A stretch of 64,000 nucleotides of DNA from Nematopogon swammerdamellus (lineage: Eukaryota; Arthropoda; Insecta; Lepidoptera; Adelidae): positions 17,195,791 through 17,259,790 of the forward strand of contig OX336344.1 in the NCBI GenBank assembly GCA_946902875.1. Direction: 5' to 3'. The translations under genes and the position numbers were made by a program. Numbering within the stretch: position 1 is the first letter of the stretch; the number at the start of each line of letters is the position of its first letter. The notes beneath the pieces are model-generated. The model was not told the origin of the DNA. It saw only the letters and a list, made by a program, of their open reading frames with translations, and ran no database searches. This document shows positions 1 to 64,000 of the stretch, piece after piece.

Positions 1-345
1 AAATAGCATCTGGCAACTCTTCTCAATGACGGATAAGTTGTTTATATAATGTTTATGAGCAGATAACTATTAATTGTGTTATATTTTTTTTTATCAGAAA
101 CACTGTTTTTCTACTATAATTTTGGGGAAATTATTTTTCAACCTGTGGAAATTTGAAAAAATCGCATCTGGCAACTCTCGTAAATGACAGATACGTCGTT
201 TATATAATATTTATGAATAGATAACTATTAATTGTGTTATATTTTTTTATCAGAAACACTGTTTTTCTAGTATAATTTTGGGGAAATAATTTTTCAACCT
301 GGGGAAATTGGAAAAATAGCATCTGGCAACTCCTGTCAATGACAG
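1..345. repeat. Tandem array, unit about 157 bp
   Basis: The motif gcatctggcaactc recurs at 6, 164 and 319, with the intervening text nearly identical. The array runs off the left edge, so its real length is unknown. It is AT-rich and noncoding. Confidence 0.8.
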
Positions 346-393
346 GAGCAACATTATTTTGCAACATTATTTTGCAAAGTGACATTTTGAATT

Positions 394-690
394 GATTTTG
401 AAAGCAATCGGTCCAGTAACTATAAAGTTCAAAAAGGCGGCCACATTTTTTAATTTTGACAACAGATTCGTATTCAGGGCCCACACATACACCCAGATAT
501 CGATTTTGAAAGCAATCTGTCAAGTAACTAAAAAGTTCAAAATGGCGGCCACTTGTTTTAAATTTTGACTGCAGATTCGTATTCAGAGCCCACACAGACA
601 CCCAGATATCGATTTTGAAAGCAATCGGTCCAATAACTAAAAAGTTCAAAATGTCGGCCACTTTTTTTAAATGTTCACTACAGATTCGTA
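394..690. repeat. Tandem array, unit about 109 bp
   Basis: The motif gattttgaaagcaatc recurs at 394, 502 and 611. Each unit also holds aaagttcaaaatggcggcc-like text and cagattcgtattcag. Open reading frames across it follow from the repeat and are not genes. Confidence 0.8.
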
Positions 691-698
691 TTTGGTCT

Positions 699-1000
699 AG
701 AAATAAGATTCAGGCGAAAAAACGTCAACATTCGAGAAAATATGAAAAAATAGGTTGTTTTATTTTTTTCTCCGGAAATATCGACTTAAGTGAAAAACGT
801 GTAGGAATAAAAGTGTCTTATATTTTGTTTAGAAATAAGAATCCGCCAAAAAACATCACCAATCGAAAAAAAATTGAAAAAAAAAATTTAGATTTTTTTT
901 TTCTCCGGAAATATTGATTTTATTGAAAAATGTGTAAGAATAAAAGTGTCTTATATTTCCTCTAGAAATAAGATTCAGGCGAAAAAATATCAACATTGGA
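699..1000. repeat. Tandem array, unit about 132 bp
   Basis: agaaataagattc-like starts occur at 699, 831 and 964, each followed by ctccggaaata and aataaaagtgtcttatatt. This is a third distinct array directly after the first two. It may belong to one larger repeat-built element. Confidence 0.75.
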
Positions 1001-1438
1001 GAAATTAAATCAGGAAAGGGGGCGGAGCTTTCCATACAAATTCCGTCCTGCATAATTCAGAATCGCGGCGAGGTATAAATCGAGAACCAATGATGGTACG
1101 ACAACAAATTAGGTCTTGTTTTTCAAGCAGTTCGATACACTCTTAGATTATTTTATCACATCTTCCCCGGTTTTCCTGTAAATTGAGTAGAAATAAAAAT
1201 TTCTGAAAAAAATTATATCTCCATAACCGGCCACTCTAGAGAAAATCACCTAAGAACAAAAGAAGCTTGTATTTAGTCAATAAATACGATCCCGAAGAAA
1301 AATCCAGTCTCTGAAATTTCCCAGGAAATGTTCGGAATTCCTAAACAAAGTGGTGGTTTTAACAACTCCATATTATATCCTCTCGCAAACTTTACCTACT
1401 TTGGTACCAAATCACACTACCTAATTCCGAACCCTGAA
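1001..1438. other. AT-rich DNA without a gene
   Basis: A TATAAA at about 1075 is followed by an LTR-like promoter texture, but no matching second repeat is present in the window. Nothing coding is seen. Confidence 0.4.
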
Positions 1439-1640
1439 TCTGATGTCAGCCCATAACACCGGGTGAACTAGGTGCCATGTCAGTTCTTCTCCTCATTTCA
1501 TGTCGGCTACACTGAACTGGACGGAAAACACGAGCTATTTACATAGCCGTTTCGACCAACGTATCATTCAGTGCGGCGGTAGAAATCCGGCCGGGAAATA
1601 CCTTACCACCTAGTAAGGTAAGAATTGGAATGAGGCGCAT
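1439..1640 (-). mobile_element. tRNA/5S-type SINE, partial
   Basis: This is the reverse-strand 3' half of the SINE family described at 25926-26318: gatgtcagcccataacacc..., catagccgtttcgacc and cacctagtaaggtaag. The promoter head is missing. Confidence 0.75.
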
Positions 1641-1891
1641 CCTCTCGAAATGAACAGTCCAATGCATTAAAATGTAGAACCGGACTCACTGGACTTCAGC
1701 CTCTTAATGCCAAACCCAGAAAACAAAAAAATATACTAAAAGTATTGTATATGATCGCAGATGGCCAAACCATAAAAAAAGTTTAGATTTTATCGTAGCA
1801 CATCACTATTACATTAAATAAGGCAACATTATTTTGCAAAGTGACATTAGCTACTGTCCTGTCAGTTTACTTCGTCTAATTAAAAATACGA

Positions 1892-1942
1892 CTTTAGGTT
1901 AGGGTTAATATATAGAACTTCTATATGTAACCCTAACCTAAT
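1892..1942. repeat. Hairpin with ttaggttagggtta arms
   Basis: ttaggttagggtta is followed about 25 bp later by its complement taaccctaacctaa. The same arm plus flanking gccgcctcagca recurs at 14710-14735, so this is a small dispersed inverted-repeat element. The TTAGG-like wording is not a telomere array. Confidence 0.55.
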
Positions 1943-2094
1943 GTTGAGGCGGTGCATGTCGTTTTTGTTACAAGTTTGTATTTCCGAAAATAATTCTTAG
2001 GTGGTTATAAAAAAAACTAAACACCCTAAAACAATTTAATTTAAACACCGTAACATAGCTTAAAAAAGAAAAAAAAAGAAAAAAAAACCAAAAA

Positions 2095-2370
2095 GACTTG
2101 GTGGGATTCAAACCCATGGTCATAAAATAAAACTACTATAGTTCGTAAAATATAGCTTGATACGCGTGACAGATGTCATCGAGAACACCTCGCATTAAGT
2201 TCCGTATTTTTTTACAGTAAAATGCACGCAATACAACGTCATACTTTGTTGAAATGTCACTCTGACATCTGTCACGCATACAAAGAAATGTCACTCTGAC
2301 ATCTGTCACGCGTATCAAGCTATATTTTACGAACTATAGTCCTAGACCCTCACCCCTGAGCCACGAAATC
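2095..2370 (-). repeat. tRNA-like remnant split by the 206-bp MITE
   Basis: On the - strand, gtggctcaggggtgagggtc (A-box-like) precedes the MITE and gggtttgaatccca (B-box-like, 2105-2118) follows it. The two halves read as one tRNA-derived sequence interrupted at its centre. It is a SINE head or a tRNA pseudogene. Confidence 0.4.
2135..2340. mobile_element. 206-bp element with perfect 44-bp terminal inverted repeats
   Basis: 2135-2178 is the exact reverse complement of 2297-2340 (starting actatagttcgtaaaatata). The inner part of the right arm is duplicated (tcactctgacatctgtcacgc twice). It has no coding capacity, so it is a MITE. The perfect arms suggest recent activity or gene conversion. 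The ORF spanning it on the - strand is incidental. Confidence 0.8.
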
Positions 2371-2410
2371 ACTTAATACTCCAATCAATAAAGCATTTCC
2401 ACTCGACGTA

Positions 2411-3095
2411 ATTCCTCTGTCGCTGAATCTTTGCAGTGTGATAAAGTAGGGTTTAAAATACACGTTTGACAAATTATCTAGGATTTTTTATGTTTGGAAG
2501 TTAGGTATTTATACCTAAAGATGAAAATCGCTTATAACTGCTGGTGAAAAATTGCTCCGTCCGAAGTTCCTTCCGTATATGATATTATATATTAATAAGA
2601 GTATATATATAACATTATCTATGAAAATTTCGATTTAGAATAGGCAGAAATTTGAAAATACCTATTTTGTATCACAACTTCTTCAGAAAAATTGCTCTGT
2701 CAATTTTTATTTTATTATATGTCTTAATTTATTTATATATATCGCTTTAGACAAGTATCTAGGAAATTTTCCTTATCGATCACACCTTTACAGATTTTCG
2801 GCAATAATTCGCTGTGAAAAATTGCTCTGTCCAAAATTCTTTCGGAATATGATATTATATATTAATAAGAGTATATATATAACATTATCTAGGAAAATTT
2901 CGATTTCGAACAGGCAGAAATTTGAAAATACCTATAAAAATTACTCTGTCAATTTTTATTTTTTTTCATCTCCTAATTTCTTTAAATATATCGCTTTTCA
3001 TAATTATCTAGGAAATTTTCCTTATCGATCACACCTTTACATATTTTTGGCAATAACCCAAGCACTGTGAAAAATTGCTTCGTCTGTTTTTATTA
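2411..3095 (+). repeat. Left arm of a long inverted repeat (foldback-like)
   Basis: The arm is nearly identical, inverted, to 13198-13786, starting attcctctgtcgctga. It holds tandem units of about 250-270 bp, each with gaaaaattgctctgtc (2545, 2816, 3069) and attatctaggaaa. The arms flank about 10 kb. Long arms built from internal direct repeats are a feature of foldback elements. No target duplication is visible at the outer ends. Confidence 0.6.
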
Positions 3096-3174
3096 ACTTA
3101 TTAGACACAGAACATCAAAATATAAAATAATTGTGTAGTTTCGAGTATCGCAATATAATAAAACAACGTTTAAA

Positions 3175-3420
3175 AAGCGCGCGCTCGCACTACACTGAAC
3201 TCGGGGTGCGGGAGGGCTGCGGGAGTGGGGCAGAATAAGCCCGCCCGCCCGCGCGCCAGCAGCTCATCGTCCCGCACCGCGACCGACGAGACGACACGCG
3301 AGCGTCGTCGATGCTCGCGGCTCGCTATTCCGCCCGCCACCTCTGTCGTCCCACTACAACGCCGCTCCGCCGCGCCGTCCTGCCGCCTATGGAACGAAAA
3401 TGTAGGGCCTATCTATATAG
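3175..3420. other. GC-rich island without a gene
   Basis: A sharp change from AT-rich to Cys/Arg/Ser-codon-like GC text (cccgcccgcccgcgcgcc). It lies directly inside the left inverted arm. The short open frame (3225-3443) has no recognisable product. Confidence 0.4.
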
Positions 3421-3567
3421 TATTAGGAACTTTTAAAATTTAACTTTCGTTCTGTAATTTAATTTGTATGACAGTATGTCGAAACAACTAATTAAACATA
3501 TTTCATGCACGTACAGTCTGTATGTAAATAAAGTGTATACATTTTTGTAAAGAAACGATTTAAAAAA

Positions 3568-3710
3568 TTAAAAACCGCCTTCTAAAATGTATGAAATAAA
3601 AAAAAATCGAACCCTAGAGTTGAAGGCGGTCGGTTATTTTTGCTTGCACCGCCTTCAACTCTAGGGTTCGATTTTTTTTATTTCATACATTTTTGAAGGC
3701 GGTTTTTATA
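3568..3710. repeat. Near-perfect hairpin element
   Basis: The left arm (about 3568-3640: ccgcctt..., tcgaaccctagagttgaagg) pairs with the right arm (about 3651-3710) across a loop of about 10 bp. It is a MITE-like palindrome adjoining the 5' side of the LINE fragment. Confidence 0.75.
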
Positions 3711-3944
3711 TATTTTTTAATAGTTTTTTATTTCAGTTTTTTTAGTAATTTTTTGCTATTAATGTACTCGGCGGAATCGCTCGGCTTTTGGCTTCGCGAA
3801 TCCGCCTCGCTTTCCAATCCGATCTTGATGAAATTGAAATGGGACCACGCGGAAAGCACCAGCTTTCAAATAAAAAAAGAATCATCACAATCGGTTCCCT
3901 TGGGGACGGAGTCGCGTGTGTCCGCCTGTAAGTATCTACAGGTC

Positions 3945-5466
3945 GCACTCAGACGACGCGGGGACAGCTCGATTGTTCGAGCACTTGAGTAGAGCGGCAG
4001 ATGAAGTGCATGTAGTTTCCCTATATATATATATATCCGCGGATATGGTTCTGCTTGGGGATTTTAATGCCCATCACCAGGAGTGGCTGGGCTCCGGGAG
4101 AACTGACTTCGAGGGGAGAGCCGCCTACGACTTCGCCCTGACGCATGACTTGCCTCAACTGATAGACCAACCTACCAAAGTGCCAGACATGGACGGTCAT
4201 GCACCCTCTCTGCTGGATCTTCTGCTGACGACGAACCCTGCTGGATACAAAGTGAGCACTCCTCTTGGCTTCTCTGACCACTGTTTAGTGGGGTCCACGG
4301 TGCCATTTTTGCCTCCTTAGTCTCGTACTGGAGGAATGCGTCCAATTTGGCACTACGTGTGAGCGGATTGGGATGGGATGCGAGAATACATCACATCCTA
4401 CCCATGGAGAGAGCTATGCTTCAGTTCGGATGATCTACACCTCGGATGATCTACACCTTGGCTACGGCATTGGCGCATTCCGGCAAAATGCGCCAATGCC
4501 GTAGCCGAGGTGGTTCTGGGGGGAATGGAGATGTTCATTCCCAGCGCCCTCGTGCGCCTCGGTGGTAAAAGCCAGGCCTGGTACAGCCGCGACTGTGGTG
4601 AAGCTGTCGCAGCTAATGGCGCAGCTTATCGTGCATGGTCGTGCACTCGTACCAGACGCGATCCTAATGTATCCGAACTGAAGAAAGAATACAACCGCCT
4701 CTCCAGATCCTGCAAGAGGGCTATCGTCAGGGCCAAATTCGAGCATATCGGCAGAGTTGGTGATAGGCTGAACCAGCACCCAACTGGGAGCCGTGAGTTT
4801 TGGTCTCTCGCCAAATCTATCGTATCGATTTTCTACCGCTCCTCCCTTCCACCTCTACAGTGTCCTGGGGGCTCACTTGCCCACTCCGCAAATGTAAATG
4901 CTCTCTTTGCGTAGAACTCCACCCTGGACGATGGGGTGCCATCCCCCCATCCATAACTAGGTGTGAGAACTCCATGCCGGAAGTACAGTTCCGACAACGA
5001 ACTGTGCGGGCGGAGCTTATCTCCCTAGACACCAGGAAGGCGAGTGGGCCGGATATGATTCCTGCATTGGTGCTGAAACGGTGTGAATTGGTCTCGATAT
5101 TGCCAAGGCATTCGAATGGGTTTGGCACAAATCGCTTCTGGGCTAGCTTCCGTCGTACGGACTTCCTTCTGGCCTCTGCGACTGGGTCGCCGACTGCCTA
5201 CATGGGCGTAGCATTCAGGTCCTAGTGGACGGTTGCTCTTCGGACGCCCTGTCAGTGAATGCCGGCGTACCGCAGGGATCTGTGTTGTCTTGTCACCAAC
5301 ACTGTTTCTTCTGCATATCAATGACATGCTGCCACTCGGCAACATAAATTGTTATGCGGATGACAGTACAGCACATGGATCCTATACCAGTGACCCTTCA
5401 GTCAGACGGGATGTTGTGGATGAAGAGGCGAAGACTTGTGTCTGATCTCAAACAAACGCTTCGGTC
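3945..5466 (+). mobile_element. Jockey-type LINE, broken copy A
   Basis: Fragments of ORF2 on the + strand. An endonuclease part (VLLGDFNAHHQEW, LLDLLLTTNPAGYK, SDHCLV; 4043-4320) is followed by a linker, then reverse transcriptase pieces (ASGPDMIPALVLKRC, then LPLGNINCYADDSTAHGSY). About 0.5 kb of RT is deleted near 5090. Frameshifts are frequent. The copy is cut at about 5466 by copy B. It is a dead non-LTR retrotransposon. Confidence 0.8.
4460..4506. repeat. Perfect 20-bp inverted repeat inside LINE copy A
   Basis: 4460-4479 (ggctacggcattggcgcatt) is exactly complementary to 4487-4506, with a 7-bp spacer. The matching region of copy C lacks it, so it arose locally in copy A. Confidence 0.75.
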
Positions 5467-7075
5467 TATTTTTTTTTTTTTTATACTAAGCGCGACATGT
5501 GGCGCCGAGTCACCCATAAGGTGTCTAGCGACGCCCATGGACATTCGGACGTATGCGGGGGCTGCGAATGCCATGCCGGCCTGACAGGTGCCCATTCACG
5601 CCTCTCTTGAAGGACCCGAGACTATACTTGGGGGGAAATATGTGGGCAGGTAGAGCGTTCCAGAGTTTACCGGTTCTGTGGAGGAAGGATCTGCAGAACC
5701 GATTTGTACGCATCCGCGGTAAGTCCAGCGTATAGGGATGCAATCCTTGCCCAGTGCGCGTTGTACGGAGGTGGAAAGGGGACGGCGGAATCGCGTTAAA
5801 CAGCTCCTCCGAGCACTCCCCGTGGAATAAGCGATAGAACACGCTTAGGGCGCCGACATCCCTACGAAGTTGCAGCGGTTCTAGATCACGGGACACGTCG
5901 GGGTCATCCACTAGTCGCACGGCTCGACGCTGGATCGAGTCCAAAGGCGCAAGCTGGTATTTGGCTGAGCCATCCCACAGGTGCGAGCAGTACTCCAGGC
6001 AGGACCTTATCTGCGATTTATACAAAAGCAGCCTTTGGTCCGGCGTGAAGTACCGTCGAACCTTATTGAGTATGCCTAGCTTTTTTGAGGCCAGCTTGGC
6101 CTTGCCCTCGATATGGCGCCGGTAGTTTAGGTCGTGCGACAGTTCGACTCCGAGGACCGCGAGGTGGTCGCTTAATTTAAGCGACGTGTCTTGGAAGCAA
6201 GGATCTGGTGAGAACGCCGCTCTCTTCGCACTGAACGCGCAAGCTTGTGTTTTTGAAGCGTTGAACTCGACCAAATTACTTCGGCCCCATTCGGAGATAG
6301 ACCGAAGCGTTTGTTCGAGTTCAGACACAAGTCTTCGCCTCTTTTCATCCACAACCTCTCGTCTGGCTGAAGGGTGACTGGTATAGGATCCGTGTGCTGT
6401 ACTGTCATCCGCATAACAATGAATGTTGCCGAGTGGCAGCATGTCATTGATATGCAGAAGAAACAGTGTGGGTGACAGCACAGATCCCTGCGGTACGCCG
6501 GCATTCACTGACATGGCATCCGACGAGCAACCGTCCACTAGGACCTGTATGCTACGCCCATGTAGGAAGTCGGCGACCCAGTCGCAGAGGCCAGAAGGAA
6601 GTCCGTACGCCGGAAGCTTGGCCAGGAGCGATTTGTGCCAAACCCTGTCGAATGCCTTGGCAATATCTAGGCCAATTGCCAAGGATTCACGATGTCCTTC
6701 AAGCGATTCCCCCCAAAGGTGAGTGACGTACGCTAGGAGATCACCAGCGGATCGGTTTGGCCGAAAGCCATATTGCCGATCGCTGATGAGGTTATTTGTC
6801 TCCAGGTACGCCATGAGCTGGGCATTGATAATGCGCTCCATCACCTTGCAGAGTAGGGAGGTAATCGCTATAGGTCGGTAGTTCGAAGGGTTTGAGCGGT
6901 CGCCCTTTTTGGGGACCGCTTGAACAAATGCAGATTTCCAGGCCGCCGGCACACGGGAAGTAGAGTAAGAGAGGCGGAAAAGGCGCGTAAGCATTAAAAT
7001 CTCCAAGCAGAACCATATCCGCGGAGGGAAACCGCTCTTGCACTTCATCTGCCGCTCTACTCAAGTGCTCGAATA
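5467..7075 (-). mobile_element. Jockey-type LINE copy B with a 507-aa RT frame
   Basis: The - strand frame 5525-7048 holds reverse transcriptase motifs: SNPSNYRPIAITS, YGFRPNRSAGDL, LDIAKAFDRVWH, GVPQGSVLSPTLF, CYADDS, and the C-terminal domain YKSQIRSCLEYCSHLW. The poly(A) appears as a T-run at 5468-5482, inserted into copy A. An internal deletion fuses the endonuclease motif (LGDFNA-like) straight to the RT start (LTRLFRLSY). The RT core is still open, so the insertion is fairly recent, but the element cannot be autonomous. Confidence 0.85.
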
Positions 7076-7099
7076 ATCCGTATTTCCGAATGGGGCCGC

Positions 7100-7419
7100 T
7101 GTACGCAACAGTCGTTCTCACCCCGTGGTGTTAGTGGGTGGACTGTAGTTGGGTGGGGGTGCGACTGTGCACATGCAATATCACGCCGTCACCGCAGCGG
7201 TACTCATATTCTGGGTTTGATAGTTTCATAAGGGGTGAAATAGGGTAAATAAGAGACGATTGGGACTTTTACAAGTTTCCCCGAGGCTGGTTTACGCGGC
7301 GGCGACGGGTGTTGTCTACTGTTATCTATCAGTCAGTTCAGATCTTATTTTGCGCTTCGTGATAGGATTAGTTTGGCGTAGCGTCTGGATCCGTCTGACT
7401 GACTTCGGAAATTCGCTTA
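7100..7419. other. Unassigned GC-rich DNA between LINE B and the minisatellite
   Basis: No recognisable coding or repeat match inside the window. It runs directly into the 102-bp repeats and may be the 5' leader of an unrecognised element. Confidence 0.35.
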
Positions 7420-7965
7420 GGTGTCGGGCTCCGTCTGGATGGCGTCGGGGAACGCAGGGCAGTATCGGGCTCCATCGGGATGGCGTCGGGGGACGTTGGG
7501 CAGTGTCGGGCTCCTTCCGAGCTGCGTCGGGATTCGTCGGACTGGCTTCGAGGCTCGCTTAGAGGTCAGACCGCGTCTGGATGGCGTCGGGGGAACGCAG
7601 GGGCAGTGTCGGACTCCTTCTGAGCCGCGTCGGGATTCGTCGGGCTGGTTTCGGAGCTCGCTTAGATGTCGGACTGCGTCTGGATGGCGTCGGGGGAACG
7701 CAGGGCAGTGTCGGACTCCTTCTGAGCAGCGTCGGGATTCGTCGGACTGGTTTCAGAGCTCGCTTAGATGTCGGACTGCGTCTGGGTGGCGTCGGGGGAA
7801 CGCAGGGCAATGTTGGACTCCTTCTGAGCATCTTCGGGATTCGTCGGACTAGCTTCCGAGCTCACGTAGATGTCGGACTGCGTCTGGATGGCGTCGGGGG
7901 AACACAGGGAAATGTTGGACTCCTTCTGAGCAGCGTCGGGATTCGTCGGACTAGCTTCGAGGTGT
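7420..7965. repeat. 102-bp minisatellite, about 5 units
   Basis: Unit starts agatgtcggactgcgtctgg occur at 7664, 7766 and 7868, and two more diverged units precede them. Because 102 is 34 codons, several frames on both strands stay open as 34-residue repeats. That is a by-product of the period and is not evidence of a gene. Confidence 0.85.
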
Positions 7966-8401
7966 AGCGCAAAGTGTGTGGTGGTGTGGTACCTCCTACC
8001 TGGATGTTGATGTCTCCGCCCGCAGCCGCACCTTCGATAGCTCGGTCCTTCAGGTGGTGGTCGTCGATCGGCACGGAAACGTCCCGGTGTCCGAGGATCT
8101 GCTGGGCCCAGCTACGCACACACTTCGGAAACTACACTCACTATACTTATGCCGTATTAGGTCGCAACAAGCCCTGAGAGCCCGCGCCGCGCTCGATCAG
8201 GGTGGATTTTATCTTTTCCAGAGCAAAATGTTTGAACAAAACCGCCCGCTCCCGCTTGTATTTTCGGACGTGTCAGATCACAACAGTCCGTCGCCTAGGC
8301 AACCGGACTCTTCTCCTTTCCGCCAGGAGGCGCTGTGTGCTTCTTGCATGAAGACCGCTTCAGGTAGAGTCTTGAGGCGAAGAGAATGGAGGAACGTTTT
8401 T
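7966..8401. other. Unassigned GC-rich segment between minisatellite and LINE copy C
   Basis: The + frame is open to about 8422, but its product is not recognisable. It ends where the T-run of LINE copy C begins (8398-8420). It could be part of the same unknown element as the minisatellite. Confidence 0.3.
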
Positions 8402-11400
8402 TTTTTATTTTTTTTTTATTGAAAGCGCGACATATGGCGCCTAGCCACCCATAAGGTGTCTAACGACGCCCATGGACATTCGGTCGTATGCGGGGGTTGC
8501 GAATGCCATGCCGGCCTGACATGTGCCCATTCACGCCCCTCTTTAAGGACCCGAGACTGTACTTGGGGGGAAATATATGAGCAGGGAGAGCATTCCAGAG
8601 TTTACCGGTTCTGTAGAGGAATGATCTGCAGAATCGATTAGTACGCATCCGCGGTAAGTCCAGCGTATAGGGATGCAATCCCTGCCCAGTTCATGTGGTG
8701 CGGAGATGGAAAGGGGACGGCGGGATTGCGTTAAACAGCTCCTCCGAGTACTCCCCATGGAATAAGCGATAGAACACACTTAGAGAGCCGACATCCCTAC
8801 GGTGTTGCAGTGGTTTTAGATCGCGGGACACTGCGGGGTCACCCACTAGTCGCACGGCTCGACGCTGGATCGAGTCCAGAGGCGCAAGCTGGTATTTGGC
8901 AGAGCCATCCCACAGGTGCGAGCAGTACTCCAAGCAGGACCTGATCTGCGATTTATACAAAAGCAGCCTTTGGTCCGGCGTGAAGTACCGTCGCACCTTA
9001 TTGAGTACGCCCAGCTTTTTAGAAGCCAGCTTGGCCTTCCCCTCGATATGGCGACGAAAGTTCAAGTCGTGCGACAGTTCGACTCCGAGGACCCCGAGGT
9101 GTTCGCTTAATTTAAGCGACGTGCCTTGGAATGAAGGAGCCGGTGTGAACGCCGCTCTCTTCGCACTTAACGCGCAAACTTGTGTCTTGGAAGCGTTGAA
9201 CTCGACCAAATTGCTACGGCCCCATTCGGAAATAGAGCCGAGTGTGTGTTCGAGCTCAGACACAAGTCTTCGCCTCTTCTCATCCACAATATCCCGACTG
9301 GCTGAAGGGTGACTGGTGTAGGATCCGTGTGCCGTACTGTCATCCGCATAACAATGTATGTTGCCCAGAGACAGCATATCATTGATATGCAGAAGAAACA
9401 GCGTGGGTAACAACACAGATCCTTGTGGTACGCCGGCGTTCACTGACATGGCGTCCGACGAGCAACCGTCCACTAGGACCTGAATGCTACGCCCATGTAG
9501 GAAGTCGGCGACCCAGTCACAGAGGCCAGAAGGAAGTCCGTAAGCCGGCAATTTGCCCAAGAGCGACTTGTGCCAAAGCCGATCAAATGCCTTGGCAATA
9601 TCAAGGCCAATTGCCAAGTATTTTTCATTTCATTTTTCATTTATTCATTTCCATCTTAGGTACCATCGGTACACTTGAGTTCGTCACATTTTAGTTTACC
9701 AAATTTACAATTGAAACTGTCTGGGTCTAGCCATGGTAAGGGACTAATAATTAGCAATAATATAGGTACATAACTAAAAATTATAAGAATACAGAGAAAA
9801 AAAAACTGTTTTGTGCATGAAAGGCAATTAAAACTAGAGCTAAATTAAAATACTTCGCATCAATAGAATTGTTAAAGGTTAAAAATTCAATTATGTCAAT
9901 ATAAAAAAATATAAAATTAAAATAAAATTAAAATAAATTAAAATAAATTAAAATTCAAAATTAAAATAGGTAGCATCAATTCACCATGACCGTCAAGCGA
10001 TTCCCCCCAAAGGTGAGTGACGTACGCTAGGAGATCACCAGCAGATCGTTTTGGCCGGAAGCCGTATTGCCGATCGCTGATGAGGTCATTCGTCTCCAGG
10101 TACTTCATGAGCTGCGTATTGATAATGCGCTCCATCACCTTACAGAAAAAAGAGGTAATCGCTATAGGTCGGTAGTTTGACGGGTTTGAGCGGTCACCCT
10201 TTTTAGGGACCGCTTGCAAAAACGCAGATTTCCAGGCCGCCGGCACACGGCAATTGGAGTAGGAGAGACGGAATAGGCGCGTCAGCACTGGGGCCAGCTC
10301 GGGAGCACACCTTTTTAACACCAATGCAGGAATCCTATCCGGCCCACTCGCCTTCCTGACGTCTAGGGAGAAAAGTTCCGCCCGTACAGTCCGTTGTCGA
10401 AACTGCACTTCCGACATGGAGTTCTCACACCTAGGTATGGATGGGGGAGTGGCACCCCCATCGTCCAGGTTGGAGTTCCCCGCAAAGAGAGATACCAGTA
10501 AGTCGGCTTTCTTCTTTGCGGAGTGGACAAGGGAGCCTCCAGGACACTGCAGAGGTGGAAGAGAGGAGCGGCAGAAATTTGACTCGACATATTTAGCGAG
10601 AGACCAGAACTCACGGCTCCCAGTTGGGTGCTGGTTCAGTCTATCGCCGATTCTGCCGATGTGGTCAAATTTGGCCCTGGCAATAACCTTTTTGCAGGAT
10701 CTGGAGAGGCGGTTGTATTCCTTCTTCAGTTAGGATGCGTTCGGATCACGTCCGGCACGAGCGCGCGACCATGCCCGATAAGCTGCGCATTTAGCTGCGA
10801 CAGCATCAGCACAGTCGCGGCTGTACCATGGTTGGCTTTTACCACCGAGGTAGACAGAGGCGCTGCGAATAAACATTTCCATTGCCCCCAGAACCACCTC
10901 GGCAACGGTATTAGCGCATTGCGACGGATCGCCCGAACTGAAGCAGATCTCTCTCCAAGGGTAGGATGCGAAGTGTTCTCGCATCTCATCCCAATCTGCT
11001 GACGCGTAGTGCCAAATTCGACGCGTTCCTCCAGTACGGGACTGAGGAGGCGAAGATGGCACCGTGGACCACACTAAACAATGATCAGAGGAACCCAGCG
11101 GGGCTCTCACTGCGACCTTATATCCAGTGGGGTTCGTTGTCAGCAGAAGATCCAGCAGAGAGGGTTCATGACCGTCTATATCTGGCAGCCTGGTGGGCTG
11201 GTCTACCAGTTGAGACAGGTCATGCGTCAGGGCGAAGTCGTAGGCGGCTCTCCCCGCAAAGTCAGTTCTCCTGGAGCCTAGCCATGCCTCGTGATGGGCA
11301 TTGAAGTCTCCAAGAAGAACCAAATCCGCGGTAGGGAACCGCTCTTGGACTTTGTCTGCCGCTCCACTCAGGTACTCAAATAACCGAGCTGTCTCTGCAT

Positions 11401-11771
11401 CACCAGAGTGCGACCTGTACAGACAGGCGTACACCCGCGAGACCGTTCCCAGATCCTCGTGGACCCAAAGTACTGATAGCTCGGAGTCCTCAAGGCAGCG
11501 CAGGCGACGACAGCAAATATCTGCCCTGACAAACAAGCAAACCCCGGCTCGCGACCGGAAGGCTTCTTCCAGGGTGAAGCCGGGGTAGTGCAGGTCGATA
11601 TATTTGTGATTCCGTCAGGAAAAGCAAGGCCGGCTTCTTCGTCTCCAGGTGGTGATGGACGGCATTCAAATTGGTATGCAACCCCCGCACGTTGGTCGAG
11701 TCAACGCTAAATAGTGGTGTAAGGGTGTGCACCGCTGATTGAACCTTTTTTTCCTTTTTTTTCGCTGCCAT
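8402..11771 (-). mobile_element. Jockey-type LINE copy C, near-complete ORF2, split by an insertion
   Basis: Reading down the - strand: ORF2 start MAAKKKEKKVQSAVHTL (11771), endonuclease (VLLGDFNAHHEAW, SLLDLLLTTNPTGYK, SDHCLVW; 10730-11536), RT (VRAELFSLDVRKASGPDRIP; 9983-10417), then RT and C-terminal part 8460-9617 (CYADDSTAHGSY, SCLEYCSHLW). Frameshifts lie near 11560 and 10730. AT-rich DNA at 9618-9982 interrupts the RT. The 3' T-run is at 8398-8420. It is the longest copy in the window and the best reference for the family. Confidence 0.85.
9618..9982 (-). mobile_element. AT-rich insertion inside LINE copy C
   Basis: It breaks the sentence gccaattgccaag / attcac found intact in copy B (6660-6690). 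On the - strand it ends with aagatggaaatgaataaatg, an AATAAA-bearing LINE/SINE-like tail. Its other end is aaaattaaaataaa repeats. No coding frame is seen. Confidence 0.6.
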
Positions 11772-12320
11772 GATTTTTGTAAGAGGGAGGGAAAGAGCAT
11801 GAAAGGGTGGCTGTGGTGATTCACGGGCAAAGCGTGGACCCTAGCTTCATCGCTTATTACTCAGGTTAGTGTTGCGCCGACACGGAAGACGGAAAGGCCC
11901 CCGGTCCCCCCCGGAAGTGGCCGCCGGAACCCCTACTCCGGTCACCAACCGGCACGACGGACCACTCCGGGATTATGCGCCGGTTGACCGGGGCAGCCTC
12001 TCGCGTTGGTTAGACGCGATTGGGCTCCTGTACTACCCGGCGGGCGGCCAGCGGAATAACCGTTTAACCGGGTCTCCCTGTCAACCGTGTCGATGCGTCA
12101 CCTCTGAACAGCGAATCCGCGTCGGGATCACTGGCCTACTCCTCACCACAGCCAACCCCACCTGCTACTGGGTCCCCGGGAAGTACACCGGAACACAGCG
12201 AACTGTTATGCCGGTGTAATTGTTTCTCCCGGGGTGTGGTGGCGAACCCAGCCGATCCGAAGATCTCCCACACGCTGATTGCTGTTCATTTGGCACCACC
12301 CAGGAGGCACGTGTGACTTT
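11772..12320. other. GC-rich segment upstream of LINE copy C
   Basis: It may be the 5' region (ORF1 remnant) of copy C on the - strand, or part of a + strand element whose tail ends at 12485. A + frame (11869-12219) has no recognisable domain. Confidence 0.3.
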
Positions 12321-12484
12321 TATATCGGATTTCTATTATTAATAATTTTAATTTTAATAGGATTCATTTATTATGTTTCATATTATTTTATTTTCTAAAT
12401 AGAAAAATTTTAAAATGTGTGAATGTTAGTTTGTGACTTGTATAAGTTATACAAATAAATATTCTATTCTATTCTATTCTATCT
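12321..12484 (+). mobile_element. LINE 3' tail with (attct)n
   Basis: AT-rich 3'UTR-like sequence with aataaatattctattctatt at 12455-12484. A pentamer tail after AATAAA is typical of some non-LTR retrotransposons. No ORF of its own remains here. Confidence 0.45.
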
Positions 12485-12784
12485 TCAATGGTTACGTTAG
12501 GCGGCGCGGCGTAGGCACCTGCTTGGACGACGACGTCGAACTACACTCTGATGATATGTCGCGATCACTACGTAGTAGGTACATTGAGCCACGTCGAAAA
12601 CAGCAATTTACTTTACTTCGCGGTCGTGAACTGACACATTCGTCGCGGTAGTGAACTGAACTGAACTTATTTATTATTAGGCGTTCTGTTTCATAGAACG
12701 TAGACATGTTTGATTTTATTTTTAGAAAAAGAACTCTTATTTCCAATGAAATAAGACTCACTATAGGTCCCCAAAGGCAAACCA

Positions 12785-12925
12785 ACCACATAAATTGATT
12801 CCATTTTTGCAATATACCGTTTGTTTTTATTATAAATGCCAAAAAGAACCACATAAATTGGTTCCACTTTGCGATATACAGTTTGTTTTTATTATATAAT
12901 GCCAAAAAGAACCAGATATCTTGGC
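12785..12925. repeat. 64-bp direct repeat, 2-2.3 units
   Basis: ccacataaattg at 12785 and 12849, and a diverged copy at 12912, each followed by gtttgtttttattat and gccaaaaagaacca. Confidence 0.65.
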
Positions 12926-13197
12926 TCTGTTTTAATAAATACTTTTAGCGTACTTCATTAAAAACAAAAAAGTCCATCTCGCTTGGATCTTTTACGCAAA
13001 AAAAAAAATCTGACCAGTTAGCTAGTACCAAGTAGCATAATTCTTTTCTGCTGTTGCGATATACCTCAATTGGGCGGACGAATGTGTAGAAACCTATTAG
13101 TATATACCAAGTAGCCTGCCTGGGTCTTTTCTGCAAAAAATAGAGGGTTGATTAGCTCTCGATTGGTATATTTAACTCATTTTTAACCAATTTGTGG

Positions 13198-13786
13198 GTT
13201 GGTGCCTTTTGGCATTTATATGGTCAATTTTCTGAAGAAGTTGTGATACAAAATAGGTATTTTCAAATTTCTGCCTATTCGAAATCGAAATTTTCCTAGA
13301 TAATGTTGTATGTATACTCTTATTAATATATAATATCATATTCCGAAGGAATTTCGGACGGAGCAATTTTTCACAGCGAATTATTGCCGAAAATCTGTAA
13401 AGGTGTGATCGATATGGAAAATTTCCTAGATAATTGTCAAAAGCGATATATTTAAATAAATTAAGACATATAAAAAAATTTAAATTGACAGAGCAATTTT
13501 TCTGAAGAAGTTGTGATACAAAATAGATATTTTCAAATTTCTGCCTATTCGAAATCGAAATTTTCCTAGATAATGTTAATATATACTCTTATTAATATAT
13601 AATATCATATACCGAAGGAATTTCGGACGGAGCAATTTTTCATCAGCAGTTATAAGCGATTTTCATTTTTAGGCATTCATTCATTTTAATACCTAACTTC
13701 CAAACATCAAAAATCCTAGATAATTTGTCAAACGTATATTTTAAACACTACTCTATCACACTGCAAAGTTTCAGCGACAGAGGAAT
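13198..13786 (-). repeat. Right arm of the long inverted repeat
   Basis: It pairs with 2411-3095 in inverted orientation (agcgacagaggaatt outer end). It has one fewer internal unit, so the arms differ in length by about 90 bp. The two arms are the outermost structure recognised around the 2.4-13.8 kb TE nest. Confidence 0.6.
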
Positions 13787-13969
13787 TAGTCCGAAGAGCC
13801 CATACAAGGAATTTCCTCGTTTCCTGGACTATAAACGAACAAACGAATATCGAATTCCCTTGATTCACTTTCGGCTCTATGACGTCACAGCTGTCAGTGA
13901 GAGTAATCAGAATTGATCCTGAGCCACTCGTCTGTCTGTTGGTTGGTTTTTTGTTGGACCACGCCACGC

Positions 13970-13987
13970 ACGCACGCACGCACGCCC
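13970..13987. repeat. (gcac)n microsatellite
   Basis: Four and a half cacg units, in noncoding DNA upstream of the adaptor gene. Confidence 0.7.
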
Positions 13988-14340
13988 TAGTAGTATTATA
14001 TTCTTTGGTTGGCCCGCCTGTCTGACAGATATTTAGTTCGTTGTCCGCGTGTCGCCTTTTTTTTTTTCGTTCGTTCGCAAAGAATATAATACAGACGCCA
14101 CAGATAAATAAAACAGACGCACGCAAGAATTTACTCTTTGATTGACGCAAGATCACAGATTACCAATATCACAAACATTCGCGAGTTTTTAGTGGTGCTC
14201 ATCACAAATTCTTCAAACAAAAGCAGTAGATTAGCCTTTATTGGCGCAACTGCCCTCTCGCCCTTGCGCTACACTCTGTGCTAGTTCTGTAGCCGTCGCG
14301 TGCTGAAACGTCGCGGCCTACATAGCACCCACCGCCGCCG

Positions 14341-14384
14341 ATGGCAGAGAGCGGGCGCGGAGTGACCTGAGGATGTCGCCGTGA
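14341..14384 (+). promoter_or_regulatory. Two short upstream ORFs in the adaptor 5' leader
   Basis: An ATG at 14341 opens a nine-codon ORF ending at TGA 14368-14370. A second ATG at 14373 opens a three-codon ORF ending at 14384. Both lie just before the main ATG at 14399, if the transcript starts upstream of 14341. The leader DNA from about 14250 is GC-rich, like a promoter/5'UTR. uORFs this close commonly reduce initiation at the main start; that effect here is an inference. Confidence 0.5.
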
Positions 14385-14398
14385 GGTGTCGAGGAGGA

Positions 14399-17300
14399 AT
14401 GTGGGTGCTTGAATTGGCGCTGGCGGTGGCCGCACTGCTAGCGCTGGGCTGGGTGCTTTCGGCGTGCGTATGTGGCTGCAGAAACAACCACCAGAAGTGA
14501 GTTTCAACCTTACCTACAGCCCAATGATCTTATACTAAGCCCGGGTATACTCCATTGTAAAAGACTAATTTTAGTGAAATATTTTTTTACCGGAGACTCA
14601 TAGTTTCGGAGAAAAAAAAAATAAACAAATTTTCCATACAAAAAAAAAATTTTTTTTAAATGACCAAAACGTTTATATTGAATAGAAATGTATGCAAAAA
14701 TGACTTGGGCCGCCTCAGCATTAGGTTAGGGTTAGTAGTCAGTACTATTTTATGTGTGCCTATTTCCAAAATGTGTAATATTGTAAAGCCATTTGAACTG
14801 CTATAAATAATGCCTCTTTGACAAAGCTTTAAGTTTAGTGGAAACGTTCATAAAAAAATTAAAAGTACTATTTTTGTATAAAAAGTTTACAAGCCTATTG
14901 GAGCTTACAAATTATCTCGCTCTTTATAATAATTAACCAAGTGTATTTCTTTCCCACTTCAAAAATTACCCATAAACCCAAGATATTTTGTTGTGGGGTG
15001 GGACCTGCTCCTACAAATGGCCTCTCAAAGTTTTTCCCAATTTTTATGAACAAAAATGGTACACAGTAAAGTCATACCGTAATTTCACCGAACATCCACG
15101 GGCATCGTCAGCACCTGCGGCTGGGTTGAACGTTGCCATGGGGATGCGATGGAAAGTGTCACTTGAAAAAGTTATGGTGAGACTTGCTCTAGCTCCAGTG
15201 TTGACAGTAAATGAATTTCAACAGAAGTGAGTTGGTCGGAACGGCCGGTGTGGTCAAGCTCCGCTTTGACGAGGAAGTTCCGTCTCCCGCGCCGACCACG
15301 CCCGCGTCTGTCAAGCGGTTCGTTGCTCCACAGCATGCCCTAATCAAGTAGACGATAGTTTAGTAATCCTTAACAAAATAACACAAAAAGCATTTCAGCG
15401 ACCTATCGTAGCGCTTCGAACATTCCCCACGACGAAGACCTGCCCTTGTCTTTTTCATATTGATGGAGACGGATCTTCACCAGGTCTTCGCCCGTGCATT
15501 TGTAGCTCTCATGAGGGATGTGAGAGAGGCAACGCGGGTGGTCGTTGGAAACGCACCTCTAGTAACCTTAATATAAAGTCTCAATTGATCAATTGGCGGT
15601 TGTAGTTTTCTTCAGACTGGTGCGAGATTGCTGCCGTTTGCAAATATATATTTTGCTATGAAAAATTGCACCGATATAAAATAATGCATGGTTTTTCACT
15701 GCAAAATATTAGCAGCAGATGCAAATATCACACTAGTCTGAAAGATAACTAAGGTTTTTATTTTATTTATTCTTATTTATTCTATGTTCTAACAGCCTGT
15801 AGAAGACGTTGAGTTGGTTAAAATTATTCAAACAACATTTGGTTTCCCCTAACTCATGTTAACAAAATGTTTAAACCATCTTTTTAATTGTCTGTAGCAT
15901 AGGTAACTAACATCTATTATTACTTAACAAAGTGTTTACATTAATCTTTTGATTAACTATAAAAATGAAAAAAAGACAGGTAGCTGAAAATATGTTATCC
16001 AAAAATAGTACAACTATTTCGATAAAGATAACTATTTATCCTTTCAGTTCGGGCATATCTTTTCTAATATCTGAGATTAGAAACGGCCAATGAACACACA
16101 AGATTTTCTAGGTAGCGGCATAATTACTTAATCATTTATCTTATTTAGCATTGAGATCGATTTTACAAAGAACAATCACGGAAATTGTAAATTACATCAT
16201 TGGAATTGAAATAAAGTTATGACTCATTGTGTCATCTTGACAAATTTGTGACTCATTGTGACAAAATTGTTAATGGATGTATCCAAGTAATATTTTTTTT
16301 ATTGCTATTGTTTACCCGAGTATTTGGTAGTGATTATTAGATATTCGTTTATATTACTGCTGATTGTGAGGAGATGCGGTTTCTGTTGGTGAGTTATTGC
16401 CACAGGTGCTTGCTTTTAGTCATGTATTTGTCAGCCTCGGTAACTCAGTGGTGCGATCGGTTGACTGTCGTTCGTGATTATAAGCACACCTGGGCGCAGT
16501 CAGAACTTGGATGGGTGACAGCTTGACCTTTGTAGGCTGACAGTGGTCCAGATTCCACTTAAAACCGTAGTTCCCTTCCCTTTTTACCTTACTAGGTGGC
16601 CTGTCAGGCCTGTAGGTTTAGCCTAGCGTTATTTTTAAACTTTTTTAATGCATTGAAAATAATGAATGAATTATGTCGTAATCGAAATTTGCAATAATAG
16701 CTAAAGGTAAATGTAAACTTCCACCAAAAACATTGATCAAATATTTCATTTCTTTGTCAAACAGTCATTGATCAAACATTTGTTTACAAACAATTTTTAC
16801 TAATCTTCATCATATAAGCGAACGAAGATGCTGCATTTTAGTACAGGCGTGACATGTAACAAAGAGATAAACTTACAATATAAGGTAGGCAGGTTACAGG
16901 ACCATAGTGTGACTCAGTTTGAACATGTCATCCATCACTCAATAGGGAAAATATGTAGGAAATAGGGAAAGTATATTTTAGCTTGTTGCACTCAGCCAAC
17001 TGGATTAAGTAGATGTAGATATATATATCGAATTGAGAGTTAAATTAATGTTGGGCGCTACGAGGCCACAGACAGTTACACTCACACACAGACAGACGGA
17101 GGCTTCAAACTTATAAAACCCTTTCTCTTGAGAGGGTTTAAAATAAATAAATTAACTGATTTAACAGCTTCTTTATCACAATAAAATAATTGATGTGAAT
17201 TGATTTCAATATATGTTTCGTTCTGAAAAACTTTAGGACTAAACACGGAATACAAAAAAAAAAAAAAATCACATTTTGTCCCTAATTGTGAAAATAGCAT

Positions 17301-20300
17301 ACATACAGAATTTTGGTTCCAGGGTACTTACCTAGATATTTACTAACAAACAAAATAACGGTACTGGGTTTTTATTAATTAATTTTTCTCCAGTGAATTG
17401 GGCTGGGTATACAGAGGGGCAACGCAGCTAGTGTATTGGGTACTGGATGGGGGAGTCGGCGGAGATGGATGAAATTTATTTTATATACTTAATATTAACT
17501 TTAGTTCAATTATAAAATGTGAAATACTTAGAATACATTTAAAATATTATTTCATTGTGTCAAAAGAGAGAAAAAATGTTTTTTTAATCCGGTTATCGTC
17601 CCCCCGAGACGTCCGTACGTTTATGTACATATAAAATTTATTGCAACATCACAACACTTATCCCACATTATTGACAGTACCTATTAATTGTTTGAATTAA
17701 TCACATTAATTCTCTTTATTGGCTCTAAATACAGGTTATCACCAATTTAATGTCAATTTCTAATTATAATCATAATTTATTGTGTGCAAAATTTACATTG
17801 ACGTCGATCTCCGGATCAGATAACTGTAATTAGTTTGATAACAAATGTTATATCAATATTTTAAATATACATGGACTTTTATGGACAATATTTTAATTAT
17901 ATAAGATAAGTTGAATTGAGTTCACATTATATATTATACCTTGTTTAATGAGACATTATAGGCAGAGCTGTTAAGGGCTGAAAAGTTTATACATTTTGAA
18001 CATATTAACATAAATATGCTTTTGTATTAGACAGTGGTCGCGCAAATCATCAAGACCAGTATAATAAAATGTACTCTGTAATCAAGGTAAAAGATAGACT
18101 GGAATTAATCACACTACTAGTGATGAGTCTGGCTTTGAGCATGATAAGCCTGCTTTTTGAGCGATATGGTTTCTTAGTGTCTTTGGTGTTCTCGTTGTGC
18201 AGGTATTTATATTACAGGTGTGAGGGTACACTTTTTCTGTTAATTTTTTTTTAATGTATGGACTGAAGTAGATCAAACAATTAACTGTATGGTGTTGTTT
18301 GACAGAGCGTCAACGCAGAACAGTCAGAGAAGCTTGCCGGAGATTCCTCAGCCGGTGGGACGGCACGACAGCGGGGATACGGCTTCAGATCTGATATACG
18401 CCACTGTCAATATAGATGAAGGTTTGATACTTGTTTTATCTTTATTTTTTTGGGACATGACATTGGTGACTGCATCTACACTACACCTAATTACAGACTT
18501 GTCAGCCAGAGTCAGTCAGAGCGTGTCCAGTGCTAGACATACGCTTCTCCAATATTCTACCAGTCCCTCGGCGGTACGGAACCACAGCTTTCTCCCGACG
18601 TACTTGATCTCGTCGTCCCACCGGGCAGGTGGTCTTCACGCACTCCGTTTTCCTGTTCACGGCCGTGGCTCTTTGGCTGACGTGCCCGGTCCACTGCCAC
18701 TTGAGCTTAGCCACCCGGTGACCAATATCGACCGCTTTGGTGCATCAGCGGATTGCCTCTTTACGCACCATATCACGTAGCGATATTCCCAGCATAACTC
18801 TCCTTTGCTTGCTGGGCACTTTTAACCTTTGGACAACAGCGACTGTTAGAGCCTTGCCGCTGTTATGAGAAGGAGGCACCTCTGACATAGCCGCATATAC
18901 CAGATTACATAAAAAAACAACATTGGTAAACACTTCAGTAATTATATTTATTTATTTATTTTTAAAACTGAAAGCTGACAGTTGGTGCGTGTGTCCAATT
19001 TTTTTTTCATTTATGAGTGCACTTGTATTTTTTTAAGTATTTTTGTTTTGTTTATTTAATTTTTTTGTCTAATTTGTTTTTTAAAGAATTAATTGCTATG
19101 TAACATGTTATATATGATGACTTACTCGCTCGAATCGGTGGCGCGTAAATCTGTTTTTTAAACCAATCTTCCTAACAGTACAACATGAAACTACTAGATG
19201 GCGCTATGCTACAAGTGGCGTCACTTCCTTAACGCATTTCCACTTCATTCACACAAATTAGTGCTCATACCGAGTGCTAAGATGTTACACGTTAATAAAT
19301 ATGTCAACCCTGAAATTAATTTGTTAAAGGTGCAACGAAAACGGAGCCGGTGCTCTCTACAAGCCGGGATCACTCCTACGAACATGCGTACGCCAAAGTA
19401 CAGAAAGAAAATCACATGTAAGGCTAACATATTTGATGCATGTTATTTAAAAATCTCTTAAGCAGGGTTGCCAGATGTCCGATTTGGACCGGACAGTCCA
19501 GCTTTTGAGGCTTGTGTCCGGTCTCCAAAATAACTAAAAACCGAACATTTTTAATACTAATCTAGCTAGGTCGACAGATGACCTAAAAAAGGTAGCCGGG
19601 AGTGGATGGATGAGAGAGCGGAAGACCGCGTGTGGTAACGTGCCTTGGGAGAGGCCTATGTCCAGCAGTGGACCGATACAGGCTGATGATGATGAATACT
19701 AATCTTACCGTCTTATTTGAATTTGCAATCAGTTCGATCAATTCAAACCTTTTATTTATTACTCTATCTCCCGTTAATTTTCAACAGTAAAGGTTATGAA
19801 ACATTTTGTACTTTGCTTGTAAAAAATCAAAGTGTCTCCCATTCATTTTTTTTAACTAAACATTTGTACCTGAAACAACCAAACGTCCTTTGATGAAAAA
19901 TGTCTGGTTTTTTCAACTGAACCATCTTGTAACCCTGCTCTTAAGATACAGCATCAATATGATCGTTGCGAAGGTATAACTACTGTGTGTTAATTTCCAG
20001 GAAAACGGAATATACTATTCTGTGCTGTATTTTAAATTTAGAACAATTTATTTAATAGGTTAACCTATCTGTGGTACCATTACGTATTTTACCAAAATAC
20101 ACATTCCAGATCTATTGCTCTCGCAAAGACGAATATCTTAGCTTGGATGCTCTATGATGAATATAATATAAATGTTTTTTATTTGTTCTTAACTACTTTG
20201 CTATGAAATAATCAAAGTTGTTGCATGTAATGTTGCATGTGTTATGTGAAATGGAGAAAAATAAATGTTTTCACTTTCTTTCTTTTTGCTTATTTCTTTC

Positions 20301-23300
20301 TAACCTGCTTTCCTTCTTATTTTCTTTCCTTTTTAAGGCTCCGTATCCATACTGAAACCTATTAGCCTACGCCATCTATCTATCTGTCTGTCCGTCTGTC
20401 CGTCCGAGGGCTGTATCTTTTGAACCGTAATAGGTGGTTGAAATTTTCACAGAATTTGTGTTGTTATAGTGGATATCCTATAATTAAAAAAGCATAAAGT
20501 AAAAAAATTAAGGGTCCCCATACAAGAAACATGTTTTTTCAATAGTTTTTTTGTTTGTTTTTGCTCTATCGTAGAAACCGTACCACATACAAGCGTTAAA
20601 CTTGATGTGATTATAGTGCAAAACTCTAAAATAAAACAACCAATAATAAAAACTGGAAAAATTACTTGGTGGCACGGAACCCTCAGTCTGCGCGAGTCCG
20701 ACTCGCACTGGCCGATTTTTTCCTTCTTTTAGGTCATTCTTTAGGTCTTTCTATACAAAATGTTATATCACAATAAATATAACCCCCAATCTCTCACGAG
20801 TAGACCATAACGAAACTTAACAATCGAATTTCATCAGAATTCGACTCAGTACATGTGATGCCAGAATAACCTCATGAATGTGTAGGTATATTTTATCCAG
20901 GCAAGCAGATGTGCCGGCGGAGCAGGCTGGCGGCGCCGATGTTGCCATTATAGAACCGGAGCCCCCGTCGCAGGCTGCCCTAGGTGAGTGCCCCCCATAT
21001 TATTTATTAAAACACAGCATTGTTAGAAAATTATCCAGCGGCTTCAAAATCAAATCAAATCAAAATATGTTTATTGCCTTTTAAAATTTTGCAAAAAGTA
21101 CAACTTAACACCGTAGCCGTTCTCCTACAGCCAACCTTTGGGTTATCATATGAGTGTGGAGTGGCAGAGAACAGATAAGAATGATGTAGGTAGACAATTT
21201 CAACAAATTATACAACATAAATATAAATAAATAGATAAAAATATATAAATACATACAAATATACAAGAATAAAATATACAGAGAAAACGAACATTAGACT
21301 CTAATCCATAAATAGCGAGTAATTTATTGGTATTGGTATTCTGGTATTGGTAAATGGTATTCTTAAAAGCCTAGCCCACGCACCGTGGTTCATAACCACC
21401 ATGGAAATACGCCAGCTTCTCGAAATGCCGACCGTCTGCGAGGAATTAGCTTCTGTCACAAAAACCTATAAACAAAGGCTCATGCATGAAACACCCCGAC
21501 CAGCTGGCAGGGTAGCTTACTACACTCCTGTATGAGAAAGGGTTCAAGAGACGAGACATCCTGGAGTTGTGACGAGAAGTCCAATATCCCAGCTATATCG
21601 AGGTGTCTTCGATGGAGGGTGCACTCATCCAGTCTTGACCACACCACACACCTTCTTATAAACTGATCACCAGGGATCGGAATAGGTATTATATAAATAC
21701 TAAATGTTGCCTAAAAGACATAATATCGAGTGGTTAAATAAAACCACCTCTTCCGGGAAATCCGGAATTTGAAAAATATTTCCTGGGAGTGATATACTTA
21801 CTAACTTTTGACGCTTGTAACATGCTGTAATGTATGAATTACCTTATTTTAAAACCAAAAAAATATTTTGAAAAAGAAAGTATTGGAATTCTTAATAAGG
21901 TATTCGTACTAACTGTGATTTAGGATAGGGATATTGACAATTCTTTTGATGCTATTATACCTTGTAATTGTAATTTTATTGTATTTATTGTCAGTCAGTC
22001 AGTCAGTCAGCGTGTAAGCGTCCACTGCTGGACATACGCCTCTCCAATTTTCCTCCAGTCCTCCCGGCTTTCAGCGGTACGGAACCACTGCTTTCCGCCG
22101 ACGTACTTGATATCGTCGTCCCACCTGGCGGGTGGTCTTCCCACACTCCGTTTTCCTGTCCACGGCCGCCAGTGTAGGACACGGTTACTCCAGCGGTCGT
22201 CGTCTCTTCGGCTGACGTGCCCAGCCCATTGCCACATGAGCTTAGCCACCCGGTATCCAATATCGACTACTTTGGTGCGTCGGCGGATTGCCTCGTTACG
22301 CACCATATCACGTAGCGTTATTCCCAGCATGGCTCGCTCCATTGCTCGCTGGGCAACTTTCAACCTTTGGACAACACCGACCGTCAGCGTCCACGTTTCA
22401 CACCCGTACGTCATAACTGGGAGGACACACTGGTCATATATACGGGTTTTTAAATTTTGCGGAAGATCAGACCTCAGGGCGAATTTTAACTTTCCGAAGA
22501 CATCCCAACCCAGTTGAATTCGTCTCTCGACCTCCTTTAGCAGACCTTGTCTACCAAGCCGCAGAATTTGACCGATTTATTGTATCTTAAAATATTTCAT
22601 TGGCAAGTTTATTGACGCTACATTAAATAATTAACGCTAAATTAAGTAGATAGTATTAGGTAAGTGTAGGTAGTAGTAGTCTATAAGCAAATTATAGCTT
22701 AAATTGTTTTTGTCTTTTATCTGGTTCTGTACAGCCCTTGTCATTGTTTTTATTGTTTTTAATTGTGTTTCACTGTTACATTTCACACTATAGTTGCCAT
22801 TCGAAAGAACGAATTCAAGTGCAAAATTTATTTGCCTACGAATGATAATAAAAAAACCTAAACCTAAACTATATCACTACCAGGAAATATTTTTCTAATT
22901 CCGGAATTCCCAGAAGAGGTGGTTCTCGTCAACATTAGCTATTTATACTCTACCTATTCTAATCCCTGCTGATCATCGCAGATAGTTAATATAAAAAATA
23001 AAATTGTTGGAAAATGAAATATGATCTCTTTAGTTAGTCACGCCAAAATTAGAAAAAAACCCCGCCATGGCTTAGGCATTTATCCTCCCAACGTTAGCCC
23101 GTCACTGACCACACGCATTATTATGCAGGATTTACATTTGATAACAACATGTTAGAATTGTATGCAACCATTAATCATAATATATTATGTAATTTCCTTG
23201 TGTAAGCTGGAACTGGTAGAAACAAAAGATTATGAGGACAAAAGAAAGGTAACAATGGAGAAATACATAAAAATGTGTTTGTATAAAACCATGTTGTAAA

Positions 23301-26300
23301 TTTATTTTAACATTACTGATGGTAACATTGCGCGATCCTGGCTCGGAATCGGAAGAATCATCCATTCCGAGCCAAGATCATCGCTCGGAAGATTTGATTC
23401 CCGCCAACATGCACCAATCAGTTTTTTATCAGCCGACAAGGTTACTGGATTATATAGCCAGCTATCCAAAGGGAAGTCGCCTACCTTATCGCAGGTGATA
23501 TTGACTGGTCGGAGTATGTGCTTTGATGCCTCTTGACCTGGATTATATAAAAAAAAAATGGTTTTTATGTTAACTGACATAATTAATACGAAATATGGTT
23601 GCAGAATCTGTGGTGATATCGGCGAGTGTTGCCATCAGCGGCCAACTGCCATCGAGCCAGGAGTTGCCGTACATCACTCCACCGTCGCCCCACCCGCACC
23701 CCCCGCCGCCGCCGCCCACGCACCCCGCCCCCGCCGCCGACATGCACCCCGCGGCACACCCACACCTGCCCCAGCCGCAGCACTTTAGCGGCGACTCCAC
23801 CGATTCTACTAGTGAGTTGAACTTTTGTTATTTCTCAGTTTTGTGAAAATAGATCAGCTTATAAGGGTCGTTCCGCCATTTCGTTCAAATTGCATTCCCG
23901 CGCAATAAAAGCGTGTGAAAATGTATGTTTTTTAAAATAATTTTATTGAAATATATAGGTTTAGATGAAAGGAAAAAGTAGTATTTAACGAATCAGACAT
24001 TTGTCCATTCAATTAAATAAAAAAAAATAAAAACCTTCAAAATTCTCATTCCTATCCTCTTCCAAACGATGGATCAGTATTTAGTATAATTTTTTTTTTT
24101 AGTTCCTTCAAGTAAAATGAGTATATTAATAAACCCAACTATAGTGTAACTAATAACGCATGTTTCTTTGGGATTCATTTATTTTTAGAGCCATTATATC
24201 ATAAAAAGAATTAATATTTCATTTTTGTCCGTGGAAAAACGTCATTACCTTCCGCAGAAGTGGTATTACAAATTAGACAGAGTGTGACCCGACTTTAGCC
24301 TTCGCTCTACGCTCCGCACGTCGAACGCCCCTCATTGTGTCCCTGGATCTTGACAGGAGAGGACGAGCATCGCTGGGGAAGAAAATACTCACGATCTTCG
24401 TGCTCATCAACTACTTTGTCACCGTCCAGGCATCATTACCTTCCGGCTTTTTTTAACATAAGTACAAGATATAAAAATTTCATTTAAATCTTAATGAATC
24501 AAATTTTAGTCAGAATATTCGTTAATTAATATAATAAATTTGTAATATCAGTAATAAGGCAGGAATTGAAGAAATACATCAAAATTTCATTACCCTCCTT
24601 TTCATTACCCTCCTTTACCCTCAAAATGTTTGCCGGACGGTAATGAAGGGGTTCGGATGGTAATGAAATGTTTACTTGATTTTCCTTCCCTCCTACCTAA
24701 CTGGGTGGTAGGTTATATCCCGCCCGTGTTGGTACCACCGCAGCACTGAATGAAACGTTGGTCCAAACGGCTATGTAAACGTCCGAATGTCCATGGTCAT
24801 CGTTGGACACCTTATGAATGGCTTGGCGCCATATGTCGGGCTTTAAATAAAGCAAAATATTTCGTGTTTTCACTCGAGTTCAGTGTAGCCGACACGATGA
24901 AAGGAAAGTACTATCAGGGCACCTAGTTCACCAAGGTGTTATGGGCTGACATCACGGATGTTGTAGATGATGTAAATATGTCAGTGTTCACAAAAAAAAT
25001 TGTGTGCACGTAGTAAGTAGTACATAAGTAATAAAAATCCAATAAAACTGGACTTTTAATTCTATTTGGCACGTAAAGTATCTACATAACGTATAATGGA
25101 GTACGGGGTTTAACCCGACCGGGTCGGCACCAACGCACTGACTGAAGTTCGGTCGAAATGCTATAAAAATTGTTCATGTTTTTGACCAGTTAAGTGTAGC
25201 CGGTTCAATTCAGTGATATGTAAGAGTATAGTTGTTTCCACTCAGTGCATAGTGTGTGTGTTCACTAAGTTACTGTATTTTAATTGCGTAGGTTGGACTT
25301 CAATACAGCGCCGAGTCTAGTGAAATATTCACTAGATTCAGCATAGGTTGTGGCCAGTCCTATTTTTTTCTTCTTCTCTTATTAACCGACGAAAGCAAAA
25401 AGGAGTAGGTTCTCAATTCGAAGCTCATATATTTTTATTTTTTTATTGGATAGGGTATACGTCAAAGTTAGTCCCATGTTTATTTGAAAAAAATAAATAA
25501 AATAAAAGCTTTAACAAAAAATTTTACCGACGAAAAACTGAAAAGCGAAAAATCCAATTTTGGCGGGTAATAAACCTTCCTAGTCTTACTAACAGTCTCA
25601 AAATTAGTCACTTAAGACTATTAAGACTAAAAGGGTTTATTACCCGCCGAAATAATATTTTTCGTTTTTCAGTTTTTTGCAGGTTGAATTTTTTGTTAAA
25701 AAGTTTTTTACAATGTATTTTTGTTTTGTTGCTGGTTGTAATGAAGGAACCGGAACCCTCTTGAAGGACCCGAGACTGTACTTAGGGGGGAATATATGGG
25801 CAGGAAAAGCGTTCCAGAGTTTACCGGTTCTGTAGAGGAATGATCTGCAGAATCGATTGGTACGCATCCGCGGTAAGTCCAGCGTGTAGGGATGCAATCC
25901 CTGCCCAGTGCGCGTGGTGCGAAGGTTTTTTTTTTTTTTTTTTTTTTATGGAACCTGACACGGTTGGCTACATCACCTACAACATCCGTGATGTCAGCCC
26001 ATAACACAGGGTGAACTAGGTGCCATGTCAGTGCTTCCCTTCATTTCATGTCGGCTACACTAAACTGGACGGAAAACACGAACTATTTACATAGCCGTTT
26101 CGACCGACGTTTCGTTCAGTGCGGTGGTAACAACCCGGCCGGGATAAACCCTACCACCTAGTAAGGTAAGAAGGGAAGGGACCTACAGTTTAACGTGGAA
26201 TCCGAACCACGGTCAGCCTCCAACGGTCGAGCGGTCACCCATCCAATCCTGACCGCGCTCAGCGTTGCTTAATAACAGTTGACTAACCAACCGCGCCACT

Positions 26301-29300
26301 GAGCTACCGAGGCTGACGAATTTTCTTATCCCTTAGTCGACTTTTACGACATGCGACGGGGAGAGATGCAGTGGGGCTATTCTTTTTAAGTACCGACCCC
26401 ACACGGTACAAAGGTGGAAAGGGGATTTGTTATTTCAGTTAAAACTTTTTACACTATGAATTATAAATTACTTAGCTAAAATTTTGATGTTAATAGTGTC
26501 GAACTTTTAATAATCGTTAACATTATTACTACCATCAGCTAAATAATGATATCTTTATCATTATCATAATAATAATAATATAATAAAGCAAATTTCATTA
26601 AGACATACTAGCATTCTTCATTACCATCCAACCGCAAAAATTACCATCCAGGTGTTTTTCATTACCATCCACACCTTCATTACCTTCCATCAATTTTCTC
26701 CAAAACTAAAATTGTACATAGATGCCTCTCTTATGTTACTACATCTAATAAGTACAGGAACACATATATATATAAATATATTTCAGAAAATAAAAAAATA
26801 AAAATTCCGCCGAAACATGCAAATTTGAACGAAATGGCGGAACGACCCATAAACGTACAACATTTCAAAATCTTTCTCTTTTGTCAGCCTCGGTAGCTCA
26901 GTGGTGCGATCGGTCGACTGTAGTTCGTGATCTTAAGAACACATGGGCGCAGTCAGAATTTGGATGGGTGATCGTTCGACCGTTGGTGGCTGACCGTGGT
27001 TTAGATTATATGTAAAACTGTAGGTCCCTTCCCTTCTCACCTTACTAGGTGATAGGGTTTAACTCACCCGGGTTGATTCCACCGTACCGAATGAAAGATC
27101 GGTCGAAGCGGCTATGTAAATAGTTCGTGTTTTTCCGTCAAGTTCAGTGTAGCAGGTACGACCAAAGGGATGCATTGACACGGCACCCAGTTCACCAAGG
27201 TGTTAGGGACTGACATCACGAACGTTGTAGGTGATGTAACAACCCGACCAACCGTGTGTTAGTAAAAGGAAAAATGTGTTAGCTGCATTGATGGACAATT
27301 TTGAAAGAACTTAAATTTTAACTTAAAAAAATATTTTTTTAATCATTTCAGAGGGCTACACCAGTATAAGCGTTCGAGAACCCCTGAGCAACATAAGAGC
27401 CATATTAACACAGAACAAAACACAACAGCATTACGCAACAGTATCGGACGATTCAGGTAATAACTCGTTACAATCAATAAATAACCAGTTATTGCAGACA
27501 TTGAAACAGCAGTGCACGACCCTGTGAACTAGACCAGGCCGGCTGTAACAATGCTGAAACAATTTACTCACTCACATACACAGGGTGTATGAGGACATGC
27601 CATGAACTTTCACCAGGCCGTTCCCCAGATCACTTGGAGTATAAAATCTGGATAGCATTTCTCTCTGACATTTTTTTTTCACACAAAAGTAAAAAAAAAT
27701 TGTAGGGTTTTTTTATACCGTGAATCTGTACGCAGCTTAGCCTCCGGCCTCGCCCTTAGTCCGTTACTGTTTTCGTGAAAGTACATTGTTAATCTAAAGC
27801 TCGGGCTCGCCCTTTGTGACTTCCTGTTTTCGTGAAAGTATATCGTTAACCTAAACTGCATCTTCGGCTTCCTCGCGCTGCCGCCTCAAATATAAATGGT
27901 TTTTTGTGTTTTTAGTCAGTAGTTTGTTGTGTTTGTGTATAACTTCGAAATATTATCTAATGACTAATCAGGGAAACATGTAATTGGCCATACTTTAGGC
28001 ATAAAAAAAAATAAGTGTATTTATATTGTGAATGGCTGTATATTTTCTAATATAAATAAATAAATAAATAAAGACAAATCCCATAGGAGCATAAAAAAAA
28101 ATTATTTATAACACTTATTAAGTAAATGTGTTGTTATTGGAGGTATTATCCATTTGCGAGTGTGTGAAATCGAAAAAACTTAACCTCACCATAGTTGTGG
28201 AGTTGTAATGCATGAAATGTTCAACTCACAATTTGGAATCAAAACAAAAGTCAGTGCAGTGTAAGGTATACCTACATATCATCATCATCATCATCATCAT
28301 CAGCCTGTATCGGTCCACTGCTGGACATAGGCCTCTCCCAAGGCACGCCACCACACGCGGTGCTTGCTATAGGTGTCCATATATTTTTTTCTGAAAAAAA
28401 AATACATTTCACGGAAATTAGCTTGACACCTGAGGGGTTTTATTTTTATGCATTATTTGTGATTGTCACTTTATCCAACACCAAAAAAACAAACAACAAC
28501 ATTGATTATTTAAGATGAAATGTATGCGGCGATCGACGACCCAAACGGCAGCGGCGGCGGCGGTTCGGACACGTACGCGCAGATAGCGCAGGAGCCGCGC
28601 CGCACGCCCGAGCCGCGCCACTCGCAGGAGAGGGAGCCCGCGCCGCGCGCCGCATTCCTGCCTAGCGAGGCTGGCTCCAGGTTTGTCTTACATTGCCCAG
28701 TTGGTAGGCTTGCCCCTTACTAGTTGGTAGGTTTCCATCATACTGGATGAAAGATTTTTTTTTCCTTTATAGAGACCGCATGTGTCTCGGATGTGTTCTT
28801 CTCTAGTCCAGTATAGCCAGTTATACGAAGGGAAGTCTCTGGTACCTTCTCGGAGTTGATACTGGCTGGTCAGAGCATGTGCTTTGGTCCCTCTGACTCA
28901 ACGAGCCCACCCATACCAGATTATATTAAAAAAACCGGCCAAGTGCGAGTCGAACTCGCGCACCGAGGGTTCCGTATCGCCATGTCATGTTCAGCGCTGC
29001 TTCGTACTGTTTTCGGTAGATGGCGCGCATACACTTTTTAGTTACTTGTATGGGGACCCCTGTGAATTTTTAACTTTTCTTATTTGTTGTTATATCAGCC
29101 ATAATAACACATATTCTGTGAAAATTTCAACGGGCTACCTATTACGGTTCAAGAGATACAGCCCCCGGACAGACTGACAGATAGGCGGCGTAGGCTTACT
29201 AATAGGGTCCCGTACGACAGATACGGAACCCTAAAAACCTAAATATGAATTTGCTGTTTTGCATACACCCTTCCACAAGTCAGACGAGCAGCCAGTATCG

Positions 29301-32300
29301 ACGCGCAATCAAAACCTTTAAATGATTATGAAGTTTCAAATTCTGATTTGCTCAATTTCAGGAGGAGCGCCCCACCGGAAGCAAGCGGAGCTATCGCTTC
29401 TAATCATTCTAGACAAGGTACATTAAACTTTATGTTTTCTTATTTTTTGTCCACCATGCCATTGCCATGCCTTTACTGTAAGCAGGTATTGTGTCAGTAT
29501 AAGACTGCACGTTCAATCCTCCTCTGCTAACAGCTCCTTCACTGTCGGACCGCTTCACAGCTTGTTGTCGAGTTCCAGGATCAAACTTGAGAATTCATTA
29601 CTGATGTGCATTGCACAATTTCTATTATACACGAAATGACACCGCCGGAAGTGACGTATGACCGAAATTCACAGCTGTCAGAATATTTTTTTTATTGAAG
29701 GCGGAAGTTTCGTAACGTTTGATATCGAAGGCAAGGATTTTTTACCATAAATTGACCATTCCATCTGGTTCTACTAAGAACAATTTCACATTAATGTATA
29801 TAATCGATTCCGTCTACTTTAGAAGAGAATATAAAAGAATGTACTTTATTGCTTTCCAATACAAAATTGTACAAAAGGCGGACTTTGGCGGATTACCTAA
29901 GGCAATCTTTAGTGTCTCGTAGTAAAAGGTCCTATAAGTGACGTCATCGTAAATAACTGAATCGGATATTCGTTTGGTCATCCATGTGTTCTCATGGTGC
30001 AGTGGTATAATTTACATTTTAGACGGTAAATATTCTCAAAACAATAAGTCACAGGACAAAAGTTATTGAAGTTCAGATGTAGAATGTATTTCTTGTTTCT
30101 TTTCATGTACTGTTCTTCTTTCCATTGTAACTAAACTTACACTGTTACTAAAGATTTAGTAAAGATTTTCTATTCTATTCCATTCTGAATCGGATTCCTT
30201 GAACTAGTTGGAGTGTTCTGTACAGTCTGGAGTGTACTGTTCTGTATCTGCGCTCCAGTCTGACAATACCGGTCATTCACCCCTTCCTCTCAGCACGCAC
30301 ACATGCACAGAGAGGCGTGTGTATCATAACATAGTACGAACGGTCAGGCGGCCGCCCGGCTACCACAATAAGCTAGCGACAGTAATTTCGCTCGTTACGC
30401 AGAACATGGGAAGTATCGCTTCCGCAAATACGAGTACGTTGGTAGGAAGGGGTGAATGACCGGTATTGTCAGACTGGAGCGCAGATACTATACAACTAGT
30501 TCAAGGAATCCAATTTCTTCAATTAATCACACCATCTATTAGGGTAATATAATTAATGTATGTTGATTGGTTCAGCGTCGGCGTCGAGCTGCAGCAACAG
30601 TGTGGGCACGCTGGGCTCGCCCAAGCCGGAGAAGCGGCAGGCGAACTCGCCCCTGCCGCCGCCGCCGGCCGCGCCCGCCGCACCCGACGCCAAGCCCGAG
30701 CAGCGCAGGAAGCACGAGGGCCCGCTCGCCCACGCCGGCATCAGCAGGCAGCAGAGGATCTCCAGCACCGGTGAGCGACTCAGTCACAGTTCAGTGCGGC
30801 CAGACAAGAACGCGAGGAAACACACTGGCGCGAGAGCTAATCATTGCAGTATTTGTTTATCTACACTAATATTCATCGGGTCATTTAGATGAAAGTTTTA
30901 TGGGGAATGCGTGATTTTTTAATGTTAATAATTTTAATATTATGTTATGTAATATTGTCATATTAAAACATTGTCTAATTATGTAATATTTATAAAATAG
31001 ATATTATAAAGAGGTAAAGTTTGTAAGTTTGGATGTAGGAGGTAATCTCTGAAAATACTCATCCGATTTTAAAATTTATTTGACCAATATTTAAAATGAA
31101 CCTTCAGGATGGACATAGGCTATGCGAGGGAAGCCGCGGGCAAAAGCTAGCAAAAGCCAAAACTGAATTCAAATATTTAGGATATCAGATTTAAAAATAA
31201 GTGATATTTTGACATTATACTTTTATGACCACAGGCGATCTCCACTTCAGCCACGACAAACATCGAAGAAGCCTCAACGAGAAACATCAACGAAACAACA
31301 GCTGCGTCAGTTCTTCCGACTTCTATGGCTGCAACTATCCAGTGGAGAAACATCGATTCAGCTCCGGGGACCTCATCCGACCTCTAGTCGCCAAAGAACT
31401 CAACTTCGACATCGACAAGCCGCCCGAACCCACCGGCCTCAACGACAACTTGTACAACTCCATCGAGGGACCGAGCTGCAGCGACTATTCCTCAGCAGAA
31501 GCCAACGTCGGCCTCGCGTCCGACAGAGTCACAGAGAGCCCCTCCCGCAACGTCGAGGAAATGTACGCTAAGGTCATGAAGAAAACCAAATCCAAGCTAC
31601 ACCCGGAAGAGTTGAAGACGGCCAGAAAGTTGACGTACGCAAACGAGAACGCGATCAACGAAGGCGGCGCAGACCGCAATCCCCTCGGCTCCAGATTCGC
31701 AAACGACGACCCTGGTTATGAAACGATAGATCGGAAACGATCCGTCAATCATGGCTACGAAACTATAACGGAGAAAGTGCGGAAGATTTCGCAAAATCAA
31801 GACCCGGGTTATGAGACCGTGCGGGATATCGAAAAAATGAGCTCAAACGCTAATTTCAGCAATAATAACTTGCTGAATAAACTGAATCACATCACTCTCG
31901 ACAGCGGCCCAAACAGCATCCTCGGCAGCGATCCAGGTTACGAGCACATTTCGAAAACTAACAACTGTGCCTCCGACTCAGATCCGAACTACGAGGTGCT
32001 GAGAAACGAACCTCCCACCCCTCCCTACGCAACAATCGCTCCAAACTATAACATGCAACCCACCTATTCAGTCATTAACAAGACGCGCTCTGCGAATAAT
32101 AACGATGATGCGATCGTCGAGCCAAATTATGAATCTATGCCGCACGACGCCATTTATACCACCGGCAGCGAATCGGACCCAAATTACGAGTCTGTACGGC
32201 CCAAGGACCCAAATTACGAGTCCGTTAATTCCAAAGATCCCAACTACGAGTCTCTTCGGTTGAAGAATAATGACCCCAACTATGAATCTGTACGATCGAA

Positions 32301-32586
32301 GGATCGATTCGAGCCCGGTCGTTCTAAACATCCAAACTATGAATCGATGAAGTCAAACGACCCAAATTACGAATTGGTGCGGCCTCATGACCCGAACTAT
32401 GAAAGCGTGAAATACGATATGAACAAGGAACCTCCGTACGCCAGTGTGGCAGGGGACTCTGAAGGAGTGGCTAAAGACCTACAAAGGTCCGATTCCGCAG
32501 CAGGATATGAAAGGATCAAGCCCATGGTAAACAGAAGCAGTATTAACGGGGAGGGTGGCATCGTTGATGATTATTTTCAGGTGTAG
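14399..32586 (+). CDS. PAG/LAT-like transmembrane adaptor with a tyrosine-motif array (10 exons, 821 aa)
   Basis: Predicted membrane-anchored scaffold for tyrosine-kinase signalling. Exons, with every junction phase consistent: 14399-14496, 18306-18421, 19330-19417, 20901-20983, 23605-23811, 27352-27456, 28515-28680, 29362-29417, 30576-30770, 31235-32586 (2466 nt). Residues 2-22 form one hydrophobic segment with almost no extracellular part, followed by CVCGC (residues 23-27), a likely palmitoylation site. The rest is cytoplasmic and low-complexity with no enzymatic domain. It has YATV (Y64, Y225), YAKV (Y92, Y482), YTSI (Y200), YAAI (Y236), YAQI (Y253), then thirteen YExI/V/L/M motifs, then YASV, YERI and a C-terminal YFQV. 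LPEIPQP and a His/Pro-rich stretch are candidate SH3 ligands. This topology is that of vertebrate transmembrane adaptors (PAG/Cbp, LAT, NTAL). Orthology is not shown, and the similarity may be only architectural. I do not recognise a named insect gene. Confidence 0.85.
15230..15590. other. Unassigned GC-rich, coding-like patch in adaptor intron 1
   Basis: The + strand 15238-15350 is open and ends TAG (VKLRFDEEVPSP...). The - strand from about 15565 to 15408 is open and ends TAG (ESYKCTGEDLVKIRLHQYEK). Both look more protein-like than the surroundings. I recognise neither. They may be remnants of a retrocopy or TE exon. Confidence 0.3.
16430..16610 (+). mobile_element. tRNA/5S-type SINE, 5' half
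   Basis: Starts gtcagcctcggtaactcagt (tRNA-like A box), then the 5S-like cagtcagaacttggatggg, and ends near ttaccttactaggtgg. The 3' half is missing. Confidence 0.8.
18480..18935 (-). mobile_element. RTE-type LINE C-terminal fragment
   Basis: - strand frames with LTVAVVQRLKV, RRVMLGISLRDMVRKEAIR and KLKWQWTGHVSQR. This is the usual C-terminus of RTE-like ORF2, broken by frameshifts. It begins about 60 bp after adaptor exon 2, which is why a + frame reads through the exon into it. Confidence 0.75.
19575..19695 (+). mobile_element. RTE-type LINE 3' end
   Basis: + strand gacctaaaaaaggtagccgg, gaggcctatgtccagcagtg and a tgatgatgatgaa tail. It is the last about 35 codons plus the short tail of an RTE element. 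Adaptor intron 3. Confidence 0.7.
20320..20725 (-). repeat. Dispersed repeat ending cggccagtgcgagtcgga
   Basis: Shares its text with 28928-29236 in opposite orientation: ggcacggaaccctcagt..., gtccgtctgtccgtccgagg and cctattagcctacgcc. Other pieces are at 35340-35415, 58375-58490 and 62085-62175. Noncoding, probably non-autonomous. Confidence 0.65.
21045..21330 (-). mobile_element. LINE 3' fragment with (aaatc)n tail
   Basis: Begins aaaatcaaatcaaatcaaaa, then tgtttattgcc (AATAAA on the - strand). Inserted in adaptor intron 4, 60 bp after the donor. Confidence 0.5.
21341..21645 (+). mobile_element. Jockey-family LINE C-terminal fragment
   Basis: The + frame ILKSLAHAPWFITTMEIRQL... CEELASVTKTYKQRLMHE resembles the post-RT region of Jockey elements (APWY...I..DL..PTV.EEI...Y..RL..HPN). 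It belongs to a different family from copies A-C. Confidence 0.65.
21655..22985. mobile_element. 1.3-kb segment flanked by about 130-bp inverted repeats
   Basis: Left gatcaccagggatcggaata ... aaatatttcctgggagtgata pairs with the inverted right copy (22870-22985: tatcactaccaggaaatatt ... tctaatccctgc). A related single end lies at 46772-46890. It looks like a DNA transposon or MITE, with an RTE fragment (21995-22565) nested inside. Confidence 0.6.
21995..22565 (-). mobile_element. RTE-type LINE C-terminal fragment, 135-aa open frame
   Basis: The - frame from 22414 to 22007 reads YGCETWTLTVGVVQRL, LRDMVRNEAIRRRTKVVDI, LMWQWAGHVSRRDDDRW, GRPPARWDDDIKYVGG and GEAYVQQWTLTR stop. This is the intact C-terminus of an RTE-clade ORF2, with a (cagt)n tail at 21993-22009. 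Confidence 0.85.
23425..23552 (+). mobile_element. tRNA-headed SINE (family 2), 3' end
   Basis: The tail part ggtgatattgactggtcgga ... ggattatataaaaaaaa matches the 3' end of the 40150-40553 copy. It ends about 50 bp before adaptor exon 5. Confidence 0.65.
23605..23811 (+). CDS. Adaptor exon 5: proline/histidine-rich linker
   Basis: This exon encodes residues 130-197, preceded by a split Glu codon. The middle reads PPSPHPHPPPPPPTHPAPA, followed by HPAAHPHLPQPQH. The acceptor is ttgcag at 23599-23604 and the donor is gtgagt at 23812. The segment is likely disordered and offers PxxP sites for SH3 domains. The opposite strand is also open here, but only because of the GC-rich, low-complexity composition. 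Confidence 0.8.
24655..25015 (+). mobile_element. tRNA/5S-type SINE 3' half, interrupted
   Basis: The sentence gcggctatgtaaa ... tcgtgttt is broken at about 24782-24856 by a piece of the Jockey LINE tail (- strand: gcccgacatatggcgccaag). The remainder follows with ggtgttatgggctgacatca. Confidence 0.65.
25508..25706. repeat. Palindromic element, arms about 80 bp
   Basis: The left arm (25511-25595: taacaaaaaattttaccgac ... ggcgggtaataaa) pairs with the right arm (25625-25703) across a 30-bp centre. MITE-like and noncoding. Confidence 0.7.
25754..25925 (-). mobile_element. Jockey-type LINE C-terminal fragment (copy D)
   Basis: The - frame LHPYTLDLPRMRTNRFCRSF, YRTGKLWNAFPAHIFPPKYS is the same C-terminus as in copies B and C. 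The poly-A side of a SINE is inserted at its 5' edge. Confidence 0.75.
25926..26318 (-). mobile_element. tRNA/5S-type SINE, full copy
   Basis: Full element on the - strand. The head at 26318 reads gtcagcctcggtagctcagt (tRNA A-box-like). It is followed by a segment matching 5S rRNA positions of the internal promoter (caacgctgagcgcggtcagg, ttggatgggtgaccgctcg), then a family-specific body and a poly-A tail (T-run 25926-25947). It is the reference copy for the family, with about twelve pieces in the window. Confidence 0.85.
26883..27265 (+). mobile_element. tRNA/5S-type SINE, full copy
   Basis: Starts gtcagcctcggtagctcagt, with the 5S-like segment gcgcagtcagaatttggatg. It ends at the conserved aaccgtgt, but its tail is degraded. 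It faces the 25926 copy and could form a hairpin with it in the adaptor pre-mRNA. Confidence 0.85.
27895..28400 (+). repeat. Second copy of the 47285-47800 repeat
   Basis: Shared text includes tgtttttagtcagtagtttg, atccatttgcgagtgtgtga, gttcaactcacaatttgga and gctataggtgtccatatatt. It is interrupted at 28275-28375 by an RTE 3' end. Confidence 0.65.
28275..28375 (-). mobile_element. RTE-type LINE 3' end with (atc)n
   Basis: (atc)n at 28279-28301, then agcctgtatcggtccactgc, the - strand end of an RTE ORF2. Adaptor intron 6. Confidence 0.7.
28690..28927 (+). mobile_element. tRNA-headed SINE (family 2), 3' part
   Basis: Matches the 40150 copy: gccccttactagttggtagg, ttctctagtccagtatagcc and ctggctggtcagagcatgtg, ending in attatattaaaaaaa. 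It begins 10 bp after adaptor exon 7. Confidence 0.65.
28928..29236 (+). repeat. Dispersed repeat starting cggccaagtgcgagtcgaa
   Basis: + strand copy of the repeat at 20320-20725, directly after the SINE tail. It includes gggttccgtatcg and ends cagatacggaaccctaaaaa. Non-coding. Confidence 0.65.
30190..30513. mobile_element. About 320-bp element with long inverted ends
   Basis: ggattccttgaactagtt and ctgcgctccagtctgacaat at the left recur inverted at 30460-30513. The left side has a 33-bp extra stretch. It is MITE-like and lies about 60 bp before adaptor exon 9. Confidence 0.75.
31050..31155 (+). repeat. Degenerate dispersed repeat ending gaagccgcgggcaaaagct
   Basis: Shares the 'gccgcgggca(c/a)a(g)ct' ending with the repeats at 47335, 48783 and 63170. 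It lies just before adaptor exon 10. Confidence 0.45.
31235..32586 (+). CDS. Adaptor exon 10: DPNYES(V/L/M) tyrosine array and C-terminus
   Basis: This terminal exon encodes residues 373-821. It has YNSI (Y445) and YAKV (Y482), then thirteen motifs of the form [DEH]P[NG]YExΦ or HGYETI between 31708 and 32410 (tyrosines 533, 546, 564, 607, 624, 670, 689, 699, 709, 721, 740, 750, 760). YATI, YSVI, YASV, YERI and YFQV are scattered among and after them. The acceptor is acag at 31231-31234. Acidic residues before Tyr and a hydrophobic residue at +3 are typical of Src-family kinase substrates and SH2 ligands. The spacing is tight (about 10 residues) from Y689 to Y760, suggesting repeat expansion. 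Confidence 0.85.
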
Positions 32587-33114
32587 ATTAGAGCATGTAC
32601 TGGGTGAAAGGTGGAAAATGTGGTTGATGAAAAGTGGATATTATGCTATAAGGAATTCAGTCCTTTTTTCAATATTTTTTTGAGCAATTCATGCTCCGAA
32701 ATCATGTTATTGAAAAATGGGCCATGCTCTCTGTGACATAGTGTCTATGTTGCTTCAACATTAGCCCATTTTAACTTCTCCCGTCTTTAATCCTACCTGT
32801 AGTGTTAGACTTTACCAAAATGTCCATCGATGAAATTATAGTGCTGTAGATATGTAAACATAGGTATGTAGCCATAGCGTAGAATAATATAAGCGAACGT
32901 GAAGCCATAGAATGTGACAAGAGAATTTTTTTAATGAAATCAGTACCTGCCGGCAGTGATTGTTTAAACTGGTTTTTTCAGTAATGGATTCTACCCCAAG
33001 GTGGAATTCTGTGCCCAAATGTTTTAGATAATTTTAAATTTATATTATTTGACTGATGTAAACTAAAGATACATCCTTGTCACATACATTTTAGCTGCCC
33101 ATACTTGCAGCACG

Positions 33115-33120
33115 AATAAA
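33115..33120 (+). terminator. Candidate poly(A) signal of the adaptor gene
   Basis: This is the first AATAAA after the stop codon at 32586, giving a 3'UTR of about 0.55 kb. No transcript evidence is available. Confidence 0.45.
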
Positions 33121-33779
33121 ATAATAGCGGGGTGGCTGAGGTAATGGCAGGGGGAGCGGGTGGGGTGCATACGAATGCGTAGTTAGACCAATCGCAGCTG
33201 GCGGGCATCCGCACAGGGTTTAGGAATGTGAAAAGAACCAATCACAACACCATGCCACGGACGTCTGAGCTAACTTTGCCTTGTATTAAATTTTGCACTT
33301 GCGAATGCATCGGTCATTTCAGTAGTTGTGAAAGACGAGCTACATATGTGTAGGTATCAAAATTTCGGGGAAACCAATGCGTTTGAATCGCAGGATATGG
33401 TGGTGTATGTTTACGAATACTTCCATATGTAAAATAATAATAATGTAACATTACTGCTAGGTTACGCGTCGTGAGGAAAACATTTTTAACACACTTCTTA
33501 ACCTATTTTTTATTTTTTGTTTCATCTAATAAAATAGATGGAATACTTCAGAGATTGGTTGAAAATGATTAGCTTTTTATGAAAAAAAAAAAAACTAAAA
33601 AATTTACTTAACTTTCTGCGAAAGAAGTGCAACTGTTTAAACATTTTGCGAACTACATTGCAAGGCTACCTCTTAGTTTTATTCGTGCAGATAGTATAAT
33701 AATGGATACATGCAGCACACTAATGAGTGTGACAACATTCCTCAAATGTGTCCAAACATTTAATGATAAGTATTTTTTT

Positions 33780-34020
33780 TATTTTTTTTTATGTAATCCA
33801 GTATGGGTGGCTGAGTTGGAGGGGCCGAAGCGCATGCTCCGACCAGCCAATATCACCTCCGAGAAGGTAGGTGCCATACCGGAGACTTCCCTGGATTGCT
33901 GGCTATACTTGGACTAGAGGAGAACACAACCGAGGGTGCTATGCGGCCATCTTACATCCAGTACGGTGGTACCAACCCAGTCGGCTACAATTTGAGCCTA
34001 CCACCTAGTAAGGGTATACC
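33780..34020 (-). mobile_element. tRNA-headed SINE (family 2), 3' part
   Basis: T-run, then gtaatccagtatgggtggct and gaccagccaatatcacctcc, the reverse complement of the 3' body of the 40150 copy. Confidence 0.7.
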
Positions 34021-34904
34021 AATACAGGCACCGGTAGCATAAAGCTTTCTGTATCGTTAGTGCTAATCGAAGAAGCTAGATCTAATTAGCGTAAAGTATT
34101 TATACTCCTATCTTACTATTTGTATTAGTGATTCCAAGTCACAAAAAATAGCTGTGATGCAGACAGCACATACCAACTTTAAACTATACCAATAATATAC
34201 CGAATGAAGCATTTTGTAGACCACATGTTATGATAGTGAAAACATGCGTACACAAACATAAATGTTCCATAATTTGCATTCATTGTTTCGTCTCAATATT
34301 TCGCACACATGCAACCCTGCCAAATCCTTGATGTACGAGGGTGAATTTGTATTATTAAGCACCACATATTTAGAATTATATTATTTTAGTTGTTGTACCG
34401 CTCAAATGAAGCAAAGCAACTGAAAATGTAAAATCATGGCCACCAATCCACATTACCATCACTAATAAACTGCGCCTACAATAGAACTGATTTTATCTAC
34501 TTATAAATTTTCATTAACCCATAACAAAAGAACTGATATAATAAAATTTAATATAATTACATTCCATGTTGTACAATTGCGTGACTTTTGGCGTGGCTTA
34601 CGGTTGACATTTTTAGGTCTTAAAAATTTTCAAATTCTCCAATGATGCTTCTCAACATATAATCATGAGTCCATGATAAAGTAGCTTTAGACTGTATAAT
34701 TAATTTGTTGTTGTGATCGTGTTAGCGTAAATTTGTTAGCATAGCTTACTCTACATGTGATTATTGAACACCATTATTAATTTTTTACAGTTATGATAAT
34801 GGTAAATTTGTATTATTTATCTGATAAATAAATCTATTAATTTATATGTACATTCTGTAGCATAAGGAAGTAATAATTTTATTGTATTACTTATTCAATT
34901 CCAC

Positions 34905-35173
34905 AGAGCATCAAATACCTACCGCGCGCGCCCCCTACTAGAGACGCCCTAAGCGATAATATTTGAAACCCAAAAACTACACGCAGTGCTGCTAGCGCTT
35001 CGTATGTGTGTGTGTGTGTGTGCTAGTATCGACACTACACACAAAGAGGAGCAAGTTAGGCACACGCACAGCACACATATGTAAGTCATAGGCCACGCCC
35101 ACAGGCTTCAACGGCGTTGTAGAGAAATCGCGCTCAGGGCGCCTCTAAAAGGGGCGTGCGCATTTGATGCTCT
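34905..35173. mobile_element. 269-bp MITE with about 45-bp imperfect inverted ends
   Basis: Left agagcatcaaat...gcgcgcgcccc..tagagacgccct pairs with the right agggcgcctcta..ggggcgtgcgcatttgatgctct. The centre holds a (tg)n run (35007-35020). Confidence 0.7.
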
Positions 35174-35479
35174 TGTGTTCAATTCTAATACCTGCAAGAT
35201 GAAGTGTTTTGTATGCCTACAACTACTCAACTACTCATATTATACAGTTTTTGTACATCTGTAAACAGTATACATACATAATACAAAGACCGCACTGGAG
35301 TTTTATTTGTGTTTAAACTGTGGCATTAAATTTTTAGCTTTCTGCACCCTGTACGGAAGCCTATTACTAAGCGGTTTGTTTGTCTGTCTGACCGTTTGGA
35401 ACCGTAATAGTTAGCCTGTTAGAGCCCCCTGGTATAGGGCTCTAGGGGTTAACTCACAATACTCAGTGCCGAACTCTTT

Positions 35480-35930
35480 CAACCAATTAGAAATAGTTCG
35501 GCAATGTTTGAAATCTGCGAGTATTCGTGCGAGTTCCACCTGGAAAACAAACTTCTTATTTATAAAGCAATACTCAAGCGCATCTGGACTTACGGAATCC
35601 AGTTGTGGAGGTACAGCATCTCAGTTCAATGTCAACGCCCTACAAAGGTTCCAATCTAAAATGCTTTGGCGCAGTGCGGAAAGAACTATTCAGGCAACAA
35701 CTATTTATTGTGGATTTCATAGATAATTTACAGTCAAAAATGAATATTCACGAGGAAATTCATCATTAATTCATCCATATGGTAGGTAACCTACTCTTGC
35801 ATACGTTGGAAATTCCGCCACTTCTATTTCAATACACTGGAGCTTGTAATATACACAGTTTACAGGAACGGCGGTGGGTGTAGATAGACCATCTACACCC
35901 ACCAAGCCTCAAAGTGGAGTCGCGCGAATC
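35480..35930 (+). mobile_element. Jockey-family LINE C-terminal remnant
   Basis: + frames give LENKLLIYKAILK, then WTYGIQLW and NVNALQRFQSKML, the usual post-RT wording of Jockey elements. Frameshifted and dead. Confidence 0.7.
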
Positions 35931-36061
35931 CACGTGCCTTCCGTGTGGAACAGCTTTATTGTTGGTCTTGTGGTAGTAGGGGTTGGGTTGGACCATTTTG
36001 TTGTTTATTTGGCAAGTGTAACTTGAGGATCTTCAGGTGCCCGTTCAGGCAAACAACGTTA

Positions 36062-36083
36062 CCCCCCCCCCCCCCCCCCCCCC
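36062..36083. repeat. C22 homopolymer
   Basis: Twenty-two C residues in a row inside otherwise unremarkable DNA. The exact length is the kind of feature sequencing gets wrong. Confidence 0.8.
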
Positions 36084-36736
36084 GTATCGAGCGGCGCTTC
36101 TTGGTACAAAATTGACGGTTCGCTTTGACGCAACTCTGCGGCAATGTCAATTGACCTTAAAATATAATTATTGTTCGACGACATTCGTTATCCACTATGG
36201 TTATTCATGACAAAAAGAGCCTGAAGGGAGATGAGAGAAGAAATAGATGAAATAAAGCCAGATTTAGGCTCTAGCTAAATTAAATAAAAACAAATCAAAT
36301 GTTTCTTTATTTGTCTTTAATTCAAAATTTTACCAAGATTTACAAACAATATCGACATTTTTTATTCTTTTCTAAAAAAACTACACCTCACGTCACTATG
36401 TCTGCAATAAATAAGGAAATGCCAACTGGTATGTCCACTCTTTACAACAAAAAGGAATGTATTTTGTGATGTGACGATTGAAAAAAGTTGCTGTTGTAAC
36501 ATCAGTCTCAATTCCACTCTTAGTACATAGCTGTCTCATTCATCCCATTCACAATTAATAGACAAACCCCGCATGACAACAAACATACTTGTACTTTTAT
36601 TGTATTATGTTTTATTTTATTTTATTCTGAAAAAAAAAAATATTGTTACATGATCATATAAATAAGAGTCTGAGTTACGCACTGTATGTGTGACCCATGG
36701 ATTGCGTGAAATTCATTCACTCTTTAAAAGTCTTGA

Positions 36737-36855
36737 TTGCCAGTACCGCTGATGTGTAAACATCACAAGCGTTATGCCGGAGACGCATCACCAAAATCCC
36801 AATTCTTTCCAGCCCTAGCGCCAGTGTAGATGTTTACACATCAAAAGACTGGCAA
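36737..36855. mobile_element. 119-bp hairpin element
   Basis: ttgccagt...gatgtgtaaacatc at the left pairs with gatgtttacacatc...actggcaa at the right. Small MITE or solo palindrome. Confidence 0.65.
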
Positions 36856-37218
36856 ATATTAGGTCGACAGTATTGACTCTACAAAAGTTGGATGTGTAGC
36901 TCATTTCATACCAATAAAGTAATGTAAATGATAAATTCACTAATATTGTTGAAAGTGAACAACCATTTAATTAAATATGGCCGTACTTTTGTCTTGATTT
37001 TCTTCAATTCACCTAAATTAACTCTTAAAACAATTAGGAATTTCAATTGCGGGTAACCTAAGTTGTGACAAGCCACAAAATCACCGGGTGCATTTCGTCC
37101 CACAACACTCATGTAACAACAGTTTTTACTCGGTTGATAATTGGATCCACCCGGGTGGGCAAAGTCGCTTGCCTGCGTGAGACCTTGCCTAACCGAGCTG
37201 ACTCGTACTTAACGCTAT

Positions 37219-38787
37219 TTATAGCTCATCGTGGTCGTGTGCGGACGTGTGCCGCGTGTCGTCGCACGCAGCCGGAGTGCTGAGCTCCATGAGGTACTCG
37301 CAGCGAGACGGCTCGCTCACCGCCGTCACCTTCGTCTCCAGCCCACAGTTCACCTTCACCAGAGTGCTCCGGTTCGGCCCGTTCCAACATGACATTCCAT
37401 TTGAGTATTTCATGGCGCGGTACCGCTCGCCTTCCGTGCCGGCCCACTCGCCCCAGTTGCCGAGTCCGATCTCGCCGCCGCCGCCTTTCGACTTCTGAAC
37501 CACCTTCCCGAACAGACAGAGCTTGTACACATACTCCTTGTCCTCGTATTCGAAGCAGCTGCCATCGAGCGTCGCGAACTCCTGGTGCGGTCCGTAGTCC
37601 TTCTCGAGGGACTCCTTGATGTTGCGCATGTTGCTTTCGATCTCTCGCACCGCACGCTCGGCGTCCGTGTGTTGCCGGCGAGCCTCCATCGCCGCGTCCA
37701 CGATCTCTTGTGTGCGCTCGTCGTACGCGCGCGTGACCTCCTCCGGTGCCTCCTGGACCTCGTCCGCCTCCGCCTCTTCTCCCTCACCCTCACCCTCCCC
37801 GTCGCCCTCCGCCTCGCCCTCCTGCTCGGTGTCCTCGGGATGCTCCTCTTCGGCGCTAGCCTCCACCTCGGCGGTCTCCGCCGGAGGCTTGAACATGCCT
37901 TGCTCGATCATTAGGAACGGTTTCACGCGCGGCCACGCCTCAGTCACGAACGCGTCGAGGTCGACCTGGTTGTGCTCGGCGAGGAAGTACAGCGCCTCCT
38001 CTTCGTCGATCTGCCCGTCGCGATTCTTGTCGAACGTGGTGCGAGTCTGGATCTCGGCGAGCGTCAACTGACCGTCGCCGTCCGAATCGAACTTGGCGAA
38101 TATCTCCCTGGCCTCCTCCTCGCTGACTGCCTTCTCCTCCTCCTCTTTCTGGGCGCGCGCGAGCTCGTCCGCCTCCCGATACACTCGGAGCGCTTCGTTC
38201 TCCTTGCCCTCCAGCTCCGTCTTGAGTGTCTCCTTCTCTTCCTTCAGCTGCTCCGCATCGACCTTGTCCTTCTCGAGCTGAGCGAGCTGCTGTGCCATTT
38301 CGCCGCGCCGCGCGTTACCTTTCTCGATGAGCTCGAGCCGCAGTTGGCTGCCCGCCTTGAGCAGCTCGGAGCGGCGCTGCGCCTCGGCGCGCGCCTCGCG
38401 GCCGAGCTCGTCGCATGTGTCCGGGCAGCTGACGCCCGACTGCGCGTACTCGTCGGTGCCGTCGCAGCAGTCGCACACGCCGTCATTGACGCGCGAGCTC
38501 GGTATGTTCTCTGACCGGTGACCCGCGTTCGTGCAGTGGAACACGCCGTTAATACAAGCGGACGTTCCGGGCTCGTCGCTGCCGTCGAAGCAGTCGCAAT
38601 AATCGTCGTTGACCTGCCCGAACGGAATCGTGCCGGTACCGTCGAAGCACGTGAATTCCTTTGCCGGGTTGTAGAGTGCGGCGCGAGCGAGCGGAACCCC
38701 GCGCGGCCGCGGCACGTCGCCGGCCGCCACGACGAGCAGAGCAGCCCATACCGCCGTTGTCGTCCCGAACCGCTGCATCCAAGTCAT
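37219..38787 (-). CDS. GCS2beta: Glucosidase II subunit beta (PRKCSH family), single exon
   Basis: Regulatory, ER-retained subunit of glucosidase II, which trims glucose from N-glycans in the calnexin cycle and binds mannose-bearing glycans through its MRH domain. The 522-aa ORF has in order: a signal peptide (about 1-23); two Cys-rich LDLa-type repeats (about 46-115, with DDYCDCFDGSDE and DGVCDCCDGTDE); a long charged coiled coil (about 130-225); an EF-hand pair (DSDGDGQLTLAEI and DKNRDGQIDEEEA); an acidic Glu/Gly tract; an MRH domain (about 400-508, with DGSCFEYEDKEYVYKLC, NWGEW and RCEYLMELSTPAAC); and a C-terminal HDEL retrieval signal. Length and domain order match the family. No intron interrupts it, unlike the other four genes here. 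The start at 38787 precedes a good signal sequence. Function is well supported by the family; the symbol follows insect usage. Confidence 0.95.
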   Translation of the reverse strand: MTWMQRFGTTTAVWAALLVVAAGDVPRPRGVPLARAALYNPAKEFTCFDGTGTIPFGQVNDDYCDCFDGSDEPGTSACINGVFHCTNAGHRSENIPSSRVNDGVCDCCDGTDEYAQSGVSCPDTCDELGREARAEAQRRSELLKAGSQLRLELIEKGNARRGEMAQQLAQLEKDKVDAEQLKEEKETLKTELEGKENEALRVYREADELARAQKEEEEKAVSEEEAREIFAKFDSDGDGQLTLAEIQTRTTFDKNRDGQIDEEEALYFLAEHNQVDLDAFVTEAWPRVKPFLMIEQGMFKPPAETAEVEASAEEEHPEDTEQEGEAEGDGEGEGEGEEAEADEVQEAPEEVTRAYDERTQEIVDAAMEARRQHTDAERAVREIESNMRNIKESLEKDYGPHQEFATLDGSCFEYEDKEYVYKLCLFGKVVQKSKGGGGEIGLGNWGEWAGTEGERYRAMKYSNGMSCWNGPNRSTLVKVNCGLETKVTAVSEPSRCEYLMELSTPAACDDTRHTSAHDHDEL

Positions 38788-39403
38788 CCTCAGTTGCCGG
38801 CACTATTCAATTCACAAAGCAACCCTTTCTCGCTCGCAACTGGATTCCAACAAATTCCATCCAACCGCACAGTAGTGACGTTCTGAACTTCTGACACTTG
38901 CTTGAATTGAATAATCTATGGTTCTTTTTTATGTCAACAAATGGAATGGTTAGTTCTTTATGGTTCAGGTTTGCTTCATCTCTTTCTTATATTTGAGAAT
39001 AGACCGAGATGGCTCATGCGATGTCCAACTGGTAAGTTGAGGCGTGCGTGGCGCGTGAGCGTGATTGAGGTGATGCAAAGTGGGTGATTATGATGGTGAC
39101 GTGTAAATAAATAAGAGTTTAGTTTTATTGTGGCAACATTATTTAGAAATCAGCTGCTGTCATTGAACAACAGATTAGTGATTTTATCCATGCACACAAG
39201 TACTGATGGGTCGATCCCGGGATTGAATCTTTATGGGCGGGATTTTATCATAAAAACCAGGATTTAATCCTATTCTAGGACCAAATGAGGATTTTATGTT
39301 TTAAGGTTAAGTATGTGAAGTTGTTCTGTAATATGAGCGAAATTTTATCATAAAGTCCAGGATTTATTCCTATTTTAAGATCGAAAGGATTTTATGTTTT
39401 TAT

Positions 39404-40018
39404 CTAGCTTTTGCCCGCGGCTTCGCTCGCGTGAAATTCGTATTTCAAAAGAAGAAACTAAATCATTAAGGGCGAGGCCGAAGGCTGAGCTGCGTTCAGG
39501 TTAATGATAAACCTTCTCGAATAAAGTATGTTTTTAACTAGCTTTTACCCGCGGCGTCGCTCGCGTGAAATTCGTATTTCAGAAGAAGAAACTAAATCAT
39601 TAAGGGCGAGGCCGAAGGCTGAGCTGCGTTCAGGTTAATGATAAACCTTCTCGAATAAAGTATGTTTTTAACTAGCTTTTGCCCGCGGCTTCGCTCGCGT
39701 GAAATTCGTATTTCAGAAGAAGAAACTAAATCATTAAGGGCGAGGCCGAGGGCTGAGCTGCGTTCAGGTCAATGATAAACCTTCTCGAATAAAGTATGTT
39801 TTTAACTAGCTTTTACCCGCGGCTTCGCTCGCGTGAAATTCGTATTTAAAGAGAAGAAACTAAATCATTAAGGGCGAGGCCGAAGGCTTAGCTGCGTTCA
39901 GGTTAATGATAAACCTTCTCGAATAAAGTATGTTTTTAACTAGCTTTTGCCCGCGGCTTCGCTCGCTTGAAATTCGTATTTCAAAAGAAGAAACTAAATC
40001 ATTAAGGGCGAGGATCTC
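39404..40018 (+). repeat. 134-bp tandem array, about 4.6 units
   Basis: ctagcttttgcccgcggctt starts at 39404, 39538, 39672, 39806 and 39940, an exact 134-bp period. Units differ by a few bases. Each unit ends with gataaaccttctcgaataaa. The unit is itself a widespread dispersed repeat that has been amplified here. Confidence 0.9.
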
Positions 40019-40149
40019 GTTATGAGCCACGCAAGTTTGTAACGAGTTTTCACGAGTCGTATTTGTGAGTGGTCATTGCAAGGGATCGCTTTGACTATCC
40101 GCTCTGATCTGATGACATTACATCTCTGATTACATTACACAAGTAGTAT

Positions 40150-40553
40150 TAAGCGGCGGGTGGCCGAGTTTTTGGGCATCGGGTTCTCATGCAAGAGGTC
40201 CGAGGTTCGAATCCGGTCGGTGTGTACCAATGAGTTTTTTCTGACGAACAAATTTACGTGCATTCTTACACCTGCTGCTTCACCGTTTCGAACTGGTGTA
40301 AAACTAGGTACCTTCCCTTGCCCCTTACGAAGTTGTAGGCTCAAATTGTAGCCGACTGGGTTAGTACCACCGTACTGGATGTAAGATGGCCGCATAGCAG
40401 GCTCGGCTGTGTTCTCTTCTAGTTCAGTATATCCAGCAATCCAGGGAAGTCTCCGGTATGCACGGGCACCTACCTTCTCGGAGGTGATATTGGCTGGTCG
40501 GAGAATGTGCTTAGGCCCCTTCGACTCAGGCGACCGGATTACATAAAACATTA
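40150..40553 (+). mobile_element. tRNA-headed SINE (family 2), full copy
   Basis: The head gcgggtggccgagtttttgg (A-box-like) and ggttcgaatccggtcggtg (perfect B box, 40203-40213) are spaced as in a tRNA. A conserved body and short A-rich end follow. It is not a functional tRNA: no acceptor stem closes. It is inserted in or beside the 134-bp repeat region. Confidence 0.8.
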
Positions 40554-40574
40554 TTATTTTTAGTAACTATTATA

Positions 40575-41050
40575 GTTTACTAGCTTTTGCCCGCTCTCGT
40601 GAAATTCGTATTTCAAAAGAAGAAAGTAAGTTATAAAGCGAGAAGGTCGAAAGCTGAGCTGCATTCAGGGTAATGATAAACCTTCTCGAACAAAATATGT
40701 AACTACTGACTAGGCCGAAGGTCGAGCTCCTTTCAGGTAAACGTTATTTTTCTCGAAGAAACTAAGTTACCTATGGCGACGCCGAAGGCGGAGCTCCCTA
40801 TAGGTAAACCATATACTTTTTCAAAGAGGCCGACGAGGCCGAAGGCCGAGCTGCGTTCAAGTAAATGATAATCCTTCTCAAAGAAACAAAGTTAATGCCC
40901 TGCCGAGCGCCGAGTTGCGTTCGCGTAAACGATATTCTCGCCCTTATTTACTTACTTTAATCGAGAAATATATCGTTAACTTGAACGAAGCTCCGCTTTC
41001 GGCCTCTCCCTTAGTTACTTACTTCGAAAAGGTACATGTTTCGTATCGGT
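40575..41050. repeat. Degenerate relatives of the 134-bp repeat
   Basis: Recurring gaggccgaaggccgagctgc-type text and aaccttctcgaa at irregular spacing, with one inverted piece near 40960-41040. Further such pieces lie at 27700-27870 and 60440-60680. Confidence 0.55.
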
Positions 41051-41264
41051 GACGTCATATTTAGTTTACATGTATCCTAACTTGTACCATAAGTATAGGA
41101 TAAAAAAATTAGGATCGAATCAAATTAAAATTTTGGCTTTCTATAGTATGGGGAGTGCGTTTTTATAGGCACCCGCCCGCGCGCCGCGCCGCCTGCTCCG
41201 CCGCGCCGCCCGCTCCGCCACGCCCCGCCGGCTCGCTCATATCTGATACCTACTCGCGCTAAAT

Positions 41265-41470
41265 GGCGCGCGAAACATTTCAGTTTGGGAACCACATCTT
41301 AGCATAACCGGAACTGAATTTTATTTAGCTTATCCTCTGTGTCGTATAGTATAGGATATAACATCCTTTTACGATGTTTCATCGAATTCAGATGATCGGT
41401 TTAAGAGTTATGGTGGAACATACATACACAGAAAAAATTTCTAAAAATCGTCAATTTAGCTTTAGTATCA
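41265..41470 (+). repeat. Dispersed repeat shared with 61595-62020 (inverted)
   Basis: aaccacatcttagcataacc, ggaactgaattttatttagc and tttctaaaaatcg recur inverted at 61600-61980. Noncoding. Confidence 0.55.
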
Positions 41471-42951
41471 TACATAGAGTCTTATACCTCAGTATCTCAT
41501 AAAACAAAGTAACTTACTCTATGATTAAAAAATATAGTATTGATTTAAAAATATTAGTAGATTATGACCTCAAATCGTTATTTTTTAACCGACTTCAAAA
41601 AAAGGAGGAGGTTCTCAATTCGACTGTATGTTTTTTGGTCAAACATGATCGAAATTGGTAGATCTACCAAAAAATCGGTACCTAACTTTTCACACTGTCA
41701 CGGTCACTGAACAGACTCGATTACCGACCTTTTTCCTCTCTCACATCACGGCGAAATGTATGCGCGCTCAAACGATCACAGATATTGATTATTTTGTGAA
41801 CATAACTAGGGAATCATGTATTAAAATTAAAACCTGTCGAGACATTATTTATTTAGTTATAGGAATTCATCCAGTAAAACAATGATCTACATACCTACTA
41901 CCATATTATGCCTAGTACTAATGAAAACAACTCATCCACGATGTTGAAATCTAATATTAAAATAAAATCCTATTTCGTAGGATCGAATGAGGAACCTTCC
42001 CCAACTTTCCCAATAAAATCCCTATAAAGTCTCGAATAAGGATTCGGTCCCAAATGGGATTGAATCCTTGCCCATCAGTACACACAAGCGTCTCTTTGTA
42101 GTAATCACCTGACAGTTAACTTTTTTTTCTTACAGAAAGCCAAGGTTAGTGACACCGTATAGCCATGTTTGTTTTTTTATTCTTCTTCTCATTTGCATTT
42201 GCTTTCTTCATTTCTTTATTCCAATTAATACTTATCCTGTGGAAATCAAAACTGGAGCCACAAATAAAAAAATAAAATTTCACGAAAAAAATTTCATACA
42301 AAATGGCGACTTCCTCGAATTTATTTTTAATAGCGACTTAGGATTGCCTCTTCTCCGGCACTGCGGGAAGTGCAGCCCCGCCCCGTCCTTGTGTAGCACA
42401 GCGCAGACACCCATGTTCGCCTCCGCAGCTCGCCTGCGCTTTGTTACGGCAGACGGGGGCTGCACTCCTTCCGCGCCTCCGGCTTATAAAACACTCTAGG
42501 GAATTAGCCACACTAATTGAACAGGTTATGTCGGGGTGGTGGATTTACTTTTTCCGCAAAGTATGTTATTACCCCCATTGTCCTTTCAAATGTTGTCAAC
42601 ACACACCTTATCTATACACCATTCTGTACGACGAGCGACGAACTTGCTTCGCTTCTTGACTTTTAAGCGTTGTGCGTGGCAAGGCAAGCGCGTACCCTAG
42701 TTGGAAATTTTTTTTTCCAGCAGCGTCAGCTGTCAGGTGCTTACTACAATGAGACACTCGTATCCATGCGACTTTCGTTCGTGTCTGTGGTTGTAGTAAT
42801 ATATATATTCTTTGGTGGTTCGTGTCGTCAATAAAAACGAGCAACTAAATCATCTTCCTTTCATAATTTCATTTGAAAAATTACCTACAAGAATCAGAAA
42901 GTTGAGTTTTCTTCAAGAATTGCTTGAGTAATCAGTAAGGTTCATTGCAAG

Positions 42952-43817
42952 ATGTCGAGCTACAACCAGAATGACTTCTCCTGGCAAAACCAAAATACAA
43001 ACCAGAACTACAGTTTCAACACATCCGGCGCCTTCCAGGACAACGCTCAGACCCTAGGTGAGCTGCTGTTGTTTCATCACAACATAAATACATAGTTAGT
43101 TGGTGGAGATCGTGATTTTTACATTCCATATTTTCCTCAGATTTTCAATCATTCCCCACGGACCAGCAGAATTTCTCGTACGGCGCCGAGCATCCTCCCT
43201 ACCCCGCCGATTACTATAATCCCAACATGTACACGCCCGGGCCGGTGCCGGGTGAAGTGCCGCCCGAGACCACAGACTTCGACGAACCTCCATTGCTGGA
43301 CGAGCTCGAGATCTACCCCGACAGAATCCTCGAGAAGACCCTGGCTGTCCTCAACCCGTTCCACGGCCAGTCGAAAGCGGACGACGCTAACTTCCTTTTA
43401 CGTGATACTGACATCGCAGGCCCAATAGCGTTTTGCCTTGCGCTTGCAGTTTTCCTCTTTCTTGCTGGAAACAAGGCCCACTTTGGGTACGTGTACGGCT
43501 TGTCTGTCGTCTCCGTAGTTCTAATGTACTTTCTCCTGTCGCTGATGAGTAGAACGGAGGGAGTGTTTACAATGCTTAGTGTTGCCAGTGTGCTGGGTTA
43601 CTGTATGCTACCGATGGTCGCGCTCGCCGGTCTGGGAATATTCACGTCGCTAGAGGGAGTGGTGGGGCTGAGTCTGTCGGGGTTGGCGGTTGTGTGGTCG
43701 GCGCTGTCGGCGAGTCGTCTGTTCGTCACAATGTCTGGGGATTCCGAACAGAGACCACTGATCGCTTACCCGTGCGCTCTGGTAAATGGGGTTTTTGCTC
43801 TTTTAGTTTTATTTTAA
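42952..43817 (+). CDS. YIPF5: YIPF5 (Yip1 domain family member 5), 2 exons
   Basis: Polytopic ER-exit-site/cis-Golgi protein that works with Yif1 and Rab GTPases in ER-Golgi transport. Exon 1 is 42952-43057 (MSSYNQNDFSW, Gln/Asn-rich cytosolic start) and ends in phase 1 at gtgagc. Exon 2 is 43141-43817 after ttttcctcag. The joined protein is 260 aa, close to the family's usual 257. It has the conserved cytosolic segment DEPPLLDELEIYP (about 72-84) with Yip1-type DLYGP-like wording replaced by DTDIAGP, then about five membrane helices ending FALLVLF. The 83-bp intron is very short for this window. It is convergent with the p24 gene downstream. Confidence 0.93.
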
Positions 43818-43909
43818 ACATATTTTAGTTTATATTCCTAGGGTTAATCTAAAATTTGTCTAATTGTAGTGAATAATTGATTGACAGTTGATTACCCTTA
43901 AATCATATT

Positions 43910-44342
43910 TTAACCCTTGACGTGCCGAACCTCTTAAGTCCCAATCTGCCGGAAATCGAAAATATTGCCAATGGCGATTTCAGTCAATATTTCTTAATAA
44001 AAAGCGCTAGAATCACCAATTATGGTTAAACATCCTAGCGATTTGTATCAAACAGTGCAGCAATAGTTCGCCGTCACACAGAATTAAATGAATCTGAGAG
44101 CTGTCAATTTCAGCCTACGTCATTTGTGACAGATGGTAAACTTCTAGCCTAACTTTTTTCAAATGCATTATTTGAAGAGATTTTTTATTTATTTATTTAG
44201 CTAACACCGATATATGATTTGTATGGGGGAATTGTCAATTTTAGGTTAAAAAATTCAGGAAAAAATTTCGAGCGCATTTTGTTTTTCCTTGAGTTAAAAA
44301 AATCCATCTGTGCTTCTAAATAAATGAATCCTCACTTGTTAA
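43910..44342 (+). mobile_element. TTAA-bounded repeat (piggyBac-type MITE)
   Basis: TTAA at 43910 and 44339 bounds text shared with 52889-53578, 54830-55379 and 57856-58160 (ttaacccttgacgtgccga at the left; ctgtgcttctaaataaatga at the right). It sits in the YIPF5 3' region. Confidence 0.5.
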
Positions 44343-44638
44343 CATTGTTTGAAGAATAGTTTCATTGGCATTAGTTAGTGCAAATAGAGTTTATTGTTCT
44401 GACTTAATTATTTTTACAAAATTAAAGTTTTTGTCAAGGTCGGCGCTGGTCGTGCAATTCCTCTGCACGTGAAAACGCCTGAAAATCAATAATCATTATT
44501 TTGCTGTGGAAGTCAACCGGTTAAAAAAATCAAAACACTAACATGTTAGTCATTATGATACCTAAAATTGTGTCGTCAAAAAAAAATTGGATATTCAAAT
44601 AGAGAATCTTCGGGCATGGCACTTAACCAACTTATTGT

Positions 44639-44676
44639 AATAAAGATGTTTCACATGTTTTAAAACATATTTTATT
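44639..44676. terminator. Facing poly(A) signals of YIPF5 (+) and the p24 gene (-)
   Basis: AATAAA lies on the + strand at 44639-44644, and its complement TTTATT at 44671-44676 gives AATAAA on the - strand. They would end the two convergent genes within about 40 bp of each other, implying abutting or slightly overlapping 3' ends. Another + AATAAA at 43996 could end YIPF5 earlier. RNA data would decide. Confidence 0.35.
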
Positions 44677-45049
44677 TCATCAGTTATTTTGAAATATTAT
44701 AATAATGCATCTAAATAAATGTAATTGCAGAGAATTGAGAAAGGTTACAAACTTTTTAATATAGAATATCATATTGTACATTCATATACAAATGCTACAG
44801 GATTCAGAAATTAATATTTGGGATAAATGTCATGAAGTTAATCTAAAGTGAATGTAAAATAATGTTATTCATTCATCAAAACTGTTGTTGAATAGACTTT
44901 TAATGTAGATTAATAATTAGTATAGTCTGCAGTAATCATTATCATTGCAATTAATTTCAACGGTTCCGTTGTGAGAGAAACACAAATTATTTTCAAACGT
45001 AAATTAAATTTTTAATAAATACATAGATTCATTTTATCTAAACACAACA

Positions 45050-48000
45050 TCACATGCGGCTATATAAACTCGGCCGGTCACTGAAAAAGTTTTTCAAGAT
45101 CATCACTTGGCCGACTGTGACGAGGATGACCCCGACTGTCTCTGCGATGGCCCATATGAGGACGGTCTCGTTGAGGTCCTCTGCTCGCTTGCGACTTTGC
45201 GCTTCTCGCAATCGGTGATGTGTTTGATCATCGATGATCTTATTGAGCGCAGAATGAATCACCTCCGCAGATGATTCCAACTGAAACAGATTATATAATG
45301 TTTTGTAACGCTATCTGCACACATACAAACTGTACGTAATGCCGGTTTCCCAATAAGGGTAGGCAGACGATGGATCTGCACCTGCCACTAAATCCTTGGA
45401 TTGCGACTTCTGTGTACCATAAAATACACTTTGTATGTTATATTCAACACAAGAATCATATGGAGAGCTTCGAAAGCGTTACTGGAGGCATCCTACAGAA
45501 TATGGACAGGTAGAGAAATGGAGGTCGAGAGCGGGACTGGAGGAGGTTCTCCGTATCCTAGTCGTAGACTATCTGAAGAGGGTTTGCTGCGAGCCAAAAA
45601 GTAACGCATGCTGGAGAACCACACAGTGTGACCGCTCGCTAGTCCTGGCCTTGACTGACACCCTCCTCTACTGCCAATGGGCCCGGATATGTTTGGTGAA
45701 GCCATCGCAAACTGAGGTAAAAACGCCTTCGGGGAACATCTTGGAACGTGCTGCTAAACATATTCTCTAACACACCAGTATTTATCGCCCGCAACATTCT
45801 CGCTGCATTTATGTGATTGCACTATGATTCATGCAACGTTCGCAACATCATGCGGCACGCAGATTCTATTGTTGTATGTTGAGAGGGTATTTGCCCCCTA
45901 GTGTATCCAAGGCCAGTATTAAACCAACTTAACCTAACCTAACATTGTGTTACTTTGAAATTCAATCGTGGCACGTGGAGATCTGTTGTCTCTGCCTACC
46001 CCACTAGGAAACAGGTGTGGCGTTATGTTTTTGTTACTTACACGTACAAGTACAATTTCATGTTTACAACACATTTAACCTTATATGACCACATTACAGT
46101 TTATTTTCCACAAAATACAAATTGCTTCAAGAAAAAGATGGTACGGCTGTGTTTGCTCGACTTGGCGTGACCCCAGATAATTTAGGCAAATAAAAATGTA
46201 TGTTGTTTTCGCTTAAGCTATGTCATGCCTCGTGATGATGGCCAGTGTATAGTTAAGCTCTCATGTAAATGGGAGCATAATGCAAACATTTATGTTCAAC
46301 CCCTTGGAGATAACATTTTGAGTGTGCCATAAAAACAAAGAAAGAAGCAATAATTATTCACATACTATTTTACTGTACATAATTTTTTACACATTACCAT
46401 ATGTGTCCACAAGACATTGCTCATGCATTTTAACTCAACCAAAGTTCAGTATTATCTGTACTATACTGTACTGGCCAATTATTTTATAGATTAATTTTCT
46501 TTTGTTTGTTCAGCTGTATGCATATTATAATATGTAATATGTAACAAGCCCATTATACGCAGGCAATTTGAGTTGTCCTGCTCACTTGAGAGTTCTCACT
46601 TGACAATTCTACAAAAAATATTATGTCAAAATATTATGTTCGCATGAAAAAAAGATGGAAAGAGCAATGCTCGGAGAGCAAGCTGAAAAGGCAGGGGGCT
46701 GAGCACACCTGTCAACAGACCCGACAACCGCTTGTGTAGACGGGTGCTCGAATGCAGGTCACGTACAAATCACCAGGGATTGGAATAGGTAGAGTATAAA
46801 TATTGGTGAGAAGACATAACATATAGTGGTTGAAACCATTGACAATTCCGGGATTTAAAAAATATTTCCTGGTAGTGATATATTTAGTATCTTTACCTAA
46901 CCTAACTTAACAAAAATAGTTTTTCAAAAAAGAGTGCACAATAATGATAAATACAAATTATTCAAGATAGTGATAAAAAGTACAACTTTTAACCTGCCTT
47001 AACCTTTCGTAGGTCGGATCCGGGCACCCCCTCTAAGTGCCTGAGCCCGGGTCCGGGCAAACGCGACTGGTGACTTTCGGCATTTAAATATGCACTCTTT
47101 CAATATTGGGATAAGGTTCAATTATACTTCTAAAAAAAGGTGAAGTTATGCCCTTCTCGAAATGATTCACTTTGTCGCCAAGCTAGAGCACAAAAAAAGA
47201 TCTCGTCAGTTGTTTTCGAGCAGTGGCGACGAACGCACATGTTCGCGCGCGAATTCGCCGCGGCCCCGCCCCGATTAAAAATTATTTTTGGTGTTTTTAA
47301 TCATTAGTTTGTTGTCTTCCTTACCTTTCATAAAATCCAACGTCTGCTTTCTATATGTATGTATGTATGTCTGTCTGTCTGCTTATAACTCGAGAACCAC
47401 TGAACCGATTTTAATTAAAAAAAATCTACGGATAGCTTGATTCTTCCCATCAAATATAGGCTACTTACTATCACGCTAAATGGCTTATGAGGTTAGCAGT
47501 GAAGTGAAATATGAGAGTGGGCGGAGCCGCGAGCACAGCTAGTTGTGTATAAATTCGAAAGAATACAACATTTATGAAGTGAATGGTATTATTGGGAGTT
47601 TTTATCCATTGGCGAGTGTGTAAAATCAAAACAAAACATAACCTCACTATTTGGTAAGTGAAATGTTCGTGCAATGTTCAACTCACAATTTGGAATCAAA
47701 ACAAAAGTCAGAGCACAAGTTTTATATAAATTTGTAGGATATTTTTTAAGGATTACAACCATGCCAAATTAGCTATAGGTGTTCATATATTTTTTTTCTC
47801 AAATATTGTTTTTTGTTCTCCTTGCGTAACGAATCGCGCCCGCGAAAAAGTCGCGCCATTTTAGGGAGGCAGTGCGCGCGCGGGGCCGGCATGCGAAAGG
47901 TTAATCGGATCAGCCAAGGCTGCCTGCTTTAAAATAAATATATAAATATTTTGTATGGGAATTTCGTCATACTAAGGCGTCACCGTGCTACTTCTATTTG

Positions 48001-49509
48001 TTTTTAACCTTCCGTGGTTGTCAATTTCGCTAATGTTGTAGTGAATGTGAAGTGTCCGTACCTGCGTGAGTGCCGTCGAGTGCGCCCCGACCCCCGGCAG
48101 CGGCTTCTCCGGGCCCACATTCAACTCCATGTACACCAGCTTGTGAGAGAACGTGCTGAATTCGTTGCTGAAGCAAACCGAGTACACTCCTGAAACAATT
48201 CACTAATTAATTACATATTGTATCCTGAACAAAACAGTCGACAAGTTTAAAAATAGTGTCTATTATGCTGAAATAATGAAAATACACAGCGCTCACACTC
48301 GGGATGTTGATCGCTGGGCACGCTGTATTTTTTTTTTACAATTGTTTTCACAGATAATTTTTTCATCGATGGCTCTTCAGTGTACAGTGGTGTACTTATG
48401 GCCCTTGTACACGTGTTTAGCACTCCCGCGTAATTGTGCTTAATACTAAAAATTTACGCGTGTAAACAATCGCTTTAGTACTAAATCAACTGTTTACACG
48501 CGCCGATTTTAGTACTAAGCGCAAGTACTCGCGCGAGTGCTAAACACGTGTACAAGGGCCATTAGCTACAGTGAGAATTTCATCGCTGTCACCCTTCTCC
48601 TCGCTGCTTGAAATGGAGGGTAGTTATGATCAATTGATCACTGACAAGACAATCAGTGTTCCGAAATGCTGTATTTGGACATGAGCAGTAAAATCAATTT
48701 GGAATAGTCGCATTCACTCTGCGTAGTCAGTGTATTGTGTGCGCAATTCCGAACACTCCTTATGGAGCGTATTCCATCCTCACCTATAATAAAATCCAAC
48801 GTCTGCTTTCTGTCTGAGTGTCTGAGTGTATGTCTGTCTGTCAGCTTATAACTCGAGAACCACTAAACCGATTTTAATAAAATAAAATTCTACGGATAGC
48901 TTGATTCTTCCCATCAACTATAGGCTACTTACTATCACGCTAAATGGCTTATGAAGTTAGCAGTGAAGTGAAATATGAGAGCGGGCGGAGCCGCGGGCAC
49001 AGCTTGTTTCATATTAAATTTGATGGTCAAATTTACTTGCCTGTGACCGGAGCTGTAAACTGATGCGAGTCGTACTGCATTTTGGTCTTTTGGTAAATAA
49101 TCTGTTTGTTGGGAGCCTCAATTTTAACATCCACATCATACTGCCCTCCTGTTATAACCTAAAAAACAAGACAATTTCATTATTAGAATAAAACATTGGA
49201 GAAAATGCACATTTAATTATTGTAATCTTATCTAACCATAACATATTGAATCAATACTGGAAATTGTGTGAAACATTTTCTCTCTCCTAATGAAGTTATA
49301 TACTTTCCATATTATTTGAGAAAGTGTAAACCATAATGTTCAAGCGAGCTTACCTGAAACTCAAGCGAGGCGGAGGTATTCTTCTCAACGTCCTGGTAGA
49401 AGCACTCGAGCGCGGAATCGGGCAGTTCGAATGTAAGTTCAGTACTCTTGCTCAGCACGCTGCAGACCAGCGACAGCAGGGCGCCGACAAAGAGATCTGG
49501 ATACCGCAT
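45050..49509 (-). CDS. p24-gamma cargo receptor, TMED7-like (4 exons, 210 aa)
   Basis: Type I membrane protein of COPII/COPI vesicles that sorts cargo between ER and Golgi. Exons on the - strand: 49354-49509, 49041-49158, 48062-48189, 45050-45280 (633 nt, phases consistent). A signal peptide (about 1-20) is followed by the GOLD domain, with the typical Cys pair (ECFYQD and [13 protein letters not shown]). A coiled-coil stretch with [17 protein letters not shown] follows, then one membrane helix (about 174-195) and the short tail [14 protein letters not shown]. The tail keeps the FF COPII-binding pair but has no KKxx. Wording is closest to the TMED7/TMED3/opossum group. The second intron starts with GC rather than GT. 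The last intron is 2.8 kb and holds several mobile elements. Confidence 0.92.
45430..45775 (+). other. Unassigned open frame, 111 codons
   Basis: An open frame between the p24 last exon and its upstream intron sequence. Its amino-acid wording (Trp/Arg/Cys-rich) is not recognised. It lies in the 2.8-kb p24 intron and is more likely a TE relic than a gene. Confidence 0.2.
46999..47904. mobile_element. TTAA-flanked element, about 0.9 kb
   Basis: TTAA at 46999-47002 and 47901-47904 bounds ends that begin CCTTTCG in both inverted directions (cctttcgtaggtcgg; ccggcatgcgaaagg). This fits a piggyBac-type TSD. It contains a nested dispersed repeat (47335-47545) and shares its body with 27895-28400. 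Located in p24 intron 3. Confidence 0.65.
48399..48561. mobile_element. 163-bp MITE, Harbinger-type
   Basis: tggcccttgtacacgtgttt opens the element and its complement closes it, with inverted ends of at least 27 bp. TTA direct repeats flank it (48396-48398 and 48562-48564), as for PIF/Harbinger insertions. Located in p24 intron 2. Confidence 0.8.
48783..49015 (+). repeat. Dispersed repeat ending cggagccgcgggcacagct
   Basis: Nearly identical to 47335-47545 (+) and 63170-63380 (-): aaaatccaacgtctgctttc, aactcgagaaccact and gcttgattcttcccatc. It ends 26 bp before p24 exon 2 on the + map, close to its GC donor. Confidence 0.75.
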
Positions 49510-49999
49510 TGTAGTGGAGATCTCTTTTTCCCGGCACCTACCTACAGTGGCAGGTGTTTTCCTTGAACGCTGTTCGATTTCGTACGATTGGTTCTAGTCG
49601 CTTGCGATGCGATTGATTGAAGCGAGTGACAGAAGGACGTCGCCGCTTGACAGAATGAATACACGTAAGGTCGAATGTTGCCAGCATTAAATATTCAAAG
49701 TGGTTTCACATTTTGAACTCATTTCTAGTCGCTGATAATAGCATCGCTGACATTTAATTATTTTAAAATCTAAACACTGAAAAAGAATAAAATGATCAAA
49801 CTAATGAAATAGCAGCATAAAACTCGACTAAGTACCTACTAGACAGTGACGACGAGAGGCGACGAGACGAGATTTTTTATGTATTATAGTTTTTAGTTAA
49901 TTGTCTATTTAGTATATATTTTTTGCTGTTGAATAAATAAATTCATATACTTATATTAGTAGCTTGCTGCTTGGGACGCCCCCTGGCTAGGTAGTAGGT

Positions 50000-51230
50000 G
50001 GACAGGGCAGACGATCTAAAAAACGTAGCTGGGAGTAGATGGATAGAGTGGAAGAACAGGTGGAAAGAAGTGGTGGAGTGCCTTGGGTGAGGCCTAAAGC
50101 CCGCCATGGACGATGGCGCCAATTGACTTCATTACAACTGGCGTGACGACAAATGGCGTGGTTCCAAAATATTAGCCCACGAACGATCGCTCCAAATTGT
50201 GGTCAGTCTTCTGATTAGGATTTCCATTCGTCCCGGTACACCGGGACTTGTCACCGGTTTAGAATCTCAGTCCCGGGCTCCCGCCTGACCAGCAAATGTC
50301 CCGGTCTGGAACCAGAAGTCAGTTAGTTTTATCCATACTAATATTAGTAGTAGTAGTATATAAAAAAAATCTTCAAAGGGCTTAGTGTTTCTTCTTATTT
50401 CCTAACACTCCTTACAGAGCGTTTCAGGCATTATAAGTCCGTAGATTTCATTCGCAGATGTCAATTATGTGTATACATAGACAACGAACGTTCATTGGAG
50501 ACTTTCGGCTAACTATCTGTGAGTTTACAGAGCTGCGTGAATCGTTCTGAATCGGACAATTTTCTGTGGCCTATAATTTATTGGTTATGGACATTCAAAA
50601 CCATTGCCTACCTAATTATCTAATAGAATTTATGCATAATCTAGGTTTTGATATAGTGTCCCGGTCAGTACCTGTGCCTTTATGGCAACCCTACCCTTCG
50701 CGCATGCACGGGCGGACGGCGTGAAGCCATGGCATGACGCCACGATGGATTATGGTGCGCCCGGAAAATCCGTGGGTCGGCGTCACGCCAAATATTGGCT
50801 CACGGATTTGACACGCACGGTCAGTTTTTGGACTGACGTGGTACCAACTGACGCGATGACGCTATCGTCCATGGCTGGCTTTAAGTCCACCAGTGGACCA
50901 ACACGTGCTGATATTATTTATTTAAATGTAAACTGGAGTGCCGGCCGAGCTGCCATGAATGAAAATATTACAAACGTCAATGAAATGTCAATTAATCAGT
51001 CCACTCCACACATCAACACAATGTCATGTTGGTGGGTGTTTGGTGTTTGGGTTGGTTCGATTTGTGTTTTTCCTTCCATATTTCGTTCGTTCGTAGCAAT
51101 TCGTCGTTTGTTGGTTGATTAGTCTGTGTTGACGGTGTTTTCGTTTTTGATAACCAAAAGGATACTCGTTTCAGTAAAAGGATACAATTTATACATATAA
51201 GCTGCTGGTGAAATTAGATAAACAATTTAT
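50000..51230. other. Region between the p24 gene and the TXNDC5-like gene
   Basis: RTE-like tails lie in + (50010-50120) and - (50850-50920) orientation, with ccatggacgatggcg-type text at both, so the segment may be one inverted-end element. The open frame 50682-51122 is not recognised. The two genes are divergent, with starts 1.75 kb apart. Confidence 0.4.
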
Positions 51231-51259
51231 ACGTGTTTATTCAATTGAAAGTTCGAAGA

Positions 51260-54200
51260 ATGTGGTCATCACTGGTGTTGGTTCTTGCGCTATCTGCGCC
51301 GGTATTTGCCGAAGAGCAAGCCCGCCGCTACACAGCTGAAAATTTCAAACGAAATGTTCGAGAACTCCACGGCAACTTCGTCATGTTTTATGCTCCTTGG
51401 TTAGTTTTCACATTATTCCTCCCGTTGCTTCGTTACAGATGTCACATGCATGTCACGTTTATTTAGATTTACATGAAAATATTGTTTTTATTGATGTTTC
51501 AATGTTTCACACTTTTCACGTCATGTGATCGTGTCACATGCAATATTCTAGACATCTGATGCTCGATTCACTGTGTACGTCACGTTTTCGTCGAAAACGG
51601 TGCGGTGGTATTCACCGAGCTAAATTTCAGACGAGTTGGTAACGTTTGGGTTCTGCTCGAAAATGTGTAACGTGTCGCTCGCTGCGTGAAAGTTTCCCAT
51701 TTAGACAACACCACAGATGGGAAGGAAAGCACTGACATGGCATCTAGTTCACCCAGTGTTATGGGCTGACATCGCGGATGTTGTAGGTGATGTAGCCAAC
51801 CGTGTCAAGTTTCCATAAAGAAAAAATATGTGATACTAGTTACTACGTAACAGATACGTCACTTCCATATAAAAACGAAAATACCTACGCTGTAATAGCC
51901 TACAAAATTCAAATATTTTTTTTATATAGATAGCGCGACATGTGGCATCGTTTCACCTACAAGTAGGTGTCTAACGATGCGCGTTGACATTCTGTGATGC
52001 ACGGGGATTGCGAATGCCATGCCAGCCTGAAAGGAACCTTTTCACGCCTCGTTTGAAAAAACCCAGGCTGTACTTGGGAGGAACGCTATATATGAAGGAA
52101 AACTATATTTTAAATATAAGGACAGGGAGTGTGTTTCACATTTTCCCGGTTCTGTGAATATATAGCAGGATAATAATAGCAGACGTTCGCTGCAAGGAGA
52201 AACGTACCTTAATTATACGCATGCCGAGAGTCGAGAAAGCATTGCCCACCGCGCGACCTTCACAATATTTTACGATATTTATGCAATAAATAAAAGACCC
52301 GAGACTATTAAATTCAATGATTACAACTCTTATCTGCAAGAAAAGTATTACAATATCCAATTATATCATAACAATATACATTTGAACAAAAAATAGAAAT
52401 AAAACCGGTGATGCGATGCAGCAATCGACTGACGAGACCAGCGCCGGAGTTGGTCGAAAGTGTAGGCACTTATCGCAGTAGGTATGGTTGAGTGACGGAG
52501 GCCTGACACCACATTGTCAAATCTACCATTATTTCTTCCTTTACTTACAAGATACATTATATTATGTAGGTACTCTTAGCGCGCACGTTCGTGGCCTCTG
52601 CGGTATGAGGCACGGGCGAGTGTGGGTGGGGTGTGTATACCCTCCGCTCGCGTCTCCCCACCCCCGCGCACCCACACATTTAGTGTGGCGCCGACTGTTT
52701 ATCGAGCAACAATAACCGATAGATCTTTAAACTATTATCCATTGAATGAATGAAGTCGAATAGAAACGTGTTTAAAAACAATAGCTACCGACCAGGGTTT
52801 GGTGTTGCCGAGCGGAGGATCGACAAGGATAAAAACAGACTGTATTTGATTATATTACCTATTTATCTATTGACAAACATTTAACTCTTTAACCCTTCGA
52901 GTCTCAAGTGGAGCGCGCGCTCCCGTTTTCGTCGCCTACCCTTGGCTCCCAAGTGGAGTGCGCGCTCCACTTATTGCGCGCCGCTAGTTTTAATTCAGTA
53001 TCTAATTCTACCAATTTTCTAACAAAACACTCAATACTGGTATCATTTCTTGGTTAAAACTTACTAATAACTATTCTCAGACACGACTGGGCACACAATA
53101 ACCTTCACACAGAAAAAAAATAATGAAGTTGACAGAAAATAAAATGTCACTTTTGGCAGCTGACATTTCCACTGACCCTGGAATAGACAAAGATTGTACC
53201 CGTAAACGTATTTCGGTATTTGATAGTTCGTTTCAATGCGCTTATTTCGGTATACCATATGTAAGACGAAATTGTACAGTTTTGGTCAGAAAAATTCAAA
53301 AAAAAAATTCGAGTGTGTTTTTTTTTGCCTGGAGTTCAAAAAATCGGTCTGTGCTTCTAAATAAGTGAATCCTGAAGAGTTTGGTATCACTGAACGCGTA
53401 ATTTCAGTACAAACAAGACAGAATAACGAGTATTGATGGATCGATCGATTGAGGCGGGATATTCGAATTTGTGTGGGAGCGCGCGCGCCAAAATTTTGCG
53501 TTTTTGAGCGCCGCCAAAAGGGCCTGGGAGCCAAGGGGAGGTAGGACTATTTTGAGTCAAAGGGACTCAAAGGGTTAATCATACCCCTACTTATTACCTG
53601 CTTTGTCTTCGCACTTCAACCACGAAACAAAATCTTATTAGATAAACAATTTAATGTCATAAATAAAAAAGGGGTTTCGTAAATGTTGAAGAGATTGATT
53701 CACAACATTAGACATTCCATGCTCGCATTCCTGTCGGAAGCCACGAACGTGCGCGCTGACAGTAGGTATCATTTACCAACATTAGTCAACTTACCAAAAC
53801 GGTGTTAACCTTACATCGTTGTGGCCATTATAATTTTTTTTATGGAAACTCTTACGGTTGGCTACATCACCTACTACACCTGTGATGTCAGCCCATAACA
53901 CCTTGGTGAACTAGGTGCCATGTCAGTGCTTCCCTTCGGTACTGCCCACTAACCTGACGGAAAACTCGAATTATTTACATAGCCGTTTCGACCGCCTATT
54001 CATTCTGTGTTGTACTTACTTGTATGTATGTAATGCATGCGGTGCCTTGCAAAATTTGTAGGCTATTAAATAAAACAGTGGCATTTGTCAATATCAAAGG
54101 AGTGCAAATTCTGTACGGCAAAATCTTTTCCAATTGAGCACGTTAATATTGCATTTTCGCGGTCAGTCTGTTCATTCAATTGTGCAAAATTCTGCATTAT

Positions 54201-57200
54201 TTGTAGGTGCAGTCACTGTACAGTGTTCCAACCGATATGGAATCAGCTGGCGGAAATGGTGAACGCACCGGACTCAACATTCGCAATTGCTCAGGTGGAC
54301 TGCACCATTGAAGTCAACTTGTGCAGGGAGAATGATATCACAGGTTCGGATGCATTTTAATCATGAATAATAAATTTTTTTTATTAAAAACTGACACGGT
54401 TGCCTACATCACCTACAACATCTGCGTGATGACAGCCTATAACACCGGGTGAGCTAGGTGCCATGTCAGTGCTTCCTTTCATTTCATGTCGGCTACACTG
54501 AACTGGACGGAAAACACGAACTATTTACATAGCCATTTCGACCGACATTTCACTCAGTGCGGTGGTACTAACCCGAGGGGGATGAACCATGCCACCTAGT
54601 AAGGTAAGAAGGAAAGGGACCTACAGTTTTGCATGGAATCTGAACCACGGTCAGCCTCCAACGCTCGAGCGGTCACCTATCCAAGTACTGACCTCGCCCA
54701 GGTGTGCTTAACAACAGTCGACCGACCGCACTACTGAGCTACCGAGGCTGCGAACTTTATGGCTTCCCAAATTATTAAATATTCTTAATAAACATATTGG
54801 CTTCCATAAACACAAAAAGGTATACAACAAGTGAGGATTCACTTATAAAGAATAAGAAGAACATATACATTTTTTGAACTCCAGGAAAAACAAAATACGC
54901 CAAAAAATTTTTTGGAATTTTTCTAACCTAAAATTGCCGAATTGCCCTATGCGAATCATATATCGATGTGTAGATAATGAATTATTAAAATAACGCATTC
55001 TAAATAATGTTAGATTAGAAACCAGAGGGAGGGAAGGTGTTGAACTAAGCTTGCTATTGATTCACCGAACATATCCGGGCCCATCGGCTACCAGGAATGA
55101 TGTAGGTATAAAAAAAATTATTTACAGCCGTCAAAATGCGTTTTCTCAAGACCTGGGAATATGTTTATAGTGTGTTCTATAGGAAAGGCAAAGTATTTAT
55201 TCATACAGCCCAACATTCTCACTCGTTCTAATAAGAAAAATCCATAGAAATCGCAATTTGCTTGCAATTTTTCAATCATTATTTTTTTTGGGCCGACCGG
55301 GCCTTCTGGGATTCAACATAAATAAGCGGTTTGGGGGCCGGCCGCCCCTACCGGAAACCAAGAGGTTAATATTATAATGATATATTTTGGAGTCTATTGA
55401 GTTAGAAAACGGATTTTCAAGTTAAGTTCTTTAGAGTGGGAACAGAAAATATTGGAAACACACATTTAAACAATTTTATGATACATGAGAAAAAACAAAG
55501 AAGTATGGTAGTTTAGTGCAGCGCAGACCAGACCTGTTATCAGCATGACTGATTTCTTGCAGTATAACTTTGTTGGCGTAGACACTTAACATTGGTATAA
55601 ATAAAAATTATAATGATATGCTTTCCACACATTTATCAGTATTAAAATAATTAAGCAATTTTATACACTGTTTTAACTGAAGCAGTTACGGCTAATTTTA
55701 ATAGTTTGAAAAACACAAAATAGGCATTCTAATAATTGAATTTATAGTGTGCTTATTTTTTGTATGAAAACTGACACGGTTGGCTATATCACCTACAAAA
55801 TTAGCGATGTCAGCCCATAACATCTTGGTGAGCTAGGTGCCATGTCAGTGCTTCGCTTTGCTCGTTGTGGTGGGCTCATTGTGCAGGAAAAATGTCAGGT
55901 CTCGCGTAGTGAATCGTAACGGCCGAGCAGCTGTAACCCAGCTGCACCAAATTAATAGTCGAAGCTGTAGTCGATGGAAAACAGCTTACAAAAATCAACA
56001 CTCATACAACACATCTGTGGTTTCTGTTGTGTGTTTGGGGTTGGCCTGCAAACTAGTCCCTCTTGGTCGGGGACCTTCATGCGAAACCTCTTGCTTGATC
56101 TACAGCAACCCCAGCCCGCCTGTGTTTTATATATATATATTTTTTTATGGAAACTGACACAGTTGGCATCACCTACAACATCCGTGATGTCAGCCCATTT
56201 AACACCGGGTGAATTAGGTGCCATGTCGTGCTCCTCTCATTTCATGTTGGCTACATTGAACAGGATGGAAAATAATAACTATTTACATAGCCGTTTCGAC
56301 CGACGTTTCATTCAGTGCGGTGGTACCGACCCTGGCGGGATAAACCCTATCACCTAGTAAGGTAACAAGGGAAGGTACCTACAGTTTTACGTGAAATCTG
56401 AACAACCCTCTAACGGTCGCGCGGTCACCCATCCAAGTACTGACCGAGCTCAGGGTTGCTTAAGCAAAGTCAACCGACCGCACCACTGAGCTACCGAGGC
56501 TTGTGTCCTCCACGAAGGTCACAAGACGACCGGGTGTCTGGAGAACTCCGCAACGGAACATGGAGAACGGAGTATGTCCCTACGTCGGTTGTCGTTGCAT
56601 GCTCGGCCGTTGAAGTATCCCCTGGACATTGAACTATCCGTAATACCTATGGCGTCTAGATGTTTATTTAGTGAGCAGTGGCCGCTCATCAGACTAACGG
56701 TTATTCTCAGCAAACACATATCTGATAAATGCTCCTGGGTAAATGTTATTGGGACGTTGCAGGTTACCCGACCTTGTTGTACTACAAACAGAATTCGTTC
56801 CAGCCGTCCGAGTACCGCGGCACAAGGGACCTGCCCTCGCTCACACTCTTCTTGAACGAAGTTATGGCGGCTACCAATGAGGTAAATCGCAATCCTGCAA
56901 AAAAACAAATTGTGTTGTTGTTTAGACCGCAGAGGGTTTTTTTTTATGGAAACTGACACGGTTGGCTACATCACCTACAACATCCGTGATGTCAGCTGAT
57001 AACACTGGGTGAACTAGGTGCCATGTCAGTGCTTCCCTTCGGTCGTGCCGGCTACACTGAACTGGACGGAAAATACAAACTATTTACATAGCCGTTTCGA
57101 CCGACATTTCATTCAGTGTGGTGGTATCAACCCGGGCGGGTTGAACCCTACCACCTAGTAAGGTAAGAAGGGAAGGGACCTACAGTTTTAAGTGGAATCC

Positions 57201-60200
57201 GAACCACGGTCAGCCTCCAACGGTCGAGCGGTCACCCATCAAAGTACTGACCGCGCCCAGCGTTGCTTAACAATCAATAGCAACAGTCGACCTGTCTGCA
57301 TCAATGAGCTATCGAAGTTGAATTTTAGGTACAGTTAGTTCAATCCACGAAGACGCGCCCCACCCTTCCTCCTAATCGCTTACAGTGCAAGTGTGCAACC
57401 TGCTGCTAGTGTGTTAGTTCTATCGTTACACACTACTACGATTATGAGTGCACACGCACACTTAGATGAATTGGCCAATCGAAAAAGTTCCGGTAACAGT
57501 TCCTGTCATCGCAAGAGAGCGTCACGGATCAACTGGATAGATGCTCTACTTCAATTGTATAATTTATTCGAGTTGTTCGATGTACCTATTTTATTAATAG
57601 TTTATTGTTTATTTTATTTTGTGTTATTATCATTAGTAATATAATACAACTTTTAAGTACCTACAAGACGCTGAGATTTCCAAGACATTTAAAAAAAAAA
57701 ATTTGTAGAGCAACTCTCGTGGCGGGTCAAGATTTGACGCAGCGCTGACTACACTTCTCGTGTGCATCGAGCCGCGGTCGACTCGTGACTGAGGCTCGAG
57801 TCAAACCCAAGTAGTGGAGCGCGTCTTGATGGATTGAACTATCTGTAAATTTGACTTAACCCTAAGGCGTGCGATGGAGTCAGCCGGCGCCAAAAATCTT
57901 TTACTACCTTTGGCTTCTGATGGGGCCGACCGGCCCCTGAAGGTCGGAGTCGAAAAATAGATTCTATACTTCAATGAATTTTTCTTAGTAAAACGCACTA
58001 GAATCCCCAATTTATGGTTGAATATTCAACCAATTTTCATCAAACAAACAGCGGCAACACTTCACTGCCACATAGACTTAATATCCGTCACGTCAATTCC
58101 AGCAGATGGGAAATTGGTTTTCTAGTCTTTATTTCAAATGTATTATTTGAAAAGATCGTCTAGATTGAAATAGGTGGTAGGCTCACATTGTAACTGAAAT
58201 TATATTGTTTTCAGGATGTCTTCATAGAAGAAGTAATTGATGAAGTGAAGATCCACAAAGGCATGGCGTACCTGACAGATCAGAACTTTGACAAGTTTGT
58301 GTCGAACGGACAACACTTTATAATGTTCTATGTGCCGTGGTGTGGTGTGTCACAGGTAATGCTTGTTTTATATTTTTTAGGGTTCCGTCCGAACCTCGAA
58401 AGGAAAAAACGGAATCCTTATAGGATACCTCTTGTGTCTGTCAGTCTGTCTGTCCTTCTATCTTAGCTTATTTTCTCCGAATCTACTGGATCAAACAATT
58501 TAATTTTAGTACATTATAGAGTTTGATGACCCATGATCACTGAACTATAGCGTAAATGAACGAATTTCTATTTTGGGAGCCAGTTTTGGGAATCATTTAG
58601 AAAGTAAATTTATTTTTTTTTCATTTGCATCATGTGACATATCTATCACTGAAAAGGTCTCGTTATAAAGAATACTAATATATTTTCATTTAATATTATA
58701 ATTAAAAAAGGCATGATTTAAAAGATATGAAAAATAAAATTCAAAAAAATTGTGATAAAAAAAAAATTTGTAGGACCTCTCAGAGTCCTATGCAGTGCAA
58801 GCTACATAGATCTATTGTGATCTCTAAATAGTTCGGACAAGATAACTATCAAGCAGCAATTTGAGGCAGAAAAACAGTTACCTACTCTACTGCATGACCG
58901 TAACAAGGTGAGAGGTGGTTAGCCTGCCGCCCTTTAGCACGGCCTAATCCCTTGGTTAATATAATAATATGCAAGCATGTAAGCATATTAAATATTTGGG
59001 AAGCCATAAGGTTAAACATATGTTACAGACACTGGCGCCGACCTGGTCAGCGTTGGCAGAGCAATATGAGCAGAACACATCGGTCCAGATCAGCAAAATC
59101 GACTGCATGGAGTACCATGCCACGTGTCTCAACTTTGACATCAAAGATTATCCTCACCTTATCTGGATGGTCAACGGTAAAGTGGTGAGTTTTTTTCATG
59201 TCAATTTCATCATGTTCATTTCATCATGTCCATTTCATCATGTACATTTCATCAAGTTCATTTCATCGTGTACATTTCATCAAGCAAGATCATTTTATTG
59301 TGTACATTTCATCATGTACAATTCATCAAGTTCATTTCATCGTGTAAATTTCATCATGTACATTTCATCAAGTTCATTTCATCGTGTACATTTCGTCATG
59401 TACATTTCATCAAGTTAAATTTATCGTGTACATTTCATCAAGTTCATTTCATCGTGTACATTTCATCATGTACATTTCATCAAGTTAATTTCATCATGTA
59501 CATTTCATCAAGTTAATTTTATCGTGTACATTTCATCAAGTTCATTTCATCGTGTACATTTCTTCATGTACATATCATAATCTTCATTTCATCATTTACA
59601 TTTCATCATGTCCATGTGTTAATTATGTACATTTCATCATGTTCATTTCATGGTGTCAATTTCATGATGTTTATTTCTTCGTGTACATTTCTTCATGTAC
59701 CTCAAGGGCACCCTTGTGGAGGTGATATTAGCTGATCGGAGCATGTGCTTTGACTGACTCAGCCATCCATACTGGATTACATAAAAAAAACAATAATAAT
59801 TAGAAAAAGCAAAGAATTTGCGAGTGTAAGCAGTATCATGCAAAGGTAGACTTAACACTACAACTGATTTCCTCACAGATGGAAGCCATCACCGGGCTGC
59901 AGAGCCTGGAAAGTCTGCGTGAGTTTGTGGAGATGATGGCGCGGCCGGAGAACCACAATCCGGACCGCTTCATGAAGAGGAAAAAGAGTCTACTGGTCGC
60001 GAGGATATCGGAGGACACCTTCGACTTGTACATGAAGAAGGATCTAGTCTTCATAAATTACTATGCAGCTTGGTAGGTTGATAAATGCTGAGTGATTTAA
60101 ATTAAAATGGCTTTATCTACTGCCTTCATAAAACTGTACCTACTCATCTTTTTTTTCTGAATGAGTTTCCTTGTCAGTGTCTTTTTTTTTTATGGAAACT

Positions 60201-62850
60201 GACACGGTTTGCTACATCACCTACAACATCCGTGATGTCAGCCCATAACACCGGGTGAACTTGGTGCCACATCAGTGCTTCCCTTCGGTCGTGCCGGCTA
60301 CACTGAACTGGACGGAAAACACAAACTATTTACATAGCCGTTTCGACCGACCTTTCATTCAGTGCGGTGGTTGAACCCTACCACCTAGTAATATAAGAAG
60401 GGAGTCATATCCCTTATATCATCATAAGGGAGCGATATATTGTATACTTCATCGAAATCAGTAAGTTCCTGAGGGCGAGGCCTAAGGCCGAGCATCGTGC
60501 AGATAAAATATATATTTTCGCAAAAATATAAAATCAGTGAGGGCAAGGCCGGAGGCTGGACTGTGTTCAGGTAAAATATATACTTGTTCGAAAACAACAA
60601 GTCACCACGAGCGAGGCCTAAGGTCGAGCTGCGTTAACGTGAAAGATATAGTTTATCAAAGAAAGTAAGTTTAGACGAAGAAGAAATTGTTTAGATAAAC
60701 GAATGAACACATCTTCCGAAGTATGTGAGAATGAAGTATATCATACTTGATTGGCTGATATGGAGATCTAGGCGCGTGAGTCGTAACTGGCACTTGAGCG
60801 GTTTTCATGTAATGTGGTTGATGGTGATATTGGCTGTAGGTGTGCACACTGCAAGCTGATGGTGCCCACGTGGCTGGAGCTGGGAAGGAACTTCCAGGCG
60901 GACAGTCGCATCATCATCGGCGAAGTTGACTGCACACAGGAGGACACACTGTGCGTACAGGAAGACGTACGTTTACCCATTTTGACATTTTCTCTGAATC
61001 AATACTAATAATAAATATGTAAAGCTATGTCCACACTGTGCCTTTTTTCGTTCAACAAGGGCATGCATCATAGCGCAGTCAACAGCGCACGTGAGGCATG
61101 CCCTTGGCGCATGCCTCTTTTTAGTTGAAAGCATAGCGCGCGCTGCGACGCACGCGTTCCCGTGGTCCGTGGATTTCTGTGCAACATAGCGTTCAACAAG
61201 TAGACCACACATAGTAGAATCATCTCGTCGCACATGGCGACTCCGTTCGGATGACGCACGGACATGATGCATTCAACAGTTTCTTGCCCTAAAGGAAATT
61301 TGAATAGATTGATGAAGGGAAAGTTGAAGATGAAAGGGGCATAGTGTGGACATAGCTTAAGGGATGGTCATGGAGTAAGCAGCGGTCTGCAGATACCCCG
61401 GACGACTTGTGGCTTTCACGAAAGACATAGGCTGGCTGGCGTAGCTGGAGGTTGCGGGGTTTTGCACGAAGGTCCCCAACCAAGCGGGATTAGTTTGCAG
61501 GCCTAGAGCCAACCCCAAACCAAATCAACAAAAACAACATGGAAAAAGTTACTTTCTTTTATGAGATACTGCGTCTGTAAACTCTATGTCAAAACTAAAT
61601 TTACGATTTTTAGAAATCTTTTCTGTATGTATGTATGTACGTATGTTCCTCCATAACTCTTCGGTTTAAAGAATTACCTCAAAGAACGTGTGAACATTCG
61701 CTTACTGAGATTACAAATTGTTACAAAGCAAATAGGTACTTAAAATTAAATTTAAAACTACACATAATGTGTAATGATAATGTACAACAAATTTATGTAC
61801 TAGATGTATGATTGGTAAAGCTAATTAATCAAACAAAAATATTAAGTAAACAGACCGGATTCTTAAACCGGTCATCCGAATTCGATGAAACTTAGTACGA
61901 GCACATTTGATTATACGGGACACAGTTTAGGCTAAATAAAATTCAGTTCCGGTTACGCTAAGATGTGGCTCTCATACAAACCGAATTGTTCCGCGCGCCG
62001 AAATAAAGGTACGGTAGCGGGCTTACTTACTTTATGAAGCATTTCTAATCATAAAATTTAAATAATATGAAGGATTTCATAAACACGCCATAGATGGCGT
62101 GAGTGGCGCTGACCATGACATGGCGATACGGAACCCTCGGTGCGCGAGTTCGACTTGCACTTGGCCGGTTTTTTTTAAACAGTGTGGGTAGCTGTGCCAA
62201 GGAACCAAAGGTGGTTGACACAGCCAATTTGACTTCCCCTCACGAAACCACACTCAGACAGGCACATATCCAGCAGACTCCAGCAGACTATTGTACTTGC
62301 ATATGTGTACTCCTTTCTTTGTGCAATACATACATACATACATACATACACGCTATATACCGACATACGGAGTAAGGAGAGTAATCGGTGTTGTGCTGCA
62401 AAGACTGGTAAATTACACAGCACAACACCGACCACCACATTACCGTACCGGCCCCACACGGTACAATATGATGTGCAAATATTATTTGTTCAATATGACG
62501 TGCAAACATTCTTTGTGCAAATTTTAATTGTTTCCCCTCTATTACCATTATCTGAAGATAGTGTAAAAAAATAATTAACCATGTTCACAGTTTGATATTC
62601 CATGTTTTTGGAATTAAATTTTGTCACATTGCCATTTCGTGCGACAATCCTAGTATTGAATGAATATGTTTCAAGTTGCAAATATATTTTCTTACAGGTT
62701 CACCACTTTCCCACACTAGTCCTCTACAACAATAGTAAAGTAATCTACCAGCATCGGGGGTCTACAACCTTGGAGAACTTGGTGCAAGAGGTGGAAAAGA
62801 ATTTGAAAACATTGACAGATAATCCTGCGCAAGTGAAAGATGAATTATAA
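51260..62850 (+). CDS. TXNDC5/ERp46-like protein disulfide isomerase (8 exons, 388 aa)
   Basis: ER oxidoreductase with three thioredoxin domains; the Drosophila relative is, I believe, pretaporter. Exons: 51260-51399, 54207-54343, 56763-56881, 58215-58355, 59029-59184, 59879-60072, 60840-60966, 62698-62850 (1167 nt, phases consistent). A signal peptide (about 1-17, MWSSLVLVLALSAPVFA) is followed by Trx 1 with APWCSHC, Trx 2 with VPWCGVSQ, Trx 3 with AAWCAHC and a C-terminal KDEL. Domains 1 and 3 are each split by a phase-2 intron in the Trp codon before the active site. In domain 2 the intron lies six codons later. The second active-site Cys of domain 2 is replaced by Ser (CGVS), read directly with no indel. 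The conserved cis-Pro segments YPTL, YPHL and FPTL are all present. An in-frame ATG nine codons upstream (51233) would spoil the signal peptide, so 51260 is preferred. Confidence 0.92.
51715..51830 (+). mobile_element. tRNA/5S-type SINE, 3' end
   Basis: ggtgttatgggctgacat-type body and caaccgtgtcaagtttccat tail. It is the only + strand piece in the TXNDC5-like gene. Confidence 0.7.
51918..52265 (-). mobile_element. Jockey-type LINE 3' end, diverged
   Basis: gcgcgacatgtggcatcg, aggtgtctaacgatgcgc and gcgaatgccatgccagcctg match the 3' ends at 5490 and 8430. Intron 1 of the TXNDC5-like gene. Confidence 0.65.
52889..53578. mobile_element. TTAA-flanked piggyBac-type MITE, about 0.68 kb
   Basis: ttaacccttcgagtc at 52889 and gactcaaagggttaa ending 53578 are inverted ends bounded by TTAA. 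Inside are gcgcgctccc-type repeats and the ctgtgcttctaaataagtga text shared with 44310. Best-preserved member of this family in the window. Confidence 0.7.
53828..54012 (-). mobile_element. tRNA/5S-type SINE, 3' half
   Basis: T-run, tatggaaactcttacggttg and catagccgtttcgacc. Located 195 bp before exon 2 of the TXNDC5-like gene. Confidence 0.7.
54375..54750 (-). mobile_element. tRNA/5S-type SINE, full copy
   Basis: Full length from its A-rich tail to the gcctcggtagctcagt head (54750). It starts only 31 bp after the exon 2 donor. Confidence 0.85.
54830..55379 (-). mobile_element. TTAA-type MITE, inverted copy
   Basis: aagtgaggattcac at the left and aagaggttaa at the right, with the same body as 43910-44342 read in reverse. 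Confidence 0.45.
55755..55860 (-). mobile_element. tRNA/5S-type SINE, short 3' end
   Basis: aaaactgacacggttggcta, then ccataacatcttggtgagct. Truncated. Confidence 0.65.
56141..56501 (-). mobile_element. tRNA/5S-type SINE, full copy
   Basis: Full copy upstream of exon 3, with head gcctcggtagctcagtggtg at 56501. Confidence 0.85.
56937..57320 (-). mobile_element. tRNA/5S-type SINE, full copy
   Basis: Full copy starting 56 bp after exon 3. It includes the clearest 5S-like segment (- strand: gttaagcaacgctgggcgcg, gtcagtactttgatgggtga). Confidence 0.85.
57856..58160 (+). mobile_element. TTAA-type MITE, truncated copy
   Basis: ttaaccctaaggcgtgcg at the left, then tagaatccccaatttatggt and tcaaatgtattatttga shared with 43910-44342. 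It ends about 55 bp before exon 4. Confidence 0.45.
59195..59705 (+). repeat. 14-bp minisatellite with a 42-bp higher order
   Basis: About 35 units of catttcatcatgta, with variants catttcatcaagtt and catttcatcgtgta, often in threes. It lies within intron 5, starting 10 bp after the exon 5 donor. Because 42 bp is 14 codons, it stays open in frame; it is not coding. Confidence 0.9.
59706..59790 (+). mobile_element. tRNA-headed SINE (family 2), 3' end
   Basis: tggaggtgatattagctgat and ggattacataaaaaaaa match the end of the 40150 copy. Confidence 0.55.
60182..60402 (-). mobile_element. tRNA/5S-type SINE, 3' half
   Basis: T-run, tatggaaactgacacggttt ... ccctaccacctagtaat. The head is missing. 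Confidence 0.75.
61021..61360. mobile_element. 340-bp MITE with about 22-bp inverted ends
   Basis: aagctatgtccacactgtgcc at the left pairs with ggcatagtgtggacatagctt at the right. Located in intron 7 of the TXNDC5-like gene, 54 bp after exon 7. Confidence 0.75.
62327..62351. repeat. (acat)n microsatellite
   Basis: Six tandem acat units in intron 7. Confidence 0.75.
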
Positions 62851-63000
62851 ATAAGCCTTCCAGTTTTCAACAAATGATCACCTATCCCATTAACTAGTGA
62901 ATAGATGCATCTTGTGACATTTTGTGAGATTTAGTCATTTGTTCCTGTTGTTCATAATTTATTGTGTGTTGTGATTGATTACTTGTATATAATTGTGTGC

Positions 63001-63006
63001 AATAAA
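63001..63006 (+). terminator. Poly(A) signal of the TXNDC5-like gene
   Basis: AATAAA lies about 150 bp after the stop codon at 62850, followed by a T/G-rich stretch. This is a usual arrangement for a short 3'UTR. Confidence 0.6.
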
Positions 63007-63169
63007 ATGTTAGAAATTACTATTTGTTGGAAGTTTTATTTTTGAAGTCATGCATTGGCAGCTATGAATTAACAATCATAGTCATAAAAACATTTAACAA
63101 TAGAAACAACATAACTCCAAAAAACTTAGAGGTAAGTAGATGTAAATACCTATATATTACACAAGCTGT

Positions 63170-63380
63170 GCCCGCGGCTCCGCCCGCTCTCATATTTCAC
63201 TTCACTGCCAACCTCATAAGCCATTTACCCTGATAGTAAGTAGCCTATAGTTGATGGGAAGAATCAAGCTATCCGTAGAATTTTGTTTTATTAAAATCGG
63301 TTCAGTGGTTCTCGAGTTATAAGCGGACAGACAGACATACACTCAGACAGAAAGCAGACGTTGGATTTTATTATAGGTAA
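63170..63380 (-). repeat. Dispersed repeat, third copy
   Basis: Reverse complement of 48783-49015: agctgtgcccgcggctccgc ... aacgttggattttattat-type end. Confidence 0.75.
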
Positions 63381-64000
63381 GGATTAGTAATTAAATTAGT
63401 AGATAACGATGGTAGATAAGTGTTTGGAATGACCAGCAGAAAGATAAGTAGGTACCTACTAACTAGCTTTGGCCCGTTTACTTGGGAGAATAAATACTCA
63501 ATATAATAAGTTCTTAAATTATAGTCTATATTATTTCTGGCCGCATTGGGTGATTTTCTAAAGGCCCGTTTACATTTATCACTTTGGAGGTACAACCCGG
63601 ATGAATCATCCAAAGTGATAAGTGTAAATTGAGTTTCAATGCGAGTTCAACGAGAGTAACATCTTCCTCCTACTTTTGTTGAAAGCAATCTTCATCGAAC
63701 GGATGATTCAACGACAGTGACAGTGCGGGACAAGTCTAAACAGACCAGCCTCATTTTAGTGAATGCGCAGGACAACTGTTGAAACTTGAAAAAAAATCTT
63801 TGAAGTGGCAAGATAAACACATGACAATATTTTTAGTGTTCTACCATCGATAAGAGTGTTTGTGGAACACAAAGTGTTAGGAATACTCAAAAAGTATCGA
63901 AAGGGCGAAGCCTATAAACTTTGTTTTTTTTTAAATAATTTTATTACATTCATCTAACAATCCTTGACAAATTATATGTTTCCAGCCAGCGACTTGTTAC
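63381..64000. other. Right-end DNA without a gene
   Basis: Holds a short palindrome (63571-63636: acatttatcactttgga / tccaaagtgataagtgt). Otherwise AT-rich with no gene visible. Confidence 0.5.

Follow-up and report, generated by a model that had tools for sequence, protein, structure and literature searches.

Transmembrane tyrosine adaptors (TRAPs) are known mainly from vertebrate immune cells. Their layout, as set out in PMC4861716, combines an ectodomain of a few residues and one transmembrane segment with a long cytoplasmic tail carrying several tyrosine motifs, and these tyrosines become phosphorylated and bind SH2 proteins. The same source gives juxtamembrane palmitoylation for LAT, NTAL and PAG, describes it as unproven for GAPT, and reports that the C-terminus of PAG1 binds a PDZ domain of EBP50 (PMC4861716).

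Here we describe a gene in a 64,000-nucleotide stretch of DNA from the lepidopteran Nematopogon swammerdamellus, the whole of which we call the window. Its product is likely to be an insect single-pass membrane phosphotyrosine scaffold that works in the manner of a vertebrate transmembrane adaptor. A preliminary description of the locus, made from the letters alone, had stated that no insect counterpart of these adaptors was described, and this is consistent with the open-licence PubMed Central literature, where titles and the starts of abstracts yielded no description of the insect family by architecture or by gene identifiers. A transmembrane tyrosine scaffold of many insect orders has apparently gone undescribed. 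A strongly conserved insect protein of TRAP design, present in Drosophila among others, would be a candidate membrane platform for insect Src signalling, and fly genetics could then test directly by what means Csk and Src of insects reach the membrane.

Gene model and isoforms

The gene occupies positions 14399-32586 of the plus strand. Ten exons with GT-AG junctions join in phase to give 2466 nt, encoding 821 aa and a stop codon with no internal stop; start, end, exon number and length of this rebuilt gene all agree with the ten phase-consistent exons and 821 residues originally proposed. That ten-exon model lacked a 93-nt in-phase exon at 15225-15317 (exon 1b), whose addition brings the gene to at least 11 coding exons and, when it is included in frame, gives a second isoform of 852 aa. 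The features are listed below with the basis of each in brackets. Counts out of 225 refer to the different proteins gathered from both homolog searches, isoforms and fragments counted; those out of 38 refer to hand-picked diverse insect members, which were used for site conservation and Pfam.

14399-14496, plus strand: exon 1, with start codon, short ectodomain, transmembrane helix, CVCGC and basic RNNHQK (exon join; homolog alignment)
14465-14479, plus strand: CVCGC juxtamembrane cysteines, palmitoylation-like (directly after the helix; at least two Cys in 185/186 homologs)
15225-15317, plus strand: exon 1b, alternative cassette of 93 nt, encoding SELVGTAGVVKLRFDEEVPSPAPTTPASVKR (lepidopteran homologs)
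18306-18421, plus strand: exon 2, with the SH3 ligand RSLPEIP and YATV (exon join; homolog alignment)
18328-18348, plus strand: RSLPEIP, fitting a class I SH3 ligand (RSLP in 201/225 homologs)
19330-19417, plus strand: exon 3, with the EHAYAKV site (YxxPhi in 38/38 insects)
20901-20983, plus strand: exon 4, poorly conserved linker (3-9/29 residues identical)
23605-23811, plus strand: exon 5, with SQELPYITPP (a YxxP site) and a proline-rich stretch (YMTP/YITP in 38/38)
27352-27456, plus strand: exon 6, with GYTSISVREPLSNI and the first half of the ITAM-like pair (GYTSISVREPL in 202/225 homologs)
27429-27456 and 28515-28534, plus strand: HYATVSDDSDEMYAAI, ITAM-like tyrosine pair across the exon 6/7 junction (pattern in 209/225 homologs)
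28515-28680, plus strand: exon 7, with EMYAAI and SDTYAQI (exon join; homolog alignment)
29362-29417, plus strand: exon 8, linker RRSAPPEASGAIASNHSRQ (exon join; homolog alignment)
30576-30770, plus strand: exon 9, with SPKPEKRQANSPLPPPP (SPKPEKRxANSPLP in 217/225 homologs)
31235-32586, plus strand: exon 10, with EMYAKVMKK, the DPGYE/DPNYES array, C-terminus and stop (exon join; homolog alignment)
31711-32409, plus strand: [DE]P[NG]YE tyrosine-site array (exon join; site conservation count)
32569-32583, plus strand: C-terminal DYFQV, class II-like PDZ ligand (exact in 109/225 homologs)

In an exon-by-exon comparison with eight lepidopteran homologs all exons align, exon 4 being the weakest. 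Evidence from transcripts is indirect: P0010, without the cassette, and P0015, with it, both combine a membrane segment with a DYFQV end, and their contigs measure 2933 nt and 3978 nt, respectively, far less than the 18-kb locus of the window, so that these are probably spliced RNA.

Many lepidopteran homologs carry about 31 additional residues between CVCGC...QK and ASTQNSQRSLPEIP, and the window encodes their counterpart in exon 1b. Identity over the cassette is 25-30 of 32 residues in seven of the eight compared lepidopteran homologs, while the eighth skips it. Among the 186 homologs whose membrane segment precedes RSLP, a simple pattern finds the cassette in 120 and misses it in the other 66, and both forms occur among the fetched proteins of Pieris (P0028/P0030), Microplitis (P0048/P0089) and Nasonia (P0051/P0102). 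Related cassettes (GLxGMV and similar) were seen in homologs of several insect orders. Use of the exon would alter the spacing from the membrane to the SH3 site.

A chance chain of exons is ruled out by the homologs and the exon phases. The reading as transposon coding was likewise dropped, because homologs in many insect orders keep an identical order of blocks and the reverse-transcriptase pieces that were seen all precede the gene. Neither Rfam at gathering scores nor ARAGORN reported a feature in the window. Other coding pieces seen in it are:

5525-7060, 8691-9629, 9938-10729 and 10730-11614, minus strand: pieces of reverse transcriptase and endonuclease that lie upstream of the gene and probably belong to non-LTR retroelements
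37219-38802, minus strand: open frame of 527 codons in one piece, with PRKCSH domains and an EF hand as in glucosidase II beta subunit, which it matches; it may be an intronless gene or a retrocopy
58960-59415, plus strand: open reading frame with a partial thioredoxin domain

Homologs across insect orders

A search with the 821-aa product at E ≤ 1e-3 returned 424 homologs, of which the best 120 were examined, and a profile built from five dipteran sequences returned 503 matches, of which again the best 120 were examined. Among the matches listed, all those with a named organism come from insects, and the orders represented are Lepidoptera, Trichoptera, Hymenoptera, Coleoptera, Diptera, Orthoptera, Blattodea, Thysanoptera and Hemiptera, together with a stick insect; the Diptera listed include many Drosophila as well as mosquitoes. 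The top lepidopteran matches span 98-100% of the query with identities of 52-62%, and others cover 55-57% by best local alignment. Annotation of the homologs is mostly uncharacterized or hypothetical, with conflicting automatic names elsewhere (mucin, serine-rich adhesin for platelets, transcription factor mef2A, serine/threonine kinase), and no D. melanogaster gene name was found for the insect family. Variation in length was seen within exon 9, where inserts rich in His, Ala, Ser and Thr, of variable length (32-52 residues), follow residue 384 of window protein X1 in P0014, P0015 and P0024, and 17-residue inserts stand at the same place in P0005 and P0023.

Membrane segment and predicted fold

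The RSLP motif, found in 201 of the 225 homologs, served as the anchor for counting membrane segments, the 24 homologs that lack it being left out. A hydrophobic segment precedes RSLP in 186 of the 201, at least two cysteines stand at its inner end in 185 of these 186, and a second hydrophobic segment after RSLP occurs in none of the 186. The remaining 15 RSLP-bearing homologs begin inside or after the membrane exon or have a different start; we take them as truncated models, though the family may include a soluble isoform. In the window protein CVCGC follows directly after the helix, and a glutamate is found at residue 5. The N-terminal membrane helix, near-absent ectodomain and inner cysteines of the preliminary description are thus conserved in the family, and the check that it had named as decisive against it, a look for homologs without membrane segment and cysteines, did not refute it in the RSLP-bearing set.

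An AlphaFold2 model of the Bombyx homolog, computed from 37 sequences, contains one long helix at residues 2-26 (pLDDT 93, 96 and 78 by block) and one five-residue helix besides. The model has a pLDDT below 50 at 656 of 737 residues and a mean of 43, and the tail of this homolog is predicted to be disordered. In the window protein the tail is about 790 residues long. Comparison of the fold with the PDB gave 0 matches, an uninformative result that is to be expected from a model with a mean pLDDT of 43, and sequence searches of the PDB gave either nothing or four weak PARP matches at E > 1.

To the TRAP criteria we add the lack of a catalytic or folded domain. No Pfam match of the window protein passes a family cutoff, the single weak one having an E of 0.26, and the 38 insect members give only weak, scattered matches to 15 families (best E 0.0078), so that the absence of a catalytic domain noted at the outset holds, in keeping with a tail mostly below pLDDT 50 in the Bombyx homolog. 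Sequence and prediction together demonstrate an architecture of short ectodomain, one predicted helix, inner cysteines, long tyrosine-rich tail and PDZ-type end. At the level of sequence, what defines a TRAP is found in the insect family.

Tyrosine sites and short motifs

The 852-aa product contains 26 YxxPhi motifs, whereas 5000 composition shuffles average 5.9 and reach 17 at most; the 821-aa product likewise contains 26. This bears out the estimate of about 26 made beforehand, and the SH3 ligand put forward with it is found as the class I ligand RSLPEIP, both features being conserved. Eight YxxPhi sites, at X1 positions 95, 123, 231, 256, 267, 284, 655 and 791, are present in all 38 insects, as is YMTP/YITP at 182, while YAKV at 513 is present in 36 of 38. 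The DPNYES repeats of exon 10 are partly rare or unaligned: position 781 aligns in 0/38, and the tyrosines at 740 and 771 are found in 4/38 and 3/38, respectively.

RxLPxIP is the class I SH3-ligand consensus, and RSLPDIP or RSLPEIP appears in most alignment rows. At the C-terminus, DYFQV is the commonest end among the homologs, and 189 of the 225 end in hydrophobic-x-hydrophobic, which is the rule for class II PDZ ligands. Candidate Csk sites (YAKV, YAQV and YAQI) are conserved; the Csk-like pattern, widened to accept L at +3, finds three sites in the window protein against a shuffle mean of 0.29 and maximum of 4 (5000 shuffles). Short SH2, SH3 and PDZ motifs are permissive.

YxxPhi doubles as an endocytic sorting signal, and the many sites could instead be AP-2 signals of a trafficking protein, a reading we regard as very unlikely. 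The motif does agree with the mu2 consensus, and the protein appears to cross the membrane once; AP-2 sorting, however, can be served by one or two signals, and conservation extends beyond its needs to DPNYES, YMTPP, SDDSDE, RSLPDIP and the C-terminus.

Tyrosine pairs raise another alternative. The 852-aa product has 10 ITAM-like pairs against a mean of 0.22 and a maximum of 5 in 5000 shuffles, and the pair YATV-x7-YAAI, with its acidic spacer, recurs in 209 of the 225 homologs. These counts would suit a receptor-associated subunit whose ITAM recruits Shark, a kinase of the Syk type, instead of a Src/Csk scaffold. An ITAM receptor chain is expected to pair with its receptor through an acidic residue within the membrane helix. 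Of 186 homologs, only 2 have one among the 15 residues that precede the inner cysteines and 49 have one among the preceding 21, which places it mostly towards the outer end of the helix. The more than 20 other YxxPhi sites of the window protein would moreover be superfluous in an ITAM chain, and we consider this assignment quite improbable.

Sites of the LAT type, YxN, occur once in the window protein (YANE), with the tyrosine kept in 0/38 homologs, and no YxN column is common to more than 8 of the 38. The preliminary description held that vertebrate TRAP adaptors have exactly this layout; the layout is indeed shared with them and conserved, but 'exactly' is too strong, the sites being YxxPhi and not the YxN Grb2 type of LAT.

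Proposed function

For the TRAP-like scaffold that we favour, the following course can be proposed, in which phosphorylation and the partners in insects are what we infer. The inner cysteines would be palmitoylated. RSLPDIP fits the class I SH3 consensus, so that a Src-family kinase (in the fly, Src42A or Src64B) could dock there by its SH3 domain, beside the membrane, and phosphorylate tail tyrosines. The phosphotyrosines would then attract SH2 proteins. Csk is plausible at YA[KQ][VIL], as YAKV, YAQV and YAQI fit its SH2 preference; Crk is plausible at YMTP, a motif suited to it; and a kinase with tandem SH2 domains, for instance Shark, is plausible at YATVSDDSDEMYAAI, a paired site being suited to such an enzyme. 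The C-terminal FQV is of a kind that a PDZ domain would accept, and a PDZ protein bound there would tie the tail to the cortex.

Relation to vertebrate PAG1/Cbp

If the insect family were a true ortholog of PAG1/Cbp, a PAG-type anchor for Csk and Src would predate vertebrates. Vertebrate PAG1 proteins were fetched with a PAG1 query, and 16 of the best 120 of 383 matches, the 120 that were listed, were made into a profile, which was compared by hhalign with that of the 38 insects. The profiles match with a probability of 84% (P 7.1e-6) over 41 columns, aligning RSLPDIP...SELYATV with RELPRIP...CLYETV. The score of 53.6 compares with 23.8 for reversed PAG1 and, over 60 column shuffles, with a mean of 16.9 and a highest value of 26.5. 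Weaker colinear pieces, joining the membrane helices and MYAKV to MYSSV, have probabilities below 2% each, and a PDZ-type ligand ends both PAG1 and the insect protein.

Against orthology, the 84% match rests on a single block of short motifs, RxLPxIP plus LYxTV. Scrambling the RELPRIP block (four runs) brought the match down to 36% and moved it to the juxtamembrane segment; with three single PAG1 sequences the best match likewise moves to the membrane/juxtamembrane segment, at 19-45%, and six half-samples gave 42-87%, one of them dropping to the juxtamembrane segment. Human LAT reaches 23% against the insect profile, on the membrane segment. An earlier 26-row insect alignment compared with human PAG1 gave 36% by hhalign and 7.4 bits by HMMER, on the membrane segment and the part that follows. 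Global alignment to PAG1 fails, further local pieces staying below 5% probability. For the 38 members no PAG, LAT, LAT2 or LIME1 Pfam model was reported at E ≤ 10, in a search whose HMMER filters drop most matches above about 0.1. Even the PDZ ends differ in class, the PAG1 profile ending in DITRL (-TRL) and the insect proteins most often in DYFQV. The shared block could also have arisen by convergence, if an SH3 ligand for Src and a tyrosine site of the Src type are required in both families.

We therefore treat orthology to vertebrate PAG1 as suggestive but unproven by the sequence comparison, and as a true ortholog the insect family is an unlikely candidate. An equally doubtful extension is that one ancestral bilaterian adaptor gave rise to both PAG1/Cbp and the insect family, with a Src-phosphorylated SH2 scaffold in existence before adaptive immunity and the insect copy serving as the main Src/Csk platform. 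Passages of PMC5876402, which deals with Src in a single-celled relative of animals, make no mention of Cbp, Csk-binding or adaptors, the sole match to 'pag' being PAGE. Among the Pfam results, weak matches to Cadherin_C_2 were seen in PAG1 P0226 (E 0.0095, over the membrane segment) and in 3 of 38 insect homologs (best E 0.1).

Comparison with known adaptors

Comparisons with LAT, NTAL and LIME1 used human sequences, which Pfam recognised. Membership of the insect family in the PAG, LAT or ITAM-receptor families is either unproven or at odds with what was found. Like the insect protein, LAT (PF15234) and NTAL/LAT2 (PF15703) have a membrane segment and juxtamembrane cysteines, whereas the insect family differs from them in having no conserved YxN Grb2 sites and no Pfam match, with hhalign probabilities of 23% for LAT and 2% for NTAL. 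LIME1 (PF15332) resembles it in layout and in its YARV, YSRV and YESI-type sites, but reaches just 4% by hhalign. Draper and other insect ITAM receptors share an ITAM-like tyrosine pair with the insect protein, which, unlike them, has no extracellular receptor domain.

PAG1/Cbp (PF15347) resembles the insect protein in its short ectodomain, one helix and inner cysteines (CSSC in PAG1), in an RxLPxIP SH3 ligand followed by LYxTV, in several YxxPhi-type sites and in a PDZ-type C-terminus, although profile similarity is limited to one motif block and the membrane segment. In contrast to PAG1/Cbp, the window protein has a tail about twice as long, DPNYES arrays, an ITAM-like pair, a cassette exon and a class II-like PDZ end.
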